DNA of 64,000 nt from the NCBI RefSeq assembly GCF_022647505.1, contig NZ_CP071409.1:3472001-3536000 (forward strand), read 5' to 3'. This stretch comes from [Pantoea] beijingensis. Its GTDB lineage: Bacteria; Pseudomonadota; Gammaproteobacteria; Enterobacterales; Enterobacteriaceae. Shown here in pieces: positions 1 to 64,000 of this stretch (within the stretch, counting starts at the first letter, position 1; every line of letters begins with the position of its first letter). The notes below the pieces were generated by a model. The model was not told the DNA's origin and made no database searches. It worked only from the letters and a program-made list of their open reading frames with translations. Both the position numbers and the translations under genes were made by a program.

Positions 1-175
1 ATCGTACTCACCCATCACCCTTTTAATTGAGGCTTCTTTGCAACAGAAGACGCGGTATATCATCATATTGGAATGCCGATCTCAGGATCAATTGTTGGCA
101 CATTTTCCCCATTGCTCTCTGTTTCACGCGTGCTACTCTGCCCTTTCAATTCAGGTACGTGGAGCCAGAAAAACG

Positions 176-1153
176 ATGATTCGCTTCGCAGTAATTGGCA
201 CAAACTGGATCACTCGTCAGTTTGTCGATGCCGCTCATGAAACCGGTAAAATGAAGCTGACTGCAGTCTATTCCCGCTCGCTTCAACAGGCTCAGACCTT
301 CAGCAACGATTATCCTGTTGAGCACCTGTTTGTGTCGCTCGAACAAATGGCACAATCGGATGCGATCGATGCTGTCTATATCGCCAGCCCAAATGCCCTG
401 CACTGCTCACAAGCGCTGTTATTCCTGTCACATAAAAAACATGTCATCTGTGAGAAGCCTCTGGCATCTCATCTTACGGAAGTGGAACAGATGATACGCT
501 GTGCGCGTGACAATCAGGTGGTGCTGTTTGAGGCGTTTAAAACCGCCAGCCTGCCCAACTTCATCACACTACAGCAATCACTACCTAAAGTGGGCAAGCT
601 GCGCAAAGCGTTTTTCAATTACTGTCAGTATTCTTCGCGCTACCAGCGTTATCTTGACGGTGAAAATCCTAATACTTTCAACCCAGCATGGTCCAATGGT
701 TCCATCATGGATATCGGCTATTACTGCCTTGCGGCAGCGGTATCACTATGGGGTGAACCTTCGGCCCTCCAGGCACAGGCGTCTCTGCTCGCGAGCGGCG
801 TGGACGCGCATGGTTCGGTGATCATGCACTATGGCGACTTTGACGTCACACTTTTGCACTCCAAGGTCAGTGATTCGTTGATCCCCAGTGAGATCCAAGG
901 TGAAGCAGGCTCGCTGATGATTGAAAAGATCGCCGAATGTCAGCGGCTGATATTGACCTCTCGCGGTAGCAAAGCACAGGATCTCAGCCAGCCGCAGCAT
1001 ATCAACACCATGCTGTATGAAGCACAACATTTTGCCAGCCTGGTAGAAAACAATGAAGTAAACCATCACGGTCTGGCCACGTCGCGTATCACGGCAAAAC
1101 TGCTAACGGAAATTCGCCGCCAAACCGGTGTTATTTTTCCGTCCGATGCGTAA
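176..1153 (+). CDS. ygjR: Gfo/Idh/MocA-family oxidoreductase YgjR
   Basis: Predicted NAD(P)-dependent sugar-type oxidoreductase whose physiological substrate is not established. The N-terminus MIRFAVIGTNWITRQF carries a Rossmann GxxxxT-type nucleotide-binding turn, and the family signature CEKPLASHLTE lies near residue 95. The protein matches my memory of E. coli YgjR almost end to end, including the QHINTMLYEA and TEIRRQTGVIFP tail. The frame stays open upstream, but the ATG at 176 is chosen because a GGAG lies just before it and homology begins there. Its position upstream of alx and sstT is the E. coli order. Predicted length is 325 residues. No partner genes suggest a pathway. Confidence 0.9.
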   Translation: MIRFAVIGTNWITRQFVDAAHETGKMKLTAVYSRSLQQAQTFSNDYPVEHLFVSLEQMAQSDAIDAVYIASPNALHCSQALLFLSHKKHVICEKPLASHLTEVEQMIRCARDNQVVLFEAFKTASLPNFITLQQSLPKVGKLRKAFFNYCQYSSRYQRYLDGENPNTFNPAWSNGSIMDIGYYCLAAAVSLWGEPSALQAQASLLASGVDAHGSVIMHYGDFDVTLLHSKVSDSLIPSEIQGEAGSLMIEKIAECQRLILTSRGSKAQDLSQPQHINTMLYEAQHFASLVENNEVNHHGLATSRITAKLLTEIRRQTGVIFPSDA

Positions 1154-1232
1154 GTAATGATACGACTGTGTAAATATTGCTAAATATTTCAACCTGCCAT
1201 TGATTCTCCTCTTTGCTGAACGTATCGTGCTT

Positions 1233-1632
1233 TCAGCAAAGGGGAGTAACTTGTTAGCCAGTTAATCGTCATTACGGCATTCATCAATCGAACACTCGGC
1301 AGGTCTGATAACACGTTGCCAGAAGCGGCCAATTCGGCATACCCACAGCGTACTGACACTGCTGAGGTTAAGAATAAACGCTAACGGCTGTGGAACGCAT
1401 AGCCTGTCAGATTGATGTTCGCCCGGTTACTGGGCAACACGGAATCAGGTGCACAATCTATCCTGTACCCAAAATAATTCGAGTTGTAGGGCAATATTAA
1501 CGTTGCCCTGCAGGGCAGGCGAAAGCTCACCCCGCCAGTAAAGCAACATCCACAACGGGTGTTTCCGGGCGTCGTGAAATATGACGGGTATATATTCTGC
1601 GTTGTAAGTGAGACCTTGCCGGAAGGCGAGGT
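1233..1632 (+). ncRNA. yybP-ykoY-type Mn/pH-responsive riboswitch (PRE element) in the alx leader
   Basis: The leader opens with GCAAAGGGGAGTA (1235-1247), the near-invariant start of yybP-ykoY aptamers, and closes with GAGACCTTGCC (1610-1620). The outer strands GCAAAGG and CCTTGC can pair as P1. Immediately after, CCTTGCC-GGAA-GGCGAGG (1614-1631) makes a hairpin that is mutually exclusive with P1, as expected of an expression platform. This family senses Mn2+ and, in E. coli alx, alkaline pH. The span between the two conserved ends is long, partly because ERIC-like sequence sits inside it. Boundaries are approximate. Confidence 0.75.
1466..1592. repeat. Degenerate ERIC-like element inside the alx leader
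   Basis: The left end (TACCCAAAATAATTCGAGTTG from 1467, read without its last base) and right end (ATGACGGGTATA, 1581-1592) match the termini of the ERIC copies elsewhere in the window. The span is 127 bp, the canonical ERIC length. The centre lacks the usual AAGTAAGTGACCGGGG core and is diverged or replaced. It lies between the 5' and 3' conserved parts of the riboswitch. Confidence 0.55.
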
Positions 1633-1699
1633 TTGCTTGCATGCAACATAAAGCAGCCGTCTTCTGATATCAGCCGCTTTATTGTTATCAGGACAGGTT

Positions 1700-2671
1700 A
1701 TGAATACTGTAGGCACACCGTTACTCTGGGGCAGTTTTGCCGTCGTCGTCGCAATTATGCTGGCGATCGATCTTTTTCTGCAGGGCCGTCGTGGTTCGCA
1801 TACCATGTCACTCAGGCAGGCCGCCATTTGGTCGCTGGTTTGGGTTTCTCTCTCACTGCTGTTTAGTGCCGCATTTTGGTGGTATCTCGATGATAGCCTT
1901 GGACGCGAAGTCGCCAACTCGCAAACCATGGCTTTCCTGACCGGCTACGTGCTTGAAAAAGCGCTGGCCGTAGACAATGTTTTCGTCTGGCTTATGCTGT
2001 TCAGCTATTTTTCTGTTCCCCCCAACCTGCAGCGCCGCGTATTAATCTATGGCGTATTAGGTGCGATCGTTCTGCGCACGGTGATGATTTTTGCCGGTAG
2101 CTGGCTGGTGACCCAATTTAGCTGGATCCTCTATCTGTTCGGTGCATTTCTGCTTTTCACCGGTATCAAAATGGCGCTGGCGAAAGAAAATGAAGAGGGT
2201 ACGATCGGCGATAAACCCATAGTTCGCTGGTTACGCAGCCATCTGCGGATGACCGAAAACATGGACGGTGAAAAATTCTTCACACGGCAAAACGGCATTC
2301 TGTTCGCGACGCCTTTGTTATTAGTGCTCATCATGGTTGAACTGAGCGATGTCATTTTCGCGGTTGACAGCATCCCGGCTATTTTTGCCGTCACCACCGA
2401 CCCTTTCATCGTTTTAACCTCAAACCTATTCGCTATTCTTGGCCTGCGTGCTATGTATTTTCTGCTGGCTAACGTAGCCGAACGTTTCACCATGCTGAAA
2501 TACGGACTTTCCATCGTGCTGGTATTTATCGGCGTGAAAATGCTGATTGTTGATTTCTGGCATATTCCCGTGTCGGTTTCACTGGGCGTGATCGGCAGTA
2601 TTCTGGGACTGACCCTGCTTATTAACGCATGGGTAAATCACAGGAACGATCGTACGGCATCCTCACGCTAA
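1700..2671 (+). CDS. alx: TerC-family inner-membrane protein Alx
   Basis: Integral membrane protein of the TerC family, linked in E. coli to Mn2+ homeostasis and alkaline-pH response. The sequence has about nine hydrophobic segments and the conserved acidic motifs AVDNVFVWL (about residue 90) and [19 protein letters not shown] (about 220), which in TerC proteins are thought to coordinate metal. The start [11 protein letters not shown] at 1700 matches E. coli; the frame also extends six codons upstream to a TTG, which I reject. The long leader carries a yybP-ykoY element, so expression is probably controlled by Mn/pH at the RNA level. Length is 323 residues, close to E. coli. Confidence 0.93.
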
Positions 2672-2677
2672 TCTGTT

Positions 2678-2706
2678 CCGGACCGCTCCTCTCAAGGAGC
2701 GGTCCG
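2678..2706 (+). terminator. Rho-independent terminator after alx
   Basis: A 12-13 bp GC-rich stem, CCGGACCGCTCCT paired with AGGAGCGGTCCGG around a CTCA loop, begins a few bases after the alx stop and is followed by a short T-rich run. Confidence 0.75.
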
Positions 2707-2975
2707 GATATTTCAGACATTCAGATAGCGCAGCTATCAACCTTCATGTACACGATGCGGCTTTTTATATTGACCAAATCGGCCGTTGCCCTACTTGAAT
2801 AACTGTCACACAAACGTTATCGAACCGTTAGAAAAGTTGATCACGGTTAAATTGCCAGAATTATCTCTTTTCCTGACAACACATTTCCTTATACTTCATC
2901 TGCAAACACGCCATCCACAGCTGCGGGTTCTGACGCAGGATGCGCGCCACTTATAACTATTATTGGTTCTGAATA

Positions 2976-4214
2976 ATGACTATGGAAAAGAAGCCTTCAG
3001 GGTTGATCGGCCGACTTCTGGGTGGCAGCCTGGTAACACAAATCATGATTGGTTTAGTTGCCGGCGTGCTGTTAGCCTGGCTATCAAAAGAGACAGCGGT
3101 TACCGTCGGGTTGCTGGGCTCGTTGTTCGTTAGTGCACTGAAAGCGGTGGCGCCGCTGCTGGTTTTGGTGCTGGTTATTGCGTCCATTGCCAACCACCGG
3201 CACGGACAGAAAACAAATATTCGCCCTATTGTCGCCCTCTATTTACTGAGCACGTTTTTTGCCGCCGTTGTTGCCGTGGTTTTCAGTCATTTAGTGCCTC
3301 AAACGCTAACGCTTGATGCTACAAACACTGACATTACGCCGCCGTCAGGTATTGTCGAGGTCCTGCGTGGACTATTGATGAGTATGGTCGCCAATCCGAT
3401 TACCGCGCTGATGGAGGCAAACTATATCGGCATTCTGGTATGGGGTATTGGTTTAGGTCTCGCTTTTCGCCACAGCAGTGAAACCACGAAAAATCTACTC
3501 AACGATGCTTCCAATGCGGTAACTTGGGTCGTACGTATTGTTATCCGCTGTGCGCCCATCGGTATTTTTGGGTTGGTGGCATCGATTCTGGCATCAACCG
3601 GCTTTAATGTGCTCTGGAGTTATGCTCACCTGCTAACCCTGCTGATTGGTTGCATGCTGCTGATGGCGTTAGTCTTCAACCCAATGCTGGTCTTCTGGAA
3701 AACCCGACGTAATCCCTATCCACTGGTGTTTACCTGCCTGAGAGAAAGCGGCGTTACCGCATTTTTTACCCGCAGCTCGGCGGCGAATATTCCGGTTAAT
3801 ATGGCGTTGGCAAAACGTATGAATCTGGATGAGGATACCTATTCAGTTTCTATCCCACTGGGTGCAACCATCAGTATGGCCGGAGCATCAATTACCATCA
3901 CCGTACTGACTCTTGCAGCAGTAAATACGCTGGGTATCAGCATAGATGTGCCGACGGCGATTTTGCTGAGCCTGGTCGCATCGCTGTGTGCCTGCGGCGC
4001 ATCTGGCGTGGCGGGCGGCTCACTGTTATTGATCCCGGTAGCCTGCAATATGTTTGGGATTCCAAACGATGTGGCGATGCAGGTGGTTGCCGTCGGCTTT
4101 ATTATCGGAGTACTGCAGGACTCGGCAGAAACTGCACTGAATTCTTCAACAGATATTCTGTTTACTGCCGCAGTATGTCTGGCAGAAGAGAACCGCCTGG
4201 CGGAAAAAGCCTGA
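2976..4214 (+). CDS. sstT: Serine/threonine:Na+ symporter SstT
   Basis: Sodium-coupled serine and threonine uptake carrier of the inner membrane (dicarboxylate/amino acid:cation symporter family). About eight to nine hydrophobic segments are visible. The re-entrant loop signature [12 protein letters not shown] lies near residue 268, and the C-terminal substrate/Na+ motif is [15 protein letters not shown] followed by [16 protein letters not shown]. At 412 residues it is full length. It sits between alx and uxaA as in E. coli, but ygjV, normally between sstT and uxaA, is absent. It converges with uxaA over a shared terminator. Confidence 0.95.
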
Positions 4215-4223
4215 TCTCATGAC

Positions 4224-4249
4224 TAACAGGCGGTCTGTGCCGCCTGTTA
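4224..4249. terminator. Bidirectional terminator between sstT and uxaA
   Basis: The perfect inverted repeat TAACAGGCGG / CCGCCTGTTA with a 6-nt loop separates the convergent genes. The uxaA stop codon (4247-4249) is the last base triplet of the stem. Confidence 0.7.
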
Positions 4250-5737
4250 CAAGGTGACACCGCTTTTAAAGATAGCCAGCTCACGAAAATCATTGCGCTC
4301 ATTGTTCACAGGTCTGCCGTTGGCGACGTCAACAATGAAATCGACAAACTCGTGAAGCAAGGTCGGCATCTCTTTTCCCGCAATTAATTCACCCGCATCA
4401 AAATCAATCCAGTGTGGCTTTTTCACGGCCAGCTCATGGTGAGTAGAAATTTTCACCGTAGGAACACATCCCCCATAGGGTGTTCCACGCCCGGTAGTGA
4501 ATAGCACCATGTGACAGCCAGCAGCAGCCAGTGCGCTGGTTGCCACAGCATCATTGCCCGGCGCACTCAATAAATTCAAACCACGCCGCGTAAGGCGTTC
4601 ACCATACTTAAGCACGTCGACAACCTGACTCCGACCCGATTTTTGCGTACATCCCAGCGACTTTTCTTCCAACGTTGTAATTCCTCCCGCCTTATTACCG
4701 GGCGAAGGATTTTCATAAATGGGCTGCTGATGAGCAATAAAATAGCGCTTGAAGTCATTAATCATGCTGACGGTTTTCCCGAATATCTCTTCATCGCAGC
4801 AGCGATCCATCAACAGATGCTCAGCACCAAACATTTCCGGCACTTCGGTCAGGACGGTGGTACCGCCATTAGCGATCGTATAATCAGAAAAATGGCCAAG
4901 CAACGGATTGGCGGTAATACCCGAAAGGCCGTCAGAACCACCGCACTCCAGGCCAAAGTTGAGTTCGCTCAGTTTTCCTGGCCGCCGGCGATCCTTACGC
5001 ATCACCTGATAAAGTTGCCGCAATTGCTCAAGCCCCGCAGCTACTTCATCATCTTGTTGCTGGCACACCATAAAGCTCACACGATCTTGTTCAATTTTGC
5101 CTAAAGTATCGCGAAAAACCTCGACCTGGTTATTTTCACAACCCAGACCAATAACCAGTACCGCCCCCGCATTAGGATGTCGCACCATGCTTTGCAATAT
5201 CGTGCGGGTATTCTCATGATCCTGTCCCAATTGTGAGCAGCCAAACGGATGGCTGAAGAGATGTACGCCGTCAATATCAGCAGCATCATCACTCTCCTCC
5301 AGAAAACGTTGCTGAATTTGACGGGCGATGCCGTTCACACAGCCGACAGTCGGCAGGATCCATAATTCATTACGGATACCAACGTCACCGCTGGCACGAC
5401 GAAACAGCTGTACCTCGCGATCGTCAGCATGGGGGGGCAACAGCACCTGCGCCGGCCGGTAAATATAATCCTCAATTCTGTTCAGGTTGGTCTGAGCATT
5501 ATGTGAATGGACACGCTCTCCCGGACGCACACTACAAGTAGCATGTGCGATCGGCTGACCATATTTGACGATCGTTGATCCCCGCACCATCGGCTGAAGG
5601 GCAAATTTATGGCCACGCGTCACCGCCTGTAGCAACTGAATTTGCAAATTATCCAGGATGAATATCTCACCTTCCGCCAGGTCGACCAATGCCACCGCAA
5701 CATTGTCATCCGCGGCTAGTTTGATAAATCGTTGCAT
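4247..5737 (-). CDS. uxaA: Altronate dehydratase UxaA
   Basis: Dehydrates D-altronate to 2-keto-3-deoxygluconate in galacturonate catabolism; cytoplasmic, Fe/Mn-dependent. The protein has an N-terminal SAF-like domain (about residues 1-90) and a large C-terminal catalytic domain with TVGCVNGIARQIQ, GLECGGSDGLSGITANP and GCHMVLFTTGRGTPYGG. It is 496 residues, E. coli length. It lies 51 bp downstream of uxaC, so the two very likely form a uxaCA operon repressed by ExuR. The N-terminal third diverges more from E. coli than the catalytic core. Confidence 0.95.
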   Translation of the reverse strand: MQRFIKLAADDNVAVALVDLAEGEIFILDNLQIQLLQAVTRGHKFALQPMVRGSTIVKYGQPIAHATCSVRPGERVHSHNAQTNLNRIEDYIYRPAQVLLPPHADDREVQLFRRASGDVGIRNELWILPTVGCVNGIARQIQQRFLEESDDAADIDGVHLFSHPFGCSQLGQDHENTRTILQSMVRHPNAGAVLVIGLGCENNQVEVFRDTLGKIEQDRVSFMVCQQQDDEVAAGLEQLRQLYQVMRKDRRRPGKLSELNFGLECGGSDGLSGITANPLLGHFSDYTIANGGTTVLTEVPEMFGAEHLLMDRCCDEEIFGKTVSMINDFKRYFIAHQQPIYENPSPGNKAGGITTLEEKSLGCTQKSGRSQVVDVLKYGERLTRRGLNLLSAPGNDAVATSALAAAGCHMVLFTTGRGTPYGGCVPTVKISTHHELAVKKPHWIDFDAGELIAGKEMPTLLHEFVDFIVDVANGRPVNNERNDFRELAIFKSGVTL

Positions 5738-5788
5738 AAGCGATCTCTCCCACTGTCACGCACGATCCGCATTGATCCGCTGCAGTGA

Positions 5789-7198
5789 TTACAGTTCAAT
5801 GGCGAAATACTCCCGAGCATTGTTGAAGCAGATATTTTTCACCATGTTTCCCAATAGCGTGATATCCGCAGGGGCTTCTCCTTTTTCCACCCAACGCCCT
5901 ATCATCTGGCATAACAGACGCCGAAAGTATTCATGGCGAGTATAAGAGAGAAAACTACGGCTATCGGTTAACATGCCGACGAAGCGACTCAGTAAACCAA
6001 TCTGTGCCAGTTGAGTTAGTTGTCGCTGCATGCCATCAAGCTGATCGTTAAACCACCACGCAGAACCGAACTGCATTTTCCCCGGGGTCCCTTCGCACTG
6101 AAAATTACCGGCCATCGTGGCAACGACTTCGTTATCGCGCGGGTTAAGGCAGTAAAGAATCGTTTTTGGCAATGCATTATCACGGTTTTGTGCATCCAGC
6201 AGACGCGAAAGCGGCTCGGCTATTGGACGATCATTGATCGAATCAAACCCCACATCAGCGCCCAATAAGCGAAGCTGTCGGCGATTATTGTTTCTCAATG
6301 CACCGATATGATACTGCTGCGCCCAGCCACGATGTGTATATTCCGCTGCCAGCCAAATCAGAACGGCAGTTTTGAACTGTGCAATTTCATTTTCCGTTAG
6401 ACTTGCACCCTGCAAACGACGCGCGAGAATCGCATCCAGCGTTGGCTCATCCGCTTCGGCAAACAGCACGACGTCCAGTGCATGGTCGGCAATTTTACAT
6501 CCGTGTTCTGCAAAGTAATCAAGACGCTTAGTCAGCGCGCTGCAAAGATGGCTAAAGCGGGAAATGGCGACATCCGCTACGCTACCTAACCGCTGCATAT
6601 ACTCTGCAAATCCTTCCGATTCGATGTTGAAGGCTTTATCAGGCCGCCAGCTTGGCAATACTTTTGTCTGAAAATCCTCAGCCTGCGCCAACCTGGCATG
6701 ATGACGCAGGTCATCAATGGGATCGTCGGTCGTTCCCACCATTTTCACATTCATCTGTTTCATAATACCGCGAGCGGTAAAGTCATCCTGCTCCAGCAGC
6801 GCGTTACACTGATTCCAGATTTGTTCTGCCGTTGTTTCTGACAAGAGCGTACCGGTGATACCAAACGGCCTACGTAGCTCCAGGTGTGTCCAGTGATAAA
6901 GAGGGTTTCCCAACGTATGTGGCACGGTACGCGCCCAGGCATCAAACTTTGCACGATCGCTGGCATCACCAGTGCAGAGCGATTCGGCTACCCCGTTCGC
7001 ACGCATCGCTCGCCATTTATAATGGTCGCCCTTTAGCCAGATATCGTAGAGGTTTTTAAAATGCGTATTTTCCGCAATTTGTTGCGGTGGCAAATGACAG
7101 TGATAATCAAAGATAGGCTGGTCGGCTGCGTAATCATGAAATAGTCGACGGGAAAACTCACTTTCCAGTAAAAAATCTTCAGTCATAAAATGGGCCAT
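5789..7198 (-). CDS. uxaC: Glucuronate/galacturonate isomerase UxaC
   Basis: First intracellular step of hexuronate breakdown: isomerises D-galacturonate to tagaturonate and D-glucuronate to fructuronate. Visible hallmarks are the metal-site motif [14 protein letters not shown] near residue 30, [12 protein letters not shown] near 155, and [18 protein letters not shown] toward the C-terminus. At 469 residues it is full length. It heads the uxaC-uxaA operon and is divergent from exuR. The transporter gene exuT, which lies between uxaC and exuR in E. coli, is missing. Confidence 0.96.
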
Positions 7199-7244
7199 GC
7201 CAGCTTCCTCTCTTTTAAGTCAGGACGGTGCGCCTTAATGACCA

Positions 7245-7262
7245 AAGTTATCATACCAATTA
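7245..7262. promoter_or_regulatory. Candidate ExuR operator near uxaC
   Basis: AAGTTATCATACCAATTA matches 13 of 18 positions of the palindromic ExuR/UxuR-type consensus AAATTGGTATACCAATTT, quoted from memory. It lies about 50 bp upstream of the uxaC start. The right half-site (ATACCAATT) is complete and the left half is weak. Confidence 0.4.
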
Positions 7263-7423
7263 CGGGGAGCACTGCGGTAATTTTGCGCAGTGACTCACAA
7301 TAGTCGTATTTTTCGACACTATTATCGCGTTAACATCGGTTACAGCACCGATAAAGAGCGCTGGGATACGAAGATTAACAGTTACCCTCTAATCGACAGC
7401 GCAAGCTATCTCCCTGCCTCGGC

Positions 7424-7440
7424 AAGTGGTATAACAACTT
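7424..7440. promoter_or_regulatory. Candidate ExuR operator near exuR
   Basis: AAGTGGTATAACAACTT shares the GGTATA core and 14 of 17 positions with the ExuR-type consensus. It lies 33 bp before the exuR ATG, a good place for autoregulation. Confidence 0.45.
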
Positions 7441-7472
7441 ATCATTACCGCATGCATTTATGGAGGAACATC

Positions 7473-8246
7473 ATGGGACGGATCGAGCCACCCCGCCTTT
7501 ATCAGCAACTGGCTGCCGAGTTGAGGTTGCGTCTTGAAGCGGGCCACTATTCTATCGGCGATAAGTTGCCTGCTGAGCGTCTCCTCGCTGAGGAGAAAAA
7601 CGTTAGTCGTACGGTAGTTCGTGAAGCAATGATTATGCTTGAGGTAGAAGGTTACATCGCGGTACGCAAGGGCTCAGGTATTCACGTGGTTTCCCTTCAG
7701 CAAAAAAATCGCACCGTCCCCCCGGAACAACTGGAGTTTGCACAGTTTGGCCCATTCGAATTACTGCAGGCACGTCAGCTGATTGAAAGCAATGTGGCAG
7801 AGTTTGCGGCTACCCAAATTACGCGTGAAGATATTGAACAATTGATGGATATTCAGTCGCATGCGCGTCGCGAGGACCGCTTTCGCGACTCAGAATGGGA
7901 TATGAAATTCCATGTTCTGATCGCCCATGCTACGCGGAATAGCGCGCTGGCAACGATAGTGGAAAAACTTTGGCTACACCGCCTCTCTAACCCTTATTGG
8001 CTCAAACTGCATGAGCATATTGATGAGCGATCAATGATGAGCTGGTGCGACGATCACGATGCCATATTGAAGTCGTTGATACGTAAAGACCCTGCTGCCA
8101 GCAAATTGGCTATGTGGCAACATCTGGAGAACACCCGACAGATGTTATTCAACGCCACGAGCGAAGATTTTGACTTTAATGTTGATCGCTATATGTTCAG
8201 CGAAAATCCGGTAATTTCTCTGAATAAAGCGCCCGTTACGGAATAA
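7473..8246 (+). CDS. exuR: Hexuronate-responsive GntR/FadR-family repressor ExuR
   Basis: Transcriptional repressor of hexuronate genes. The N-terminal winged helix contains [21 protein letters not shown] and [15 protein letters not shown] (residues about 30-75), the GntR signature. The C-terminal FCD ligand domain has the RxxIE-type [15 protein letters not shown] and the histidines of [12 protein letters not shown]. The frame extends 61 codons upstream, but the ATG at 7473 is preceded by TGGAGG and matches the E. coli start, giving 257 residues. It is divergent from uxaCA with candidate operators in the shared region. Confidence 0.93.
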
Positions 8247-8648
8247 TTTGACATGCCTGCCTGCAAGGTAGCACCTTAATAACAGGCTACGTGGCAGCCG
8301 TATAAAACTGAAATGGCCGCACAAAAGCCGCACTTTTCAAAGTCAATAAACTGCTAATAGTGTCAGCCTGTGTAAAACCTCTTTCTGCGAGACCCCCCTA
8401 ACGGTAAAACTCCTATGTTATCGTAAGTTTCCCCTGTCTCAGACAGGCGAATTTTGTTACAGTTATCTGTCTTTTTTTACCCTTTGCCACAGGGTGAGAA
8501 TTCCCTGCTTTTTTTCTGCTCGGATTCTGAAAACTCCCCCAGGCTAGCATTGAGCTGCGCCATTCATAATGATTAAAAACCGCGCTGTTCTTCGCCCTGG
8601 CCTGTTTTCGGCAAGAGTATTTAACATTGATGTTCAGGAATAGACTTA
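8247..8648. other. Gene-free stretch between exuR and yqjA
   Basis: About 400 bp with no convincing open frame on either strand. It must hold the yqjA promoter. I looked for a CpxR-type GTAAA-N5-GTAAA pair, because yqjA-mzrA is Cpx-linked in E. coli. GTAAA occurs near 8374 and 8404 but with the wrong spacing. Confidence 0.5.
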
Positions 8649-9326
8649 ATGGATATTATGAGAGCGTTGTTGCACGCACTGTGGCAACAAGATTTTGAAA
8701 CTCTGGCCGACCCCACCCTTGTCTGGGCAATTTACGGCGTATTATTTATGATCCTGTTTCTGGAAAATGGGCTGCTTCCTGCGGCTTTTTTACCCGGAGA
8801 TAGCTTGTTGATTCTGGTGGGTGTTTTGATCGCCAAAGGCACCATGAATTTCCCCCTCACTATTTTCATTCTGACGACAGCGGCAAGTCTGGGCTGCTGG
8901 GTTAGTTATATCCAGGGTAAATGGCTGGGCAATACCGATACGGTGCAAAAATGGTTATCACACCTGCCTGCGCAGTATCATCAGCGCGCCCACAGCCTGT
9001 TTCACCGACATGGGTTATCGGCACTGCTCATTGGCCGCTTTATCGCCTTCGTGCGTACCCTGCTGCCTACGATTGCCGGTCTTTCAGGCCTTAGCAATGC
9101 GCGTTTTCAGTTTTTTAATTGGGTCAGTGCTCTGCTGTGGGTTGTGATTCTGACGGTTCTGGGCTTTGCGCTGGGCAAAACCCCTATTTTTCGTAAGTAC
9201 GAAGATGAGTTGATGCTTTGCCTGATGCTTCTACCATTGGTGTTGTTGGTATTTGGCCTGATAGGCTCACTGTATGTTCTTTGGCGCAAAAAACACGGTT
9301 CGGGTAGTGAGAAAGGGAATTCATAA
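8649..9326 (+). CDS. yqjA: DedA-family membrane protein YqjA
   Basis: DedA/SNARE-associated (VTT-domain) inner-membrane protein. In E. coli it supports proton-motive-force-dependent envelope homeostasis and alkaline tolerance, probably through undecaprenyl-phosphate or lipid transport. Key visible elements are [18 protein letters not shown] (residues about 38-55) and the [24 protein letters not shown] region (about 120-145), with the conserved acidic and arginine residues of the family. Length is 225 residues. The start at 8649 follows AGGAA at good spacing. The stop overlaps the mzrA start (TAATG), so the two are translationally coupled. Confidence 0.94.
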
Positions 9327-9718
9327 TGACCGGGCAATTAAAATCTGCAGCAGGACGCCGCTATTTGTTACCGGGGCTGTTTCTTGCCGCGCTGGTGTTA
9401 CTGGCGCTGACGATGATACCGACGCTGTTTCGCACAGAAACAGCCGTACAAATTCGTACCTCGCATGAGGGCATTGCCTTACCGGACGGCTTCTATATTT
9501 ACCAGCGCCTTAATGCCCAGGGCATTCAAATCAAGAGTATTACGCCTGATGATGATAATGCGCTTGTGATCAAATTTGATTCAGAAGAAGAGAGTCTGGC
9601 GGCTCAGAAGTTTCTGCATACTATTTTTCCTAATGGTTTTGTCATTGCGCAAATCGATTCTCCATCATCCAAATACTGGATTACGCGCCTCGGACGCCAT
9701 CATCAATCGGTTGGCTAA
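9326..9718 (+). CDS. mzrA: EnvZ/OmpR modulator MzrA
   Basis: Small inner-membrane protein (130 residues) that in E. coli binds EnvZ and connects Cpx envelope stress to OmpR signalling. One N-terminal membrane helix (RYLLPGLFLAALVLLALTMI, residues about 11-31) is followed by a periplasmic domain of about 95 residues. It overlaps yqjA by one base and sits directly downstream, the conserved arrangement. Identification rests on synteny plus topology and general similarity to E. coli YqjB. Confidence 0.88.
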   Translation: MTGQLKSAAGRRYLLPGLFLAALVLLALTMIPTLFRTETAVQIRTSHEGIALPDGFYIYQRLNAQGIQIKSITPDDDNALVIKFDSEEESLAAQKFLHTIFPNGFVIAQIDSPSSKYWITRLGRHHQSVG

Positions 9719-9901
9719 CGTCCAAACGGGCATCCCTTTCGCTTATAAAGAAGAAGATTTCTGCATCTTTGAGATTTTGCTGGTTTCTGACTATTCTTAC
9801 AAAGCATGCAGTTTTTCATTTCTGACTGATAGCCGATTCAGGACGTTAGTGCCGCTGTCCAATCACTTGCGCAGCTTTTCAACAAAGGAAGGTAAAGTTA
9901 C

Positions 9902-10273
9902 ATGAAAGTTCTTTTCACTCTCTGTTTTGGCCTTTTCTCTCTCTCCAGTTTTGTTCAGGCAGCTGAGCCGCTCTGTGCACAGAAGGAACAGCGTATCCAG
10001 CAAGAAATTGATTTTGCTAAACAGCATAATAATCAACGCCGTGTTACGGGTCTGGAGCGCGCGCTCACGGAGGCTCGCGCGGGTTGTACCGATGCAGGGC
10101 TGACCGCCGCACATCAGGAAAAGATCAAAGAGCACCAGCAGGAAGTGGCGAGACGGGAACGTGACTTGAAAGAAGCTCAGGATAAAGGTGACAGCGATAA
10201 AATCGCTAAACGAGAGAAGAAGCTGACTGAAGCACGCAAGGAATTGAAAACAATAGAAGCAGCACCATATTAA
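9902..10273 (+). CDS. yqjC: Periplasmic DUF1090 protein YqjC
   Basis: Small exported protein of unknown function. A cleavable signal peptide ends at FVQAAEP (about residue 21). The mature part is highly charged, with heptad-like Glu/Lys/Arg runs (RERDLKEAQDKGDSDKIAKR) suggesting a long helical hairpin or coiled coil. Two cysteines, CAQ and GCT, near residues 25 and 60 may form a disulfide. ATG at 9902 follows an AAGGAAGG Shine-Dalgarno. It begins the yqjCDEK run also found in E. coli. Confidence 0.9.
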   Translation: MKVLFTLCFGLFSLSSFVQAAEPLCAQKEQRIQQEIDFAKQHNNQRRVTGLERALTEARAGCTDAGLTAAHQEKIKEHQQEVARRERDLKEAQDKGDSDKIAKREKKLTEARKELKTIEAAPY

Positions 10274-10318
10274 ACCGTTTACTGGATACCATTTTACTGA
10301 CTTTAAAGGAGTATTTTC

Positions 10319-10624
10319 ATGTCAAAAGATACCACTTCAGAACATTTGCGCGCTGAATTAAAAAATCTGGCAGATACGCTGGAAGAGGTGCTGAGCACAT
10401 CAACGGATAAGTCTAAATCAGAGCTGGATAAGCTACGCAGCAAAGCGCGTGCCGCGCTGGATGAGTCGCGTCACCGTCTAGGCGAGTCTGGTGAACGCAT
10501 TGCCCAGGGTACCCGTGAAGCAGCCGATCGGGCGGATGATTACGTTCGTCAGAATCCATGGCACGGTGTAGGTATCGGAGCCGCCGTTGGCGTGGTGTTA
10601 GGCATCCTGCTGACGCGTCGTTAA
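10319..10624 (+). CDS. yqjD: ElaB/YqjD/DUF883 ribosome-associated membrane protein YqjD
   Basis: Tail-anchored inner-membrane protein. E. coli YqjD binds ribosomes in stationary phase through its N-terminal part. The sequence has an acidic and basic amphipathic helix (residues 5-75), the family motif RADDYVRQNPWHGVGIGAAVG (residues about 74-93), then a glycine/valine-rich membrane segment ending LTRR. Length is 101 residues. A strong AAAGGAG precedes the ATG. yqjE starts two bases after its stop. Confidence 0.92.
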   Translation: MSKDTTSEHLRAELKNLADTLEEVLSTSTDKSKSELDKLRSKARAALDESRHRLGESGERIAQGTREAADRADDYVRQNPWHGVGIGAAVGVVLGILLTRR

Positions 10625-10626
10625 TT

Positions 10627-11025
10627 ATGGCGAATACTCAGCAGAGCCACGGCCCCGGCAAAGGGGTCATTAATACCGGGCAACGCATCATTACCACACT
10701 CGTTGGTATGGTTGAAACTCGCGTACGGCTGGCAGTGGTCGAGCTTGAGGAAGAAAAGGCCAATCTGATTCAGATGTTGATGATGGTTGGTCTGACGATG
10801 CTGTTTACCGCTTTTGGCTTGATGAGTCTGATGGTGTTGATCATCTGGGCGGTAGATGTACAGTATCGTTTAATGGCGATTGCCATCACCACTGGCGTGC
10901 TCTTTGCGCTGGCGTTGATTTTCGGCCTGTGGACGCTTGGTAAATCACGGAAGTCAACGTTATTACGAGCAACACGCAAAGAGCTGGAGACAGACCGTCA
11001 ATTGCTTGAGGGCGATGACGCATGA
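10627..11025 (+). CDS. yqjE: Phage-holin-like inner-membrane protein YqjE
   Basis: Small membrane protein (132 residues) with two central hydrophobic segments (LIQMLMMVGLTMLFTAFGLM and the region starting LMAIAITTGVLFALALIFGL), flanked by a charged N-terminal amphipathic region and a basic C-terminus. It belongs to the YqjE/DUF1469 family, whose function is unknown. The start MANTQQSHG at 10627 is immediately after the yqjD stop. The frame is open further upstream, but that would overlap yqjD. It overlaps yqjK by 4 bp (ATGA). Confidence 0.9.
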   Translation: MANTQQSHGPGKGVINTGQRIITTLVGMVETRVRLAVVELEEEKANLIQMLMMVGLTMLFTAFGLMSLMVLIIWAVDVQYRLMAIAITTGVLFALALIFGLWTLGKSRKSTLLRATRKELETDRQLLEGDDA

Positions 11026-11306
11026 GCCGCCGCGAACGCGAGCAGCGTAAAGCCGAACTGTTAGGCATTGTTCAACAACAGCGGCTGGACATGACTGCGG
11101 CTCGCCGCGATTGGCTGACGACAACCGCACGCTACGATCATGGCTGGCTTACGTTGCTGAGTTTGCGGCGTTATCTGGTTATTGGTAGCAGCGCAATGGC
11201 CATCTGGTCTGTGCGTAACCCCAGTTTTCTACTGCGCTGGGCAAAACGTGGTTTTGGAGCCTGGAGCACGTGGCGACTGATCAAAAAAAATCTACCTCAA
11301 CGATAG
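11022..11306 (+). CDS. yqjK: YqjK-like protein
   Basis: 94-residue basic protein of unknown function. An N-terminal charged helix (RREREQRKAELLGIVQQQR) is followed by a mildly hydrophobic stretch (LVIGSSAMAIWSVRN) and an arginine-rich tail with WAKRGFGAWSTWRLIKK. The GFGxWSxWRL motif matches E. coli YqjK. It is translationally coupled to yqjE by a 4-bp overlap and ends the yqjCDEK unit before a terminator. Confidence 0.88.
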   Translation: MSRREREQRKAELLGIVQQQRLDMTAARRDWLTTTARYDHGWLTLLSLRRYLVIGSSAMAIWSVRNPSFLLRWAKRGFGAWSTWRLIKKNLPQR

Positions 11307-11330
11307 CTTCCTTCCCCCAATGACGCGAGA

Positions 11331-11362
11331 GTGCATCGTTCCTTGGCGATGCACCTCTTTTA
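11331..11362 (+). terminator. Terminator after yqjK
   Basis: GTGCATCG / CGATGCAC stem with an 8-nt loop followed by CTCTTTTAT, 25 bp after the yqjK stop. Confidence 0.65.
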
Positions 11363-11660
11363 TCCGTCAAACAAGCACGACTTTCCTTTTGGCTGTTCAT
11401 GCTGCATCCCGGAGGCAATCCGAGCGCCCCGCGCCATGTGACCTTCACCCAGTCACAACCCAAATAGAGCTGACGTGAAGGATTACGTGCATATTCAGAA
11501 ATACTGACAGATAACGACAGTTTAACTTACTTACAACCCTTGCAATTCGCGTTTATCATCTCCTCCAACTCGAGGCTTACACACACTTTGATCCTTTTGA
11601 GCCTTGTTACTTAAGCGGTTAGTTTATTCTGCACACGATGAAAGAGAGATGGAGATGATG

Positions 11661-12053
11661 ATGAAAAAATTAGAAGACACTGGATTGTTGATTGCACGTA
11701 TTTTGCTGCCCATTCTGTTTATTACTGCTGGCTGGGGGAAAATTACCGGTTATGCAGGAACACAACAGTATATGGAATCCATGGGTGTTCCCGGCTTTTT
11801 TCTGCCACTAACTATTCTGCTTGAGTTTGGTGGCGGCCTGGCCGTACTGTTTGGCTTCCTGACACGCACGACTGCACTCTTTACCGCTGGCTTCACACTG
11901 CTCACTGCACTGATTTTTCACAGTAACTTCACTGAAGGCATGAATCAGCTGATGTTTATGAAAAATTTGAGCATTGCGGGCGGCTTCCTGCTGCTGGCCG
12001 TTAGCGGCCCTGGTGCTTTCAGCATTGACCGCGCTCTGAATAAAAAATGGTAA
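11661..12053 (+). CDS. yqjF: DoxX-family membrane protein YqjF
   Basis: Four-helix inner-membrane protein of the DoxX family (130 residues). The family signature ITAGWGKITGYAGT (about residue 20) and LLEFGGGLAVLFGFLTRTTA (about 55) are present, and the tail SIDRALNKKW matches E. coli YqjF. Three ATGs follow each other (11655, 11658, 11661). I choose 11661, which places GGAG six bases upstream and gives the E. coli length. Function is not established; it is often found near glutathionyl-hydroquinone reductase genes, as here with yqjG downstream. Confidence 0.9.
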   Translation: MKKLEDTGLLIARILLPILFITAGWGKITGYAGTQQYMESMGVPGFFLPLTILLEFGGGLAVLFGFLTRTTALFTAGFTLLTALIFHSNFTEGMNQLMFMKNLSIAGGFLLLAVSGPGAFSIDRALNKKW

Positions 12054-12190
12054 GCTGCGCAACATATATCCTGCCACAGGCGTAATCGTGGAGGTTAACA
12101 AACCAGCAGCCTGCGGTGTGATGGGGTATATACTAAATGATTAAAGGGCGAGGATAACCGCATCCCCGCCCGCATCATTTTGGAGGCGTT

Positions 12191-13171
12191 ATGGGACAAC
12201 TGATCGACGGAGTCTGGCACGATAAATGGTACGATACGGCCGCGAACGGAGGGCACTTCAAGCGTTCAGAATCGAAGTTCCGCCATTGGATCACACCAGA
12301 GGGCGACGCTGGCCCTGAGGGTAACAGCGGCTTTCGTGCCGAACGTGACCGTTACCATTTATACGTCTCGCTGGCGTGCCCCTGGGCACACCGCACGTTA
12401 CTGATGCGTAAGCTCAAAGGGCTTGAAAATATCGTTCCCGTTTCCGTTGTACACCCATTGATGTTAGAACATGGCTGGACGTTTGAAGACGACTTTCCCG
12501 GCACCACTGGCGATAGCTTGTACCAGAATGAGTTCCTGTATCAGCTCTATCTGCATGCTGATAAAAGCTATTCTGGTCGAGTGACGGTGCCGGTACTGTG
12601 GGATAAACAGCAAAATACCATCGTCAGTAATGAATCCGCCGATATCATGCGCATGTTTAATTCTGCCTTTGACGCGGTGGGCGCTCGGGCCGGGGATTAC
12701 TATCCTGCTGAGCTGCGCGAACAGATTGATGAGATCAATCACTGGGTCTACGATTGCGTCAATAACGGGGTTTATAAAAGCGGCTTTGCCACCTCACAGG
12801 AAGCCTATGACGAAGCGGTTAGCGTTCTGTTTAACGCGCTGGATCGGCTGGAAAAAATCCTGGGGCAGCAGCGTTATCTCACTGGCGATCGCTTAACTGA
12901 AGCCGATTTACGCTTGTGGACCACGTTGGTGCGTTTCGATCCCGTCTACGTTACACATTTTAAATGCGATAAACACCGAATCGGCGACTCTCTGAATTTA
13001 CATGGTTTTCTGCGTGAGATTTATCAGATACCGGGCATCGCTGAAACGGTCAATCTCGAACACATCCGCCATCACTATTATCGAAGCCACAAAACCATCA
13101 ATCCCAGCGGGGTGATTTCGCTTGGTCCGGCCTTCAACTGGAATGAACCGCACGGGCGCGATCGTCTCTAA
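12191..13171 (+). CDS. yqjG: Glutathionyl-hydroquinone reductase YqjG
   Basis: Xi-class glutathione transferase that reduces glutathionyl-hydroquinones with glutathione in the cytoplasm. The catalytic Cys63 lies in LACPWAHRTL; the thioredoxin-like N-domain ends with the VPVLW and SNESADIMR motifs that bind glutathione, and the C-domain has EADLRLWTTLVRFDPVY. At 326 residues it is full length. GGAGG precedes the ATG. It follows yqjF as in E. coli; yhaH and yhaI, which come next in E. coli, are missing. Confidence 0.95.
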   Translation: MGQLIDGVWHDKWYDTAANGGHFKRSESKFRHWITPEGDAGPEGNSGFRAERDRYHLYVSLACPWAHRTLLMRKLKGLENIVPVSVVHPLMLEHGWTFEDDFPGTTGDSLYQNEFLYQLYLHADKSYSGRVTVPVLWDKQQNTIVSNESADIMRMFNSAFDAVGARAGDYYPAELREQIDEINHWVYDCVNNGVYKSGFATSQEAYDEAVSVLFNALDRLEKILGQQRYLTGDRLTEADLRLWTTLVRFDPVYVTHFKCDKHRIGDSLNLHGFLREIYQIPGIAETVNLEHIRHHYYRSHKTINPSGVISLGPAFNWNEPHGRDRL

Positions 13172-13196
13172 ACCTAACACGATAATTTTACCCCGC

Positions 13197-13222
13197 GGGC
13201 GAATAGCGCTTCGCTCCCGGGA
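13197..13222. terminator. Probable terminator between yqjG and yhaJ
   Basis: Imperfect stem CGGGCGAA / TTCGCTCCCG with a short loop, followed by ATTATTTTT on the + strand, between convergent genes. Confidence 0.4.
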
Positions 13223-13223
13223 A

Positions 13224-14123
13224 TTATTTTTGCTTCGCTAATAAACGCGGTATTTCCCGCAGACACCAGGCTTTTGCTTCTCCCATACTGTCACGCCTCC
13301 AGGCCATAATGATATTGATTTCACGCGTGTATTCCGGGCTCACTACACGCAACCGGCCTTCCGCAATGTCTTGTTCTACGAGTGGATAAGGCATGCTGGC
13401 TACGCCCAAACCAGCCAGTAATGCGCGACGTTTATCATCCATCGAACTAACCGTTAATCGCTGTTGTTTATCCAGCAGCTGCACAGTGAGCACAGGACGC
13501 TCACGCGCGGTATCAGCAACGGCGATACCCCGATATTTTACTCGTGTAGTTTCAGATAACGGTTCTGGTTCAAGGTGGATTGGATGATCGTGACTGGCAA
13601 CATAGACGCTCATCAAGCTGTAAAGCTTACGCGTATTAATTTCAGATGAGGCACGAAAGTGAAGATCAGGGGCGATAACGATATCTGCCCTTCCCTGCTC
13701 TAAACGCTCCCAAGAACCTGCCAACACTTCGGTCATCAGGGCAATCTGGGTATTCGCTTTTTCCGCCAATTTGTCGACCAACGGAAACAGCAACGAGCCC
13801 GGCACCAGTGCTTCTATCACAATGGTCAAATGCGTTTCCCAACCGCGAGCCAGCGCTTCAGCATCGGTGGTTAGCTTATCAGCAGCTTCGAGCAGGACAC
13901 GTCCCCGCTCCAGCAGCATCCTACCAACGTTAGTGAACTTGGTACGATGGCCCGAACGATCAAATAACACGACATCCAGCTCTTCTTCCAGCTTTTGCAT
14001 GGTATAGCTTAACGCTGAGGGCACACGCCCCAGCTCATCCGCCGCCGCAGCAAAGCTACCGCGTCGATCAATGGCATCCATCACTCGTAAGGCTTCCAGC
14101 GTTAGTGCCCTGTCTTTCGCCAT
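13224..14123 (-). CDS. yhaJ: LysR-family regulator YhaJ
   Basis: LysR-type transcription factor of 299 residues. The N-terminal HTH (about residues 8-65) contains RGSFAAAADELGRVPSALSYTMQKLEEELDVVLFDR; the remainder is the two-lobed effector domain. E. coli YhaJ responds to aromatic compounds such as 2,4-dinitrotoluene derivatives and activates yqjF. Here yqjF and yqjG lie next to it, consistent with a local target. It is divergent from yhaK with about 130 bp between the starts, a likely control region. Confidence 0.9.
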   Translation of the reverse strand: MAKDRALTLEALRVMDAIDRRGSFAAAADELGRVPSALSYTMQKLEEELDVVLFDRSGHRTKFTNVGRMLLERGRVLLEAADKLTTDAEALARGWETHLTIVIEALVPGSLLFPLVDKLAEKANTQIALMTEVLAGSWERLEQGRADIVIAPDLHFRASSEINTRKLYSLMSVYVASHDHPIHLEPEPLSETTRVKYRGIAVADTARERPVLTVQLLDKQQRLTVSSMDDKRRALLAGLGVASMPYPLVEQDIAEGRLRVVSPEYTREINIIMAWRRDSMGEAKAWCLREIPRLLAKQK

Positions 14124-14256
14124 AGCGGTTCTCTGTCAGGAAATTTGAATATACTCAGCAGATTAACTGGCTAACAATCCGCCGTCCACAAACTTACCAT
14201 GGAAACATGACAATATCCGGCGATCCGGTGCCACTACAAGGGCCGAGGAAATAACG

Positions 14257-14961
14257 ATGATCACATCTCGTGCTGCGGGCGCCTGCGGCAAAGCTGATTA
14301 CGGTTGGCTGCAAGCTCGTTATACATTTTCATTTGGACACTATTTTGACCCAACGTTGCTTGGTTATGCTTCGTTGAGGGTGCTTAACCAGGAAGTTCTG
14401 GCGCCTGCATCGTCCTTTCAACCACGAATCTATCCGCAGGTTGACGTGCTGAATATTATCCTGCGGGGAGAGGCCGAATATCGCGATAGCGAAGGTAATC
14501 ATATCCATGCCTGCGAAGGTGAAGCGTTATTGCTGTCGACACAGCCTGGTGTGAGCTGGAGCGAACATAATCTCAGTAAAGAACTGCCGCTAACGCGGAT
14601 GCAACTATGGTTGGACGCCTGTCCTGAACGTGAGAACGCGCTGATCCAACACGTCAAGTTGGCCACGCATCAGCCCTGGTCACTGCTGGCATCACCCGAT
14701 GGCGCTGAAGGTAGCTTGCAACTGCGTCAGCAGGTGTGGCTGCACCATCTTGAACTCCAGCCAGGTGAGAGCTGGGCGCTGAAACTACATGGTCCACGCG
14801 CCTATCTACAATCGATTCATGGCGCGTTGCGTGCTGAAGCCCACTCGAAACAACACGTGGCACTGATCTGCGGTGACGGCGCTTTTATCAAAGAAGAGGA
14901 GAGCGTGAGACTGACTGCAGAATCGCCACTCCGCGCGCTGGTGATTGATTTACCGGTGTAA
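14257..14961 (+). CDS. yhaK: Pirin-like bicupin YhaK
   Basis: Cytoplasmic pirin-family protein (234 residues) that in E. coli is redox-sensitive; its reaction is not known. The N-terminal cupin contains ARYTFSFGHYFDPTLLGYASLRVLN and STQPGVSWSEHN. The histidines typical of a pirin metal site are incomplete, as in E. coli YhaK. The tail SPLRALVIDLPV matches the homologue. A GAGGAA precedes the ATG. It is convergent with dolP across a clear terminator. Confidence 0.92.
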   Translation: MITSRAAGACGKADYGWLQARYTFSFGHYFDPTLLGYASLRVLNQEVLAPASSFQPRIYPQVDVLNIILRGEAEYRDSEGNHIHACEGEALLLSTQPGVSWSEHNLSKELPLTRMQLWLDACPERENALIQHVKLATHQPWSLLASPDGAEGSLQLRQQVWLHHLELQPGESWALKLHGPRAYLQSIHGALRAEAHSKQHVALICGDGAFIKEEESVRLTAESPLRALVIDLPV

Positions 14962-14988
14962 AAAAGGCGGATAACGATCCGCCTTTTT
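14961..14988. terminator. Bidirectional terminator yhaK/dolP
   Basis: AAAAAGGCGG-ATAACGAT-CCGCCTTTTT is a symmetrical GC stem with A and T tracts on either side, between convergent genes. Confidence 0.85.
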
Positions 14989-15007
14989 ACAGTAGCGCGG
15001 CTGTCGA

Positions 15008-15580
15008 TTACTTAAGGATAGTAAACGCCGTGGTGACGTGCTTCACACCACTTACGCGACTGGCCGTGTCTGCCGCCGCTTTCGCTTCAGCATCCGTTAC
15101 CATGCCGAGCAAAAATACCTCTCCGTCTTCGGTTGTCACTTTCACGTTGGATGATTTAACCTGGTCGCTGGCCAGCAGTTGGGAGCGGACCTTAGTGGTG
15201 ATCCAGGTATCTGAAGAGGCGGTACCTATCGAGACTTTATTACCCTGACGGATTTCGTTATAGACCTCATTTGCGCCATCTACACCCATGGCAATTTGCT
15301 TCACACGATTAGCAATATCGCTGTTCGGCGCCTGGCCCGTCAGCAAAACTTTGCCCTGATAGGCCGTTGCCACAATATGGGTATCATTTTTAATTTGCTG
15401 ATCTTTGCCCAGCGCATTACTGACGCGCAGCTCTAAGGTGCCATCATCAACCTGTGTGCCAACGGTACGCGGATCCGTTGCGCTCTTGGTGGCTACGGCC
15501 GCACTGCCTACAACCACTGCTGCACACCCCTGCAACAACAGCGTGCAGAGAATCACGGCTACTAAAGATAAATCCTTCAT
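15008..15580 (-). CDS. dolP: Outer-membrane lipoprotein DolP (YraP)
   Basis: Dual-BON-domain lipoprotein that maintains outer-membrane integrity and binds anionic phospholipids and the BAM complex. A lipoprotein signal ends at LLLQGC (Cys19). Two BON domains follow: about residues 45-115 (VSNALGKDQQIKNDTHIVATA) and 120-190 (ITTKVRSQLLASDQVKSSNVK). The ending VTTAFTILK matches the family. It follows diaA by 10 bp and is probably cotranscribed from the yraN-diaA side. Length is 190 residues, as in E. coli. Confidence 0.95.
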   Translation of the reverse strand: MKDLSLVAVILCTLLLQGCAAVVVGSAAVATKSATDPRTVGTQVDDGTLELRVSNALGKDQQIKNDTHIVATAYQGKVLLTGQAPNSDIANRVKQIAMGVDGANEVYNEIRQGNKVSIGTASSDTWITTKVRSQLLASDQVKSSNVKVTTEDGEVFLLGMVTDAEAKAAADTASRVSGVKHVTTAFTILK

Positions 15581-15590
15581 TTATGCTCCT

Positions 15591-16181
15591 TCAATCATCC
15601 TGGTGGGGAAATAAGGTGTTATCTATTAAGTCACACAGGCAATTCACGGTTAACATGTGCATTTCCTGTATCCTTGAGCTCCTGTGTGAGGGAATGCGAA
15701 TTTCCACATCCTGCGGCCCCAACAAACCGGCGAGCTCACCGCCGTCATAACCCGTCAACGCAATGATGGTCATATCACGCGTTACTGCCGCCTCAACGGC
15801 TTTGACAATATCACGGCTATTACCGCGCGTAGAAATCGCCAGCAACACATCCCCGGTATGACCCAACGCACGTACCTGCTTAGCATAAATTTCATCGTGT
15901 AACCGGTCATTACCTATGGCAGTTAACAGCACATTATCAGCACTGAGCGCCACAGCGGGCAGACTGGGCCTTTCAGTTTCAAAACGGTTAATCATACTGG
16001 CCGCAAAATGCTGGGCATTGGCCGCGGAGGTTCCGTTGCCACAACTCAGGATTTTGTTGCCATTAAGCAGAGACTGCACCATGGTCATCGCCGCTCGTGA
16101 AATCGCGTCCGGCAGCGCCTCTGCAGCTGCTATCTGCGTTTGAATACTCTCGGTAAAACACTCTTTGATTCTTTCCAGCAC
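15591..16181 (-). CDS. diaA: DnaA initiator-associating protein DiaA
   Basis: SIS-domain protein of 196 residues that forms a tetramer and binds DnaA, promoting initiation at oriC. The phosphosugar-isomerase-like fold is seen in [21 protein letters not shown] (residues about 44-64) and [20 protein letters not shown]. It lies between yraN and dolP with short gaps, the conserved lpoA-yraN-diaA-dolP order, so it is likely part of one operon. Confidence 0.95.
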
Positions 16182-16195
16182 GCTATCACCTGGCT

Positions 16196-16591
16196 TTAAA
16201 CATCTGCATTAAACGCATCGGGCAACCACTCAAGCTGATCCCCGGTGATGGCGACTACGTCAAAACGGCAGTCGACCGTATCAAAACTGGCCCCGCGCGC
16301 TGCCAGCCAGAGCGCCGCCGCACGCAGCAACCGTTGCTGCTTTTGTGGCGTCACACTGGCGGCAGCCCCCCCAAAATGTGCATGACGGCGGTAGCGAACC
16401 TCAACAAATACCCATCGCCGCTTATCACGCATAATGAGATCAAGTTCGCCGCCACGAAAGCGCACATTAGCGGCTTCAAAAATCAATCCGGCCTGCTGCA
16501 GATAACGGCGAGCGATTAATTCATAGTCCGCCCCTTTCTGCACCGTGCTTAACGCGCCGAAACGATTTGTCCCTGACGATACTGGCTCCAT
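16196..16591 (-). CDS. yraN: UPF0102 nuclease-fold protein YraN
   Basis: Small protein (131 residues) with a restriction-endonuclease-like fold. The core motif [22 protein letters not shown] (the E...D...ExR pattern of PD-(D/E)XK nucleases) is complete. Its cellular role is not settled. Its start lies 43 bp inside the end of lpoA, so the two are translationally linked. Confidence 0.9.
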
Positions 16592-18582
16592 GTCAACTTC
16601 CTGTTGATAACACAGTCCTGAGTCGCGCTCAAATTACCGGTATTGCCATTCATCTGGAAACCGGGTAGTTGGCGCATTTCGCTAAAGTGATTCGCCAACG
16701 TCCAGGCATCAATGCCCATCGCATACAGACGCACCAGCGAGTAATCATTATTGAAGCTACGCGCTGCCTGCTGCATCAGTGACGGATTCGCACCGGTAAG
16801 CAGAGGAATATCGCTAAACTGTAATCCTTCCATCTCCAGACGATAATCCGGACCTGCGCCCGCCTGGAAACTGCGAGAACTGGCGTATAACGAGACGTTA
16901 CTGCGACTGCTGACACGCATGGCGATCATCGGTTTGATCAGTTGCAGTTCGTCCTGGGTCGCCACAATATAGGTCGCATCGACGCTACCACTGGATGCCG
17001 GAGCTGGTTCACTGCTTTGCGGAGCCGGGATCGTCAGACCAGCAATGCTGACATCCTGAGACTGCGCAGATTGAACATTAACGGGCGTGCCGTTCAGGCT
17101 GATACCCGCTCCACTGTTAATTCCCTGCTTGAGTTCGGCAGTTGAACCAAATTTCTGTTGCTGAACCATACTGCCTCCAAGCTTCTGCCACTCTTGTGCA
17201 AAGGCTGTGCTAACACGATCGCCTAATGAACTGCGCGGCACCAGCAATAGTGGAACTCGCTTACCCTGCTCCCAGATATGATGCGCAGCATCACGTGCTT
17301 CGTCTTCAGGCGAAAGTGCAAAATAGCAGAAATTCGGATGGTTCTGGATATTTCCTGGCTCATTCAGCGCCAGCACGTTGAGAGGTGTCTGGCTTGCGGC
17401 CAGTTGCTCAACATCGTTTTTCAGCAATGGTCCCACGACCAGCGTGGCCCCCTCTTGTTGCGCCTGGGCCAATAGCTGGGGTAATGGCTGTGCGCTGGTA
17501 TCATAAACTTTGACATCTAGATTGCTGGCCGGTGCGGTAGCGATTTCGCTGACGCCGGGCTCAGTCCGCTCGGTCGGCGTATCGACATTTTGCTGATTGC
17601 CGATATCGGCTGCTGCAGGGCTGACCACCACGTTAGGATCATTTCCGGCGTTGCCGTCCGGTGGTGTACTCTGCGACGCTGACGTCGCTTGTGCAGCCGT
17701 TGGCTGAGGCGCTGCATTAAGCACCCCATTTTTAGCGTCGTTAAAGCCTTTTTGAATTGCATTTGCAAAAACCTGCGCCTGACCATTTAGCGGCAGAAAC
17801 AGGGCAATTTTTCCTGCAGCACCTGGCTGAAGATTCTGAATCTGGCCAAGCGTCCGAGGCAAATTCTTCGCCGCCGGATTCTGCGGGTAGCGTTTTTGCC
17901 AGTCGGCAATCCCCGCCTTTAACATGTCTGGATCGTTACGGTTCGCCATATAGACCCCGAAAAGGTCCAACCAGCCTTGCAGCGTATTTTCATCGGCATT
18001 GATCACCAGATTATTCGCCTGCTCCTGCGTCATCTGCGCCAGTGACTGCCATGTCGCATCAATATTTTTCTGATGTTCTTCACCTTTGAGCAGTGGTTCC
18101 TGTGCAATATAAGCACGCAGAACTTCCAGCGATGGACGCCCCTGACTGGCAACAATGAGCAAACTGTAGTAGCGCGCCTGCTGATCTTTCGACAACGAAG
18201 AGAGGTCCAGATTATCAAGCGTGCCTTGTGCGCTGCCTGTATCATTACCGGCAAGTTGCAGCTGCGCGGTCAATAGTTGTAGTTCTTGTCGCTGGGTATC
18301 ACTCAGATTTTGTGATAACTGACCTAGTTGCTGATTAGCCTGTGGGATTTTCCCTTCATTCAGCAAGGCACGTATGGCAAGTAATTGCCAGTCAGCCTTG
18401 CTATCATTTGAGCTTTGTTGCACCTGCTGCAAATAGTAGTCGGATGTGCCTGTGGCAGGTCCCTGAATATTTACCTGCGGCGTTTGGGGGGCCTGACCGG
18501 TACAAGCTGCTAAGATTAGCGCGGCCAGGAGAACAGGCACGAAGCGTCCTGCTTTATTACGAACGACTTTTGAAGGAAGCAT
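16549..18582 (-). CDS. lpoA: Penicillin-binding protein activator lipoprotein LpoA
   Basis: Outer-membrane lipoprotein that reaches through the periplasm to activate PBP1a (MrcA). The lipobox is ALILAAC near residue 26. An N-terminal TPR-like helical domain (about 40-255) is followed by a long Ala/Thr/Gln/Pro-rich linker (about 290-360) and a periplasmic-binding-protein-like domain ([32 protein letters not shown]). The frame extends 40 codons upstream, but [14 protein letters not shown] at 18582 fits the signal peptide and E. coli. Length is 677 residues. It is divergent from rsmI. Confidence 0.94.
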
Positions 18583-18644
18583 ACTGTATCCAGTGATGTT
18601 TTTTTCAAGATGCTCAATATTAAATCGGCAATTCGGATGAAACA

Positions 18645-19508
18645 ATGAAACAACTCGATCGGACAGATATTTCTGCCAGCACGCTCTACATCGTCCCGAC
18701 ACCGATTGGTAATCTGGGTGACATCACCCAACGTGCATTAACGGTGCTTACGAGCGTTGATCTGATCGCTGCGGAAGATACACGTCATACCGGACTGTTG
18801 CTACAACATTTCGCCATCAATGCGCGCCTGTTCGCACTCCACGATCATAACGAACAACAGAAAGCCGAGCAGTTGTTAACCAGGCTGCAGGAAGGTCAAA
18901 GCATAGCGCTAGTTTCTGATGCTGGCACGCCCTTAATTAACGATCCCGGCTACCATTTGGTGCGACGCTGTCGCGAGGCCGGTATTCGCGTAGTGCCACT
19001 GCCCGGGGCCTGTGCTGCAATTACGGCGCTAAGCGCGGCAGGATTACCATCGGATCGCTTCTGCTATGAAGGGTTCCTCCCAGCAAAAAGTAAAGGTCGT
19101 TGTGATGCATTACGCGCACTGGAGCAGGAACCGCGCACGCTTATTTTTTACGAATCTACCCATCGCCTGCTCGACAGTTTGCAGGATATCGAGACGGTTC
19201 TCGGCCGCGATCGTTATGTCGTACTGGCCCGTGAAATGACCAAAACCTGGGAATCCATTCAGGGAGCGCCGATTGGTGAACTACTGGCTTGGGTAAAAGA
19301 GGACGAAAATCGTCGTAAAGGTGAAATGGTATTAATTATTGAGGGCTTTAAAGCGCAAGAAAACGCTCTCCCACCTGAAGCATTACGCACGCTGGCAATG
19401 CTTCAGGCGGAGTTGCCGTTAAAAAAAGCCGCCGCGCTGGCAGCGGAAATTCACGGCGTGAAAAAAAATGCGCTGTATAAATATGCGCTGGAGCAGCAAG
19501 AGGGGTGA
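18645..19508 (+). CDS. rsmI: 16S rRNA 2'-O-methyltransferase RsmI
   Basis: SAM-dependent tetrapyrrole-methylase-fold enzyme that 2'-O-methylates C1402 of 16S rRNA. Signatures are [18 protein letters not shown] (residues about 14-31), [26 protein letters not shown] and [18 protein letters not shown]. Length is 287 residues. It is divergent from lpoA, as in E. coli, and is immediately followed by rnpB, a linkage that differs from E. coli. Confidence 0.96.
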
Positions 19509-19540
19509 CAAAGCGCACTGAATACCCTATTATCCGCGCC

Positions 19541-19921
<381 letters not shown>

Positions 19922-19931
19922 CATTCACAGA

Positions 19932-19954
19932 ACCCCGCTCCGGCGGGGTTTTTG
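19932..19954 (+). terminator. rnpB terminator
   Basis: ACCCCGC-TCCG-GCGGGGTTTTTG follows the 3' end of RNase P RNA directly: a 6-7 bp GC stem and a T run. Confidence 0.9.
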
Positions 19955-20766
19955 TTATCTGAGCATCAGGCAGTGAAATCATTGTCCACCACGCTCCTGA
20001 CAAAAGTACGCGCCTTACCGGCCACCCTCTCTCATTCAGCACAGAACACCACACATGGCATGGCGAAAACCTTGCGGGCGTTTTGCTATAACAAACAATA
20101 TTAAGGATCATTACCGCTTAATGCTGCTGACAATAAATTGAAATACATTAAAATAACTGCAACTAAAGACAAAAAAACGTAACAATAGCTTTCAATTTGT
20201 TAAATAAATAAAAACATTAAAAAATGTTAATATGCAGTAATCCAGTATAATTATTCATCAATATTTTTAAGCATATCCGCGTCATTCAGATTTTTTCTCA
20301 AAAAAAAACCAGAATTCTTCACCGATGCATATTTAATGGATTCTTATGCAAACTAGCTATAACAATAAAACACATCTCTCTCCCAAAATAACATTACAAT
20401 TAGCAACAAAATAAAGATAAGCAACTTTTATAAATAAATTTTATTATTTCATAACCAAGTAAGTCAGTGTGTTTAACTCATTAAAACATTCACTGCAGGT
20501 GTAAAACAGTGAGTATTTCAGTGGTCATTGGCATTTCACGAGACTAAGCCATTAGTATTAGTGTGGTTTTAACTCAAAGTTAAAGCTGCAGAAGTTCAAT
20601 TTATATCTTCTTGATGTCACATATCATTATAACTTTTAGTCAGTTATTTATTAGCATTTAAACCAAAAAAACACTTTATATAATGTCAGCCAGGTTGGCG
20701 AGAAACATGAGCAAGGATTTTTATGGCTAAATAACCCTGACACTTGTATGCCGAACCAGCATTACC
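19955..20766. other. AT-rich gene-free stretch before the fimbrial regulators
   Basis: About 800 bp, markedly AT-rich after 20100, with long A and T runs. No coding frame is convincing. It probably holds the promoter of the downstream LuxR-type regulator. AT-richness of this sort is typical of H-NS-silenced islands. Confidence 0.5.
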
Positions 20767-21513
20767 ATGAGAGAGTTTATGTGTGCAGTTATGAGACGAG
20801 TTAGACGTCGCCGCGGTGCGGCCGAATATTTTGACCCTTCATCCAGCCAGATTACCCCTCCTTTTGTTGATCAATTTGAGCATCTACAGCAGCAGTTAAC
20901 AGGAGGCCACAAGCAAAAAAAAGCGGACACCGTCCTGGTATCGCGTGATAATTTTCTCAGCAATACGATTACCGATCTGATTTTTTCTCATTTACATATT
21001 CAGGTTTTCCCATCGTTGAGTGAAGCCATGAAACATCCGACAACGTCTTCCAATACGCGTCTGATTATCGATCTCGATAGCCTTGAAACCCCTACGCTTC
21101 GTATGCTGAATGATATCCGGCAACAGCGAAATGCCATTCCTCAATATCAGATAACATTGCTCACTGCCGGGCGGAAACCCGAGATCGTGCGATTTATTCA
21201 GTTGGCCGTTGAGTGCCAGGTCATTGAACGTCGTGTACCACCAGTTGTATTAAAGAAGGCACTGAGTAGCCTCAATGACAATCATACGCCCCAAGTTAAC
21301 AACGTTCCGCGTTTCTCATCCAAAGAATGGGCGATCTTATTGGCGTTCAGTCGGGGAGAATCATTAAAATCTATCGCGGCTTTTTTAGATAAACCTTACC
21401 ATCACATCATATATATCTTTAATGCGCTGTTAGCTCGCCTGTTGCTGGATAATCGGCATAAGCTTGTTCACCTGCTTTATGAAATTTCCTTTGCGAGTGC
21501 AACTCTGCCTTGA
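20767..21513 (+). CDS. LuxR-type regulator, FimY-like
   Basis: About 248-residue protein with an arginine-rich N-terminus (MRRVRRRRG), a receiver-like but degenerate middle region (VLVSRDNFLSN, LIIDLDSLETPTLRML), and a C-terminal helix-turn-helix of LuxR type (FSSKEWAILLAFSRGE, SIAAFLDKPYHHI, residues about 180-240). The HTH departs from the consensus: the usual acidic first-helix and V-x-x-H positions are altered. It lies upstream of fimZ on the same strand, facing the fimbrial operon, as fimY does in Salmonella, hence the suggestion. ATGs at 20767, 20779 and 20791 are all possible starts. Confidence 0.65.
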   Translation: MREFMCAVMRRVRRRRGAAEYFDPSSSQITPPFVDQFEHLQQQLTGGHKQKKADTVLVSRDNFLSNTITDLIFSHLHIQVFPSLSEAMKHPTTSSNTRLIIDLDSLETPTLRMLNDIRQQRNAIPQYQITLLTAGRKPEIVRFIQLAVECQVIERRVPPVVLKKALSSLNDNHTPQVNNVPRFSSKEWAILLAFSRGESLKSIAAFLDKPYHHIIYIFNALLARLLLDNRHKLVHLLYEISFASATLP

Positions 21514-22033
21514 ATAAATTAACACGATTTATACCAGGGTTATTATTGAGCTTACTGAATTTGCACATTTAAAACGAGTTAAAAACAGCCAACTTGCTGA
21601 CAGGTAGAACTATTCCTGGAAACCACACCTCGTTTAGCGGCTTTTAACGCCCGATTGTGAACTATTTTATAACATTTAGCATTAAATATCATTTAAAATC
21701 AAAGGAATAAATCTTAACACTCAAAAAATGCAAAAAAAAGATATTAACCCTTTAAATGACTAATTTAAAACAAAAAAACAGCATTTAATATTTAAATGGT
21801 TCTTTAGTCGTTATACAGGACTGTTCCTACCGGATATCAACTGTATAATCCTTTTATGACACTAATTTCTCAAGACTCTCATAGAATTCATATTCAAATC
21901 TTTATGAGATATCTTAAAAATTGAAGTAGTCATTTAAACATGGAGGTTTCCGCAACAAGGTCGGTAACCACAGCTCACTGTTTATTACTTGCATTGCGCA
22001 AAGCAATGTTTTATCAAACAATCGAGAAAAAAA
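21514..22033. other. AT-rich intergenic region upstream of fimZ
   Basis: About 520 bp of A/T-rich sequence with poly-A runs and no open frame that looks coding. It separates the two regulators, so fimZ probably has its own promoter here. No clear operator was identified. Confidence 0.5.
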
Positions 22034-22666
22034 ATGAAACCGGCATCAGTTATTATTATGGATGAACACCCAATTGTCAGAATGTCGATAGAAATCCTGT
22101 TGCAAGAAAACCACAACATCAATGTTGTGTTGAAAACAGATAATGGCAGGGATGTCATCGACTATATGAGAGGCAATCTGGTTGATCTGGTGATTCTCAA
22201 TATTGAATTACCCGACACTGATGTTTTCACTTTAATAAAAAGAATCAAAACCAACCAGGAAGAGACAAAAATCCTTTTCTTAGCGTCTAAATCTGAAACA
22301 TTTTACGCAAAACGTGCTATCCAAGCCGGTGCGGATGGTTTTGTGAGTAAGCGTAAAAAACAGGAAGATATCTATGACGCAGTAAAAATGCTGCTGGCTG
22401 GTTATTCTTTTTTTCCATCGAAAATGCTGAAACTTATCAATAATCACAAACTCCGGAATGCTTCGCCGGATGATATGCTGTTATCCAATCGTGAAGTGAC
22501 CGTACTACGTTACCTGGCACAGGGTATGTCAAATAAAAAAATTGCCGAGCAATTATTACTCAGCAACAAGACGATAAGCGCCCATAAGGCCAATATATTT
22601 TCCAAGCTAGGGATCAAATCAATTGTAGAGCTTATTGATTACGCCAAGGCGAACGAAATGTTGTAG
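22034..22666 (+). CDS. fimZ: FimZ-like response regulator of fimbrial expression
   Basis: NarL/FixJ-family regulator, 210 residues, strongly similar to FimZ of E. coli and Salmonella, where it activates fimA transcription and represses motility. The receiver domain (residues 1-120) begins MKPASVIIMDEHPIVRMSIE. The LuxR HTH is LLSNREVTVLRYLAQGMSNK with KTISAHKANIFSKLGI (about 145-205). Position 56, the phospho-acceptor Asp of the family, is Asn here (VILNIELP), so control by phosphorylation is doubtful. Start at 22034 matches the homologues; the upstream extension of the frame is rejected. It is convergent with the fimbrial operon. Confidence 0.9.
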   Translation: MKPASVIIMDEHPIVRMSIEILLQENHNINVVLKTDNGRDVIDYMRGNLVDLVILNIELPDTDVFTLIKRIKTNQEETKILFLASKSETFYAKRAIQAGADGFVSKRKKQEDIYDAVKMLLAGYSFFPSKMLKLINNHKLRNASPDDMLLSNREVTVLRYLAQGMSNKKIAEQLLLSNKTISAHKANIFSKLGIKSIVELIDYAKANEML

Positions 22667-22695
22667 GGTAAAACGGGTCAGACGATGCAAAAAGT

Positions 22696-22717
22696 CGGGA
22701 ATCTCTCCCGTTTTTTT
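22696..22717 (+). terminator. Terminator after fimZ
   Basis: CGGGA-ATCTC-TCCCG followed by seven T residues, 30 bp after the stop. Confidence 0.75.
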
Positions 22718-22735
22718 GCAAAAACAGCGGGCGAT

Positions 22736-23246
22736 TTAATTGTAATTGATGACGAAAGTCGCATCTGCATCGGCTCTGCCAGGAGATGCATTACCGCTAT
22801 CGTAATGTAGTTGGCCCAGAAATTTAGTGTTGCATCTCCCAGGGCATCAATCTGTACCTCATTACAGGCAGTATTCAGCAAAAGATGTGTCTTCCCCTCA
22901 TTAAGCAGTTTGATGGCAATGTTCATGGCAGTACAGCAGTACATGCACTACTTACTAAGTGCAAAAAATCCGCCCTCGGTACTGAAGGTAGCGGATGCGG
23001 TTCCACTGGCGGGCATCCCACTATATTGAGGCTAAATGACCTGGCTGGAATCCGGCTATCGGTGATGCGTAATTGTTTCGTCGGCCAAATTACCTACTGA
23101 ACCATCTTGCCAGTGTTGTTGGTTTCCACCACACAAGTAAGGTCAACAATGTTGTATACAATTCAATGTTAATCGCCCCTAATAGGAAAACGCTACCGGC
23201 CCCGACGCTATAGAATAGCGTGCTTAGCATAAGTCATCTTATTCAT
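22736..23246 (-). pseudogene. Decayed fimbrial minor-pilin gene (FimF/FimG-like)
   Basis: No single frame is open, but reading across frames gives an ordered pilin. It has a start MNKMTYAKHAIL (23246), the first-cysteine segment VDLTCVVETNNTGKMVQ, VGNLADETITHHR, the second-cysteine segment FSLNIVGCP, then NIAIKLLNEGK, LGDATLNFWANY and the C-terminal beta-strand SPGRADADATFVINYN with its stop at 22736. At least three frameshifts and several in-frame stops interrupt it. Total length fits a minor pilin of about 170 residues. Its position between the adhesin and fimZ is that of fimF in Salmonella. Confidence 0.75.
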
Positions 23247-23362
23247 TGCCAGCCCCTTTAATTAAATCCACACGCACATAACACTGGGCGTTAAATGGCC
23301 CCCGTGAGCTTATTTCCTGGAGTGCCCACCGGCCTCTACTTCCGCAGCAGCTGAATCATCCC

Positions 23363-23526
23363 GTTGGAAATTAGGGAAGCAGATTTTTCGGGACAATCAC
23401 TTAATGCAAGTTCTTAACGTCAGGTCGTTACGCTCAATACGGTGGGTAAATATTTTACCTGTCAGATGGTTATCTTTCGGGAATTCTCTGGCATAACTTT
23501 CCCGGTTGACGCTCATTAGCAAGGAT
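23363..23526 (-). pseudogene. IS1-type transposase (InsB) C-terminal remnant
   Basis: The minus strand encodes ESYAREFPKDNHLTGKIF, THRIERNDLTLRTCIK, then a stop and LSRKICFP. This aligns with the C-terminal region of IS1 InsB (TGKIFTQRIER...LRTRIKRLxRKTICFS), as I remember that family. An Arg codon has become TGA and one Thr codon is lost. No 5' half of the transposase and no matching terminal repeat was seen, so this is a scrap. Downstream, the minus strand reads SRGPFNAQCYVRVDLIKGAGNE before the decayed pilin start; I do not recognise that piece. Confidence 0.65.
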
Positions 23527-23565
23527 TATACCTCCATTCAGCTAAATAGAGGCATTGCCATCTAT

Positions 23566-24639
23566 TCATTGATATGAATATGTTATCCCGATAACTGCTT
23601 TTGCTGTACCTGCCTTAACTTCTTGCTCGGGTTTACGAACATAACTGAAACCAAATCGCGCATTGACAATGTTATCTTTCGAGGGAATAGTACCTGAATA
23701 TTGAAGATAGTACTTTTGCTGACCTGGAACATTAGCAGCGGAACCATCCGGACCGAATCGTAAACGTGTTCCATTCTCGCTAGTTACAGCAAACCCCACA
23801 CCCGTGGCTGTTGAATCAGGGGTTAGGCTGGCAGTATCTGATATATTTTTCGTGTCAGACAAGTCAACAATCGACATATAAACCCTGACATCAGGATCAC
23901 ATTTTAAAGAAAATGTGGATTGTTTGGTTCCTAAAAGCGTTGAAGGATCTGCATTTTCAACGGTTCCTTGCGCTATTTTATCCATATCAAGGATAACCGC
24001 ACCTTTGTCAGGTGTACAACCGCGCACAATGCTATTAATGTATATAGGCCGAGTGACATAATTATATATCTCTTGTGTGGCACCTCTGTCATCTTTGCAC
24101 AAATATCGATACATTCGCTTTACCGGTATTATATTTACACCATCAATTCGATGTTCATCTTTGTAAAGATTCATTCCTGAAACCATTCCGAAACCTTTTT
24201 CAACTCGGGCTGCATTTTCAATATAGCCGCTCCAGACGGTTGTAGGAGCGGTGGGTAAAGGGTAAAAATTGAAGGGAGCTGGATCTCGGGCATTTCCGCC
24301 TTTCTGTGAGAAGTAAAATCCGGTAACACCAGATTCAAATAAGGGAATAGGAACGTGCGCTGGAGTCGCCTGATAGGTACGTCCAGTCCACGTTGCGATA
24401 GGCTCATAAACGATACTACCAAGTGTATAATTTACATCGCTACTTCGACATAACGGCTCAGTCCACATACCTGTGGCCCAGACGACAGTACCGTAATCCA
24501 TGTTATCTACAGGACCAGCAATATCAATCGATTGAATAGAGACAAATATTGGTTTTTCGAATTCAGGATAAGCTGATGCCTGATTAATATTAATCATGGT
24601 AAGAACTAGAAAAGATAATATTTTTTTATCTATATACAT
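23566..24639 (-). CDS. Fimbrial tip adhesin (two-domain)
   Basis: Last gene of the chaperone-usher operon, 357 residues. A signal peptide ends about residue 23 (INQASAYPE). The first ~200 residues form a putative receptor-binding domain with cysteines in EPLCRSSD and RYLCKDDRG and many aromatic residues; I do not recognise its lectin class. The C-terminal ~140 residues are a pilin domain with a Cys pair (VRGCTPDKG, FSLKCDPD) and the terminal strand AVIGITYSYQ with the penultimate-aromatic pattern used in donor-strand exchange. Size and position are those of FimH-type tip adhesins. Receptor is unknown. Confidence 0.85.
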   Translation of the reverse strand: MYIDKKILSFLVLTMININQASAYPEFEKPIFVSIQSIDIAGPVDNMDYGTVVWATGMWTEPLCRSSDVNYTLGSIVYEPIATWTGRTYQATPAHVPIPLFESGVTGFYFSQKGGNARDPAPFNFYPLPTAPTTVWSGYIENAARVEKGFGMVSGMNLYKDEHRIDGVNIIPVKRMYRYLCKDDRGATQEIYNYVTRPIYINSIVRGCTPDKGAVILDMDKIAQGTVENADPSTLLGTKQSTFSLKCDPDVRVYMSIVDLSDTKNISDTASLTPDSTATGVGFAVTSENGTRLRFGPDGSAANVPGQQKYYLQYSGTIPSKDNIVNARFGFSYVRKPEQEVKAGTAKAVIGITYSYQ

Positions 24640-24649
24640 ATAGGATTCC

Positions 24650-25294
24650 TTACTGTTTTCTTGATATATTTACAGTTTCAATAATATCGTTATCTTCATT
24701 ATAAAAACTTACCCAAGCATTACAACTTGAATCTAATTTTTCATTATCCAGTTGAGTTTTACTATATGGACTTATATTAAATAACCTCGATTTAAAATCA
24801 TTTTTTTTCACAGACAATGAAAGCGTGAGGACAAAATCTGAATTATTAACAATCGAGCACCTATCATTTTCATTTACTAATTTAATTTTATCCAATGGTA
24901 TGTTATGAAGTTCTTTATGACGATAAATTATCTTAAAGTGACTCCTCACAGCCATTGAAATTGAATCGACATCATTATTTGCCGATGATCTTGGTATGGC
25001 GGTAATTGTTAAATTAATTATCTTATCTTCATCATACTGTTTTTTTTCCTTAGGAAGAATAGTAATCAGATTGCTAGTATTCTTTTTCTGTAAAAAAAGA
25101 GGGGGCGAGACAAAATAATCGTTATCATCTAAAGTACTTTTTATCAAGTAATCGCTCTCGTTGTCATTGACAACTTTGATATTCAGATGACTCATCTCAC
25201 TGTTTATCATAAAACGCGTACCAACGACAGATATGCCACAGGATGCGTTATTAGCATAAAAAAGAAAAAATAATATTAAGAGCCTCTTAATCAT
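24650..25294 (-). CDS. Second periplasmic fimbrial chaperone
   Basis: PapD/FimC-like chaperone of 214 residues with a signal peptide (KRLLILFFLFYANNASC). The conserved subunit-anchoring Arg (VVGTRFMIN) and Lys (SHFKIIYRH) are present, as are FVSPPLFLQ and the short F1-G1 loop of FGS-type chaperones (LTITAIPRSS). The start MIKRLL at 25294 overlaps the preceding pilin stop by 8 bp; the longer frame start is rejected. It sits between minor pilins and adhesin, so it may serve the tip subunits. It is well diverged from the first chaperone of the operon. Confidence 0.85.
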   Translation of the reverse strand: MIKRLLILFFLFYANNASCGISVVGTRFMINSEMSHLNIKVVNDNESDYLIKSTLDDNDYFVSPPLFLQKKNTSNLITILPKEKKQYDEDKIINLTITAIPRSSANNDVDSISMAVRSHFKIIYRHKELHNIPLDKIKLVNENDRCSIVNNSDFVLTLSLSVKKNDFKSRLFNISPYSKTQLDNEKLDSSCNAWVSFYNEDNDIIETVNISRKQ

Positions 25295-25808
25295 AAGCCA
25301 ACTCAAAATCAACAATACTTAATACTTTTCCCGCAGAAAAAACATCACTTACTCTTACATAGTAGGCAAGAAAACCGAATGTGTTTTTTATCAGACCATG
25401 ATTTATAGTTAATATTTCTTTATTATTTCTTATATCAATATTATTATATGCTAAATTATATAACCCTAATGCAACACCATTGGCTGAAACATCAGTTTCA
25501 GCCATATTTTTCAATAAGTTACCCATCACTGGATCACTCGCGCCTGCAAACGTTACATATGCCGTAGAAATATTTTCAGGGCAATCCTCCAGACTAATTG
25601 AAAACGCAGAGCCAGCAAATGGGATGCCTATTTTACTTCCTTTTAAATTGCCAGCTTGTAAATCAACATTCGCATTTATAGAGTCATTTGAAATGGCGCA
25701 ACTGCGTTCAATGACATTGGCATTGATGTTGATAGTGACTTCTTCACTAAAGCTTATTACTGGTACTGTCATTGTCAGGACAAGAAGAAGGAGCGATATT
25801 TTATTCAT
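25287..25808 (-). CDS. Fimbrial minor pilin (second)
   Basis: 173-residue exported pilin. A signal peptide ends near VISFSEEV. Conserved features are the first-strand VTININANVIERSC, second cysteine ISLEDCPENIST, the YVTFAGASDP motif and the terminal strand VDFELAYD with penultimate tyrosine. It overlaps the next chaperone gene and starts inside the end of the previous pilin (8 bp), so translation is coupled. Probably a tip-fibrillum or adaptor subunit; the exact position in the fibre cannot be told from sequence. Confidence 0.85.
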   Translation of the reverse strand: MNKISLLLLVLTMTVPVISFSEEVTININANVIERSCAISNDSINANVDLQAGNLKGSKIGIPFAGSAFSISLEDCPENISTAYVTFAGASDPVMGNLLKNMAETDVSANGVALGLYNLAYNNIDIRNNKEILTINHGLIKNTFGFLAYYVRVSDVFSAGKVLSIVDFELAYD

Positions 25809-26328
25809 AATAAATATCCAGATAGACTATTGAAGATGCGTCTCCAGGACCTATACTGCTGCTGGTTGATTTATATCTAAGATAAAAATTCAACGTATAA
25901 GTTGCACTGGTAATTACTTCATTTAAAGCCTGAACCGTATTTAAAGCTATCGTCTTTTTCTTTTCATTAAGAATCTCAATCGCCAACCCGGTTGCCAGAA
26001 CACCTTCGGTCGCACCACCTTTGCCTATGACTTTTAACAACGAAGAATCAGAATCATCTGCCTCTCCTGAAAACTTATACGTGATGTTATTAAGATTACC
26101 AGTGCAATTTTCCAGGTGTATTGAAACAGATTCCTCAGCACTGACAGCACCTTTTTGACTAAAATCTTTAGGATCCAAATCAGGGAAGTTAACATTTTTA
26201 ATCAGATCCTGGCCAGAGACATTACAGCTCTGTGTCAGGATACCACCATTCACGTGAACTGTAACATCTACAGCAAAGGCTGAAAAAGAAAACAGATAAG
26301 TCAAAAAAAACTTGGTAACTTTATCCAT
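25801..26328 (-). CDS. Fimbrial minor pilin (first)
   Basis: 175-residue pilin with a signal peptide ending about FSAFAVDV. It has the Cys pair (LTQSCNVSG and HLENCTGNL), the ITYKFSGEADD strand, TGLAIEIL, and C-terminal SIVYLDIYYE with penultimate tyrosine. It directly follows the usher gene (13 bp). Probably an adaptor or minor shaft subunit. It shares the pattern of the next gene but differs widely in sequence. Confidence 0.85.
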   Translation of the reverse strand: MDKVTKFFLTYLFSFSAFAVDVTVHVNGGILTQSCNVSGQDLIKNVNFPDLDPKDFSQKGAVSAEESVSIHLENCTGNLNNITYKFSGEADDSDSSLLKVIGKGGATEGVLATGLAIEILNEKKKTIALNTVQALNEVITSATYTLNFYLRYKSTSSSIGPGDASSIVYLDIYYE

Positions 26329-26341
26329 GATGCATCCTTAA

Positions 26342-28822
26342 TTATTGACATGTCAAGCTTACATTATTAATTCTTTCCATATCTTTTTTCTCATCATAAC
26401 TAATTGTAAACTTACATTTATTATTATTATCTACTTTTACTGTGTACTGAGTTCCAGCTCGAACACCGGTTAAGTATACCGTGTGGTCATCATTAACAAT
26501 TGACGTTGAACTGTCAGCATCAGATGTAACAATAGTGCCAAACTTGAGCGGTGTGCCTTTATAACTGACAGAGGCTAAAAAGTTATAACCTTTACGTACA
26601 TCAAATACAACTTTGCTAATTGCTCCTCGTGTTGGGGCAACTTTCAGTATTTTCCCATCAACATCATAACCTGTGCCAAATGATTCTGGTGACAAGGCAA
26701 CATCATTATAGTGATAAGCCGTTGCATAAGGAATAAGCGCATAGCCAAAACGGTCTATTGATATATTCTCTCCTACTCTATCGAGCTGTGCTCCTACGGC
26801 ACCTTTAGCCTCAACTAAAATTGCTGTATCATTTGCTTCTCTGGCAAAAACTACTCCGCCCTGATGGATCACCATAGAACCTGTCACACCATAGTCAAAC
26901 TCTTTAGAATTGCCCGTGAATGATGTACCTGTGCTTATGTCAGCAGCATTTGCTTTATAATGTGCATTTAAATTAGATCTATCTTGATTGTTATTGCTGA
27001 CAGACTGATAAATATTATAATTAAATTTATTATCTAACGCATTTCCATACAAGCTAGTGTTATTGCTATATTTCGAATTGTTATAGCTAGTACTGCTTGA
27101 CAAATACATTCTATTTTTCTCAATGCCATTAGTTAATGGCATTGAGAATGACAGATAAAACATATTATCGCTCAGGCTTCGAAATTTGGTTTTGGTATAA
27201 TTAGCAGATAAACTTACATTATTTAACTGTGTAAATGTTTTATTCCAACCAATCTGGGTGTTCTGAGATTTTGTGTCTGTTCCCCAGTAAGAATTCACAT
27301 TACCCCATAAATATAACTGTCCATAATCACCCAGACTCTGAGAAACATTGATCTGGAAACTATTTTTCTTCCTCTCGCTTCTTGAATAGAAGAAGTAATC
27401 ACCGGCATCATATTTAACACTGTCTTGATAATTAGCTTCACTCAGGCTGTAGTAATTAGACGTCGAATAGCGGTACCCCGTTAACTGAATGTTTGTTCCA
27501 GTATCACTGAAAGATTTTGCATATAAAACTCGATAAGAATTTCCGACGTAATTTTTACCTTTAATTGTTGCCTTAGCCTGAATCGAATCTAAAGATAGAG
27601 CACCAATATTACCCATATCTTTTCCTAAACCTAAGCCAAAAGCGGCATAGTCATCTGCAATCTGGTATCCGGTATACACAGTTGTGTCAAGGGGTAAACC
27701 ATAGCCAAATGTACCCTGGAGAAATTTACTTTTCTCTGCATATGAGATATCGAGTTGCCCTGCGGAAACTGAATAATTATATCTTCGATGACGTAATAAG
27801 TTCGGCAGTGAAGAATAAGGGACGATATACCTCGTTACCAAACCTTGATCCGAGGTTAATTCTACCTCATAGTCGCCACTGGATCCTACCGAGTTCAAGT
27901 TATCTATATTATAAGGTCCAGGATTGATATACTCCTGATAAAGAATGTTATCATTTTGTTTAATTGTTATTTTTGATCGTGTTTCAGCAACACCTTTAAT
28001 AACTGGGCTATAGCCTCTTTCACTTTCAGGCAGCATCTCATTAGATGTGGCAAGTGACACGCCAATATAGGTATTTGAGTCAAATAACATTGATCCCAGA
28101 ACACTTTGTCCGATGGTTAACGTTGATCTGATAGAATTAATGTTTTTTGTGGCAAAAAAGTTATTAGAATTCCATTCATGGCTAGATTTGTTACCTGTTT
28201 TACTTTGATTGTAATACGTACTTGAATTAAATCGCCATGAACCAAGATTCAATCTATTAGAAACACTAAAAAATGTGGATGAATAATCTTCCATTTTTTT
28301 GTTTTTCGTGTAGGAACCATTAACGTTATAATTAGTTACTAGTGCAGGTATACCATCATCCCAGTCCGCTTCATTCGCTAATGTTGAGCGAATCGATTTA
28401 AGGTAAACTTGCGGTATTTGTAGTGTCAATGTAAGTTTTGATAAGTTAACATCATAATTAAAGTCATCAATATAATCTGAAATATTAATACATGTATTTT
28501 CATCAGACACTGCATCAAATTTGGCAGATGCATCCTTATTTAGAGGAATGATGTCAATAATTTTCTTTGTAAAACATGCTGAAACTTTCTTTTTTTTATC
28601 TTCTTTGAAGATCACATCCATACTGCCTAAGAAACTATCCCCGACATTTATACTCAAGAAATACTTACCCGGTGTTACATTGTTTCCTGCAGCAATATAA
28701 GAAAGATCCTCGATAGAATCGACATCAGACCCCAGGAAGAGAGGATTAAAATAATCCTGCGAATATGAATAATTTACATTTAAAAAAAAAGTAAAAAACA
28801 GGAATCCTTTCATCATTCGCAT
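26342..28822 (-). CDS. Outer-membrane fimbrial usher
   Basis: 826-residue usher that secretes and assembles the fibre. A signal peptide (FLFFTFFLNVNYSYSQ) is followed by an N-terminal chaperone-binding domain, a long beta-barrel (about 130-640) with a plug region (PESERGYSPVIKGVAETRSK and NPGPYNIDNLNSVGSSGDYE, classical usher signatures), and two C-terminal domains ending in LTCQ with the C-terminal Cys pair (CKFTIS, SLTC). It sits 15 bp after the chaperone gene. Complete and without interruptions. Confidence 0.95.
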   Translation of the reverse strand: MRMMKGFLFFTFFLNVNYSYSQDYFNPLFLGSDVDSIEDLSYIAAGNNVTPGKYFLSINVGDSFLGSMDVIFKEDKKKKVSACFTKKIIDIIPLNKDASAKFDAVSDENTCINISDYIDDFNYDVNLSKLTLTLQIPQVYLKSIRSTLANEADWDDGIPALVTNYNVNGSYTKNKKMEDYSSTFFSVSNRLNLGSWRFNSSTYYNQSKTGNKSSHEWNSNNFFATKNINSIRSTLTIGQSVLGSMLFDSNTYIGVSLATSNEMLPESERGYSPVIKGVAETRSKITIKQNDNILYQEYINPGPYNIDNLNSVGSSGDYEVELTSDQGLVTRYIVPYSSLPNLLRHRRYNYSVSAGQLDISYAEKSKFLQGTFGYGLPLDTTVYTGYQIADDYAAFGLGLGKDMGNIGALSLDSIQAKATIKGKNYVGNSYRVLYAKSFSDTGTNIQLTGYRYSTSNYYSLSEANYQDSVKYDAGDYFFYSRSERKKNSFQINVSQSLGDYGQLYLWGNVNSYWGTDTKSQNTQIGWNKTFTQLNNVSLSANYTKTKFRSLSDNMFYLSFSMPLTNGIEKNRMYLSSSTSYNNSKYSNNTSLYGNALDNKFNYNIYQSVSNNNQDRSNLNAHYKANAADISTGTSFTGNSKEFDYGVTGSMVIHQGGVVFAREANDTAILVEAKGAVGAQLDRVGENISIDRFGYALIPYATAYHYNDVALSPESFGTGYDVDGKILKVAPTRGAISKVVFDVRKGYNFLASVSYKGTPLKFGTIVTSDADSSTSIVNDDHTVYLTGVRAGTQYTVKVDNNNKCKFTISYDEKKDMERINNVSLTCQ

Positions 28823-28837
28823 TAGATCATTTCCAGA

Positions 28838-29524
28838 TTAATTAAAGTTGCATTGTTTATCTTTAATCTGAACACCATAATCATTGATAAAGTTAAATTT
28901 TAATTTTTTACTTTTATCGCTTGTGTTCAGCATGAACTCAGTCATCGGGGCAATAGTTGCAGCAGGTAGCACTTCCTTTCCATTTATACTTAATGAAGAT
29001 AAGTTCATATAAAATGGCGTTGGGTTTTTAATTTTCAAATTATTATTTTCATAGCTACACCTTAATTTTTCGTATGACGTAAATGAATCTCCATCAATAT
29101 TGGTTGGCCTGGTAAATAATTTTATTTTAGTGGTAGTGGAAATTAACAGCGCATTGTCTATCTTTTTTTCTTCCTCCGTTAGCGATGGAATGACTTTAGT
29201 GTTCAGGTAATATAACTTCTCTTTGTTCTTGTAGAGTTTATTTTTATCTCCTGTGTATACTACATTTAGTAAACTGTCAGTATTTGCCTGAATGACAAAA
29301 AGGGGCGGCGTGATGATAAAATCTGACACCTTTTTATCATTCTCATCTGTTACCCATGACTGAACAAGATAGTTTGAATCCTTGTCACTGTTATAAACTT
29401 TCAGGGTCGCTTGATTTTTATCAATCGGATAGATCAACCGAGTGGCTCCTAATGAAACGCCACCTGCATTTACCGAATGACAGCATAATAATAAAGGAGT
29501 GATTAACGCTATTTTTTTTAACAT
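28838..29524 (-). CDS. Periplasmic fimbrial chaperone (first)
   Basis: PapD/FimC-like chaperone, 228 residues, signal peptide ending near CHSVNAGGVSLG. Anchoring residues are Arg in GATRLIYP and Lys in TKIKLFTRP; the FIITPPLFVI and YYLNTKVIPSL segments are typical FGS class. The start at 29524 is used because GGGG precedes it and the signal peptide begins there; the frame's earlier ATG lies only 27 bp upstream. Located between the major pilin and usher genes, as in most type 1-like operons. Confidence 0.92.
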   Translation of the reverse strand: MLKKIALITPLLLCCHSVNAGGVSLGATRLIYPIDKNQATLKVYNSDKDSNYLVQSWVTDENDKKVSDFIITPPLFVIQANTDSLLNVVYTGDKNKLYKNKEKLYYLNTKVIPSLTEEEKKIDNALLISTTTKIKLFTRPTNIDGDSFTSYEKLRCSYENNNLKIKNPTPFYMNLSSLSINGKEVLPAATIAPMTEFMLNTSDKSKKLKFNFINDYGVQIKDKQCNFN

Positions 29525-29586
29525 ATTTACCCCAAACAGGTAATTGGTCATGTCTGACCAATTACCTTTAATTTAAAGAGTTAACA

Positions 29587-30144
29587 TTAATTGTAGGTCA
29601 GCATGAAGTTTGCAGCAGATTGAACCTTACCTGCAGTTACTGTGGCTGCTGTTGATTTGTAATCTACAGATAGTGGGATAGTAGTACTGCCTGTCACAGC
29701 CACTGGATTACTGATCGTGCCAACATTTAATGCAGTACCATTTGGATTAAATAACTGCAGGCCTACATTCTCTGCAGAACCAGCACCTGCGTTATTGGAT
29801 AACACACCTGGTTTACCTTCGACAGTCTGGCCGCTAAAAGTAATTTGTACTGTTTTAGCAATTTCGGTATTACAATCAACCAGACTGATGGTGAATGGTT
29901 TTTTAGCATTAGCCAGCTGATCCGCTGCTTTAAAAACACTTGTTTTTACAGTATCCAGAGTAACGATTTTATCGGTATCTGATCCAGAAACAGCACAAGC
30001 TCCTGCAGTTACTTCTCCGTTAAATGTAACCTTACCGCCATTCACGCTCACTGGAGTTGGTTCTGGATCAGCTGCATTTGCTGCGCCGCAGATCAGTGTA
30101 GCCAGTACAGCAGAAAGTAATGTGATTTTTTTGTTAATAAACAT
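29587..30144 (-). CDS. Major fimbrial subunit (FimA-like pilin)
   Basis: 185-residue pilin and first gene of the operon. Signal peptide MFINKKITLLSAVLATLICG...NAAD. The mature N-terminal donor strand GGKVTFNGEVTAGACAV holds the first cysteine; the second is in FTISLVDCNTEIA; IPLSVDYKSTA and the terminal NFMLTYN complete the fold. It is separated from the chaperone gene by 62 bp, as usual for the highly expressed shaft subunit. It is probably the target of FimZ-type control. I could not assign it to a named fimbrial type. Confidence 0.92.
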   Translation of the reverse strand: MFINKKITLLSAVLATLICGAANAADPEPTPVSVNGGKVTFNGEVTAGACAVSGSDTDKIVTLDTVKTSVFKAADQLANAKKPFTISLVDCNTEIAKTVQITFSGQTVEGKPGVLSNNAGAGSAENVGLQLFNPNGTALNVGTISNPVAVTGSTTIPLSVDYKSTAATVTAGKVQSAANFMLTYN

Positions 30145-31018
30145 GTTTATATCCTTATATATGAATGATAATAGCGATTGTGGGCGACCCCATCACATGT
30201 GACAACTGGTATAATTCCCACATGTCATGATGTAACATCAATTATCAACACAATAATCCGTTGGTTGTAATTAAACGCGCAATGCCTATTTTTAAATTAT
30301 TTAAAATTTATTTCACAAACACCTCATCGCTTAACGAGGTGGATAATTTAAGTGAAATCCTAATTAAGTGATAGCTAAAGCCTTCCCATATATCTAAGGA
30401 AACTTCTTAATAATTCCTAAGAAAAATCTATAAAATTTATTAATAAAAAAGATTATTTCCAGATAAGAAGCCTTAATTATCATAAGGTTACAACAAATAA
30501 CACCAACAAGAATATTGTTTTTTTCATGTTAAGATTGTTTTTTCCTTGTTGAAAAAAGGCATAAAAGTAAACCTTCGGTAAAAACACTTAATATATGTCG
30601 TGAAAATTAATGCCAACCCCTTCGTTTTATTCCACCTTTTGCATAGACATCCCACATGAAAATAAATTCCGGCTTATATCAGGATTAATTTACCGATGGT
30701 TAAATTAAGTCACCCTTAATGCTAATGATGTAACGGCACCATGCTTTCGATGAAAACAACCATCATTTTTCTCCTCGGCTGTACAAACGTGGGAAAAGGT
30801 ATGAACATCATCAGTATTATTAATCCACTCAATAACGTATCTGATTGCGATTTATTACAATCGATTTTAACGTTGTTCAAATTATCCATTCCGGAAGTAA
30901 TCGTGTTGCCTTTTTTCAGTATATCGACTTAACCTGTGGGTTAATCGGTGTAAACTCAGCATACTGCGGCACCTTTATCTGATACCACGGTGCCCAAAAG
31001 CCCCCAAGGGAGCGTAAT
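30145..31018. promoter_or_regulatory. Promoter region of the fimbrial operon (no gene seen)
   Basis: About 870 bp between fimA-like and yecA start sites, AT-rich with many A/T tracts. It must contain the divergent promoters. I found no recombinase gene and no paired inverted repeats of the fimS type, so phase inversion is not supported. A 63-codon + strand frame at 30741-30932 has no recognisable features. Confidence 0.5.
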
Positions 31019-31693
31019 ATGAATACCGGACCACTGACCGAAGAAGAACTGGAATGGCTGGATGATGTGTTGATGGAATGCGGTAATGATGATTCAGTGC
31101 TGGATGTGTCAGAGCTTGACGGCCTGCTCACTGCGATTCTCTCTGGTCCCAATATGATCCCGCCCTCTCAATGGCTGCCAGTAATTTGGGGAGGTGAAAA
31201 GCATGATCCCGGTTGGTCTGATGAAAGTGAGATGACCCGCTTTATGAACCTGACATTCCAGCATATGAATGATATTGCTGAGAGGCTGTGCTATGTACCG
31301 GACCAGTTTGCACCGCTATTTGGCTATCGGACTATCAAGGGTAAAGAGTATACCGTGGTGGAAGAGTGGTGCTTTGGTTACATGCGCGGCGTGGCGCTGG
31401 ATGACTGGTCGGCGCTACCAAAGAGTATGCAGTCCGAACTGGATGCTATTGCGCTACATGGACGAGAAGAAAATTTTTCAAAACTCGAGCAAATGACGGA
31501 GGATGCGTTTGAACAGAGCCAAATGGCTATCGGCCCGGCGGCGCTACAGCTGCATCACCACTGGCTGACATTGCGCGCACCGACATCTGAACCCCGGCAA
31601 GCTACACCGGTGAGCGCTCAGCTTAAAGTCGGTCGCAACGACCCTTGCCCTTGCGGGAGTGGGAAAAAATTCAAACACTGTTGCCTGCACTGA
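31019..31693 (+). CDS. yecA: UPF0149/SEC-C protein YecA
   Basis: Cytoplasmic protein of 224 residues closely similar to E. coli YecA. An alpha-helical UPF0149 domain contains [34 protein letters not shown] and [18 protein letters not shown]. The C-terminal zinc-binding SEC-C motif is [20 protein letters not shown] (residues 205-224). YecA has been linked to SecA and ribosome binding. Its neighbours here (fimbrial operon, sugar cluster) differ from E. coli and give no functional hint. AGGGAG precedes the ATG. Confidence 0.93.
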
Positions 31694-31769
31694 CAGATAT
31701 GCGCCCGAAACAGGCTCAGCGACGATTATTGTTGTCGCGCCTGCGGGCTTTAACCGTAACTAACCCGAC

Positions 31770-33689
31770 TCAAAGCCGGCTCAGGCAATCCATCGCGACG
31801 GCCTTAAAGCTGGCAAAGTTCTCGCTTTCACGCAGGCGTATCATCGCCCTTTCTCGCATAAAGGTAACGAACAGGTCGTAAATGGCCATTGCCTCTTCGT
31901 ATTCAGTTTTACTGATCGCCAGCAAGAAGATGACATATGCCACCTCATCCCCCCAGACAATGCCCTGCGGTGCCAGAACGGTATAGACCACGGTCTTTTT
32001 CGCCAGTAATCCCAATGAGTGCGGTAGCGCGATCCCTTCCCCCAGCATGGTGCTGACAATGGCTTCACGCTCTTCTACCGAAGGATAAAACTGCTCATCA
32101 ACATAGCCTTCCAACTCCAGATGACCGCACAACTGACGAAATAGCTGTGAACGCTCGATCGGCTGGTCAATCACGAGAAAATGGCTCTCATCAAAAAATT
32201 TTTCCAGCATATAAGGTTTGGTACGATCAACCAGCACCAGCTTACCAATTTGTTCCAGTTGGTATTCAGTAGGAAAAGGTGACATCACCACGCTGGGTTT
32301 ACCCTTCTCACTCAAGCGCGCAGTGGAAATGACAAAATCTTCATCAATACTCTGCATCTCTTCATACTCACGCAGCGAGACGATGTTCTTTACCTCGATT
32401 TGTGGATACTTGCGCATCAGCATCGCCTGGATCATCCTTACCGTTGAATTACCGGTATCACAAACCAACAGAACCTGTGGATGTCGTTGATAGCCCACGT
32501 TGTAGTGCCGTTCCAGCCCAACACCGATATGCAATACCAGAAAGCCGATCTCATTTTCACTGATCGCATAAGGGGTGTATTTCCCCCAACTCGATACCGC
32601 AGCCAGCGTGACATCATATGCCATGGGATAGTGCTGTTTGATATTGGCTAATAATGGATTAGGAATGTGTATCTGATAACGTACCCGCGTGATCATAGTT
32701 TTGATATGGGTAAGCAAATCAGCGCGCAGTTGGGGATCGTTCTGCAGATTGAAGTTGTAGTGGTTATTGATATAACTAAGGATATAGTCCACCAGCGACT
32801 CGCCGTCGTCCGGGCCGATGGCGCTGGGCGCAATCTCCTGCACACGGCGCGCGGCAATATTCACCCGCAGGTAGGCCTCTTCTGAAGGAGAGATTGCCTT
32901 TCCGGTGATAGGTCGCATCAAATTAATCATATGACGTGCAGCATCACGCACATCATCATCCACATCCTCAGCGCTGAAATCCGAAAGTGGGTACCCTTCA
33001 CTGATCCGCCTCACTGCAACCGCGCAGTAGAGACGCAGATAATGTTCGCAGTCATCGGTCATTCTCACGTTAAAGCGCGAGAAACACTGATGCAGCAACG
33101 GCTGCAGCGTCATCAGCATCCCGCTGTTGAGTACTTCAAGATTCAACAGTGGGCTTTCGTTCTCTTCCTGTGAAATCTGGTATAGCAAATCGGTTAAACA
33201 GGTACGAATCGAGACTTCGCTACCAAACAACTTCATGCCATAACGCGGCTTGGTTTCAATTTCCAGGTTATACCGATTTAGCCATTCTCTCACTTCAGCC
33301 ATATCACTTTGCAGCGTGGCACGACTGACAAACCACTCTTCCGCCAGGTCCTCAAGCTTAAGCGAAAAGGCTGAAGTAAGAAAACGGGTCAATAAATAGT
33401 GCACCCGCTCGGCCGAGGTCCGAGGAACGCGCAGATGCGTGCGAGCCTCCTGTAGTAAACGTCCATAGCGCGCAGCGTCATCAATTCTCAACTGGTAGCC
33501 TTCACCACGATTCAAAACAAAATGTGCTCCATGTTGGGCCAGCATTTCGTTCAACGCGATAATATCAGTCCGTACGGTACGTGTAGAAACGGCAAAACGC
33601 CGCGCCAGCTCATCCTGCGGCAGAGTTTCGTTTTGCAGCGTGTCAAACAGCTGCGCCAGTCGTTGATTGGGAAATCTCACATCACTCAT
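31770..33689 (-). CDS. BglG/MtlR-type PRD transcriptional activator with EIIB and EIIA domains
   Basis: 639-residue regulator. Domains in order: N-terminal HTH (about 8-60, RFAVSTRTVRTDIIALNEML), a second Mga-like HTH (about 95-150), PRD1 (about 185-290, His216), PRD2 (about 300-400, His328 and His387), EIIB-like domain with Cys410 (LLVCDTGNST) and a fructose/mannitol-type EIIA domain with His557 (GEGIALPHS). The second PRD1 histidine position appears to be Asn277. Such proteins activate sugar operons and are tuned by PTS phosphorylation. It is the last gene of the same-strand cluster and is its most likely regulator, yet no PTS permease is encoded nearby. Confidence 0.9.
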   Translation of the reverse strand: MSDVRFPNQRLAQLFDTLQNETLPQDELARRFAVSTRTVRTDIIALNEMLAQHGAHFVLNRGEGYQLRIDDAARYGRLLQEARTHLRVPRTSAERVHYLLTRFLTSAFSLKLEDLAEEWFVSRATLQSDMAEVREWLNRYNLEIETKPRYGMKLFGSEVSIRTCLTDLLYQISQEENESPLLNLEVLNSGMLMTLQPLLHQCFSRFNVRMTDDCEHYLRLYCAVAVRRISEGYPLSDFSAEDVDDDVRDAARHMINLMRPITGKAISPSEEAYLRVNIAARRVQEIAPSAIGPDDGESLVDYILSYINNHYNFNLQNDPQLRADLLTHIKTMITRVRYQIHIPNPLLANIKQHYPMAYDVTLAAVSSWGKYTPYAISENEIGFLVLHIGVGLERHYNVGYQRHPQVLLVCDTGNSTVRMIQAMLMRKYPQIEVKNIVSLREYEEMQSIDEDFVISTARLSEKGKPSVVMSPFPTEYQLEQIGKLVLVDRTKPYMLEKFFDESHFLVIDQPIERSQLFRQLCGHLELEGYVDEQFYPSVEEREAIVSTMLGEGIALPHSLGLLAKKTVVYTVLAPQGIVWGDEVAYVIFLLAISKTEYEEAMAIYDLFVTFMRERAMIRLRESENFASFKAVAMDCLSRL

Positions 33690-33773
33690 CCATCATTGAC
33701 GTTAGTTGTTATCAAAATAACACAGGGCGAATCGATCGCCCTGTTTTCATCTGTCCACTGACTGTGGTCGATA

Positions 33774-34913
33774 CTAAGGAGTCAGGACCATCGCCGAAGG
33801 CGCGCCCACCGCAGTATATTCATCACTGAAGAGCAGCTCACCGCTGGCGCCGTCTACGCTAAAGCGCGTAATATTATCACTCCGCTGATTCATGACATAA
33901 ATGGATTTTCCATCCGGCGATAAGGTAAGCGTGCGTGGGTAATCACCGCGCGTCCAGATATCATCCTTATGCGTCAGCGCACCACTCGCTTCGATAGCAA
34001 AATGTGCAATGCTGTTATGCAACCGATTGGCGATATACAAATTTTTACCCGCACTGTCGATAATTAGCCCTGCGGCAAAACTGGTGCCTTTATAACCCGC
34101 GGGCAGTGCTGAGACCGTTGCCCTCTCAGACAATGTCCCCTGCTTTTCATCAAGAGCATAATGCGTCAGCGTCGAAGCCTCTTCATTAATCAGATAGATC
34201 CCTTTTCCATCGTGCTGAAAAACAAAGTGCCGCGGACCGGCCCCCTCAGAAGAAGCGGGGATCCAGGCAGGTTTATTGGGCATCAGTTTGCCATCATCGC
34301 TCAGGCGATATTGATAAATACGATCCAGTCCTAAATCGGTCGCAAAAACAAATTTTCCGCTACGATCGCTGGCGATCATGTGAGCGTGCGGACCGTTATG
34401 GTCGCTTATGGCAAAGCTGCCTTCTACCGCAGCTACGGGTCTGCCTGCGCCCGCAGGACCTTCATCCTGCTTGCTGTCGCTGGCTTCACTCAAGCTACCG
34501 TCGGTATTCACCGGCAAAACCGCGACGGTTCCGCTGATATAGTTAGCAACCAGCAGGTGCTTGCCGTTTGGCGTCAGGGACAGATAAACCGGCCCCGCCC
34601 CCTTCGAACTCACCTGATTCAGTAACGTCAGGCCGCCATCCATGCCTATCTTATAAGCCGCAATCATGCCCGGCTGGCTTTCACTGCCGACATACAGCAC
34701 CTTACCCTGCGTATCCATTGCCATCTGGGCCGCATTAGGTAACGTACTGACCAATTTTTTATCGCTCAATGCGCCGTCGGGACCAACCTGGAAGCGATAG
34801 ACCCCTTCACCATTCGGGTTATAGGTTCCTACATAGGCATATTGCGCCTGGGCAAAAAAGGGTGTCATCGCCATCAGCCCCATAGAGAAAACAGAAATTA
34901 ACGATTTACGCAT
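33774..34913 (-). CDS. Exported seven-bladed beta-propeller lactonase
   Basis: 379-residue protein of the Pgl/YbhE lactonase family (6-phosphogluconolactonase-like beta propeller). Repeated blade motifs are YAYVGTYNPNGEGVYRF, HLLVANYISGTVAVLP, FVFATDLGLDRIYQY, LYIANRLHNSIAHFAI and IYVMNQRSDNITRF. Unlike cytoplasmic Pgl it begins with a clear signal peptide (KSLISVFSMGLMAMTPFFAQAQ), so it should act in the periplasm. The start at 34913 follows GAGGAAA; the longer frame is rejected. It follows the aldolase gene by 37 bp, suggesting that a sugar lactone is opened before uptake. Confidence 0.82.
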   Translation of the reverse strand: MRKSLISVFSMGLMAMTPFFAQAQYAYVGTYNPNGEGVYRFQVGPDGALSDKKLVSTLPNAAQMAMDTQGKVLYVGSESQPGMIAAYKIGMDGGLTLLNQVSSKGAGPVYLSLTPNGKHLLVANYISGTVAVLPVNTDGSLSEASDSKQDEGPAGAGRPVAAVEGSFAISDHNGPHAHMIASDRSGKFVFATDLGLDRIYQYRLSDDGKLMPNKPAWIPASSEGAGPRHFVFQHDGKGIYLINEEASTLTHYALDEKQGTLSERATVSALPAGYKGTSFAAGLIIDSAGKNLYIANRLHNSIAHFAIEASGALTHKDDIWTRGDYPRTLTLSPDGKSIYVMNQRSDNITRFSVDGASGELLFSDEYTAVGAPSAMVLTP

Positions 34914-34950
34914 ATTTTCCTCACCCGGGGCCAATGTATGGCCCACGTTG

Positions 34951-35691
34951 TTATGCCAGCAGTTTTTTAGTGATTGCCAGCAGCGTAGCCACATCTTCCG
35001 GGCGCGTGTCGCCAGAAGCTTTATCGATGATAGAACTGTAGATATGCGGAATGATTTTGCTCACGCCCGCATCCAGCGCAATCTGCAGGATGGTTTCAAA
35101 ATTTTCCAGATCGATGCCACCCGTAGGTTCCAACCAGAAATCATGACGTGCGCAGGCTTCAGCGACAGCCTTAAATTCGTCGATCGAGGCCAGGCCGCCC
35201 ATCGGGAAATATTTGATCGAGCTGCCGCCCATATCTTTTAGCAACGCAATGGCTGTTTCGACCGGGACGATCCCCTCAGCCGCTTGCGAACTCAATGGGC
35301 CGGTAGAGATTTTGACCAGCCCCGGCTTACCCGTAGGCGAAACCAAACCGTTCACCACCGTCTCAGACTGTCCCAGCAGCGCACGGCTTGGACCAACACC
35401 GGTAAAAACCTGATTGACGTGTTGAGGCTGCACCTGCGCAGAAATGGCACTGACCATCGCTGACTGATTCGGGTCACCCGCTCCCAGTCCGACAGAAAGT
35501 GCATTGTCGATCAGCGCCGCGTACTCACGCATATCGGTCACCGCCTCGTCGACAGTGCCATAATTTTTCGACAATACGCCCACCAATACATGACCTTCAG
35601 CCGCCTGCCAGATCGCACGTGCGTTCTCCTTCGATCCCGCAAGTACATTCAGGCAGACGCGATTTTTATAAAAGTTAGGGGTAAGCGTCAT
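34951..35691 (-). CDS. KDGP-family aldolase (DgaF-like)
   Basis: 246-residue predicted TIM-barrel aldolase of the KDGP aldolase family, homologous to DgaF, which cleaves 2-keto-3-deoxygluconate-6-phosphate to pyruvate and glyceraldehyde-3-phosphate. Conserved runs are HVLVGVLSKNYGTVDEAV, SVGLGAGDPNQSAMV, TGVGPSRALLG, LVKISTGPLS, IKYFPMGGL and LEPTGGIDLENF. The start overlaps the dgaE-like stop (ATGA). The family also occurs as EF_0839 in the Enterococcus faecalis version of this cluster, from memory. Whether its substrate here is KDGP or a relative is inference. Confidence 0.85.
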   Translation of the reverse strand: MTLTPNFYKNRVCLNVLAGSKENARAIWQAAEGHVLVGVLSKNYGTVDEAVTDMREYAALIDNALSVGLGAGDPNQSAMVSAISAQVQPQHVNQVFTGVGPSRALLGQSETVVNGLVSPTGKPGLVKISTGPLSSQAAEGIVPVETAIALLKDMGGSSIKYFPMGGLASIDEFKAVAEACARHDFWLEPTGGIDLENFETILQIALDAGVSKIIPHIYSSIIDKASGDTRPEDVATLLAITKKLLA

Positions 35692-36809
35692 GCGTTTTTC
35701 TCTCCGGCCAGTAAAGCGTTAATGCAAATATAAATGGTATTAAGTTGTTCCGGCGTTACGCTACGGACATCAACTTCAACAATCCCTTCATTGGCCTTAT
35801 AGCCACGGAAATAGATCGCGATTTCGCCCGTTTTTAGCGCCTGCACCAGTTCGCCTGTCGTGCGGCCAATAATGGCTTCATCAAAATGGATCTCCGTTCG
35901 TGCGATGTCTCGTCCGGCGGCATCCCATACCACGCGTGCACTGACGCCCTTCAATGCGTTCAGACTGTCGATAAATGGCGTCATTTTTTCCACCATTTCA
36001 GCCCCGCTCACTTTTTCCCGGGTCAGGTAGTTTTCAATCGCCTGTGTCAGGCCCAGGATCCCCTCCTTACCAACTTTCATCGCACGACCAATGCCATTTG
36101 ACTGACGTTTTACCCACTCAACGTACTGATGTTTACCGACCACCAGCCCGCTGGTAGGGCCTTCAATGGCCTTCGCGCCGCTGTAAATCACCAGATCGGC
36201 ACCGAACTGGTAGTAACACTGTAAATCTTCTTCTGCCGCAGCATCGACGATCAGCGCGACGCCATGCTTACGTGCCACAACAGCCGCCTGTTCGACGCTG
36301 AGATGACTTTTCTGCACACAGTGATGGGATTTGATATAAAGAATCGCGGCCGTCTGCGGGGTGATCGCCGCAGAAAGCTGCTCGGCTGAACATTCGTTGG
36401 CATAGCCCGCTTCAACCAGGCGTCCCCCCCCCATCGTTACCATCGTGCCCACCGGGGCGCCAAAATTGACGTTATGCCCTTTCGGTACAACGATATCGTG
36501 TGGCACGGTCAGCGGCGCGGCGTGTAGGTTTTCCAGCAGCCAGTCGTCATCCTTCACGATGACTGCCGCTACCGACTGAGCGATCCCGGCAGAAGCGCAG
36601 GAAACCACTACGGCATTTTCCGCGTTCAGTAATTTCGCGATGTAAGCACCGGTTTTATTCACCAGGTCTTTCATTTCGAAATAGTGGTTCAGGCCATATT
36701 TGACGGTATCGACAACATCCGAGCTCGGGGTAGAAACGCCCAGGATAGTCATACGGCCGGATGCGTTAATAACTTGTTTTAAATTATATTTTTCATAAAT
36801 TGAAGACAT
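35688..36809 (-). CDS. DgaE-family PLP-dependent ammonia-lyase
   Basis: 373-residue SelA-like fold-type I PLP enzyme. DgaE of Salmonella converts D-glucosaminate-6-phosphate to 2-keto-3-deoxygluconate-6-phosphate plus ammonia. The PLP lysine lies in VIYSGAKAIEGPTSGLV, preceded by ALIVDAAAEEDL; the N-terminus has YNLKQVINASGRMTILGVS. The start MSSIYEKY at 36809 overlaps the amidohydrolase stop by 17 bp. It is directly upstream of the aldolase, the DgaE-DgaF pair that turns a 2-amino sugar acid phosphate into C3 units. Exact substrate is not proven by sequence. Confidence 0.87.
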   Translation of the reverse strand: MSSIYEKYNLKQVINASGRMTILGVSTPSSDVVDTVKYGLNHYFEMKDLVNKTGAYIAKLLNAENAVVVSCASAGIAQSVAAVIVKDDDWLLENLHAAPLTVPHDIVVPKGHNVNFGAPVGTMVTMGGGRLVEAGYANECSAEQLSAAITPQTAAILYIKSHHCVQKSHLSVEQAAVVARKHGVALIVDAAAEEDLQCYYQFGADLVIYSGAKAIEGPTSGLVVGKHQYVEWVKRQSNGIGRAMKVGKEGILGLTQAIENYLTREKVSGAEMVEKMTPFIDSLNALKGVSARVVWDAAGRDIARTEIHFDEAIIGRTTGELVQALKTGEIAIYFRGYKANEGIVEVDVRSVTPEQLNTIYICINALLAGEKNA

Positions 36810-37926
36810 GATTGGCTTTCCCTTCATCAGTCACAACCCACTGGCCCGCGACAACGGACGCTACGGGTACCAGATGTTTCTCGCCCTGGAGGGTTGCCCC
36901 TTCGGAATCAACGAACGGACGAGTTTCTTCTTTGATGGTAAAAATAGTCAGGTCGGCATCAAAACCGGGCTCGATCCGGCCTTTGCTTTTCAGACGCAGA
37001 CCTTCCGCTGCTTTATGGGTAACACAGTCGATCACCTGCGGCAGCGTCATACCCACGCTAAAGAATTTCGACATCACATGGGCCAGGTTATGCACCGGCC
37101 CATGAAGACGGTTACGGCAGTAAATATCCGAACTGATGGTGTCCGGTAAAATACCTTGCGCGATAGCCACGCGCGCCACCTCAAAGCTGAAACTGGCGCT
37201 CCCGTGCCCCACATCAAGCCGAACACCACGTTTTAACGCCTGATGGATGGAGGCCCGCAGCTCGCCAGCCGGCGTCAGAATGCGGTTGGGTTTACCGTTA
37301 TAGCAGTGAGTGATGATGTCGCCTGAAGTGAGTAAATCAGCAATCTCATCCAGATTGGGGGGATTGTTGCCAATGTGTACCATCAGCGGCAGATTATCGT
37401 TTTCCTGCTGTATTTCTTTCGCACGTTGCAGTGGCTTAATACCATTTTGCCCCACCACGCTGCTGCTAATACGCGCTTTAATACCGACGATAAAGTGCGG
37501 CAAACGCTGTACTGCGTCCCGTACGCCGACCTTATCGATCTGCGTCATGTCCGCCAGTTCATTTTGCGTCACAATGCCCGTACGAGCGATATTCAGCAGT
37601 GCGTAAACCTGAGTTTTCGCACTACGCGTGAGCTGGTAAAAATCATCAATATCATCCGCGCCGGTACTGCCCGCATCCACAACGGTAGTAACGCCGGTGG
37701 TCACACCGATAGCATCGGCTTCGTCATGGTAGATCGGCGATTTCGGATAGCAATGGACATGGGAGTCGATCCAGCCGGCACTCAGGTAGTAACGCCCGGC
37801 CAGATCGCGTTCTTGTTTCGCTTTGTCTTGCAATTCGCCAATGGCGGCGATTTTGCCGTCGTGTAGTGCGATATCAACCACACGTTCATCGGTAAGACGC
37901 GCGCGGCGAATAATGAGATCGAACAT
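36793..37926 (-). CDS. Amidohydrolase/deacetylase-family metallohydrolase
   Basis: 377-residue amidohydrolase-superfamily enzyme. Metal ligands visible are His56 and His58 (WIDSHVHC), a probable carboxylated Lys150 (VGIKARISSS), further histidines in LMVHIGNN and DIITHCYNGK, and LDVGHGSASFSF near the C-terminal half. An AAGGAG precedes the ATG. Relatives are annotated as deacetylases or dihydroorotase-like enzymes and accompany DgaE-type genes in this conserved neighbourhood. A likely role is to remove an N-acyl group from the substrate before the ammonia-lyase acts; this is inference. Confidence 0.82.
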   Translation of the reverse strand: MFDLIIRRARLTDERVVDIALHDGKIAAIGELQDKAKQERDLAGRYYLSAGWIDSHVHCYPKSPIYHDEADAIGVTTGVTTVVDAGSTGADDIDDFYQLTRSAKTQVYALLNIARTGIVTQNELADMTQIDKVGVRDAVQRLPHFIVGIKARISSSVVGQNGIKPLQRAKEIQQENDNLPLMVHIGNNPPNLDEIADLLTSGDIITHCYNGKPNRILTPAGELRASIHQALKRGVRLDVGHGSASFSFEVARVAIAQGILPDTISSDIYCRNRLHGPVHNLAHVMSKFFSVGMTLPQVIDCVTHKAAEGLRLKSKGRIEPGFDADLTIFTIKEETRPFVDSEGATLQGEKHLVPVASVVAGQWVVTDEGKANHVFNL

Positions 37927-37976
37927 GACAACTCCTTGAACGACGGCTCACCCTTATGAGCAAGCCGGGATCACCG

Positions 37977-38624
37977 TTAACTGATAGCAACCGGGAAAAG
38001 CGCGCCGAGGATCATCGCGCCGAGAATCGCGCCGCCGGTGATCGGTTTGTTCCAGAGATAGAACAGCAGTGCACCGACCAGTGAGCCAAGACCAATGGGA
38101 ATGGATGCCGCCATTGCCGACAGGATAATCAGCGGCCCGAGAAAGCGACCAGACGCGTTACCTGCACCCATCATGACATCCGCACCGTAGGTTGAATCGC
38201 TTTGGTTGATCGTAAATTTACGCGCCAGAATGATGAGGTAGCCAATGGCCAGCCCAATCACCAGGCCGGTCACTATTGAGGCAGCAAAGTTAGCGACCGG
38301 AAAGACAATGCCTGCGCCTAACAGTAACGCAGGCACGCCCAGGCCAACGCCCGTTTGAATCGCCCCACCGATATCAAGGATCCCAACCAGCGACCCCTCA
38401 ATAATGCGGGCAAACAGAAAGCTTGCACCGAAAGCCGCAACCGCACCATAAGCGCCGGTATCAATGCCCGCTCTCAGCATTGAGACGAAGGCCACTTCGT
38501 TAAATGCCCCGATACCGTAGAGATAGTACATATGCGTACCGGCAAACACGCCCGCAGAGAGCAATCCGACAAAGATCGGGAATGACCAGTCGGCATACCA
38601 AAAACCGCTTTTTGTTTCACTCAT
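37977..38624 (-). CDS. DUF4310 membrane protein (EF_0833 family)
   Basis: About 215 residues, glycine/alanine-rich, with roughly six hydrophobic helices. Conserved-looking loops are MMGAGNASGRFLGPLIILSAM and GTHMYYLYGIGAFNE. No known transporter signature is present. I recognise it as the family annotated DUF4310, which occurs almost only beside DUF4311, DUF4312 and SFCGS genes. The second ATG (38624) is preferred because GAGGA lies eight bases before it. It probably forms a complex with DUF4311 in the inner membrane. Function unknown; a transport role is inference. Confidence 0.8.
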   Translation of the reverse strand: MSETKSGFWYADWSFPIFVGLLSAGVFAGTHMYYLYGIGAFNEVAFVSMLRAGIDTGAYGAVAAFGASFLFARIIEGSLVGILDIGGAIQTGVGLGVPALLLGAGIVFPVANFAASIVTGLVIGLAIGYLIILARKFTINQSDSTYGADVMMGAGNASGRFLGPLIILSAMAASIPIGLGSLVGALLFYLWNKPITGGAILGAMILGALFPVAIS

Positions 38625-38638
38625 TTCCATCGTCCTCG

Positions 38639-39415
38639 TTACTTACCGCTCAAGGCGTTGTGAATCATATCCAGCCAGCCCGGGATACCCAGTTGGAAAG
38701 ACTGCAACATTTTCATATCGAAGCCGCGGAAGAAACCACTCAGAACAAACAGCAACACAATGGCAAGCATCATGATTTTGGTCACTTTGTTCCAGCCACT
38801 CTCTTCAACCCCTTTACCGATCAGGATCCCCAGCACCAACCCCGGTACAGCGTTACCCATAATCAGCTGCGCCAGACCGCCAAAAATGGTGGCCCAGAAG
38901 CCAGATTTCTTACCGGCATCAATCGCGGCCAGCCAGAAAATCACCGGCATCACGGTATTGACCAGCAGGTTAGCAGCAGGGACCAGCACCTTCACTGCCG
39001 TCACTTGTAACGCGGCCGGAACGGCGGAGGCGGTAGAGTTGAGGAAAGCCACCACGATCATGCCGATAATGCCGCAGACAATGGCCATTTTTTTCGGATC
39101 GTGCAGCGTTTCAGCGACGTTGCGGTTCTTCACCATCAGTGCAGCCGCACCCCAGTTAGGAATAATGCGATGGTCAACGTCCTGGGTAAAAGCACCCGCC
39201 GCAACGGAGGAAGCCCAGGCGTTAAAGAAAAAGCCAAGGCCAAAGGAGAAGTGAGAAGCAGGATCGCCTTCACAGGAGTTCAGTTCACCCAGCGTTCGAA
39301 ATGCGCCCATCCCCTGCGTGGTGGGCGCGTGAAACATACGTGCGGCACCCGCACCCACGCCGACCCCGACCAATCCGCCGATGATTAGCGATTTAAATAA
39401 AATAATTAAAAACAT
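38639..39415 (-). CDS. DUF4311 membrane protein (EF_0832 family)
   Basis: 258 residues with about six or seven membrane segments, starting MFLIILFKSLIIGGLVGVGV. Polar conserved-looking stretches in loops include MFHAPTTQGMGAFRTLGELN, CEGDPASHFSFGLGFFFNAW and AFTQDVDHRIIPNWGAAAL, which would suit a substrate or cofactor site. The start at 39415 follows AAGGAAAG; the longer frame is rejected. It lies 14 bp upstream of the DUF4310 gene, so the pair is cotranslated. Family of unknown function; probably the second half of a two-subunit permease. Confidence 0.8.
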   Translation of the reverse strand: MFLIILFKSLIIGGLVGVGVGAGAARMFHAPTTQGMGAFRTLGELNSCEGDPASHFSFGLGFFFNAWASSVAAGAFTQDVDHRIIPNWGAAALMVKNRNVAETLHDPKKMAIVCGIIGMIVVAFLNSTASAVPAALQVTAVKVLVPAANLLVNTVMPVIFWLAAIDAGKKSGFWATIFGGLAQLIMGNAVPGLVLGILIGKGVEESGWNKVTKIMMLAIVLLFVLSGFFRGFDMKMLQSFQLGIPGWLDMIHNALSGK

Positions 39416-39623
39416 CAGTCTTTCCTTAAGGGCTTGCGCCAACGTTTTTTAATCATGATTATTCCCTGATGCATTAATCGCTCAGGGTATCTATGCCCCA
39501 TTCGGAAATGCACCGTCATATGCCGTTCAGAACGTGCCCCACAGGTCAGCCGGTGTAAAACCATACGGCTTTTAGTGCACGCCACGCCGATACAGGCAGG
39601 TCAGGAACCCGAAGGAAACGTTC
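39416..39623. other. 208-bp gap inside the cluster with hairpin
   Basis: The only sizeable gap in the operon. On the minus strand it contains CCCTGA-N12-TCAGGG (39464-39487), a weak hairpin without a T run, and a 49-codon frame (39415-39564) whose TGA overlaps the DUF4311 ATG as TGATG. The small frame has no recognisable features and is not called as a gene. The gap could be an RNA-processing or translational-coupling site. Confidence 0.35.
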
Positions 39624-39923
39624 TTATTGCATCACTGTGAAGGTCACCTTATCGGTGTCAATCACGGTAACGTTGACGACAATTTCCAGCTCAACGCTGT
39701 AATGCCGTCTTTCTCGCGCCAGGAAAAAGAACAGGAATTTCTCTTTTCTGACGCTTTCCTGCGCACGAATGACTCGCACATCCTGTGGCTCAATGCGCAG
39801 CAGAATTTTGTTGGTGGAACGAAGTACCGCACTTTGTACGCGACTCAGGGCATCAGCAAACGCTTTACCTTTGGTGTCACCTTTACCGCTGACACTCACC
39901 GTGGTCGTGGACTGTTCTTTCAT
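39624..39923 (-). CDS. DUF4312 small protein (EF_0831 family)
   Basis: 99-residue soluble protein without signal peptide or membrane segment. It alternates short strands and one helix (KGKAFADALSRVQSAVLRS), ending VELEIVVNVTVIDTDKVTFTVMQ, which suggests a small alpha/beta or oligomeric fold. Its start overlaps the SFCGS stop by 4 bp. It belongs to a family of unknown function found only within this conserved neighbourhood. Function unknown; a cytoplasmic accessory subunit of the DUF4310/4311 membrane pair is a reasonable guess. Confidence 0.78.
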   Translation of the reverse strand: MKEQSTTTVSVSGKGDTKGKAFADALSRVQSAVLRSTNKILLRIEPQDVRVIRAQESVRKEKFLFFFLARERRHYSVELEIVVNVTVIDTDKVTFTVMQ

Positions 39924-40285
39924 GGTTGACCATGCTTTTTGATCCAGGCCTGCACCAGTCGCTCTCCCAGTTCCTCTTTGTCCATAAAACCGAATCCGAG
40001 CACATTACAACCTTCATTGATTGCCGTTACGCCTTCATCAACAGAGCGCATACCGTATTTGGCTTTATAACCATATTTATTCTGCGCGGTAATAGCCCCT
40101 GCGCCGCCGCTTCCGCAGAAGGAGATACCGAAAGTGGCATTCTCTGCTTTCATCACATCGCCCAGTTTCATGTCAGCCGCCACACCGGGTACCACGACAG
40201 CGCGTCCGCCCGCTTTTTCAACACCGGCAGCCACTTTTTGGCCTTTACCTAAACGATCGCCAATTACTACGGTTACTTGTGACAT
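39920..40285 (-). CDS. Glycine-rich SFCGS-family protein (EF_0830 family)
   Basis: 121 residues, soluble. The name-giving motif ISFCGSGGAGAITAQNK places Cys57 in a glycine-rich loop. The segment CNVLGFGFMDKEELGERLVQ (93-112) follows after a YGYKAKYGMRS strand. Both segments resemble, in order and spacing, the RpiB/LacAB isomerase pattern (ICGTGxGxSIAANK ... NVLxxGxRxxGxELAxxIVxAW); I infer a related Rossmann-like fold. Alternatively Cys57 could be a phospho-acceptor like that of PTS EIIB proteins. The stop overlaps DUF4312 (ATGA). Function is unestablished. Confidence 0.8.
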   Translation of the reverse strand: MSQVTVVIGDRLGKGQKVAAGVEKAGGRAVVVPGVAADMKLGDVMKAENATFGISFCGSGGAGAITAQNKYGYKAKYGMRSVDEGVTAINEGCNVLGFGFMDKEELGERLVQAWIKKHGQP

Positions 40286-40309
40286 GTTATTTTCCTTTAA
40301 ATCATGTTA

Positions 40310-40648
40310 TTACGAATTTTCTTTAGCGACTTCAAAGTGGACAGACAGCAGCCAGGCCTCTTCTTTCGGCAAATTGCCAAACAACTCAACCACCTGCCGG
40401 GCCAGTTGCATGGAATCTTCAGAGATATCTTCAAATAGCTCCTCCTCGACTTCCGGCAATGCTTCACCCGTCAAGGATCGCAGCGCCATCGCACTGACAT
40501 GCGAAGCCAGCATCTGCTGCTGTACAGTGTTGGGGGTGATTGCCTTAACTGCAAACAGATCGCCTATCTGCATCATCACCTTGTCGGCCAGCGCGTGGAT
40601 GGCTTCCGGGCTAGCTGCCGAATTCACCGTTACCGCTCCGTTATTCAC
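40310..40648 (-). CDS. Small stand-alone PRD-type protein (EF_0829 family)
   Basis: 112 residues, first gene of the cluster. It looks like a single PTS regulation domain. His50 in LASHVSAMALRSLTGEALP and His104 in EEAWLLSVHFEVAKE occupy the two phospho-histidine positions of PRDs. There is no DNA-binding domain. The start is GTG, with AGGGG seven bases upstream. It may sense PTS phosphorylation and act on the large PRD activator or on the transporter. This is inferred from domain content only. Confidence 0.72.
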   Translation of the reverse strand: MNNGAVTVNSAASPEAIHALADKVMMQIGDLFAVKAITPNTVQQQMLASHVSAMALRSLTGEALPEVEEELFEDISEDSMQLARQVVELFGNLPKEEAWLLSVHFEVAKENS

Positions 40649-40691
40649 GTTATTACCCCTTTCCTCTTCGGATAAACTTTTTCCTGTTGTC

Positions 40692-40791
40692 CTTCAAGCT
40701 CTGTCAGTCGCACCACACATCGTGGCTGAATTGTGAGCAGGTCCAGGCAGCAATATCCTGCGGCTTGAATACTTCAGGCTCTGTCGTTCGC
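40692..40791. promoter_or_regulatory. 20-bp direct repeat pair upstream of the PRD/SFCGS cluster
   Basis: CTTCAAGCTCTGTCAGTCGC (40692-40711) and CTTCAGGCTCTGTCGTTCGC (40772-40791) match at 17 of 20 positions and start 80 bp apart, 44 and 124 bp before the GTG of the first cluster gene. Spacing near eight helical turns puts both on the same DNA face, which suits an activator. No other feature explains them. Confidence 0.4.
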
Positions 40792-40838
40792 GTTAAAATG
40801 AAATTACCCTACAGGAGGTGAGGTTTGTAGACCGACTT

Positions 40839-40858
40839 TTTCCATTTCGAAACGGAAA
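40839..40858. promoter_or_regulatory. Near-perfect 20-bp palindrome upstream of the cluster
   Basis: TTTCCATTTCGAAACGGAAA is its own reverse complement except for one base pair. It lies about 190 bp upstream of the first cluster gene. A cytoplasmic regulator site is more likely than a terminator since there is no loop or T run. Confidence 0.4.
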
Positions 40859-41563
40859 TAGGGCAATGAATAGAGAGCGATGTCGCAAAACCGTTATTTC
40901 ACGCAAAAAGAGCAGAAATTATGAGAGATTCGTCACTTTTTTAGCGAGGTAATGGCAGAGTCATGCATTAATCATGTGGGAATAAAAAATAAATACGCTG
41001 TTGTCGCACAGATATAAGGAAAGGTGATGGCATCCGGCCATACTAAATTACCGATGCAATCGAGTTGCTGAACAGCATGACCTGGCAGGCGATAAAGAAG
41101 AGAAAAGTGTTCCCGGACGGATGATTAAGCACGGAAAGCGATCTTAGCACGCAGGGTGGCTGCGAGCGATCCCACGTCAAATCCCTGACAAGCCGTTTAT
41201 GGACCGGTAAATAATTCTGCATAAATAAGCTCAGTTCTATGTTAATAACAACCCGATAACCGAACTGACAGTAATATCACCGCTAAACTCTTTAAAAGCT
41301 TCGGTATTTTTCTCACGATGCATTTTAAGCTTCAGCTGCGCTAATTTCCCTTAAATCGACAGCGATGAAGCGACAGATGAGGAGTTATTTATCGTTTGGC
41401 ACCGACATCGTCGTAACCACTGCCAATAGCCCCGTAGTGGTACACGTCAGAATGTCGTCAGGAAGCCGTGAAATAATGCGGACGACGGTATTTAATTATA
41501 TCGAGTGTGATTAGTTGCAATTGGCTTCGTCGCCAGAGTGCCTATGGCGCGAAGAATGACGGG
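40859..41563. other. Gene-free stretch between the sugar cluster and cybC
   Basis: About 700 bp without a convincing gene. A minus-strand frame near 41230-41320 reads KMHREKNTEAFKEFSGDITVSS before stopping and could be the tail of a lost gene, but I do not recognise it. The rest shows no strong structure. Confidence 0.4.
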
Positions 41564-41592
41564 TAACAGGCCGGAATTTTCCGGCCTGTTAA
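41564..41592. terminator. Terminator after cybC
   Basis: TAACAGGCCGGA-ATTT-TCCGGCCTGTTA is a perfect 12-bp stem placed directly after the cybC stop on the minus strand. Confidence 0.8.
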
Positions 41593-41595
41593 ATC

Positions 41596-41982
41596 TTAAC
41601 GGAATTTTTTATGATTCTCGTTGCGCGTGTCCGCGAGTTTCTTCGCTTCCTCTTTTGCGCCCGCAACATTTCCTGCATCGACTAACTTGCTGGTCGCATC
41701 GATTTGCCCGATCAACGTGTCCAATCCGGCATGATAATCTTTGATTTCAGGACTATCTGGTGCTTTTCCTTCAAGTTTATCAGGCGTTTGTGTTTTCGCA
41801 TCTTCAGCTGCAGCACGCATATCGGTTAACGCCTTTTTCATTTCAGCAGCGTCATTTGTGTTCATGACCGTCCGATAGCCGCCGCTAAGCGCATCCATAT
41901 CGTCTGACAGATCTTTCGCCAGTGCCGATGCACTGCCACATAGTAGAGAAACAGCTAACATTGCAATCACATGCTTACGCAT
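41596..41982 (-). CDS. cybC: Periplasmic cytochrome b562
   Basis: Small four-helix haem protein (128 residues with signal peptide). The signal ends at ASALAKDL. Haem-ligand candidates fit the family: Met in SDDMDALSG near the mature N-terminus and His in DTRNENHKKFR near the C-terminus. Conserved MRAAAEDAKTQTP and DSPEIKDY match E. coli CybC. The second ATG (41982) is preferred because AGGA lies nine bases upstream, while the first is only one base from it. Adjacent to pmbA as in E. coli. Electron-transfer partner is unknown. Confidence 0.88.
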   Translation of the reverse strand: MRKHVIAMLAVSLLCGSASALAKDLSDDMDALSGGYRTVMNTNDAAEMKKALTDMRAAAEDAKTQTPDKLEGKAPDSPEIKDYHAGLDTLIGQIDATSKLVDAGNVAGAKEEAKKLADTRNENHKKFR

Positions 41983-42043
41983 AAGTTTCATTCCTTATTG
42001 TTATGACAAATGAGTACCCGGCATTATTTGCTTTAAAACAACC

Positions 42044-42178
42044 GTATCTACCCTAAATCATTCAAGTTGCAGAGGGTAGCGGCAAGCTCCGGAGTCCCCC
42101 CGTTCGCTGACTCGGATAAACGATCGGGGTGATTGAGTGCAGCGAACAAACCCGCGATTTAAAATCATAACGGGTATA
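42044..42178. repeat. Degenerate ERIC element between cybC and pmbA
   Basis: Left end TACCCTAAATCATTCAAGTTGC and right end AATCATAACGGGTATA are ERIC termini (first quote overlaps the element start and is truncated here to its recognisable part); the core CGATCGGGGTGATTGAGTGCAG is a diverged GACCGGGGTGACTAAACGCAG. About 134 bp, clearly older than the tandem copies at 49.4-49.9 kb. Confidence 0.7.
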
Positions 42179-42355
42179 TTTGCTTCATACTCTACACTGC
42201 TAACGTTACAGCTTAAATCAGGATATATAAACGCTCCACTTTTCCCGTTATCACGTTGCTTGTCTGATTACAGCATCCATCGCGATAGTCGGGCTGCCGG
42301 GATCCGACACCCCGTAAAGGTTTTTTTGTACGAGTAAAAAGGAGCGCCGCCCTGT

Positions 42356-43696
42356 TTATTGACCTGCGATTTTCATTTCAGGCAGCAATACTGAACCACA
42401 CTGAATGTTGCTACGTGTTTCAATGTCGTTGCCGACGGTAACAAGATTACGCCACATGTCCTTCAGATTGCCAGCAATCGTAATCTCACTGACCGGATAC
42501 TGAATCTCACCGTTTTCGACCCAGAAACCTGCCGCTCCGCGGGAATAATCGCCGGTAATGCCGCTCACACCTTGCCCCATCAGCTCCGTCACCACTAAAC
42601 CGGTTCCCATCTGCTTCAGTAAGTCCGCAAAACTGGCCCCCTGTCCGTTAATACGCCAGTTATGGATGCCACCCGCATGTCCGGTGCTCTGTAGACCCAG
42701 CTTGCGTGCTGAATAACTGGTGAGTAGCCAGCTTTGCAGTATCCCTTCTTTTACGATGTCACGTTGCTGTGTGCGCACCCCTTCACTGTCAAAAGGCGAA
42801 GATGCCAACCCTTTTAACAGATGCGGCTGTTCTTCAATCGTGAGCCACTCTGGTAGGATCTGCTTGCCAAGTGCATCAAGCAGGAAGGTCGATTTACGAT
42901 AAACACTCCCGCCACTGATAGCACCAACCAGATGTCCAAACAGGCCGGTAGCCACTTCAGCAGCAAAAATAACCGGCGCTTTCATTGTCGAAAGTTTACG
43001 CGGTGAGAGGCGTGACAGCGTACGTCGGGCGCACTCTTCACCCACCCACTCTGGCGACTGAAGATCGCTCATAGCCCGGCCGATTGAGTAGGCATAATCG
43101 CGCTCCATATCACCTTTTTCTTCAGCAATAACGCAGCTGGAAAGCGAATGGCGGCTGGAACAGTACCCCTGCATCATGCCATGGCTGTTGCCGAATACTT
43201 TAATGCCAACATGGCTGTTAAAGCTGCCACCTTCAGTATTCGTGATGCGTTTATCGACATTCAGCGAGGCCTGCTCAGCGCGAGCGGCCAGTTCAATCGC
43301 TTTATCAGCATCCAGATCTGACGGGTGAAACAGATCAAGATCCGGCGCTTCAAAAGCCAGCAGTTCGCGATCGGCAACGCCTGCATAGGGATCCGGTGAG
43401 GTGAAACGGGCAATATCAATTGCCGCCTGAACCGTGCGCTTGATGGCATCAGGGCTCAAATCGGTAGAAGAGGCGCTGCCTTTACGATTCTGGTGATAGA
43501 CAGTAATGCCCAATGCACCATCGCTGTTAAATTCAACATTTTCCACTTCGCCATAGCGCGTACTGACGCTGATACCCGTCGATTTACTGACGGCGACTTC
43601 CGCGCCATCGGTACTGGCTTTCGCCAGTTCGAGTGCCTGCGCGACGGCCTGTTCCAATACCTTCCGTTGTTCTGCAACCTGAGTGAGTACTTTCAT
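42356..43696 (-). CDS. pmbA: Metalloprotease subunit TldE/PmbA
   Basis: 446-residue TldE (PmbA) protein, which with TldD forms a metalloprotease that processes antitoxins and modified peptides such as microcin B17. Signatures are [60 protein letters not shown] and [20 protein letters not shown]. It is complete, divergent from yjgA, and followed by the ERIC copy and cybC. The TldD metal motif is not expected in this subunit and is not present. Confidence 0.95.
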
Positions 43697-43809
43697 CGAC
43701 CTGCCATATATAATTGATGGTGAATGATTTGAGTCTATCAGACTCAGAGAACAATTTCGCAGTAGCCACGTAACCTGATAGCATTAGCCTCTTTTTTAGG
43801 AGCCTAACA

Positions 43810-44352
43810 ATGACCAAGCAGCCCGAAGACTGGCTCGATGACGTACCCGATAACGAAGAAGAAGAAGATGACGAGATTATCTGGGTCAGCAAAAGTGAAA
43901 TTAAACGCGATGCAGAAGAGTTAAAACGCCTCGGCGCCGAGATGGTAGAGCTGAGCAAGAACTCACTCGATAAAATTCCGCTGGATGACGATCTGCGAGC
44001 AGCGATTGAGCTGGCACAGAAAATCAAGAAAGAGGGCCGTCGCCGCCAGTTGCAGCTTATCGGTAAGATGCTGCGTTCGCGCGACGAAGAACCGATTCGC
44101 CAGGCGCTGGATAAACTGAAGAATCGCCATAATCAGCAGGTCGCGTTATTTCATAAACTGGAAATGATGCGCGATCGCCTGTTGGAACAAGGTGACGATG
44201 CGATCCCGGATGTACTGAATCTTTATCCGCATGCCGATCGCCAGCAGCTTCGCTCGATGATCCGCAACGCGCAAAAAGAGAAAGCCGCGAATAAACCACC
44301 GAAAGCTTCCCGCCAGATTTTTCAGTATTTACGCGAACTGGCCGAAGCCTGA
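43810..44352 (+). CDS. yjgA: Ribosome-associated protein DarP (YjgA)
   Basis: 180-residue highly charged helical protein of the DUF615 family. E. coli YjgA/DarP associates with 50S ribosomal precursors. Recognised by an acidic N-terminus ([20 protein letters not shown]), [34 protein letters not shown] and the basic tail [21 protein letters not shown] precedes the ATG. Divergent from pmbA and convergent with mpl, the E. coli order. Confidence 0.94.
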
Positions 44353-44392
44353 AACCACGGCAGGGACAACCCGCGCTAAGGACAGCATACTA

Positions 44393-44415
44393 AAGAGGGG
44401 CATCGCGCCCCTCTT
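44393..44415. terminator. Bidirectional terminator yjgA/mpl
   Basis: AAGAGGGGC-ATCGC-GCCCCTCTT is a strong stem between convergent genes, five bases from the mpl stop. Confidence 0.8.
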
Positions 44416-44419
44416 GCGT

Positions 44420-45775
44420 TTAGCGTCCTAGTCTGTCCAGCAGTTTTTGATGGATCCCACCAAAGCCACCGTTACTCATGACCAGCACAGAATCACCAGG
44501 CTGGGCGGTTTTGGCAATCATCTCAACCAGCGTGTCCACATCAGCGCTCCAGTGCGCTGGCTGGATACAGGCATCCGCAACATCTGACACCTGCCACGGA
44601 ATATGGTGGGGCTGGAAGAGGAAGACTTCATCGGCACGGCCCAACGCAGGCGCAAGGTCGCTTTTGCTGATCCCCATCTTCATCGTGTTGGAGCGAGGTT
44701 CCAGAACGGCCAGAATACGCGCAGTACCACCGACTTTGCCCCGCAGCGCGGCAAGCGTCGCCAGAATCGCGGTTGGATGATGGGCAAAATCATCGTAAAC
44801 CTTGATTCGATTCACTTCACCCCGTAATTCAAGACGACGTCGGGCATTAATAAAGTCGTTTAGCGCACGTCCTGCCTCTTCGGGTTTCACGCCAACATGA
44901 CGTGCCGCCGCGATCGCCATCAGGCCATTATGCATATTGTGCTCGCCCACCAGCGACCATTTTACTTCTGCGACGCGTTTACCCTCAAGCAGCACTTCCC
45001 AGTGTGATGCATCTGGGGAGAGCTTTTTCGCCTGCCACTGGCCGCCGTCTCCCATCCGCTCCTGCTCGCTCCAGCATCCCATCGATATCACCTGCTTCAG
45101 GTTAGTATCGTGTTCCGGCCAGAGAATTTTACCCTGACCTGGCACGATACGTATCAGATGATGGAACTGCTTCTGAATCGCACGCAGATCGTCAAAAATA
45201 TCGGCATGATCGAACTCCAGATTATTCAAAATCAGGGTTCGCGGACAATAGTGGACAAATTTTGAACGCTTATCGAAGAAAGCACAGTCATATTCATCGG
45301 CTTCAATAACGAAGAATGGGCTTTTTCCTAAATGTGCCGATACCTCAAAATTTCCCGGTACGCCCCCAATAACAAAACCCGGTTCGAGACCGCAAGCCTG
45401 CAAAATCCACGCAGCCATCCCCGCGGTTGTTGTCTTTCCGTGCGTTCCGGCAACCGCGATCACCCAGCGGTCGCGCAGTACAAAATCGTGTAGCCATTGC
45501 GGTCCGGAGAGGTAGGGAATATTGCGTTCCAGCACCGCTTCAACACAGGGGTTTCCACGTGTCATCGCATTTCCGATAATCACCAAATCGGGGGCTGGGT
45601 CAAGCTGTGAAGCGTCATAACCTTGAATTAAATCAATACCTTGTTTTTCCAGAAGCGTGCTCATCGGCGGATAAACGTTAGCGTCAGAGCCCGTTACCTC
45701 ATGCCCAAGAGAACGTGCCAGCATAGCCAGTCCTCCCATGAAGGTACCGCAGATACCGAGAATATGAATGCGCAT
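44420..45775 (-). CDS. mpl: Murein peptide ligase Mpl
   Basis: Cytoplasmic Mur-ligase-family enzyme that joins recycled L-Ala-gamma-D-Glu-meso-DAP to UDP-MurNAc. ATP-binding loop VAGTHGKTTTAGMAAWIL (about residues 110-127), Mur-ligase NNLEFDHADIFDDL, and C-terminal DDFAHHPTAILATLAAL are all present. The start MRIHILGICGTFMGG at 45775 is the family start; the frame runs 30 codons further upstream with no homology. Length is 451 residues. Divergent from fbp. Confidence 0.95.
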   Translation of the reverse strand: MRIHILGICGTFMGGLAMLARSLGHEVTGSDANVYPPMSTLLEKQGIDLIQGYDASQLDPAPDLVIIGNAMTRGNPCVEAVLERNIPYLSGPQWLHDFVLRDRWVIAVAGTHGKTTTAGMAAWILQACGLEPGFVIGGVPGNFEVSAHLGKSPFFVIEADEYDCAFFDKRSKFVHYCPRTLILNNLEFDHADIFDDLRAIQKQFHHLIRIVPGQGKILWPEHDTNLKQVISMGCWSEQERMGDGGQWQAKKLSPDASHWEVLLEGKRVAEVKWSLVGEHNMHNGLMAIAAARHVGVKPEEAGRALNDFINARRRLELRGEVNRIKVYDDFAHHPTAILATLAALRGKVGGTARILAVLEPRSNTMKMGISKSDLAPALGRADEVFLFQPHHIPWQVSDVADACIQPAHWSADVDTLVEMIAKTAQPGDSVLVMSNGGFGGIHQKLLDRLGR

Positions 45776-45942
45776 AAAAAGTCCATTACTTAAAAGTTCG
45801 GGGCACAGTTTAGCGCCGAGTCTCGCGGGAAGAAACGGATTTGGGCTATGGTCTTTACTATTCAATCAGCTAAACTGCGTACGTATATATTGGCAGTTTG
45901 TAAAAACCTTTGCTACTCAACCACAGATTCAGGGATTGTGTT

Positions 45943-46941
45943 ATGAAAACGTTAGGCGAATTTATCGTCGAGAAACAGCAAGACTTTCCTCATGCGACTG
46001 GTGAACTGACAGCCCTTCTCTCCGCTATTAAACTCGGCGCCAAGATCATCCACCGCGATATCAATAAAGCCGGGTTGGTTGATATCCTTGGCGCCAGCGG
46101 TGTAGAGAATGTTCAGGGCGAGCAGCAAATGAAGCTCGACCTGTTTGCCAATGAAAAATTGAAAGCTGCACTGAAAGCACGCGGTATTGTGGCCGGTATC
46201 GCTTCTGAAGAAGAAGATGAGATTGTCATTTTCGAAGGTGTTGAAAATGGCAAGTATGTCGTGTTGATGGATCCGTTAGACGGTTCTTCAAACATTGACG
46301 TTAACGTCTCTGTCGGTACCATTTTCTCCATCTATCGCCGTATTACACCACCAGGTACACCAGTAACAGAGGAAGATTTCCTCCAGCCAGGTAGCCAACA
46401 AGTTGCGGCTGGCTACGTGGTTTACGGCTCTTCCACCATGCTGGTTTATACGACCGGCTATGGCGTGCATGCCTTTACCTACGATCCTTCCCTCGGTGTA
46501 TTTTGCCTGAGCCAGGAGCACATGATGTTCCCGGCGAAAGGCTATACCTACTCGATTAACGAAGGGAACTATATACGCTTCCCGCAGGGTGTAAAAAAAT
46601 ACCTGAAGTTCTGCCAGGAAGAGGATAACAGCACCAACCGGCCTTATACGTCACGCTATATCGGTTCGCTGGTGGCTGATTTCCATCGTAACCTGCTGAA
46701 AGGCGGTATTTATCTCTATCCAAGCACTGCCAGCTATCCAAAAGGAAAATTGCGTCTGCTGTATGAATGCAATCCAATGGCGTTCCTTGCCGAGCAGGCG
46801 GGCGGTAAAGCCAGCGACGGTAAAAACCGGATTCTTGATATTCAACCGCAGTCGCTGCATGAACGCTCGCCGTTTTTTGTCGGGAATAATGAAATGGTCG
46901 ATGATACGGAACGCTTTATCCGCGAATTCCCCGACGACTAA
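45943..46941 (+). CDS. fbp: Fructose-1,6-bisphosphatase class I
   Basis: Gluconeogenic enzyme hydrolysing fructose-1,6-bisphosphate to fructose-6-phosphate. The metal site [22 protein letters not shown] (residues about 109-130), the [16 protein letters not shown] segment and [24 protein letters not shown] match class I FBPases. 332 residues, the E. coli length, from the ATG at 45943. Convergent with the chemoreceptor pseudogene over a terminator. Confidence 0.96.
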
Positions 46942-46968
46942 TCACCCGATTCAAAATACCAGGATAAA

Positions 46969-46990
46969 GGCCGGGAGAGATATCCCGGCC
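46969..46990. terminator. Terminator after fbp
   Basis: GGCCGGGA-GAGATA-TCCCGGCC stem followed by GATTATTG, between convergent genes. Confidence 0.75.
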
Positions 46991-46992
46991 GA

Positions 46993-48550
46993 TTATTGTC
47001 TGCTGATTTTAAACAGTGACATGCTCTGCACCAGTTGCTGTGCCTGTTCTTCAAGTGACTGCGTAGCTACCGTTGCCTGCTCTACCAACGCGGCATTATG
47101 CTGCGCGACTTCATCCATCTGCGTTACCGCCTGATTCACCTGCTCAATTCCACGACTCTGTTCCTGGGATGCACTGGAAATCTCTTTCATCAATGCGGTT
47201 ACCCGCATCACTTCGCTGGATATTTCATCCATGGTTTCACCGGCCCGGGTCGCCATCATGGTCCCTTCCCCGACCCGGCTTTGTGAATCGCTAATCAGGA
47301 CGCGGATCTCTTTCGCTGCATTGGCGCTGCGCCAGATTGCGCACTTCATTGGCAACCACCGCAAATCCTCGCCCTTGCTCACCCGCGCGCGCAGCCTCCA
47401 CTGAGGCATTAAGCGCTAATATATTGGTTTGAAATGCAATGCCATCAATGGCGCCCAGGATATCAGCGATGCGTGCTGAACTGCTGGAAATCTCTCGCAT
47501 CTTTTCCATCACGTAACACACAACTTCAGCCCCACGATCGGCCGTTTCGGAGACGCTACGCGCCAACTGATGCGCCTGGTGCGCATTATCCGCGTTAAGC
47601 CTTACCGTTGCGGTAAGCTGTTCCATGCTGGCGGCGGTTTGCTCAAGTGAGGCTGCCGACTCTTCAGTACGCTGAGCAAGATTCTGGTTACCCGCAGAAA
47701 GCTCCCGGCTGCCGATATCAATTTGCAGACTGGCATCACGTACACGACTGACAGACTGCCGCAATGCCTGCTGCATACGCCCTAAAGCGCCATTAAGCCT
47801 TCCTGGCTCGTTATAGCCGCCTTGCGGCATCGCCTGGGTCAAATCGCCTGCAGCAATATGCTCTAAATGCCGAATAGCATTATTCAGCGGCTTAAGTAGC
47901 ATGATGTTCAGAATAAACCAGGCGGATGCCGTCAGCATAAGTGTTAACAGGAAACAGATGGCTATCAGGGCTTTCATTCGCATTTCGTTTTGCGCAGCCT
48001 GCCTTAACTGCATGGCGCTAACCTGATTAGCGTAGAGGCTAAAATCATCCACGGCACGACCAAAACTGGCCGCGAGTTGAGAAATATTACCTTCGAGGAT
48101 GTCATAATAATCATCCGGGCTTTGCCTGGAGAGCGCCCTCATCATCGGTGCGATTGCCCCCTCAAAATAACGTTGATAGCTGACACTAACCGCACGTGAT
48201 AATTTTTTTCCCTGTGCGGTCACCGTATTCGCATCTATAAATTGTTTGAGCTGTAGCTGCGACCGAGCGGCATATTCCGCCGCACGCTTTGCATTTTCTG
48301 CGCCATCATCAATTAACCCTACCTCCATTTTTCGTACTGCCAATGCAGAAGTCGCCCGCATCCGTAGCAGGTTACTGCTGCTCAAATAAAGGTTATTTAA
48401 TTCAATACCCTGTATCCGATTAATCGCCTCCAGGGATTTATTCCCTTTGTTGATCGCGATAATCCCCATAATACTGACAATCAGTAATAGCAACGTCATT
48501 AGTGCTAATAAAACCAACAATCCGGAACGTAGCGTTATTCGGTTATGCAT
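46993..48550 (-). pseudogene. Methyl-accepting chemotaxis protein, frameshifted
   Basis: Reads as one transducer of about 520 residues in two frames. The first part (48550 to about 47327) has an N-terminal membrane helix, a periplasmic four-helix TarH-type domain (about 30-190), a second helix ([21 protein letters not shown]), HAMP and the signalling domain up to NEVRNLAQR. The second part continues in another frame with [15 protein letters not shown] to SLFKISRQ. At 47324-47333 one copy of a GCGCT/AGCGC pentamer repeat is missing, which explains the shift. There is no C-terminal NWETF-type CheR-binding peptide. A sequencing error is possible. Confidence 0.85.
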
Positions 48551-48722
48551 GAAAACCCCGGGAAGCCATAGGTAAAGGGTCCTGAAACCAGGAAAACGCA
48601 GAATTTATCGGCAACGCGATGCGAAACTTTAATGAATGGCACAACATGGATTGACGAACATAAACGCATAAGCGAATCTTGTGGCCGCTAATAAACTCGT
48701 TATCGTTATCCTGAGGAAGTTC

Positions 48723-49154
48723 ATGAAAAACACCCTGCTCGCGATTTGTTTGTTACTGCCCTTTGGTGCTATGGCTCAGAAAGCTCCGGCTGCCAGCACT
48801 CAAATTGATACTGCACTGCAAAGCTGCCTGAACAAGGAAACAACCACTAAAGACATGTCCCAGTGTTATGCCACAGCAACTCAGGCATGGGATAAAGAGA
48901 TGAACACCCAGTACAATGCGTTAATAGCCAAACTGGATAGTAATCAACAGAAACTGATGCGCAATGCGCAACGCGACTGGCTTAAATATCGGGATAGCAT
49001 GGCAAATGCGTCCACCACATGGCTTTCCCAGTCACAGGGTACGATTTCGTCAGTGACTGCGGCTTCACAGCAGTTAGTTGTTGTGAAAAGTCAGGCGTTG
49101 GTATTGAAGTCCCTGAAAGATGCAGGTTGCGTTGATCCCGATGGCTGTAAATAA
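48723..49154 (+). CDS. LprI/DUF1311-family periplasmic protein
   Basis: 143-residue exported protein. Signal peptide MKNTLLAICLLLPFGAMAQ. The mature domain has the LprI-like pattern SCLNKETTTKDMSQCYATAT followed by a helical WDKEMNTQYNALIAKLD segment and RDWLKYRDS, plus a C-terminal Cys pair (AGCVDPDGCK). Relatives of this domain include lysozyme inhibitors, but a role here is unproven. The start at 48723 has GAGGAAG upstream; the earlier start of the frame is rejected. Confidence 0.8.
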   Translation: MKNTLLAICLLLPFGAMAQKAPAASTQIDTALQSCLNKETTTKDMSQCYATATQAWDKEMNTQYNALIAKLDSNQQKLMRNAQRDWLKYRDSMANASTTWLSQSQGTISSVTAASQQLVVVKSQALVLKSLKDAGCVDPDGCK

Positions 49155-49362
49155 CAGTAAGTCCCAATAATTCTTCGCCTGACGTCGTCCCACCTTTTAT
49201 ATTTGTGGTGGGGTGATCAATGCAGACCTGGCGAGCCGGTTATATTCCGCCTCAATGCGTATTATCACGCGTTAATGGCTCGCTTATTTACAGCCGCCTG
49301 CAGATGATTTGACAGAATTGATGCTTATCCCATCCTTTATTTGTCCTGTTCAGTGATAATCA

Positions 49363-49935
49363 GGAGCCTGTTCAAGTAAGTGACCGGGGTGACTAAACGC
49401 AGCCAACAAACCTGCGGCTTGAAGTATGACGCGGCTATACCCTAAATAATTCGAGTTGCAGGGCGGCGGCAAGCGCAGGGATCCCCGGGAGCTTACTCAA
49501 GTAAGTGACCGGGGTGACTAAACGCAGCCAACAAACCTGCGGCTTGAAGTATGACGCGGCCATACCCTAAATAATTCGAGTTGCAGGGCGGCGGCAAGCG
49601 CAGGAATCCCCGGGAGCTTACTCAAGTAAGTGACCGGGGTGACTAAACGCAGCCAACAAACCTGCGGCTTGAAGTATGACGCGGCCATACCCTAAATAAT
49701 TCGAGTTGCAGGGCGGCGGCAAGCGCAGGAATCCCCGGGAGCTTACTCAAGTAAGTGACCGGGGTGACTAAACGCAGCCAACAAACCTGCGGCTTGAAGT
49801 ATGACGCGGCCATACCCTAAATAATTCGAGTTGCAGGGCGGCGGCAAGCGCAGGAATCCCCGGGAGCTTACTCAAGTAAGTGACCGGGGTGACTAAACGC
49901 AGCCAACAAGCCTGCGGCTTGAAGTATGACGGGTA
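49363..49935. repeat. Tandem array of ERIC elements (one partial plus four complete)
   Basis: The core AAGTAAGTGACCGGGGTGAC recurs at an exact 125-bp period (TGACCGGGG at 49381, 49506, 49631, 49756, 49881). Each complete unit runs from TACCCTAAATAATTCGAG to GAAGTATGACGCGG, with the central palindrome around CCCCGGGAGCTTACTCAAGT (20 of its bases). This is the ERIC (IRU) family by its core, termini and length. Copies are nearly identical, so recent expansion is likely. A partial right half (49363-49435) begins the array; the units are about 49436-49560, 49561-49685, 49686-49810 and 49811-49935. Confidence 0.9.
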
Positions 49936-49952
49936 TCTATCAGGAGCTGTAA

Positions 49953-50402
49953 ATGACCGCATATTCCTCATTAATTATTCTGGTTTTTCTGGGAGTGCTC
50001 AGTTTTTTCGTCCATAACACGGCGGTAACGATCTCTATCCTGATCCTCATTTTTATTAAAATAACGCCTCTCTCTCAGTTTTTCCCGGTGGTCGAAAAAC
50101 AGGGCATTACCGTTGGCATTATCATTCTGACTATTGCGGTGATGGCCCCGCTGGCCAGTGGTTCATTACCTCCAAGTACACTGCTTAAATCTTTTTTTGA
50201 CTGGAAATCCCTGCTGGCGATTGCGGTGGGTATTTTGGTTTCCTGGCTGGGCGGTCGTGGCGTCGCATTAATGAGCAGCCAGCCTACAATTGTTGGTGGC
50301 CTGCTGATTGGCACGATTATCGGTGTATCACTGTTTCGTGGTGTGCCGGTGGGACCTCTTATTGCAGCCGGTATCGTGTCGATGTTTATTATTAATAAAT
50401 AA
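49953..50402 (+). CDS. yeaL: UPF0756/DUF441 membrane protein YeaL
   Basis: 149-residue inner-membrane protein with about four hydrophobic helices. Family signatures are [33 protein letters not shown] and [16 protein letters not shown], then [16 protein letters not shown]. Function unknown. AGGAG lies six bases before the ATG, and the ERIC array ends only 17 bp upstream, so the promoter must be within or beyond the array. The location before ppa differs from E. coli. Confidence 0.9.
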
Positions 50403-50581
50403 CCGACGGGCCATCGGTTTGCCTGGCCTGTTTATCGACTATGAAGCCGGAAGGTACCTATTTCACTTAAGATCAGAGCACCACACTGGAGCATTCCGAA
50501 AGCCCAAAAAGAGGGAATACTTTCAGAGCCAGTTGGCTATAATAGCCGTCACTCGATTTAAGACAATTGAAGGAATGCGAG

Positions 50582-51112
50582 ATGAGTTTGAACCATGTTC
50601 CTGCGGGTAAAGACCTGCCAGAAGATATCTATGTGATCATTGAGATCCCAGCAAATGCCGATCCCATCAAATATGAAGTAGATAAAGAGTCTGGCGCCCT
50701 GTTCGTTGACCGCTTTATGTCTACCGCAATGTTCTATCCATGCAACTATGGTTATATCAACCATACGCTGTCACTGGATGGCGACCCGGTTGATGTGTTG
50801 GTCCCTACGCCTTATCCGCTTCAGCCTGGTTCCGTGATCCGCTGCCGTCCGGTTGGCGTACTGAAAATGACTGATGAGTCAGGCGAAGACGCAAAACTGG
50901 TTGCAGTTCCACATACCAAGCTCTCTAAAGAGTACGATCACATTAAAGATGTGAACGACCTGCCAGAACTGCTGCGTGCGCAAATCACTCACTTCTTCGA
51001 GCAATACAAAGCGCTGGAGAAAGGTAAGTGGGTCAAAGTTGAAGGATGGGATAACGCTGAAGCTGCAAAAGCTGAGATCGTGACATCTTTCGAACGTGCG
51101 AAAAACAAATAA
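50582..51112 (+). CDS. ppa: Inorganic pyrophosphatase
   Basis: Essential cytoplasmic enzyme hydrolysing pyrophosphate to phosphate. 176 residues, starting [20 protein letters not shown]. The metal-binding signature is [15 protein letters not shown] (residues about 66-80), with [13 protein letters not shown] before it. GGAATGCGAG precedes the ATG at 50582; the upstream five codons of the frame are not used. A strong terminator follows. Confidence 0.97.
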
Positions 51113-51130
51113 GCCACGTCATTCGTAGTA

Positions 51131-51161
51131 AAAACGCCGTCCACTGGACGGCGTTTTTTTA
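51131..51161 (+). terminator. ppa terminator
   Basis: AAAACGCCGTCC-ACT-GGACGGCGTTTTTTT: a 10-bp GC stem with A and T tracts; it also ends close to the convergent ytfP. Confidence 0.9.
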
Positions 51162-51171
51162 TCTCTGAAAC

Positions 51172-51519
51172 TTAAGTGTCACTGTCGCGCTGTAGCCAGT
51201 CGCCGCTATCAATGCGCTGTCGTCCATCGATGGAGCGTTGATAAACATAAATCCATGCTGTGCCGTAAGGCGTCTGCAGCAGTTCACGTTTATACTCTCC
51301 GCCTTTAGTTCGTAACGCATCCAATTCGGCCATCGTACTGGCATCCACACGGTACACTTCGCAGTATACCTGACCTTCACCTCTCACAATGCCGGGATAA
51401 TGGCCAAGGCTATAAAGTTCATAGCCCTCGATCTGATGATCGCCCAACCATTGCGCATTAGTCATCCAGTGACTGTTACCCTGCTTGCGCCGTAGACTGC
51501 CATAGACAATTATTCGCAT
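51172..51519 (-). CDS. ytfP: Gamma-glutamylcyclotransferase-fold protein YtfP
   Basis: 115-residue small protein of the BtrG/AIG2-like family. N-terminal IIVYGSLRRKQGNSHWM is the family's YGSL nucleotide/anion loop; EGYELYSLGHYPGIV and VDASTMAELDALR follow. The reaction in E. coli is unknown. It starts two bases after the tamB stop, so it ends the tamA-tamB-ytfP operon, as in E. coli. Confidence 0.92.
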   Translation of the reverse strand: MRIIVYGSLRRKQGNSHWMTNAQWLGDHQIEGYELYSLGHYPGIVRGEGQVYCEVYRVDASTMAELDALRTKGGEYKRELLQTPYGTAWIYVYQRSIDGRQRIDSGDWLQRDSDT

Positions 51520-51521
51520 TG

Positions 51522-54500
51522 CTAAAACTCAAACTGATAAAGCAAATCCAGTGCCTGATCGAGACCTGACACCGCTTCCAAATAGAGTTTGGGCATAAGG
51601 CGATAACGCAAGGTTAAGGTCGCCAGTGAATCAAATATGCCAACACCGTATTTTACTTGTAGACCCGGCAGTACGTAACCACTGACCTGCACCTGCTGGC
51701 TGTCGCCCACGCCGGTGGTATCAAGGGCAAGATTGCTGACGCCGAACGTCTCGCCGATTTTACCCACAACCTGACCGCTTTGTGCAACACCTAAACCGAC
51801 TAACGCCGAGGTTACCGCATTACTGTCGCCGTCACTACCCAAACCTTGTCCACGCAGTAAATAAGAGAGGGCCTCCTGCTGAGACATAGCCGGGTCGGAG
51901 AATACTTCGACCTTTGGCTCATCCGCCAGCCCCGTTACGCGCAGCCCGGCGGTCACGTCATCTTCGGTTGCTTCCGGGTTACGAATCGCTTCAAGGTTCA
52001 GATAAGGCTGGTCAGGTGGACCAGCGAACTGTAGTTCGCCTTTACGCACAATCAAATCCTGGCCATAAGCATGGAAACGCCCCGAAGGGATATTGATTTG
52101 ACCGTTCAGCCCCAGTCCACGCTTATCCTGAGCCAGCTTCAGATCGCCATTTAGCCTCGCTTTCAAACCAAAAGCGCTAAGCCGCACGTTATCACCAATA
52201 TGAATCACCAGGTTACTGTTAATCGGAATCGCCGTGGATTTAGGTGCAATCGGCTGCAGATTCTGATCTAACATCACTTCGTCAGACGACACGCCCGTGG
52301 CACTCTCAGGAACATCCTGCACCGTAATCCGCGCCCAAGGGATATCAACCCGCCCATCAAGATTAAACAGACTCGGTGTTGCAACAAACTCCAGATCCGG
52401 AGACACGTCCATTCTCACCATCGGAGGGACGGTGATACGCACGCGATCGCCCTTCGCCGCCACACGAGCGCGCCAGTTATCCAGCTCGCTCCAGTCAGCA
52501 TCGCCGTTCAGATTGAGTTGCCCCTGCGAGGTTTGAATTAAACCTTCCAGCGTCGAACTCATGCCGTTAAACACCATATTGAGATTCGCCGCGGTGAGAT
52601 CGACCGGCATAAAGTCCGCATCAACATCAACATTACGTAAGCCAAGCTGGCCAAATACCTGCGGCTTCTGCAGATTGCCCCCCAGCCGTAAGTTACTGTT
52701 CAATTCTCCGGTAATTTTCTCTCCCTGCATTAATACAGGATTGAACATATTGAGGGAAAGCCGGGTAATATTCACGTTTCCGGATAGGTTACGCCGCCCT
52801 TGTGGATCGGCAATCTGTATGTTGCCGTCAAGTTGGCCGTTATTGGCAATACGAATGAGCCAGTCAAGTTGTGCACGTCCATTACGCATCGCCGCGTTAA
52901 GATTCAAAGTGTCAAAGGCCACCGGTAGACGGTTACCCTGCACATCCTGCACAACCTTAACACCGTTCCCTTTCAGTGAAACTCGTCCCTGCGGTAAACC
53001 ACCGTCGGCGGTCCAGCTCACATCAGCATCGCCGTTAAATACGCCGGAAAGCTGAGTTTCATCGCCCAGGAACGGTTTGATCATCGCCAGATCGAAGCGA
53101 TTTAATACGACTTGCGCATGACCACTCGGCCCAACCTCAATATTTTTCGGCACACACAGCTGCGCATTGGGGTTTTGCCAACAGTGCGGTCCAATGGTGG
53201 CCATCTGCTTCGCATTAAGATAGTCGATGCTCATTGCCCGAGACAGCCGCCATTCCCCAACAGGCGTGTCGAAGCGCGTATTATTAAGAGCGCCTTTCCA
53301 ACGCTGTTCTTTGCGATCAAAGCTACCACTGAGTTGAAGCTGACCGGATACCGGTTCGCCCTGCACGTTGAGCGTCAACTGATGCTGTTGTTCGTCCCCA
53401 CCCGCATTCAGCGTCAGCAACTTAATATCCAACGCATCCTGTTTGAGTTGCTCAACACGCAAGGCCAGCTTGCCCTGGATCCGATCGCTGGATCGCACAT
53501 CGCCATCCAGTTTCACGCGCCCAATAAGCAGTTCCTGCCAGCGTAAACCACTGGCTGACAAATCGGCCAGTAACTGGGGAGCCTGCAAGTTACCCCGCGC
53601 TTTAAGCGTTCCTTTGACAATACCACCCAGCCCAGGTAATGCGTTGTCGAGGTGCTGCGCATCAATATCTGCATCAAGATTCAGCGTCTCGCCCAGCGAT
53701 CCTTTGACATTAACATTGTTACGCCCCAGCACCAGTTTGATACCCGGAGTATCCCACTGGTTATAGCTATTGCCATACAGTGTCCCCTCTGCTGATACCG
53801 CATTCTGCTTCACATTCCCCTTCAGCCGTAGTTCTGGCACTCGGACCTGCCAGCTACCTCCGTACAGGCTGCCACGCGTGGTAATTTTGCCATCTAACTT
53901 TGCAGGCCAGTCCGGATACTGCTGCGCCGTATTGATACCGGAAAGCAGCAGTTCACTATGCCAGCTGATCGCTTTGCTCCAGTCCACTACGGCGGTAAGG
54001 TCAGTATTCCCCTGGAGGGTGGCGAGGCGCAGTTTATCAAGATGGAACTGTTCAATATTACCTTTACCATCCAGTAACAGATTCGCAGGGGGGATCGCTT
54101 CCCCTTTCAGCGCGGTACGCATAGACAAGGCATAATCTGTTGCTTTGCCATGGAATTTAAAATCAATGTTATCGGCCTGATACTGCACCGGACCGGTAAG
54201 TGGCCATCGTAGCTGAGGGCTGGTTAATGATATCGCGAGTGGCAGACCAATCTCTGCCAACTCGGTTTGCGCATTGAGCTGAACCTTAACAGGACCAGAA
54301 AGGTTTAGCGCCAGCTTCAGCTGTTCACGCATGCCACCGGAGAGATTCAGTTTGATCTTTTCGCCTTTGAGCGGGTCAATATTGAGCGCGCCGTTAACGT
54401 TGAAATCGACCGGCCAGCTGTCAGCCAGCGTTGCCTGTCCTCCCGCATTTAGCTGTCCCTGAGGAGAATCGACATCCAATGTCTCCAGATGCAGCAACTG

Positions 54501-55292
54501 ATCCTGGGTTTTGGCTTTCAACAACAGGCGATTAACCGAAATATCGGTATCCCCGCTAATCCGCAGCTGCTCTCCGAGTATTTCCTGCACATCAATATCA
54601 ATCGGCAGGCGGAAATCGGGCAGGTCAGGCAACAGCGGTTTTGCAAATATGTCCTGCAGCGTCTCGCCTAACGGTTTCTCTTCAGGCTGCGGCGGTTTGC
54701 TATCGGGACTGGCAATCTCTCCTTCCGCACTTTCAGCCGCTTTCGGCAAGGCCACCAGCACGTTCTGGATGCGTGTTGGCGTTAGCGTTAATGCACGCTC
54801 CTGCCAGTGCATCCCGGTGGAAAAATCCATCAGCGAAATGCGCGTATCGTCGACTTTTACGTTGACGTTATGCAACGCGAGCCGGCTTAGCGTGATCGGA
54901 TACGGCGTTGAGATATCCCCTGTAGAGGTTTCCGCCTCCGGTGATGGTTCGCTGGCTGGCAGCATTTTTTTGCTGTCGACGACAATATCAACGTCTTTCA
55001 GTGATAAATCGTCGACACAAAGCGCCGAGTTTTTCAGGCAGCCCAGTTTAACGGCCAAATGAAACTCACCCGCATTTACCGTAACGCCCGGCATTTGATA
55101 GGCGATACCTTTTAGCGTCAGGTTACGCCACCCACCCTCGACCTGCTTAATTTCCAGTCCCGGTACCCAGCGCGATGCACCATTCAATACCAGGTGCAAG
55201 CCAGTGGTGGTGCCAATCAAAAATAGCGCGCTGCCGAGCAGCAACAGAATAAAAATCAGGATACCAATAAGGACCTTTTTCCAGAGACTCAT
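51522..55292 (-). CDS. tamB: Translocation and assembly module / phospholipid-transport protein TamB
   Basis: 1256-residue AsmA-like bridge protein anchored in the inner membrane ([21 protein letters not shown] near the N-terminus) with a long repetitive beta-groove spanning the periplasm. It transports phospholipids toward the outer membrane and works with TamA. The C-terminal DUF490 domain has [34 protein letters not shown] and ends [13 protein letters not shown]. Start overlaps the tamA stop by 4 bp. No interruptions. Confidence 0.96.
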
Positions 55293-57031
55293 AGTTCAGG
55301 CCCCAATCCAATGTAGAACTGCAATCCATGTTCCTCTTTATCACCCACAGGGCGGGCGAGGTCGAACTTGATCGGCCCGACAGGCGATTGCCACCGCACG
55401 CCAAAACCCGCACCGGTTTTCACGTTACTCTGTTTGATATCATTCACTGCTTCCCCGGAGTCCACAAATACCGCTCCCCACCATTTCCCTGTGACGTTGT
55501 ATTGATACTCCAGCGAACCCGTTGCCAATTTTGAAGCACCGGTTAACTTACCCTCTTCGTCACGCGGCGAAATATCCTTATATTTGTAACCACGAATACT
55601 GCGGTCACCACCGGCAAAAAATCGCAGGTCCGGCGGGACACTTTTAAAATCATTGGTTTCAATCCACCCCAGGTTGCCACGCACGACAAAACGGTGTTTC
55701 TCTGCCAGTGTTCGGATCCAGACGTTTTGTGCCTGCAATACCAGGAAATCAACATCCGATCCCCACGTTGTATCCGAGATATCGGCCGAATAACGCTGCG
55801 AATCCCCCCATGTCGGCATCAACCCGCCACGTGAACGCGTACGATTAACGCTAACGCCAGGGTAGATCAGCATGGTGGTTTGGGTGGGATCGTTACCTTG
55901 GGTAAAGTGGTCCAGACTCCAGCGCAGATTAATCGCTTTCTGCCAACCGCTGCTGCTATCCCAGTAGCGCGAGGCTGCCAGCGTCGTGGTGTCCGCTTTT
56001 GTATCATTGAGATCGGTACGTTTCAGCCCCCCCTGCAGCAGATAATATTGTTCTAGTGGGCTCTTTAGTAACGGAATTTTATAGCTGAAATCAAGCTGCT
56101 GTTCAGGTGCTGAAATGTTGGCACTGGTGGACAAGCTTTGACCACGTGAATTGACCCATGGCTTTTTCCAGGTGGCTTTGACTCGCGGTCCCACATCTGT
56201 TGAATAACCTACACCGGTTTCAATCGTGTTTTCAGTTCGGGGGGAAACAACGCCGTGTAACGGCAAAACTTTACTTTTGCGCCCTTTATCAAACTCAGGA
56301 GCGACAACTACGGAGTTAAACCAGCCAGTTGCCGACAGACGGCGGTTTAATTCCGCAAGATCACGTGAGCTGTAATGGTCGCCCTTTTTAAACGGCACCA
56401 GGTTTTGCAGGTAGGCTTCGCGTATTTGAGAACCTTCAAAACTGACATCGCCAAAGCGATAGCGCACGCCGCTATCATAGTCGATGTCCCAGAACGCTTC
56501 GTGGCGCTCGGCAGAGACACCGAGCTGACTTTTGGTAAAATCACCATCGAAGTAGCCATTGCGCAGGGCAAGATTAGTAAAGTTGCTCTTGAAGCTGTCA
56601 TACTGACCGTGATTAAGGATAGTCCCCTTGGCGGGCTGCCCCTCACGCAGCAAATGCTGATAATCTTTATCGTCACGCGCTTCACCACGCACCACTACCG
56701 TGGTCGCGGCAATTTTAACCGGCTCACCGGCTGATACTTTGGCAATCAGTACCGGCCGGCCACCAGCAGGCGGGGCCGGACGTGACTCGAAATCGATCTC
56801 CGGGTCATAATACCCCAGCGCGCGTAACCCTTCTTTTATTGCATTCGCAACACGCGCCCGAAAACGACCATCGGCAGTAACTTCATCAGTACTGATTGTG
56901 GAAAGACGCGCCCTGACGTTTTTTTGGAGATCTCCTGATAACCCTTCAACCTGTAAGCGAACATTCGCAGCCTCAACAGCAGGCGCGGCAATTAGCAGAC
57001 AATAAATGCAATAAACATGAATTCGTGGCAC
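55289..57031 (-). CDS. tamA: Outer-membrane Omp85-family protein TamA
   Basis: 580-residue BamA-like protein with signal peptide (ending [10 protein letters not shown]), three POTRA domains (about 25-265) and a 16-strand barrel. Characteristic runs are [46 protein letters not shown], and the Omp85 motif [19 protein letters not shown]; it ends [12 protein letters not shown]. The start is GTG with AGGAG five bases upstream. With TamB it assembles some outer-membrane proteins and supports lipid transport. msrA, normally adjacent, is absent. Confidence 0.96.
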
Positions 57032-57554
57032 GCTTACTCCTGTTAATCTTGCCAGCCCTTATTCCAGATGGGGCAATCTCGTGTTCTAAACCCGTAATGC
57101 CTGGCGCTACAACGTTATTGAAGGATAGCCAATACTCCGACATCCTGAATGACCTGGGATACAAAGCCAAATTTTGTCGGTTATTGTCGACAAAGACGCG
57201 CTCCGATACAACCCGCGATAGCTATCGCGCAGCAAGAGGATTGTAACGTGGTGTCACCATTAGACAAATTTCCATGCGAAGCTAAGCGCTAGCTGACTGA
57301 TGGAGGCTGCTGCTATACTGCTCGTCGAAGGTCACTTTTAGGCCTTTTCGATGATTTCTGCCCCGCTATTACCACGTTGTTTATATCGAACGGGTGCAGA
57401 CATTTTTGGCACGGATAGCTTTACCTCTGGATAGGTGTGCTTATGTTACCCTTGAGATGCAATACGCACCTTCAACGGTGGATGAAAATAGTATGCGAAT
57501 GTCGCTCGCTGCCCAGGCCAAAAATGACAAGTGAAATAAAACTACGGAAAATCT
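57032..57554. other. Gene-free stretch between tamA and paeA
   Basis: About 520 bp where E. coli carries msrA. I see no methionine sulfoxide reductase motif (GCFWG) in any frame. A 73-codon + frame at 57025-57246 has no recognisable content. The region holds the divergent promoters. Confidence 0.5.
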
Positions 57555-58892
57555 ATGCTAGATAGCCTGCTTGTCATATTACTGCTGATTGCGATCAGCT
57601 CCTTTTTTTCTCTTTCGGAAATTTCGCTGGCGGCCGCCCGCAAAATTAAGCTCAAATTGCTGGCTGATGAAGGTAATATCAATGCACAGCGCGTGTTGAA
57701 AATGCAGGAAACACCGGGCATGTTCTTCACCGTGGTGCAGATTGGTCTGAACGCCGTCGCCATTCTTGGCGGTATCGTGGGTGACTCGGCTTTTTCCCCC
57801 GCTTTTCGCAGCCTGTTTGAGCGTTTTACCGCGCCCGAATTGGCCGAGCAACTCAGTTTCATCTGTTCTTTTACCCTGGTAACCAGCTTCTTTATTTTAT
57901 TTGCCGATTTAACGCCTAAACGTATCGGTATGATCGCCCCCGAAGCCATCGCTCTGCGCATTATCAATCCCATGCGCTTCTGCCTGTTCGTGTTACGACC
58001 AATGGTATGGTTTTTCAATGGCATGGCGAATATGATTTTCCGGTTATTCAAAATCCCCATGGTCCGCAAGGACGATATCACCTCCGATGATATTTATGCG
58101 GTTGTTGAGGCTGGTGCTCTGGCAGGTGTGTTGCGTAAACAAGAGCATGAGCTGATCGAGAATGTCTTCGAACTGGAATCGCGTACCGTACCGTCATCGA
58201 TGACGTCCCGCGAGAATGTCGTTTGGTTTGATTTGCATGAGGATGAAACCAAACTGAAGGAGAAAATCGCCCGCCACCCGCACTCCAAGTTTTTAGTCTG
58301 TAACGAGGATATCGATCATATCGTCGGCTATGTCGACTCCAAGGAGCTGCTACTCCGCGTGTTGGGTAACCAAAGTATGGCACTGAGCAGCGGCGTGCAA
58401 ATTCGCTCCGCACTGATTGTGCCGGATACGCTGACGTTGTCTGAAGCCTTAGAGAGTTTTAAAACTGCAGGTGAAGATTTCGCGGTGATCATGAACGAAT
58501 ATGCACTGGTCGTAGGAATTATTACTCTAAACGACGTGATGACCACCCTTATGGGAGATTTGGTCGGCCAGGGTATGGAGGAGCAGATTGTCGCTCGTGA
58601 TGAGAACTCATGGCTGGTAGAAGGCGGCACGCCAATTGATGATGTTATGCGCGTACTGGATATTGATGATTTTCCCCAGTCCGGCAACTATGAAACCATC
58701 GGCGGGTTTATGATGTATATGCTGCGCAAGATCCCGAAACGCACCGATTTCGTGAAGTTTGCGGGCTATAAATTTGAAGTGGTGGATATCGACAGTTACC
58801 GTATTGATCAGTTGCTGGTCACGCGTATTGTCGAACGTCCAGCGGTTGCGCTAAATCTACCGAAAAGCAAAGAGAAAGAAACGGAAGAATAA
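57555..58892 (+). CDS. paeA: Polyamine exporter PaeA (YtfL), CNNM/CBS protein
   Basis: 445-residue inner-membrane protein. An N-terminal CNNM transmembrane domain (about 1-190: SEISLAAARKIKLKLLADEG, FTVVQIGLNAVAILGGIVGD, FADLTPKRIGMIAPEA) is followed by paired CBS domains (about 200-340: HSKFLVCNEDIDHIVGYVDS and SFKTAGEDFAVIMNEYALVVG) and a CorC/HlyC C-terminal domain (FPQSGNYETIGGFMMYML). E. coli YtfL/PaeA exports cadaverine and putrescine. It is full length and divergent from tamA. Confidence 0.94.
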   Translation: MLDSLLVILLLIAISSFFSLSEISLAAARKIKLKLLADEGNINAQRVLKMQETPGMFFTVVQIGLNAVAILGGIVGDSAFSPAFRSLFERFTAPELAEQLSFICSFTLVTSFFILFADLTPKRIGMIAPEAIALRIINPMRFCLFVLRPMVWFFNGMANMIFRLFKIPMVRKDDITSDDIYAVVEAGALAGVLRKQEHELIENVFELESRTVPSSMTSRENVVWFDLHEDETKLKEKIARHPHSKFLVCNEDIDHIVGYVDSKELLLRVLGNQSMALSSGVQIRSALIVPDTLTLSEALESFKTAGEDFAVIMNEYALVVGIITLNDVMTTLMGDLVGQGMEEQIVARDENSWLVEGGTPIDDVMRVLDIDDFPQSGNYETIGGFMMYMLRKIPKRTDFVKFAGYKFEVVDIDSYRIDQLLVTRIVERPAVALNLPKSKEKETEE

Positions 58893-58969
58893 CCTTTCTT
58901 TCCTCGTCCCACAGAAATCACAAGGGCGCAATGCATGCGCCCTATCTTAAACATCGTTCGATTCTGATA

Positions 58970-59006
58970 ACGCAGCCAGCAAACCTGCGGCTTGAAGTAT
59001 GACGGG
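58970..59006. repeat. Partial ERIC right end
   Basis: CGCAGCCAGCAAACCTGCGG then CTTGAAGTATGACGGG is the right third of an ERIC element, joined head-to-tail to the complete copy that follows. Confidence 0.75.
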
Positions 59007-59133
59007 CTTACTCTAAATAATTCGAGTTGCAGGGCGGCGGCAAGTGCAGGGATCCCCGGGAGCTTACTCTGGTAAGTGACCGGGGTGACTAAACGCAGCC
59101 AACAAACCTGCGGCTTGAAGTATGACGAGTATA
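59007..59133. repeat. Complete ERIC element between paeA and ytfK
   Basis: Runs from TTACTCTAAATAATTCGAG through GATCCCCGGGAGCTTACTCT and GGTAAGTGACCGGGGTGAC to GAAGTATGACGAGTATA, about 127 bp. It ends at the ytfK stop codon, so it will be transcribed in the 3' end of ytfK or paeA mRNA. Confidence 0.85.
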
Positions 59134-59340
59134 CTAATTGAATTCAGTTTGAAGGCGTAACACCTGTCGGTTCACTTCCGACATTACGCTCAAATGCTGC
59201 TTATCTTTAACGCGCGGGATAAGAATTTTCCCCTTATCAAACTCAAACGCACCAACATCCTTGATATACAACCTTCCTCTAAACAGGGTCTTAACGTACT
59301 TTGCGACCTGCAGCGGGTTATAACGCTGGAAGATTTTCAT
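59134..59340 (-). CDS. ytfK: Stringent-response modulator YtfK
   Basis: 68-residue cytoplasmic protein (DUF1107) nearly identical to E. coli YtfK, which binds SpoT and shifts it toward (p)ppGpp synthesis under phosphate or fatty-acid starvation. Sequence begins [17 protein letters not shown] and includes [18 protein letters not shown]. In E. coli it is PhoB-controlled. I saw only a poor Pho-box-like pair upstream (TGTAAGGATATGTCA around 59485-59505), not enough to call. The stop is TAG next to the ERIC copy. Confidence 0.94.
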
Positions 59341-59666
59341 TCTTTTCTTCGCTCCTGAAAGTTAACGACCTAACTACGCTTCGTCGTTACCAAAATCGGT
59401 ACGAACCACTGAAGCGCAAATTGCTAATACACTATAGAACAACATTTTGATTACAAGTTCCAACAATTGAATTTTTTTACTGAGCTGACATATCCTTACA
59501 GAATAGTCTGTTACCACTCTCATTTTTCACAGTATAAACATTCAATATTCGTGGTTTTGTGCGGTTTGCCGCAAAGCCGATAGTTCCCGGCGACAGGCGC
59601 ATCTTCCACGCTTATTATTGCAGAAACATGACCAGCTGGTCTGATCACTACAGATACGGAGTCACT
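59341..59666. promoter_or_regulatory. Divergent promoter region ytfK/ytfJ
   Basis: About 325 bp, AT-rich in the middle. It must contain both promoters. No operator can be assigned with confidence. Confidence 0.5.
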
Positions 59667-60224
59667 ATGACAACAGCACGCCAGCTAGCCCTCATTTTGT
59701 TCCTTACCACGCCCCTAACGGCTATGGCTCATAATTTTATTGTGGGGCAGCGCGTTGCGCCTGTAGGGATTGTCGATAACGGTGAGCTCATTTATGTGCA
59801 GGGTAAGTTTAGCTATGCACCCTGGAATAGTGCGCAACTGGTGGGAAAAGTCAGGGTCATCCAACATATTGCGGGCCGTTCTTCTGCAAAAGAGCAGAAT
59901 GCGGCATTGATTGAGGCGATTAAAAAAGCACAGTTCCCTGGCGATCGCTATCAAACCACAACGCTGGTCAATACTGACGATGCCATCCCGGGAACCGGGA
60001 TGTTTGTTCGCAGCAGTATTGAGAATAATAAAAAACAGTATCCATGGTCACAATTTATTGTGGACAGTAATGGAACCGCAAAAAAAACCTGGCAGCTAAC
60101 AGAAGGTGGCTCGGCGATTGTAATTCTGGACAAGAAGGGGGATGTGCGCTTTGCTAAAGACGGTGCACTCACGCAGGAGGAGGTTAAGCAGGCGATTGCG
60201 TTATTACACACTCTGCTGGAGTAA
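59667..60224 (+). CDS. ytfJ: Periplasmic thioredoxin-fold protein YtfJ
   Basis: 185-residue exported protein of unknown function. Signal peptide MTTARQLALILFLTTPLTAMAHN. Mature region contains VAPVGIVDNGELIYVQGKFSY, KVRVIQHIAGRSSAKEQNA and KKAQFPGDRYQTTTLVN, as in E. coli YtfJ, a family with a thioredoxin-like fold but no CxxC. The start at 59667 follows ACGGAG; the longer frame is rejected. It is separated from cysQ by a terminator. Confidence 0.92.
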   Translation: MTTARQLALILFLTTPLTAMAHNFIVGQRVAPVGIVDNGELIYVQGKFSYAPWNSAQLVGKVRVIQHIAGRSSAKEQNAALIEAIKKAQFPGDRYQTTTLVNTDDAIPGTGMFVRSSIENNKKQYPWSQFIVDSNGTAKKTWQLTEGGSAIVILDKKGDVRFAKDGALTQEEVKQAIALLHTLLE

Positions 60225-60332
60225 GGTTTTACGCTATCGATATAAGGCGGTAACGCGCCCTGGTACCAGCAATAAAACTCATACCGAACATAGGGTAAGG
60301 CCGTAAGAAAAAGTTTAGGATGCTTTACTGCT

Positions 60333-60357
60333 CCCCGGAACCTATCAGGTACCGGGG
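60333..60357. terminator. Terminator ytfJ/cysQ
   Basis: CCCCGGAACCT-ATC-AGGTACCGGGG: stem with one A-A mismatch between convergent genes. Confidence 0.7.
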
Positions 60358-60416
60358 CATGTTTCGTGATGCCATAAATTAAATATGTACACTGAAAAGG
60401 TCACTGCCGATTCGAA

Positions 60417-61163
60417 TTAAAAGATCGAAACGCGGAAGCCTGGATTCAGAAAAGATTCTTTTGGTGCATAATCCAGCGAGTGTCCTTGCCAGTCATGGAC
60501 ATGTGCTCCCGCCGCTATCGCAACTGCATGGCCAGCTCCCGTGTCCCAGATATTCGTCGGCCCAAATCGAGGATAAAGCTGCGCTTTACCTTCGGCGACC
60601 AGGCAGAACTTGAGCGATGATCCTACCGCCACTGTCTGATGCTCCCCCATCTGATTCAAATATTCTTTTAATTCTTCATCAGAATCCGCATGGGAACGGC
60701 TGACTACCACCAGTGGAGGATGCGCATTCTGCACGGTTATTTGGCTTTTATGTCCGCCCTCTTCTTTCCAGGCCTTTCCGTCTGCAGCAGAATACATAAC
60801 GTCAATTACCGGTGCATAGACTACGCCAAGTACCGGCTTACCCCGTTCAATCAAGGCGATATTAACCGTAAACTCACCGTTTCGCTTAATAAACTCTTTG
60901 GTTCCATCCAGTGGGTCAACCAGCCAGTAACGCTGCCAGTGTTGGCGAATTTCCCAGCTTTGTGGCGCTTCTTCAGAGAGGATCGGCGTATTTTCGTCAA
61001 GTGCGCTAAGTCCTATAATAATCACGTTATGCGCAGCAATATCGGCAGCTGTAACCGGAGAATCATCGGATTTGTGAGAAACGTTAAGCGGAGCCTCGCC
61101 CTCATAAATTTTCATGATGGCATCGCCCGCTTCGCGAGCTAGCTGGCAAATGTGCTCTAACAT
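60417..61163 (-). CDS. cysQ: 3'(2'),5'-bisphosphate nucleotidase CysQ
   Basis: Cytoplasmic phosphatase that removes the 3'-phosphate from PAP/PAPS in sulfate assimilation. The inositol-monophosphatase-superfamily metal site [22 protein letters not shown] (about residues 79-100), preceding ILSEEAP, and the C-terminal [15 protein letters not shown] motif are intact. 248 residues. Divergent from cpdB with a 369-bp shared region, as in E. coli. Confidence 0.96.
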
Positions 61164-61532
61164 GCTTCACCTCGTTGTTGAGTTAGCCTGACGCTAAGAA
61201 ACCACACTCTGTAAACATGCTCAGGCTTACTATGATCATAGCAGCTTGTAACCTGATAACCGATAAGACTGGGCAATGTCCGAACGGAGTAAGCTAACAT
61301 ATTTATTCATTATCAATAGCATAACCGAATATACTCCGCGGTATTCACTCTTTTTGATGTACTTTTTAGTGTTTCGATTTTCCCGGTAAGTAAAAACACC
61401 GCCTGACGATTTATCCGGCTAATTTCCTATTACAGATCACAATTTTGTGAGAATAAACATAACCTTTTCATAATATTTTGAGATGTTAATAAGCACAAAA
61501 GCGATTCCTTACATCATTCACAGGAGAGAATA
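61164..61532. promoter_or_regulatory. Divergent promoter region cysQ/cpdB
   Basis: 369 bp without a gene. ATCACAATTTTGTGAGA (61436-61452) is an inverted repeat, but its half-sites are in the opposite orientation to a CRP site, so no factor is assigned. AGGAGAG precedes the cpdB ATG. Confidence 0.45.
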
Positions 61533-63482
61533 ATGATTAAGCCTTGTATCACGCTGCTGGCAATGCTGATAGCCAGTACGGTACATGCCGCAACGGTCGA
61601 TTTGCGCATCATGGAAACCACCGATCTGCATAGTAATATGATGGATTTTGATTATTACAAGGATGTCCCTACCGAAAAATATGGTCTTGTCCGTACCGCC
61701 ACGCTGATTGAGGCCGCGCGTAAAGAAGCGACAAACAGCGTACTTGTTGATAACGGCGATATAATTCAAGGTAGCCCGCTCGGTGATTATATGGCGGCCA
61801 GAGGGTTAAATGGCAAAGACATTCATCCCGTATATAAGGCAATGAATACGTTGGATTATACCGTCGGCAACTTCGGGAATCATGAATTTAACTACGGGCT
61901 TGATTATCTGAAGAAGGCGATCGGCGGCGCTCGTTTCCCCTACATAAATGCCAATATTATTGACGTAAAGAGCGGTAAGCCATTGTTTACGCCCTATCTG
62001 ATTAAAGCAACAGATGTTAAAGATAGTGAGGGGAAAACACATCACCTGAAAATTGGTTATATTGGCTTTGTACCACCGCAAATTATGGTGTGGGACAAGA
62101 AGAATTTGCAGGGAAAAGTCACGGTTAACGACATTACTGAAACCGCCCGGAAATGGGTACCGGAAATGCGTAAGGACGGTGCCGATGTGGTTATCGCTAT
62201 TGCTCACTCGGGCCTCTCCAGCGAGCCCTACCACGCGCTGGCGGAAAACTCCGTTTACTATCTTAGCCAGGTGAAAGGCATTGATGCCATCATGTTCGGC
62301 CATGCTCATGCAGTTTTCCCCAGCGAGGATTTTGCCGCAATTAAAGGCGCTGATATCAGCGCGGGTACGCTGAACGGTATTCCCGCGGTGATGCCTGGTA
62401 TGTGGGGCGATCATCTCGGTATTGTTGATCTGCAACTGGAACAGCAGAATAATAAATGGCTGGTTATCCATGCCAAAGCGGAAGCACGCCCTATTTATGA
62501 TGCTGCAGCGAAAAAACCACTGGCGGCCGAGGATCCGTCGCTGGTGAAGGTGCTGGCCGACGACCATCGCGCTACGCGTGAGTTTGTCAGTAAACCGATC
62601 GGTAAATCCGCTGATGTGATGTACAGCTATTTGTCACTGGTTCAGGACGATCCGACGGTGCAAATCGTCAATAATGCCCAACGCGATTACGTTGAACACT
62701 TTATCCAGGGCGATCCCGATCTGGCGAAGCTGCCGGTGCTTTCTGCCGCAGCTCCGTTTAAGGCTGGCGGGCGTAAAAATGATCCGGCAAGTTATGTGGA
62801 AGTTGAAAAAGGACAGTTAACGTTCCGCAATGCCGCCGATCTCTATCTGTATCCCAATACGCTGGTGGTGATGAAAGTGACCGGCAAAGAGGTAAAAGAG
62901 TGGTTAGAATGCTCCGCCGGGCAATTTAATCAGATCGATAAAAACAGCCGTAAACCACAAGCGCTGATTAACTGGGATTTTCGCACTTATAATTTTGACG
63001 TTATCGATGGTGTTAATTACCAAATCGATGTGACTCAGCCTGCACGGTATGACGCAGAATGTCAGTTAATTAACGATAAAGCATCGCGTATTACACAGTT
63101 AACATTTAACGGGAAAGCGATTGATGGGAATGCCACCTTCTTAATCGCGACCAACAACTATCGCGCCTACGGCGGTAAATTCGCCGGTACCGGAGATAAG
63201 CATATTGCTTTTGCCTCACCGGATGAAAATCGCTCTGTTGTCGCCGCTTATATTAGCGCACAAACCAGGACATATGGGGAAGTGAAACCGCAGGTAGATA
63301 ATAACTGGCGACTGGCAACCATTAACAGCAGTACACCACTGGATATACGTTTTGAGACATCGCCGTCGGACAAGGCTGCTGCATTTATCCAGCAATATGC
63401 CCAATATCCGCTGAATAAATCAGGAACCGACAATATCGGTTTCCAGCTTTACCGGCTCAACCTTCAGCAAAACAAAGAGTAA
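61533..63482 (+). CDS. cpdB: 2',3'-cyclic-nucleotide 2'-phosphodiesterase/3'-nucleotidase CpdB
   Basis: 649-residue periplasmic enzyme that hydrolyses 2',3'-cyclic nucleotides and 3'-nucleotides. Signal peptide [20 protein letters not shown]. Metallophosphoesterase motifs in order: [10 protein letters not shown] (about 26), [17 protein letters not shown] (about 70), [15 protein letters not shown] (about 111), IAIAHSGL and [10 protein letters not shown] (about 252). The C-terminal 5'-nucleotidase domain has [16 protein letters not shown]. Full length, convergent with fklB. Confidence 0.96.
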
Positions 63483-63492
63483 TCATGACGAA

Positions 63493-63521
63493 GGGCTGGT
63501 GCGAGATACACCCCAGCCCTG
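63493..63521. terminator. Terminator cpdB/fklB
   Basis: AGGGCTGG and CCAGCCCT form an 8-bp stem around a 13-nt loop, between convergent genes. Loop is long for an intrinsic terminator. Confidence 0.5.
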
Positions 63522-63553
63522 ATGTCGATGCTTGTTAGCGTTACCGCATCAGA

Positions 63554-64000
63554 TTATAAAATCTCTAACAGCTCAACTTCGAACACAAGTGTACTCATTG
63601 GTGGAATAGATGCGCCAGCACCACGCTCGCCATATGCCAGCTCATGTGGGATCACCAGTTCCCATTTAGAGCCTACCGGCATCAATGTCAACGCTTCGAT
63701 CCAGCCAGCAATAACGCCGCTCACCGGAAATTCAGCCGGTTCACCACGTGCCACTGAACTATCAAATACCGTGCCGTCGATCAGCTTGCCAGTATAGTGA
63801 ACGCGCACACGATCCTGCCGAGATGGGATCGCTCCGTCGCCCTGATTGATAACCCGGAACTGTAAGCCTGACTCGGTGCTGCTAACACCGTCTTGCTTAA
63901 GGTTCTCTTCAAGGAACGTCTGACCTTCTACAGCCATTTCCTGCTGGCGCTCACGACGTACGGTATCAGCACGTTCATGAACTTCACGTAGTGCACGATG
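63554..64000 (-). CDS. fklB: FKBP-type peptidyl-prolyl isomerase FklB (partial, N-terminus beyond window)
   Basis: C-terminal 148 residues of FklB (FKBP22). The FK506-binding domain is complete: [58 protein letters not shown] and ending [11 protein letters not shown]. The frame stays open to base 64000 with [20 protein letters not shown], the N-terminal dimerisation helix, so the gene continues past the window. It catalyses proline isomerisation during folding. Next to cpdB in the E. coli neighbourhood as well. Confidence 0.93.

Follow-up and report, generated by a model that had tools for sequence, protein, structure and literature searches.

The Salmonella dga system combines a mannose-type PTS, DgaABCD, with the ammonia-lyase DgaE and the aldolase DgaF. 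Within the window, by which we mean the whole 64,000-nucleotide stretch of [Pantoea] beijingensis DNA analyzed here, relatives of both enzymes are encoded in an operon that, unlike the dga type, has no mannose-family PTS permease among its open reading frames (ORFs) and profile matches. How does the substrate of this operon enter the cell, and does it carry a phosphate by the time the lyase acts?

Gene content and spread of the operon

All ten genes lie on the minus strand between 31770 and 40648 in the ORF list of the window. Gene families were assigned by profile, and every family match scored above its own curated cut-off in Pfam or NCBIfam, which bears out the ten same-strand genes proposed in the first-pass annotation. 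A small stand-alone PRD protein of the EF_0829/AHA_3910 family (40310..40648; TIGR03582, 125 bits) is followed by an SFCGS protein (39920..40285; PF14272/TIGR03577) and a small DUF4312 protein (39624..39923; PF14189/TIGR03578), and then by two polytopic membrane proteins, DUF4311 (38639..39415, 258 aa; PF14188, 404 bits, and TIGR03580) and DUF4310 (37977..38630, 217 aa; PF14187, 352 bits, and TIGR03579). The catabolic genes encode an amidohydrolase/deacetylase of the EF_0837 family (36793..37926; TIGR03583, 562 bits), a DgaE-family PLP-dependent ammonia-lyase (35688..36827; TIGR01437, 587 bits), and a KDGP aldolase of the DgaF/EF_0839 family (34951..35691; PF07071 and TIGR03581, with relatives such as PDB 3m0z). 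A probably exported lactonase with a 7-bladed propeller (33774..34913; PF10282, 311 bits) and an activator recognized by HTH, Mga, PRD, and EIIA_2 profiles (31770..33689) complete the set.

The 4-bp gene overlaps described at first hold for SFCGS/DUF4312 and DgaE/DgaF and for no other gene pair. If the start is taken as listed, the ORFs of the amidohydrolase and DgaE share 35 bp, and a gap of about 208 bp separates DUF4312 from DUF4311. From the alignment, the DUF4311 start is most likely the ATG at 39415 rather than the TTG at 39442; for the lactonase it is most likely 34913, where a Met opens a stretch that resembles a signal peptide by eye, rather than 34994. The ORF list contains no minus-strand ORF of at least 60 aa from 40649 to 40858, and this region was therefore taken as upstream DNA. 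Farther upstream, a possible CRP site (40922..40937, minus strand) matches 8 of 10 consensus positions, a score that chance often produces (exactly 8 in 24 of 80 shuffled sequences). Scores of 9 or 10 occurred in 24 of 87 loci versus 3 of 80 shuffled sequences, which suggests a modest enrichment of CRP sites upstream of the cluster; the loci are related to each other, and the control was a single simple shuffle of each.

Of 80 named loci, 77 have the whole core in the order PRD-SFCGS-DUF4312-DUF4311-DUF4310-amidohydrolase-DgaE-DgaF-activator; among the other three, two end at contig edges and one reflects an ORF-start artefact. Loci L093, L094, L123, and L124, with weak matches and no operon, were left out before counting, while near-duplicates remain among the loci, namely a pair of Bartonella plasmids, a pair of E. 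faecalis copies, and L001, which is the window again. The first eight genes of this order, the structural ones, also occur in Bartonella, on the plasmids, and in two representatives of the Bacillota, Enterococcus and a contig labelled Listeria. In all of these SFCGS, DUF4311, and DUF4310 show 68-76% identity; the Enterococcus contig L131 stops within the cluster. The linkage that had been proposed between the DUF module and the deacylase/lyase/aldolase cassette is present in every locus extending far enough, and the membrane pair never appears without the catabolic genes in loci long enough to contain them, the pattern that would have refuted the first-pass interpretation. What emerges is a near-frozen gene block, common to Pantoea relatives, Enterococcus, and Bartonella, that probably imports and degrades an acetylated sugar acid.

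The cluster is common in the host's order, where 62 of 394 sampled genomes are DUF4311-positive. None of the 385 genomes in the class of genome G008, a class assumed from a GcrA match to be Alphaproteobacteria, has a match, although the Bartonella plasmids have the operon. No match was found in the E. coli collection, either in a near search (roughly at least 85% DNA identity) or, for DUF4310-4311 DNA, in a distant one, and an E. coli control genome yielded only a sub-cut-off DUF4311 match. Eight records labelled as phage match the cluster and were judged by appearance to be host DNA; the viral_contigs collection had no matches. As a separate observation, conservation appears to be higher in the membrane proteins than in two of the enzymes.

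Catabolic enzymes and probable substrate

The reading we lean toward, tentatively and at somewhat less than even confidence, is that of a PTS-controlled operon that imports a 2-(acylamino)-2-deoxy-aldonate and degrades it at the 6-phosphate level, with the DUF module in place of the Dga PTS permease. The substrate would most simply be N-acetyl-D-glucosaminate. A DUF4311/DUF4310 permease, working with the small PRD protein, SFCGS, and DUF4312, would hand it over as the 6-phosphate or on the way to it; the amidohydrolase would take off the acyl group, at a point in the order that we infer; the DgaE-like enzyme would form 2-keto-3-deoxygluconate-6-phosphate by eliminating ammonia; and cleavage by the DgaF-like aldolase would yield pyruvate and glyceraldehyde-3-phosphate. 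Switching of the operon according to PTS phosphorylation state would fall to the PRD/EIIA activator. What the analysis shows is gene identities, fixed linkage, residues conserved for catalysis, phosphate binding, and the PRDs, and an HPr-EI gene on two plasmids, while the substrate, the transport, and the phosphorylating agent are inferred.

Residues K219, H169, R310, R341, and R355 of the DgaE-like enzyme are kept in all 93 rows compared, each of more than 85% length. In an alignment with PDB 7lc0 they correspond to K213, H163, R301, R332, and R346 of that structure. According to the accessible part of a study of glucosaminate-6-phosphate ammonia-lyase (PMC9529869), His-163 is the proton donor and Arg-301/332/346 form a phosphate cluster; the active-site lysine is 217 in that paper's numbering versus 213 in the aligned 7lc0 chain. 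The lyase assignment made from the DNA alone thus stands, with lysine, proton-donor histidine, and three-arginine cluster all retained. The aldolase, the only match to PF07071 in the genome, scores 393.5 bits against the DgaF equivalog model NF047796, above the cut-off of 300.

The amidohydrolase keeps H56, H58, K150, H207, and D267 in 96 of 96 rows and H184 in 95. Its nearest structures are PDB 8wzy and 2ics, and the D-aminoacylase 1m7j is matched only at E 4e-5. By family membership only, the acyl group would be acetyl. Tested relatives within the amidohydrolase's group reportedly prefer acetyl-(R)-mandelate-type esters, and this preference is one of several hints that the same architecture might serve another substrate, with a non-acetyl acyl group, another 2-amino aldonate, or a conjugate. 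MupG accompanies the E. faecalis and C. difficile versions, the former together with a second PTS, and the lyase of the window reaches 363 bits against the DgaE equivalog model, below its cut-off of 600. We nonetheless consider a different substrate improbable, given that the cluster retains both a DgaF-type aldolase and the active-site residues of DgaE.

Of the 78 named loci long enough to include the activator, 29 have the lactonase, and no relative was found in the other 49. Opening of a lactone in the periplasm, once proposed, is not supported as a core step by this count, and the lactonase is an optional accessory gene.

Possible phosphorylation and the membrane module

The first-pass claim that a Dga-type permease is missing extends to the host genome, which has one mannose-family EIIC and one EIID only, adjoining each other; these EII-Sor and EIID-AGA matches lie outside the operon and look ManXYZ-like by eye. 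Could DUF4310/DUF4311 then be an ordinary ion-coupled permease for the unphosphorylated acid, which would be deacetylated and deaminated as such, with the aldolase substrate made by a KDG kinase from another locus and the PTS acting in regulation only? This is the order of GlcNAc1A use in Pseudoalteromonas (OngIT, OngB, OngC, KdgK), with an SSS-family importer, as given in the accessible part of PMC9537276. We searched for relatives of three cassette kinases, all PfkB-type queries, at the loci only (80 named ones plus 16 further loci of the DUF type, of which L026, L066, L130, and L131 end at contig edges; L113 and short 3.6-kb loci were left out). They occur in 1 of the 96, E. faecalis L127, which also encodes a second PTS EIIC and MupG. 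This scarcity speaks against an ordinary permease. In contrast, a Priestia cassette that encodes a gluconate:H+ symporter also encodes a sugar kinase; the dga-type cassette of Lacticaseibacillus paracasei has no relative of the cassette kinases. The full set of phosphate-cluster arginines in 93 of 93 lyases counts against it as well, and a simple symporter needs neither two small extra proteins nor a PRD with invariant histidines. The arginine triad is, however, complete in a Streptomyces homologue from another gene context, and two of the three are left in a Rhizobium homologue adjoining an ABC transporter, so that the triad is an imperfect marker of a 6-phosphate.

On both Bartonella plasmids an HPr-EI gene lies 64 bp downstream of the activator. 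The L125 copy includes HPr and all three EI domains, with the GLHARPA and GGATSH motifs intact; its match to the L126 copy is 100%. Together, the phosphate-binding arginines, the missing cassette kinase, and the Bartonella HPr-EI favor phosphorylation no later than the lyase step, a point absent from the first-pass annotation, which left the nature of the membrane module open, and uptake itself may phosphorylate the substrate. HPr-EI may instead serve the PRD/EIIA activator alone, and is therefore no proof of phosphorylating transport. In that activator H328, H387, and H557 are kept in 94 of 94 rows and C410 in 88, in an alignment whose three Bacillota-type activators are only about 20% identical to that of the window; the Cys410 region is assigned as EIIB-like by motif. 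Such conserved PTS phospho-sites would account for HPr-EI without PTS transport, and we rate an ordinary permease as less likely than not.

His50 and His104 of the small PRD protein and Cys57 of SFCGS are invariant in 127 of 127 rows, the window's copy being counted twice (window and L001). The small protein matches PDB 3nuf, named a PRD-containing regulator, at E 1.7e-28. PF00874 is matched by the E. faecalis protein, and the copy in the window has no Pfam match at E<=0.01; judged by TIGR03582, 3nuf, and the His pair, the protein is a member of the PRD family. SFCGS resembles RpiB/LacAB isomerases weakly (PF02502, LacAB_rpiB, 18.5 bits, E=0.002, below the gathering cut-off of 24.7; RpiB by hhalign, E 7e-4, probability 26%). 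They share a CG[ST]G loop with its Cys, and their C-terminal halves can be aligned, but in the alignment SFCGS does not keep the RpiB HD motif. By hhalign it is closer to RpiB than to EIIB. SFCGS was rejected as an EIIB homologue, the match spanning only 7 columns.

None of the five module proteins matches an EII family at E<=0.01 in Pfam or NCBIfam, and hhalign found no match of the membrane pair to ManY/ManZ, in alignments too uniform to count (Neff about 1.5). AlphaFold models of the pair are weak (pLDDT 65.9 and 69.5), and fold searches with them produced no fold standing out. Four DUF4311-DUF4310 fusions are among the 120 proteins listed (P0032, P0067, P0074, and P0094). The pair is a candidate inner-membrane permease. 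That it might be an energy-converting or regulatory complex and no transporter, a weak lead toward the methyltransferase subunit MtrC, is very improbable: the single weak genome match of the Pfam MtrC model (E 0.0017, C1:733141-733458) is not DUF4310, no Mtr family is among 25 of the 31 families listed for DUF4310 alignment members, and rows of similar Z in the fold search are unrelated transporters.

A bolder proposal, which we rate as rather unlikely, is that DUF4311-DUF4310, SFCGS, DUF4312, and the small PRD protein constitute a PTS enzyme II of a new class, without homology to the known ones. The PRD would take over phosphate from HPr in the EIIA role, SFCGS would pass it on through a phospho-cysteine of its RpiB-like domain in the EIIB role, and the DUF pair would translocate and phosphorylate an N-acetylated sugar acid. 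The PRD would then be a transport component, beyond its standing as a regulatory domain. If the phosphorylating reading is true, the PTS gains a new permease class and the stand-alone PRD is accounted for.

Comparison with known systems

The EF_0829-EF_0839 and AHA_3910-3917 families (TIGR03577-TIGR03583) are this same cluster; they carry no assigned function, and most of their NCBIfam names read 'conserved hypothetical'. We found no functional study under DUF4310, DUF4311, DUF4312, SFCGS, STM4440-4447, EF_0829-0839, or TIGR03577-03582 in a search for which subscription literature was mostly beyond reach; STM4445 is merely named in the accessible part of PMC7432712.

Six of the cluster's NCBIfam family names bear Aeromonas locus tags in the range AHA_3910 to AHA_3917. 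LPMO genes are present in two Aeromonas species whose OngB/OngC matches are distant or lacking, according to the part of PMC11653859 available to us, and the cluster supplies candidates for the missing OngB/OngC step in LPMO-bearing Aeromonas. A module of the PTS class, if real, would imply a phosphorylated GlcNAc1A route for LPMO bacteria without clear OngB/OngC, such as Aeromonas. LPMO_10 genes occur in 27 of 62 DUF4311-positive versus 78 of 332 negative genomes (n=394; Fisher p 0.0017, kinship ignored), with genomes below the DUF4311 cut-off (G435, G508) entered as negative. The effect comes from one family, f103, Aeromonas-like by inference, in which 17 of 17 have LPMO_10; the figures are 8 of 25 for the host's family and 0 of 17 for f105, and the genome to which the window belongs lacks an LPMO_10 gene. 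Supply of substrate by an organism's own LPMO was accordingly rejected as a general rule.

The ong pathway, which uses GlcNAc1A from LPMO-oxidized chitin, likewise deacetylates and then deaminates toward KDG(-6-P), as the accessible parts of PMC9537276 and PMC12017989 describe it. OngB, compared by description only, is there a Cys/His/His subtype V relative of D-aminoacylases (PMC12017989), whereas the amidohydrolase of the window has HxH, Lys, His, His, and Asp and is nearest to 8wzy/2ics. In the same sources the ong cluster has an SSS-family importer and KdgK; the cluster of the window, unlike it, contains no KDG kinase.

The likeness to Salmonella dga extends to the lyase and aldolase families, to active-site residues, and to an order in which permease genes precede DgaE and DgaF. 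The systems differ in that PTS permease genes stand where the cluster has PRD-SFCGS-DUF4312-DUF4311-DUF4310, and in that the cluster adds a deacylase. In the dga-type plasmid cassette of L. paracasei, genes for a PTS protein, IIB, IIC, and IID come directly before DgaE-DgaF, and the DUF module therefore occupies the same place.

Gene content, linkage and distribution of the operon

All ten genes of the cluster lie on the minus strand at the places assigned in the first-pass annotation, and profile matches make their families firm; two 4-bp overlaps occur, rather than the "several" described there. The DUF4311 gene probably starts at 39415 and the lactonase gene at 34913, while no gene-like sequence was found at 40649-40858. 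The gap between the DUF4312 and DUF4311 genes (39416-39623) measures about 208 bp in the window, whereas several other loci have some 10-130 bp there; it is possibly regulatory or decayed sequence. By eye, cytochrome b562 and PmbA are recognized on the 5' side of the cluster, and minus-strand ORFs at 26342-30144 that resemble fimbrial genes of the chaperone-usher type, with usher, chaperone and subunit in one operon, adjoin it.

The nine-gene core, that is, the cluster without the lactonase, is complete, on one strand and in one order in 77 of 80 named loci. The three exceptions reflect contig ends (L026 and L066) and the ORF start chosen (L018); tblastn finds the gene order of L018 to be normal. 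The amidohydrolase gene follows DUF4310 in every locus long enough, so the proposed tie between the DUF membrane pair and the catabolic genes holds. The eight structural genes, small PRD through aldolase, are also retained in more distant copies, namely those on Bartonella plasmids, in E. faecalis and on a contig labelled Listeria. The operon is real and remarkably fixed, and its catabolic half is well supported; the other half would serve import. The lactonase, present in 29 of the 78 loci that reach the activator, must be viewed as accessory and not as the core pathway step first envisaged. In Aeromonas caviae (NZ_AP026896.1, 430158-431467), an aldolase piece (residues 98-234 matched) lies only about 125 bp from DUF4311, as if DUF4310, amidohydrolase and lyase may have been deleted.

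The DUF4311 cut-off was passed by 62 of 394 sampled genomes of the host's order, by 12 of 398 from the phylum (all within the host's family), and by none of 385 from one alphaproteobacterial class. The best named DUF4311 matches are from Winslowiella, Pantoea and Erwinia, so the host, whose genome is a single 4.1-Mb contig, is probably close to these genera. In a Salmonella record the cluster, with locus tags starting at STM4440, is flanked by cybC and nrdG and accompanied by a toxin-antitoxin pair, and the Klebsiella setting is similar; the E. coli collection, though, gave no match. Literature searches by family name and locus tag found no functional study of these families in the collection of papers covered. 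The portions of the sources consulted list Salmonella STM4441-2 among genes of unknown function, with crp as regulator (PMC11000858), describe a promoter activated in urine that belongs to ef_0839 or to ef_2975, an identical gene (PMC2912369), and suggest that EF0839/EF2975 concern amino sugars (PMC7701990).

Catabolic enzymes and candidate substrate

The HxH-Lys-His-His-Asp set of the amidohydrolase, which we take, from what is general in its superfamily, to be a binuclear metal site, is found in 96 of 96 alignment rows, except for H184 (95 of 96); PDB relatives are 8wzy and 2ics. The aldolase scores above the DgaF equivalog cut-off, and no other match to its family turns up in the genome. 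For glucosaminate-6-phosphate ammonia-lyase, the part of PMC9529869 consulted places a docked phosphate near Arg301, Arg332 and Arg346 and names His163 as proton donor. The equivalents in the window's lyase (R310, R341, R355 and H169) and the PLP lysine K219 (217 in that paper, 213 in the aligned chain of 7lc0) occur in all 93 rows. H168 occurs in 91, with alanine in two, one of them a Bartonella copy (L125), and the carboxylate-side Arg226 position holds 46 Lys and 47 Arg. The arginine triad points to a phosphorylated substrate but falls short of proof because the controls are mixed: all three arginines are kept in a Streptomyces homologue from an apparent biosynthetic cluster, and two in a Rhizobium homologue next to an ABC transporter. 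On a Rhizobium hidalgonense plasmid (L173), a DgaE-like PLP enzyme is encoded beside a RidA protein and an ABC transporter; this enzyme probably belongs to a different pathway.

N-acetylglucosaminate (GlcNAc1A) fits the deacylase, lyase, aldolase and optional lactonase. A general link to chitin is disfavored, since the window's genome has no LPMO gene, nor does any of the 17 DUF4311-positive genomes of family f105, and in the host's family only 8 of 25 have one; family f103 has them in 17 of 17. An Aeromonas chitin study, in the part consulted, found LPMOs, with OngB or OngC of the Pseudoalteromonas GlcNAc1A route only distant or absent (PMC11653859).

The DUF module and proposed phosphorylation

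Between the window and E. faecalis L127, identity is 73% for SFCGS, 70% for DUF4311 and 69% for DUF4310, compared with 48% for the amidohydrolase, 56% for the lyase, 68% for the aldolase and 30% for the small PRD protein; the membrane module has thus diverged less than the first two enzymes have. His50 and His104 of the small PRD protein and Cys57 of SFCGS are invariant in 127 of 127 rows. In the activator, His328, His387 and His557 occur in 94 of 94 rows and Cys410 in 88. Fusion of DUF4311 to DUF4310 in 4 of 120 listed proteins suggests that the two form one complex, though some fusions may be sequencing artefacts. Structure models of the module are weak, below the level for a fold call. Of the 74 members of the DUF4311 alignment, 71 give weak matches (best E 3e-4) to DUF2232, which is likewise an uncharacterised family of membrane proteins.

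E. faecalis L127 carries a second PTS EIIC, a 99-aa ORF with no Pfam match and a MupG-type phospho-glycosidase between DUF4310 and the amidohydrolase (13620-16352); its aldolase reads as a short ORF of 163 aa, and its regulator, upstream of the cluster, is only 21% similar. The operons of Bartonella sp. HY406 and HY761 (L125 and L126) lie on plasmids of about 56 kb with type VI secretion genes. On both, a 671-aa HPr-EI protein is encoded directly after the activator; in the L125 copy, Pfam recognizes the HPr domain and each of the three EI domains, and the motifs are intact; the L126 copy is 100% alike. From this placement, the imported operon would seem to depend on phosphoryl groups passed on from PEP, whether for transport or solely for the PRD/EIIA activator.

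The window's operon has no kinase gene, and relatives of sugar kinases from three other cassettes occur in one of 96 loci with the DUF module (E. faecalis L127). An L. paracasei plasmid has a mannose-type PTS followed by DgaE-DgaF, and no kinase relative was found in that cassette. A C. difficile plasmid combines PTS IIB, IIA, IIC, MupG, amidohydrolase, DgaE and DgaF with a kinase, and an unannotated Niallia cassette has, by tblastn, EIIC, MupG and kinase relatives; in this small sample a classical PTS is therefore compatible with a kinase. A Priestia cassette encodes amidohydrolase, DgaE, DgaF and kinase with a gluconate:H+ symporter. Like the L. paracasei permease, the DUF module would work without a kinase beside it, as far as so small a sample of gene neighborhoods indicates. 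The outline of the first-pass annotation stands, apart from the lactonase as a core step, with a proposed phosphorylation now added.

A phosphorylate-first GlcNAc1A route was weighed by Jiang et al. 2022 and, in the part of PMC9537276 consulted, found against in Pseudoalteromonas; the window's operon would be the missing version of that route. That the module is a new class of PTS permease is a hypothesis we consider rather unlikely. None of its five proteins matched an EII family. SFCGS shows a weak likeness to RpiB/LacAB, and its Cys57 aligns with the cysteine in the CGTG loop of RpiB.
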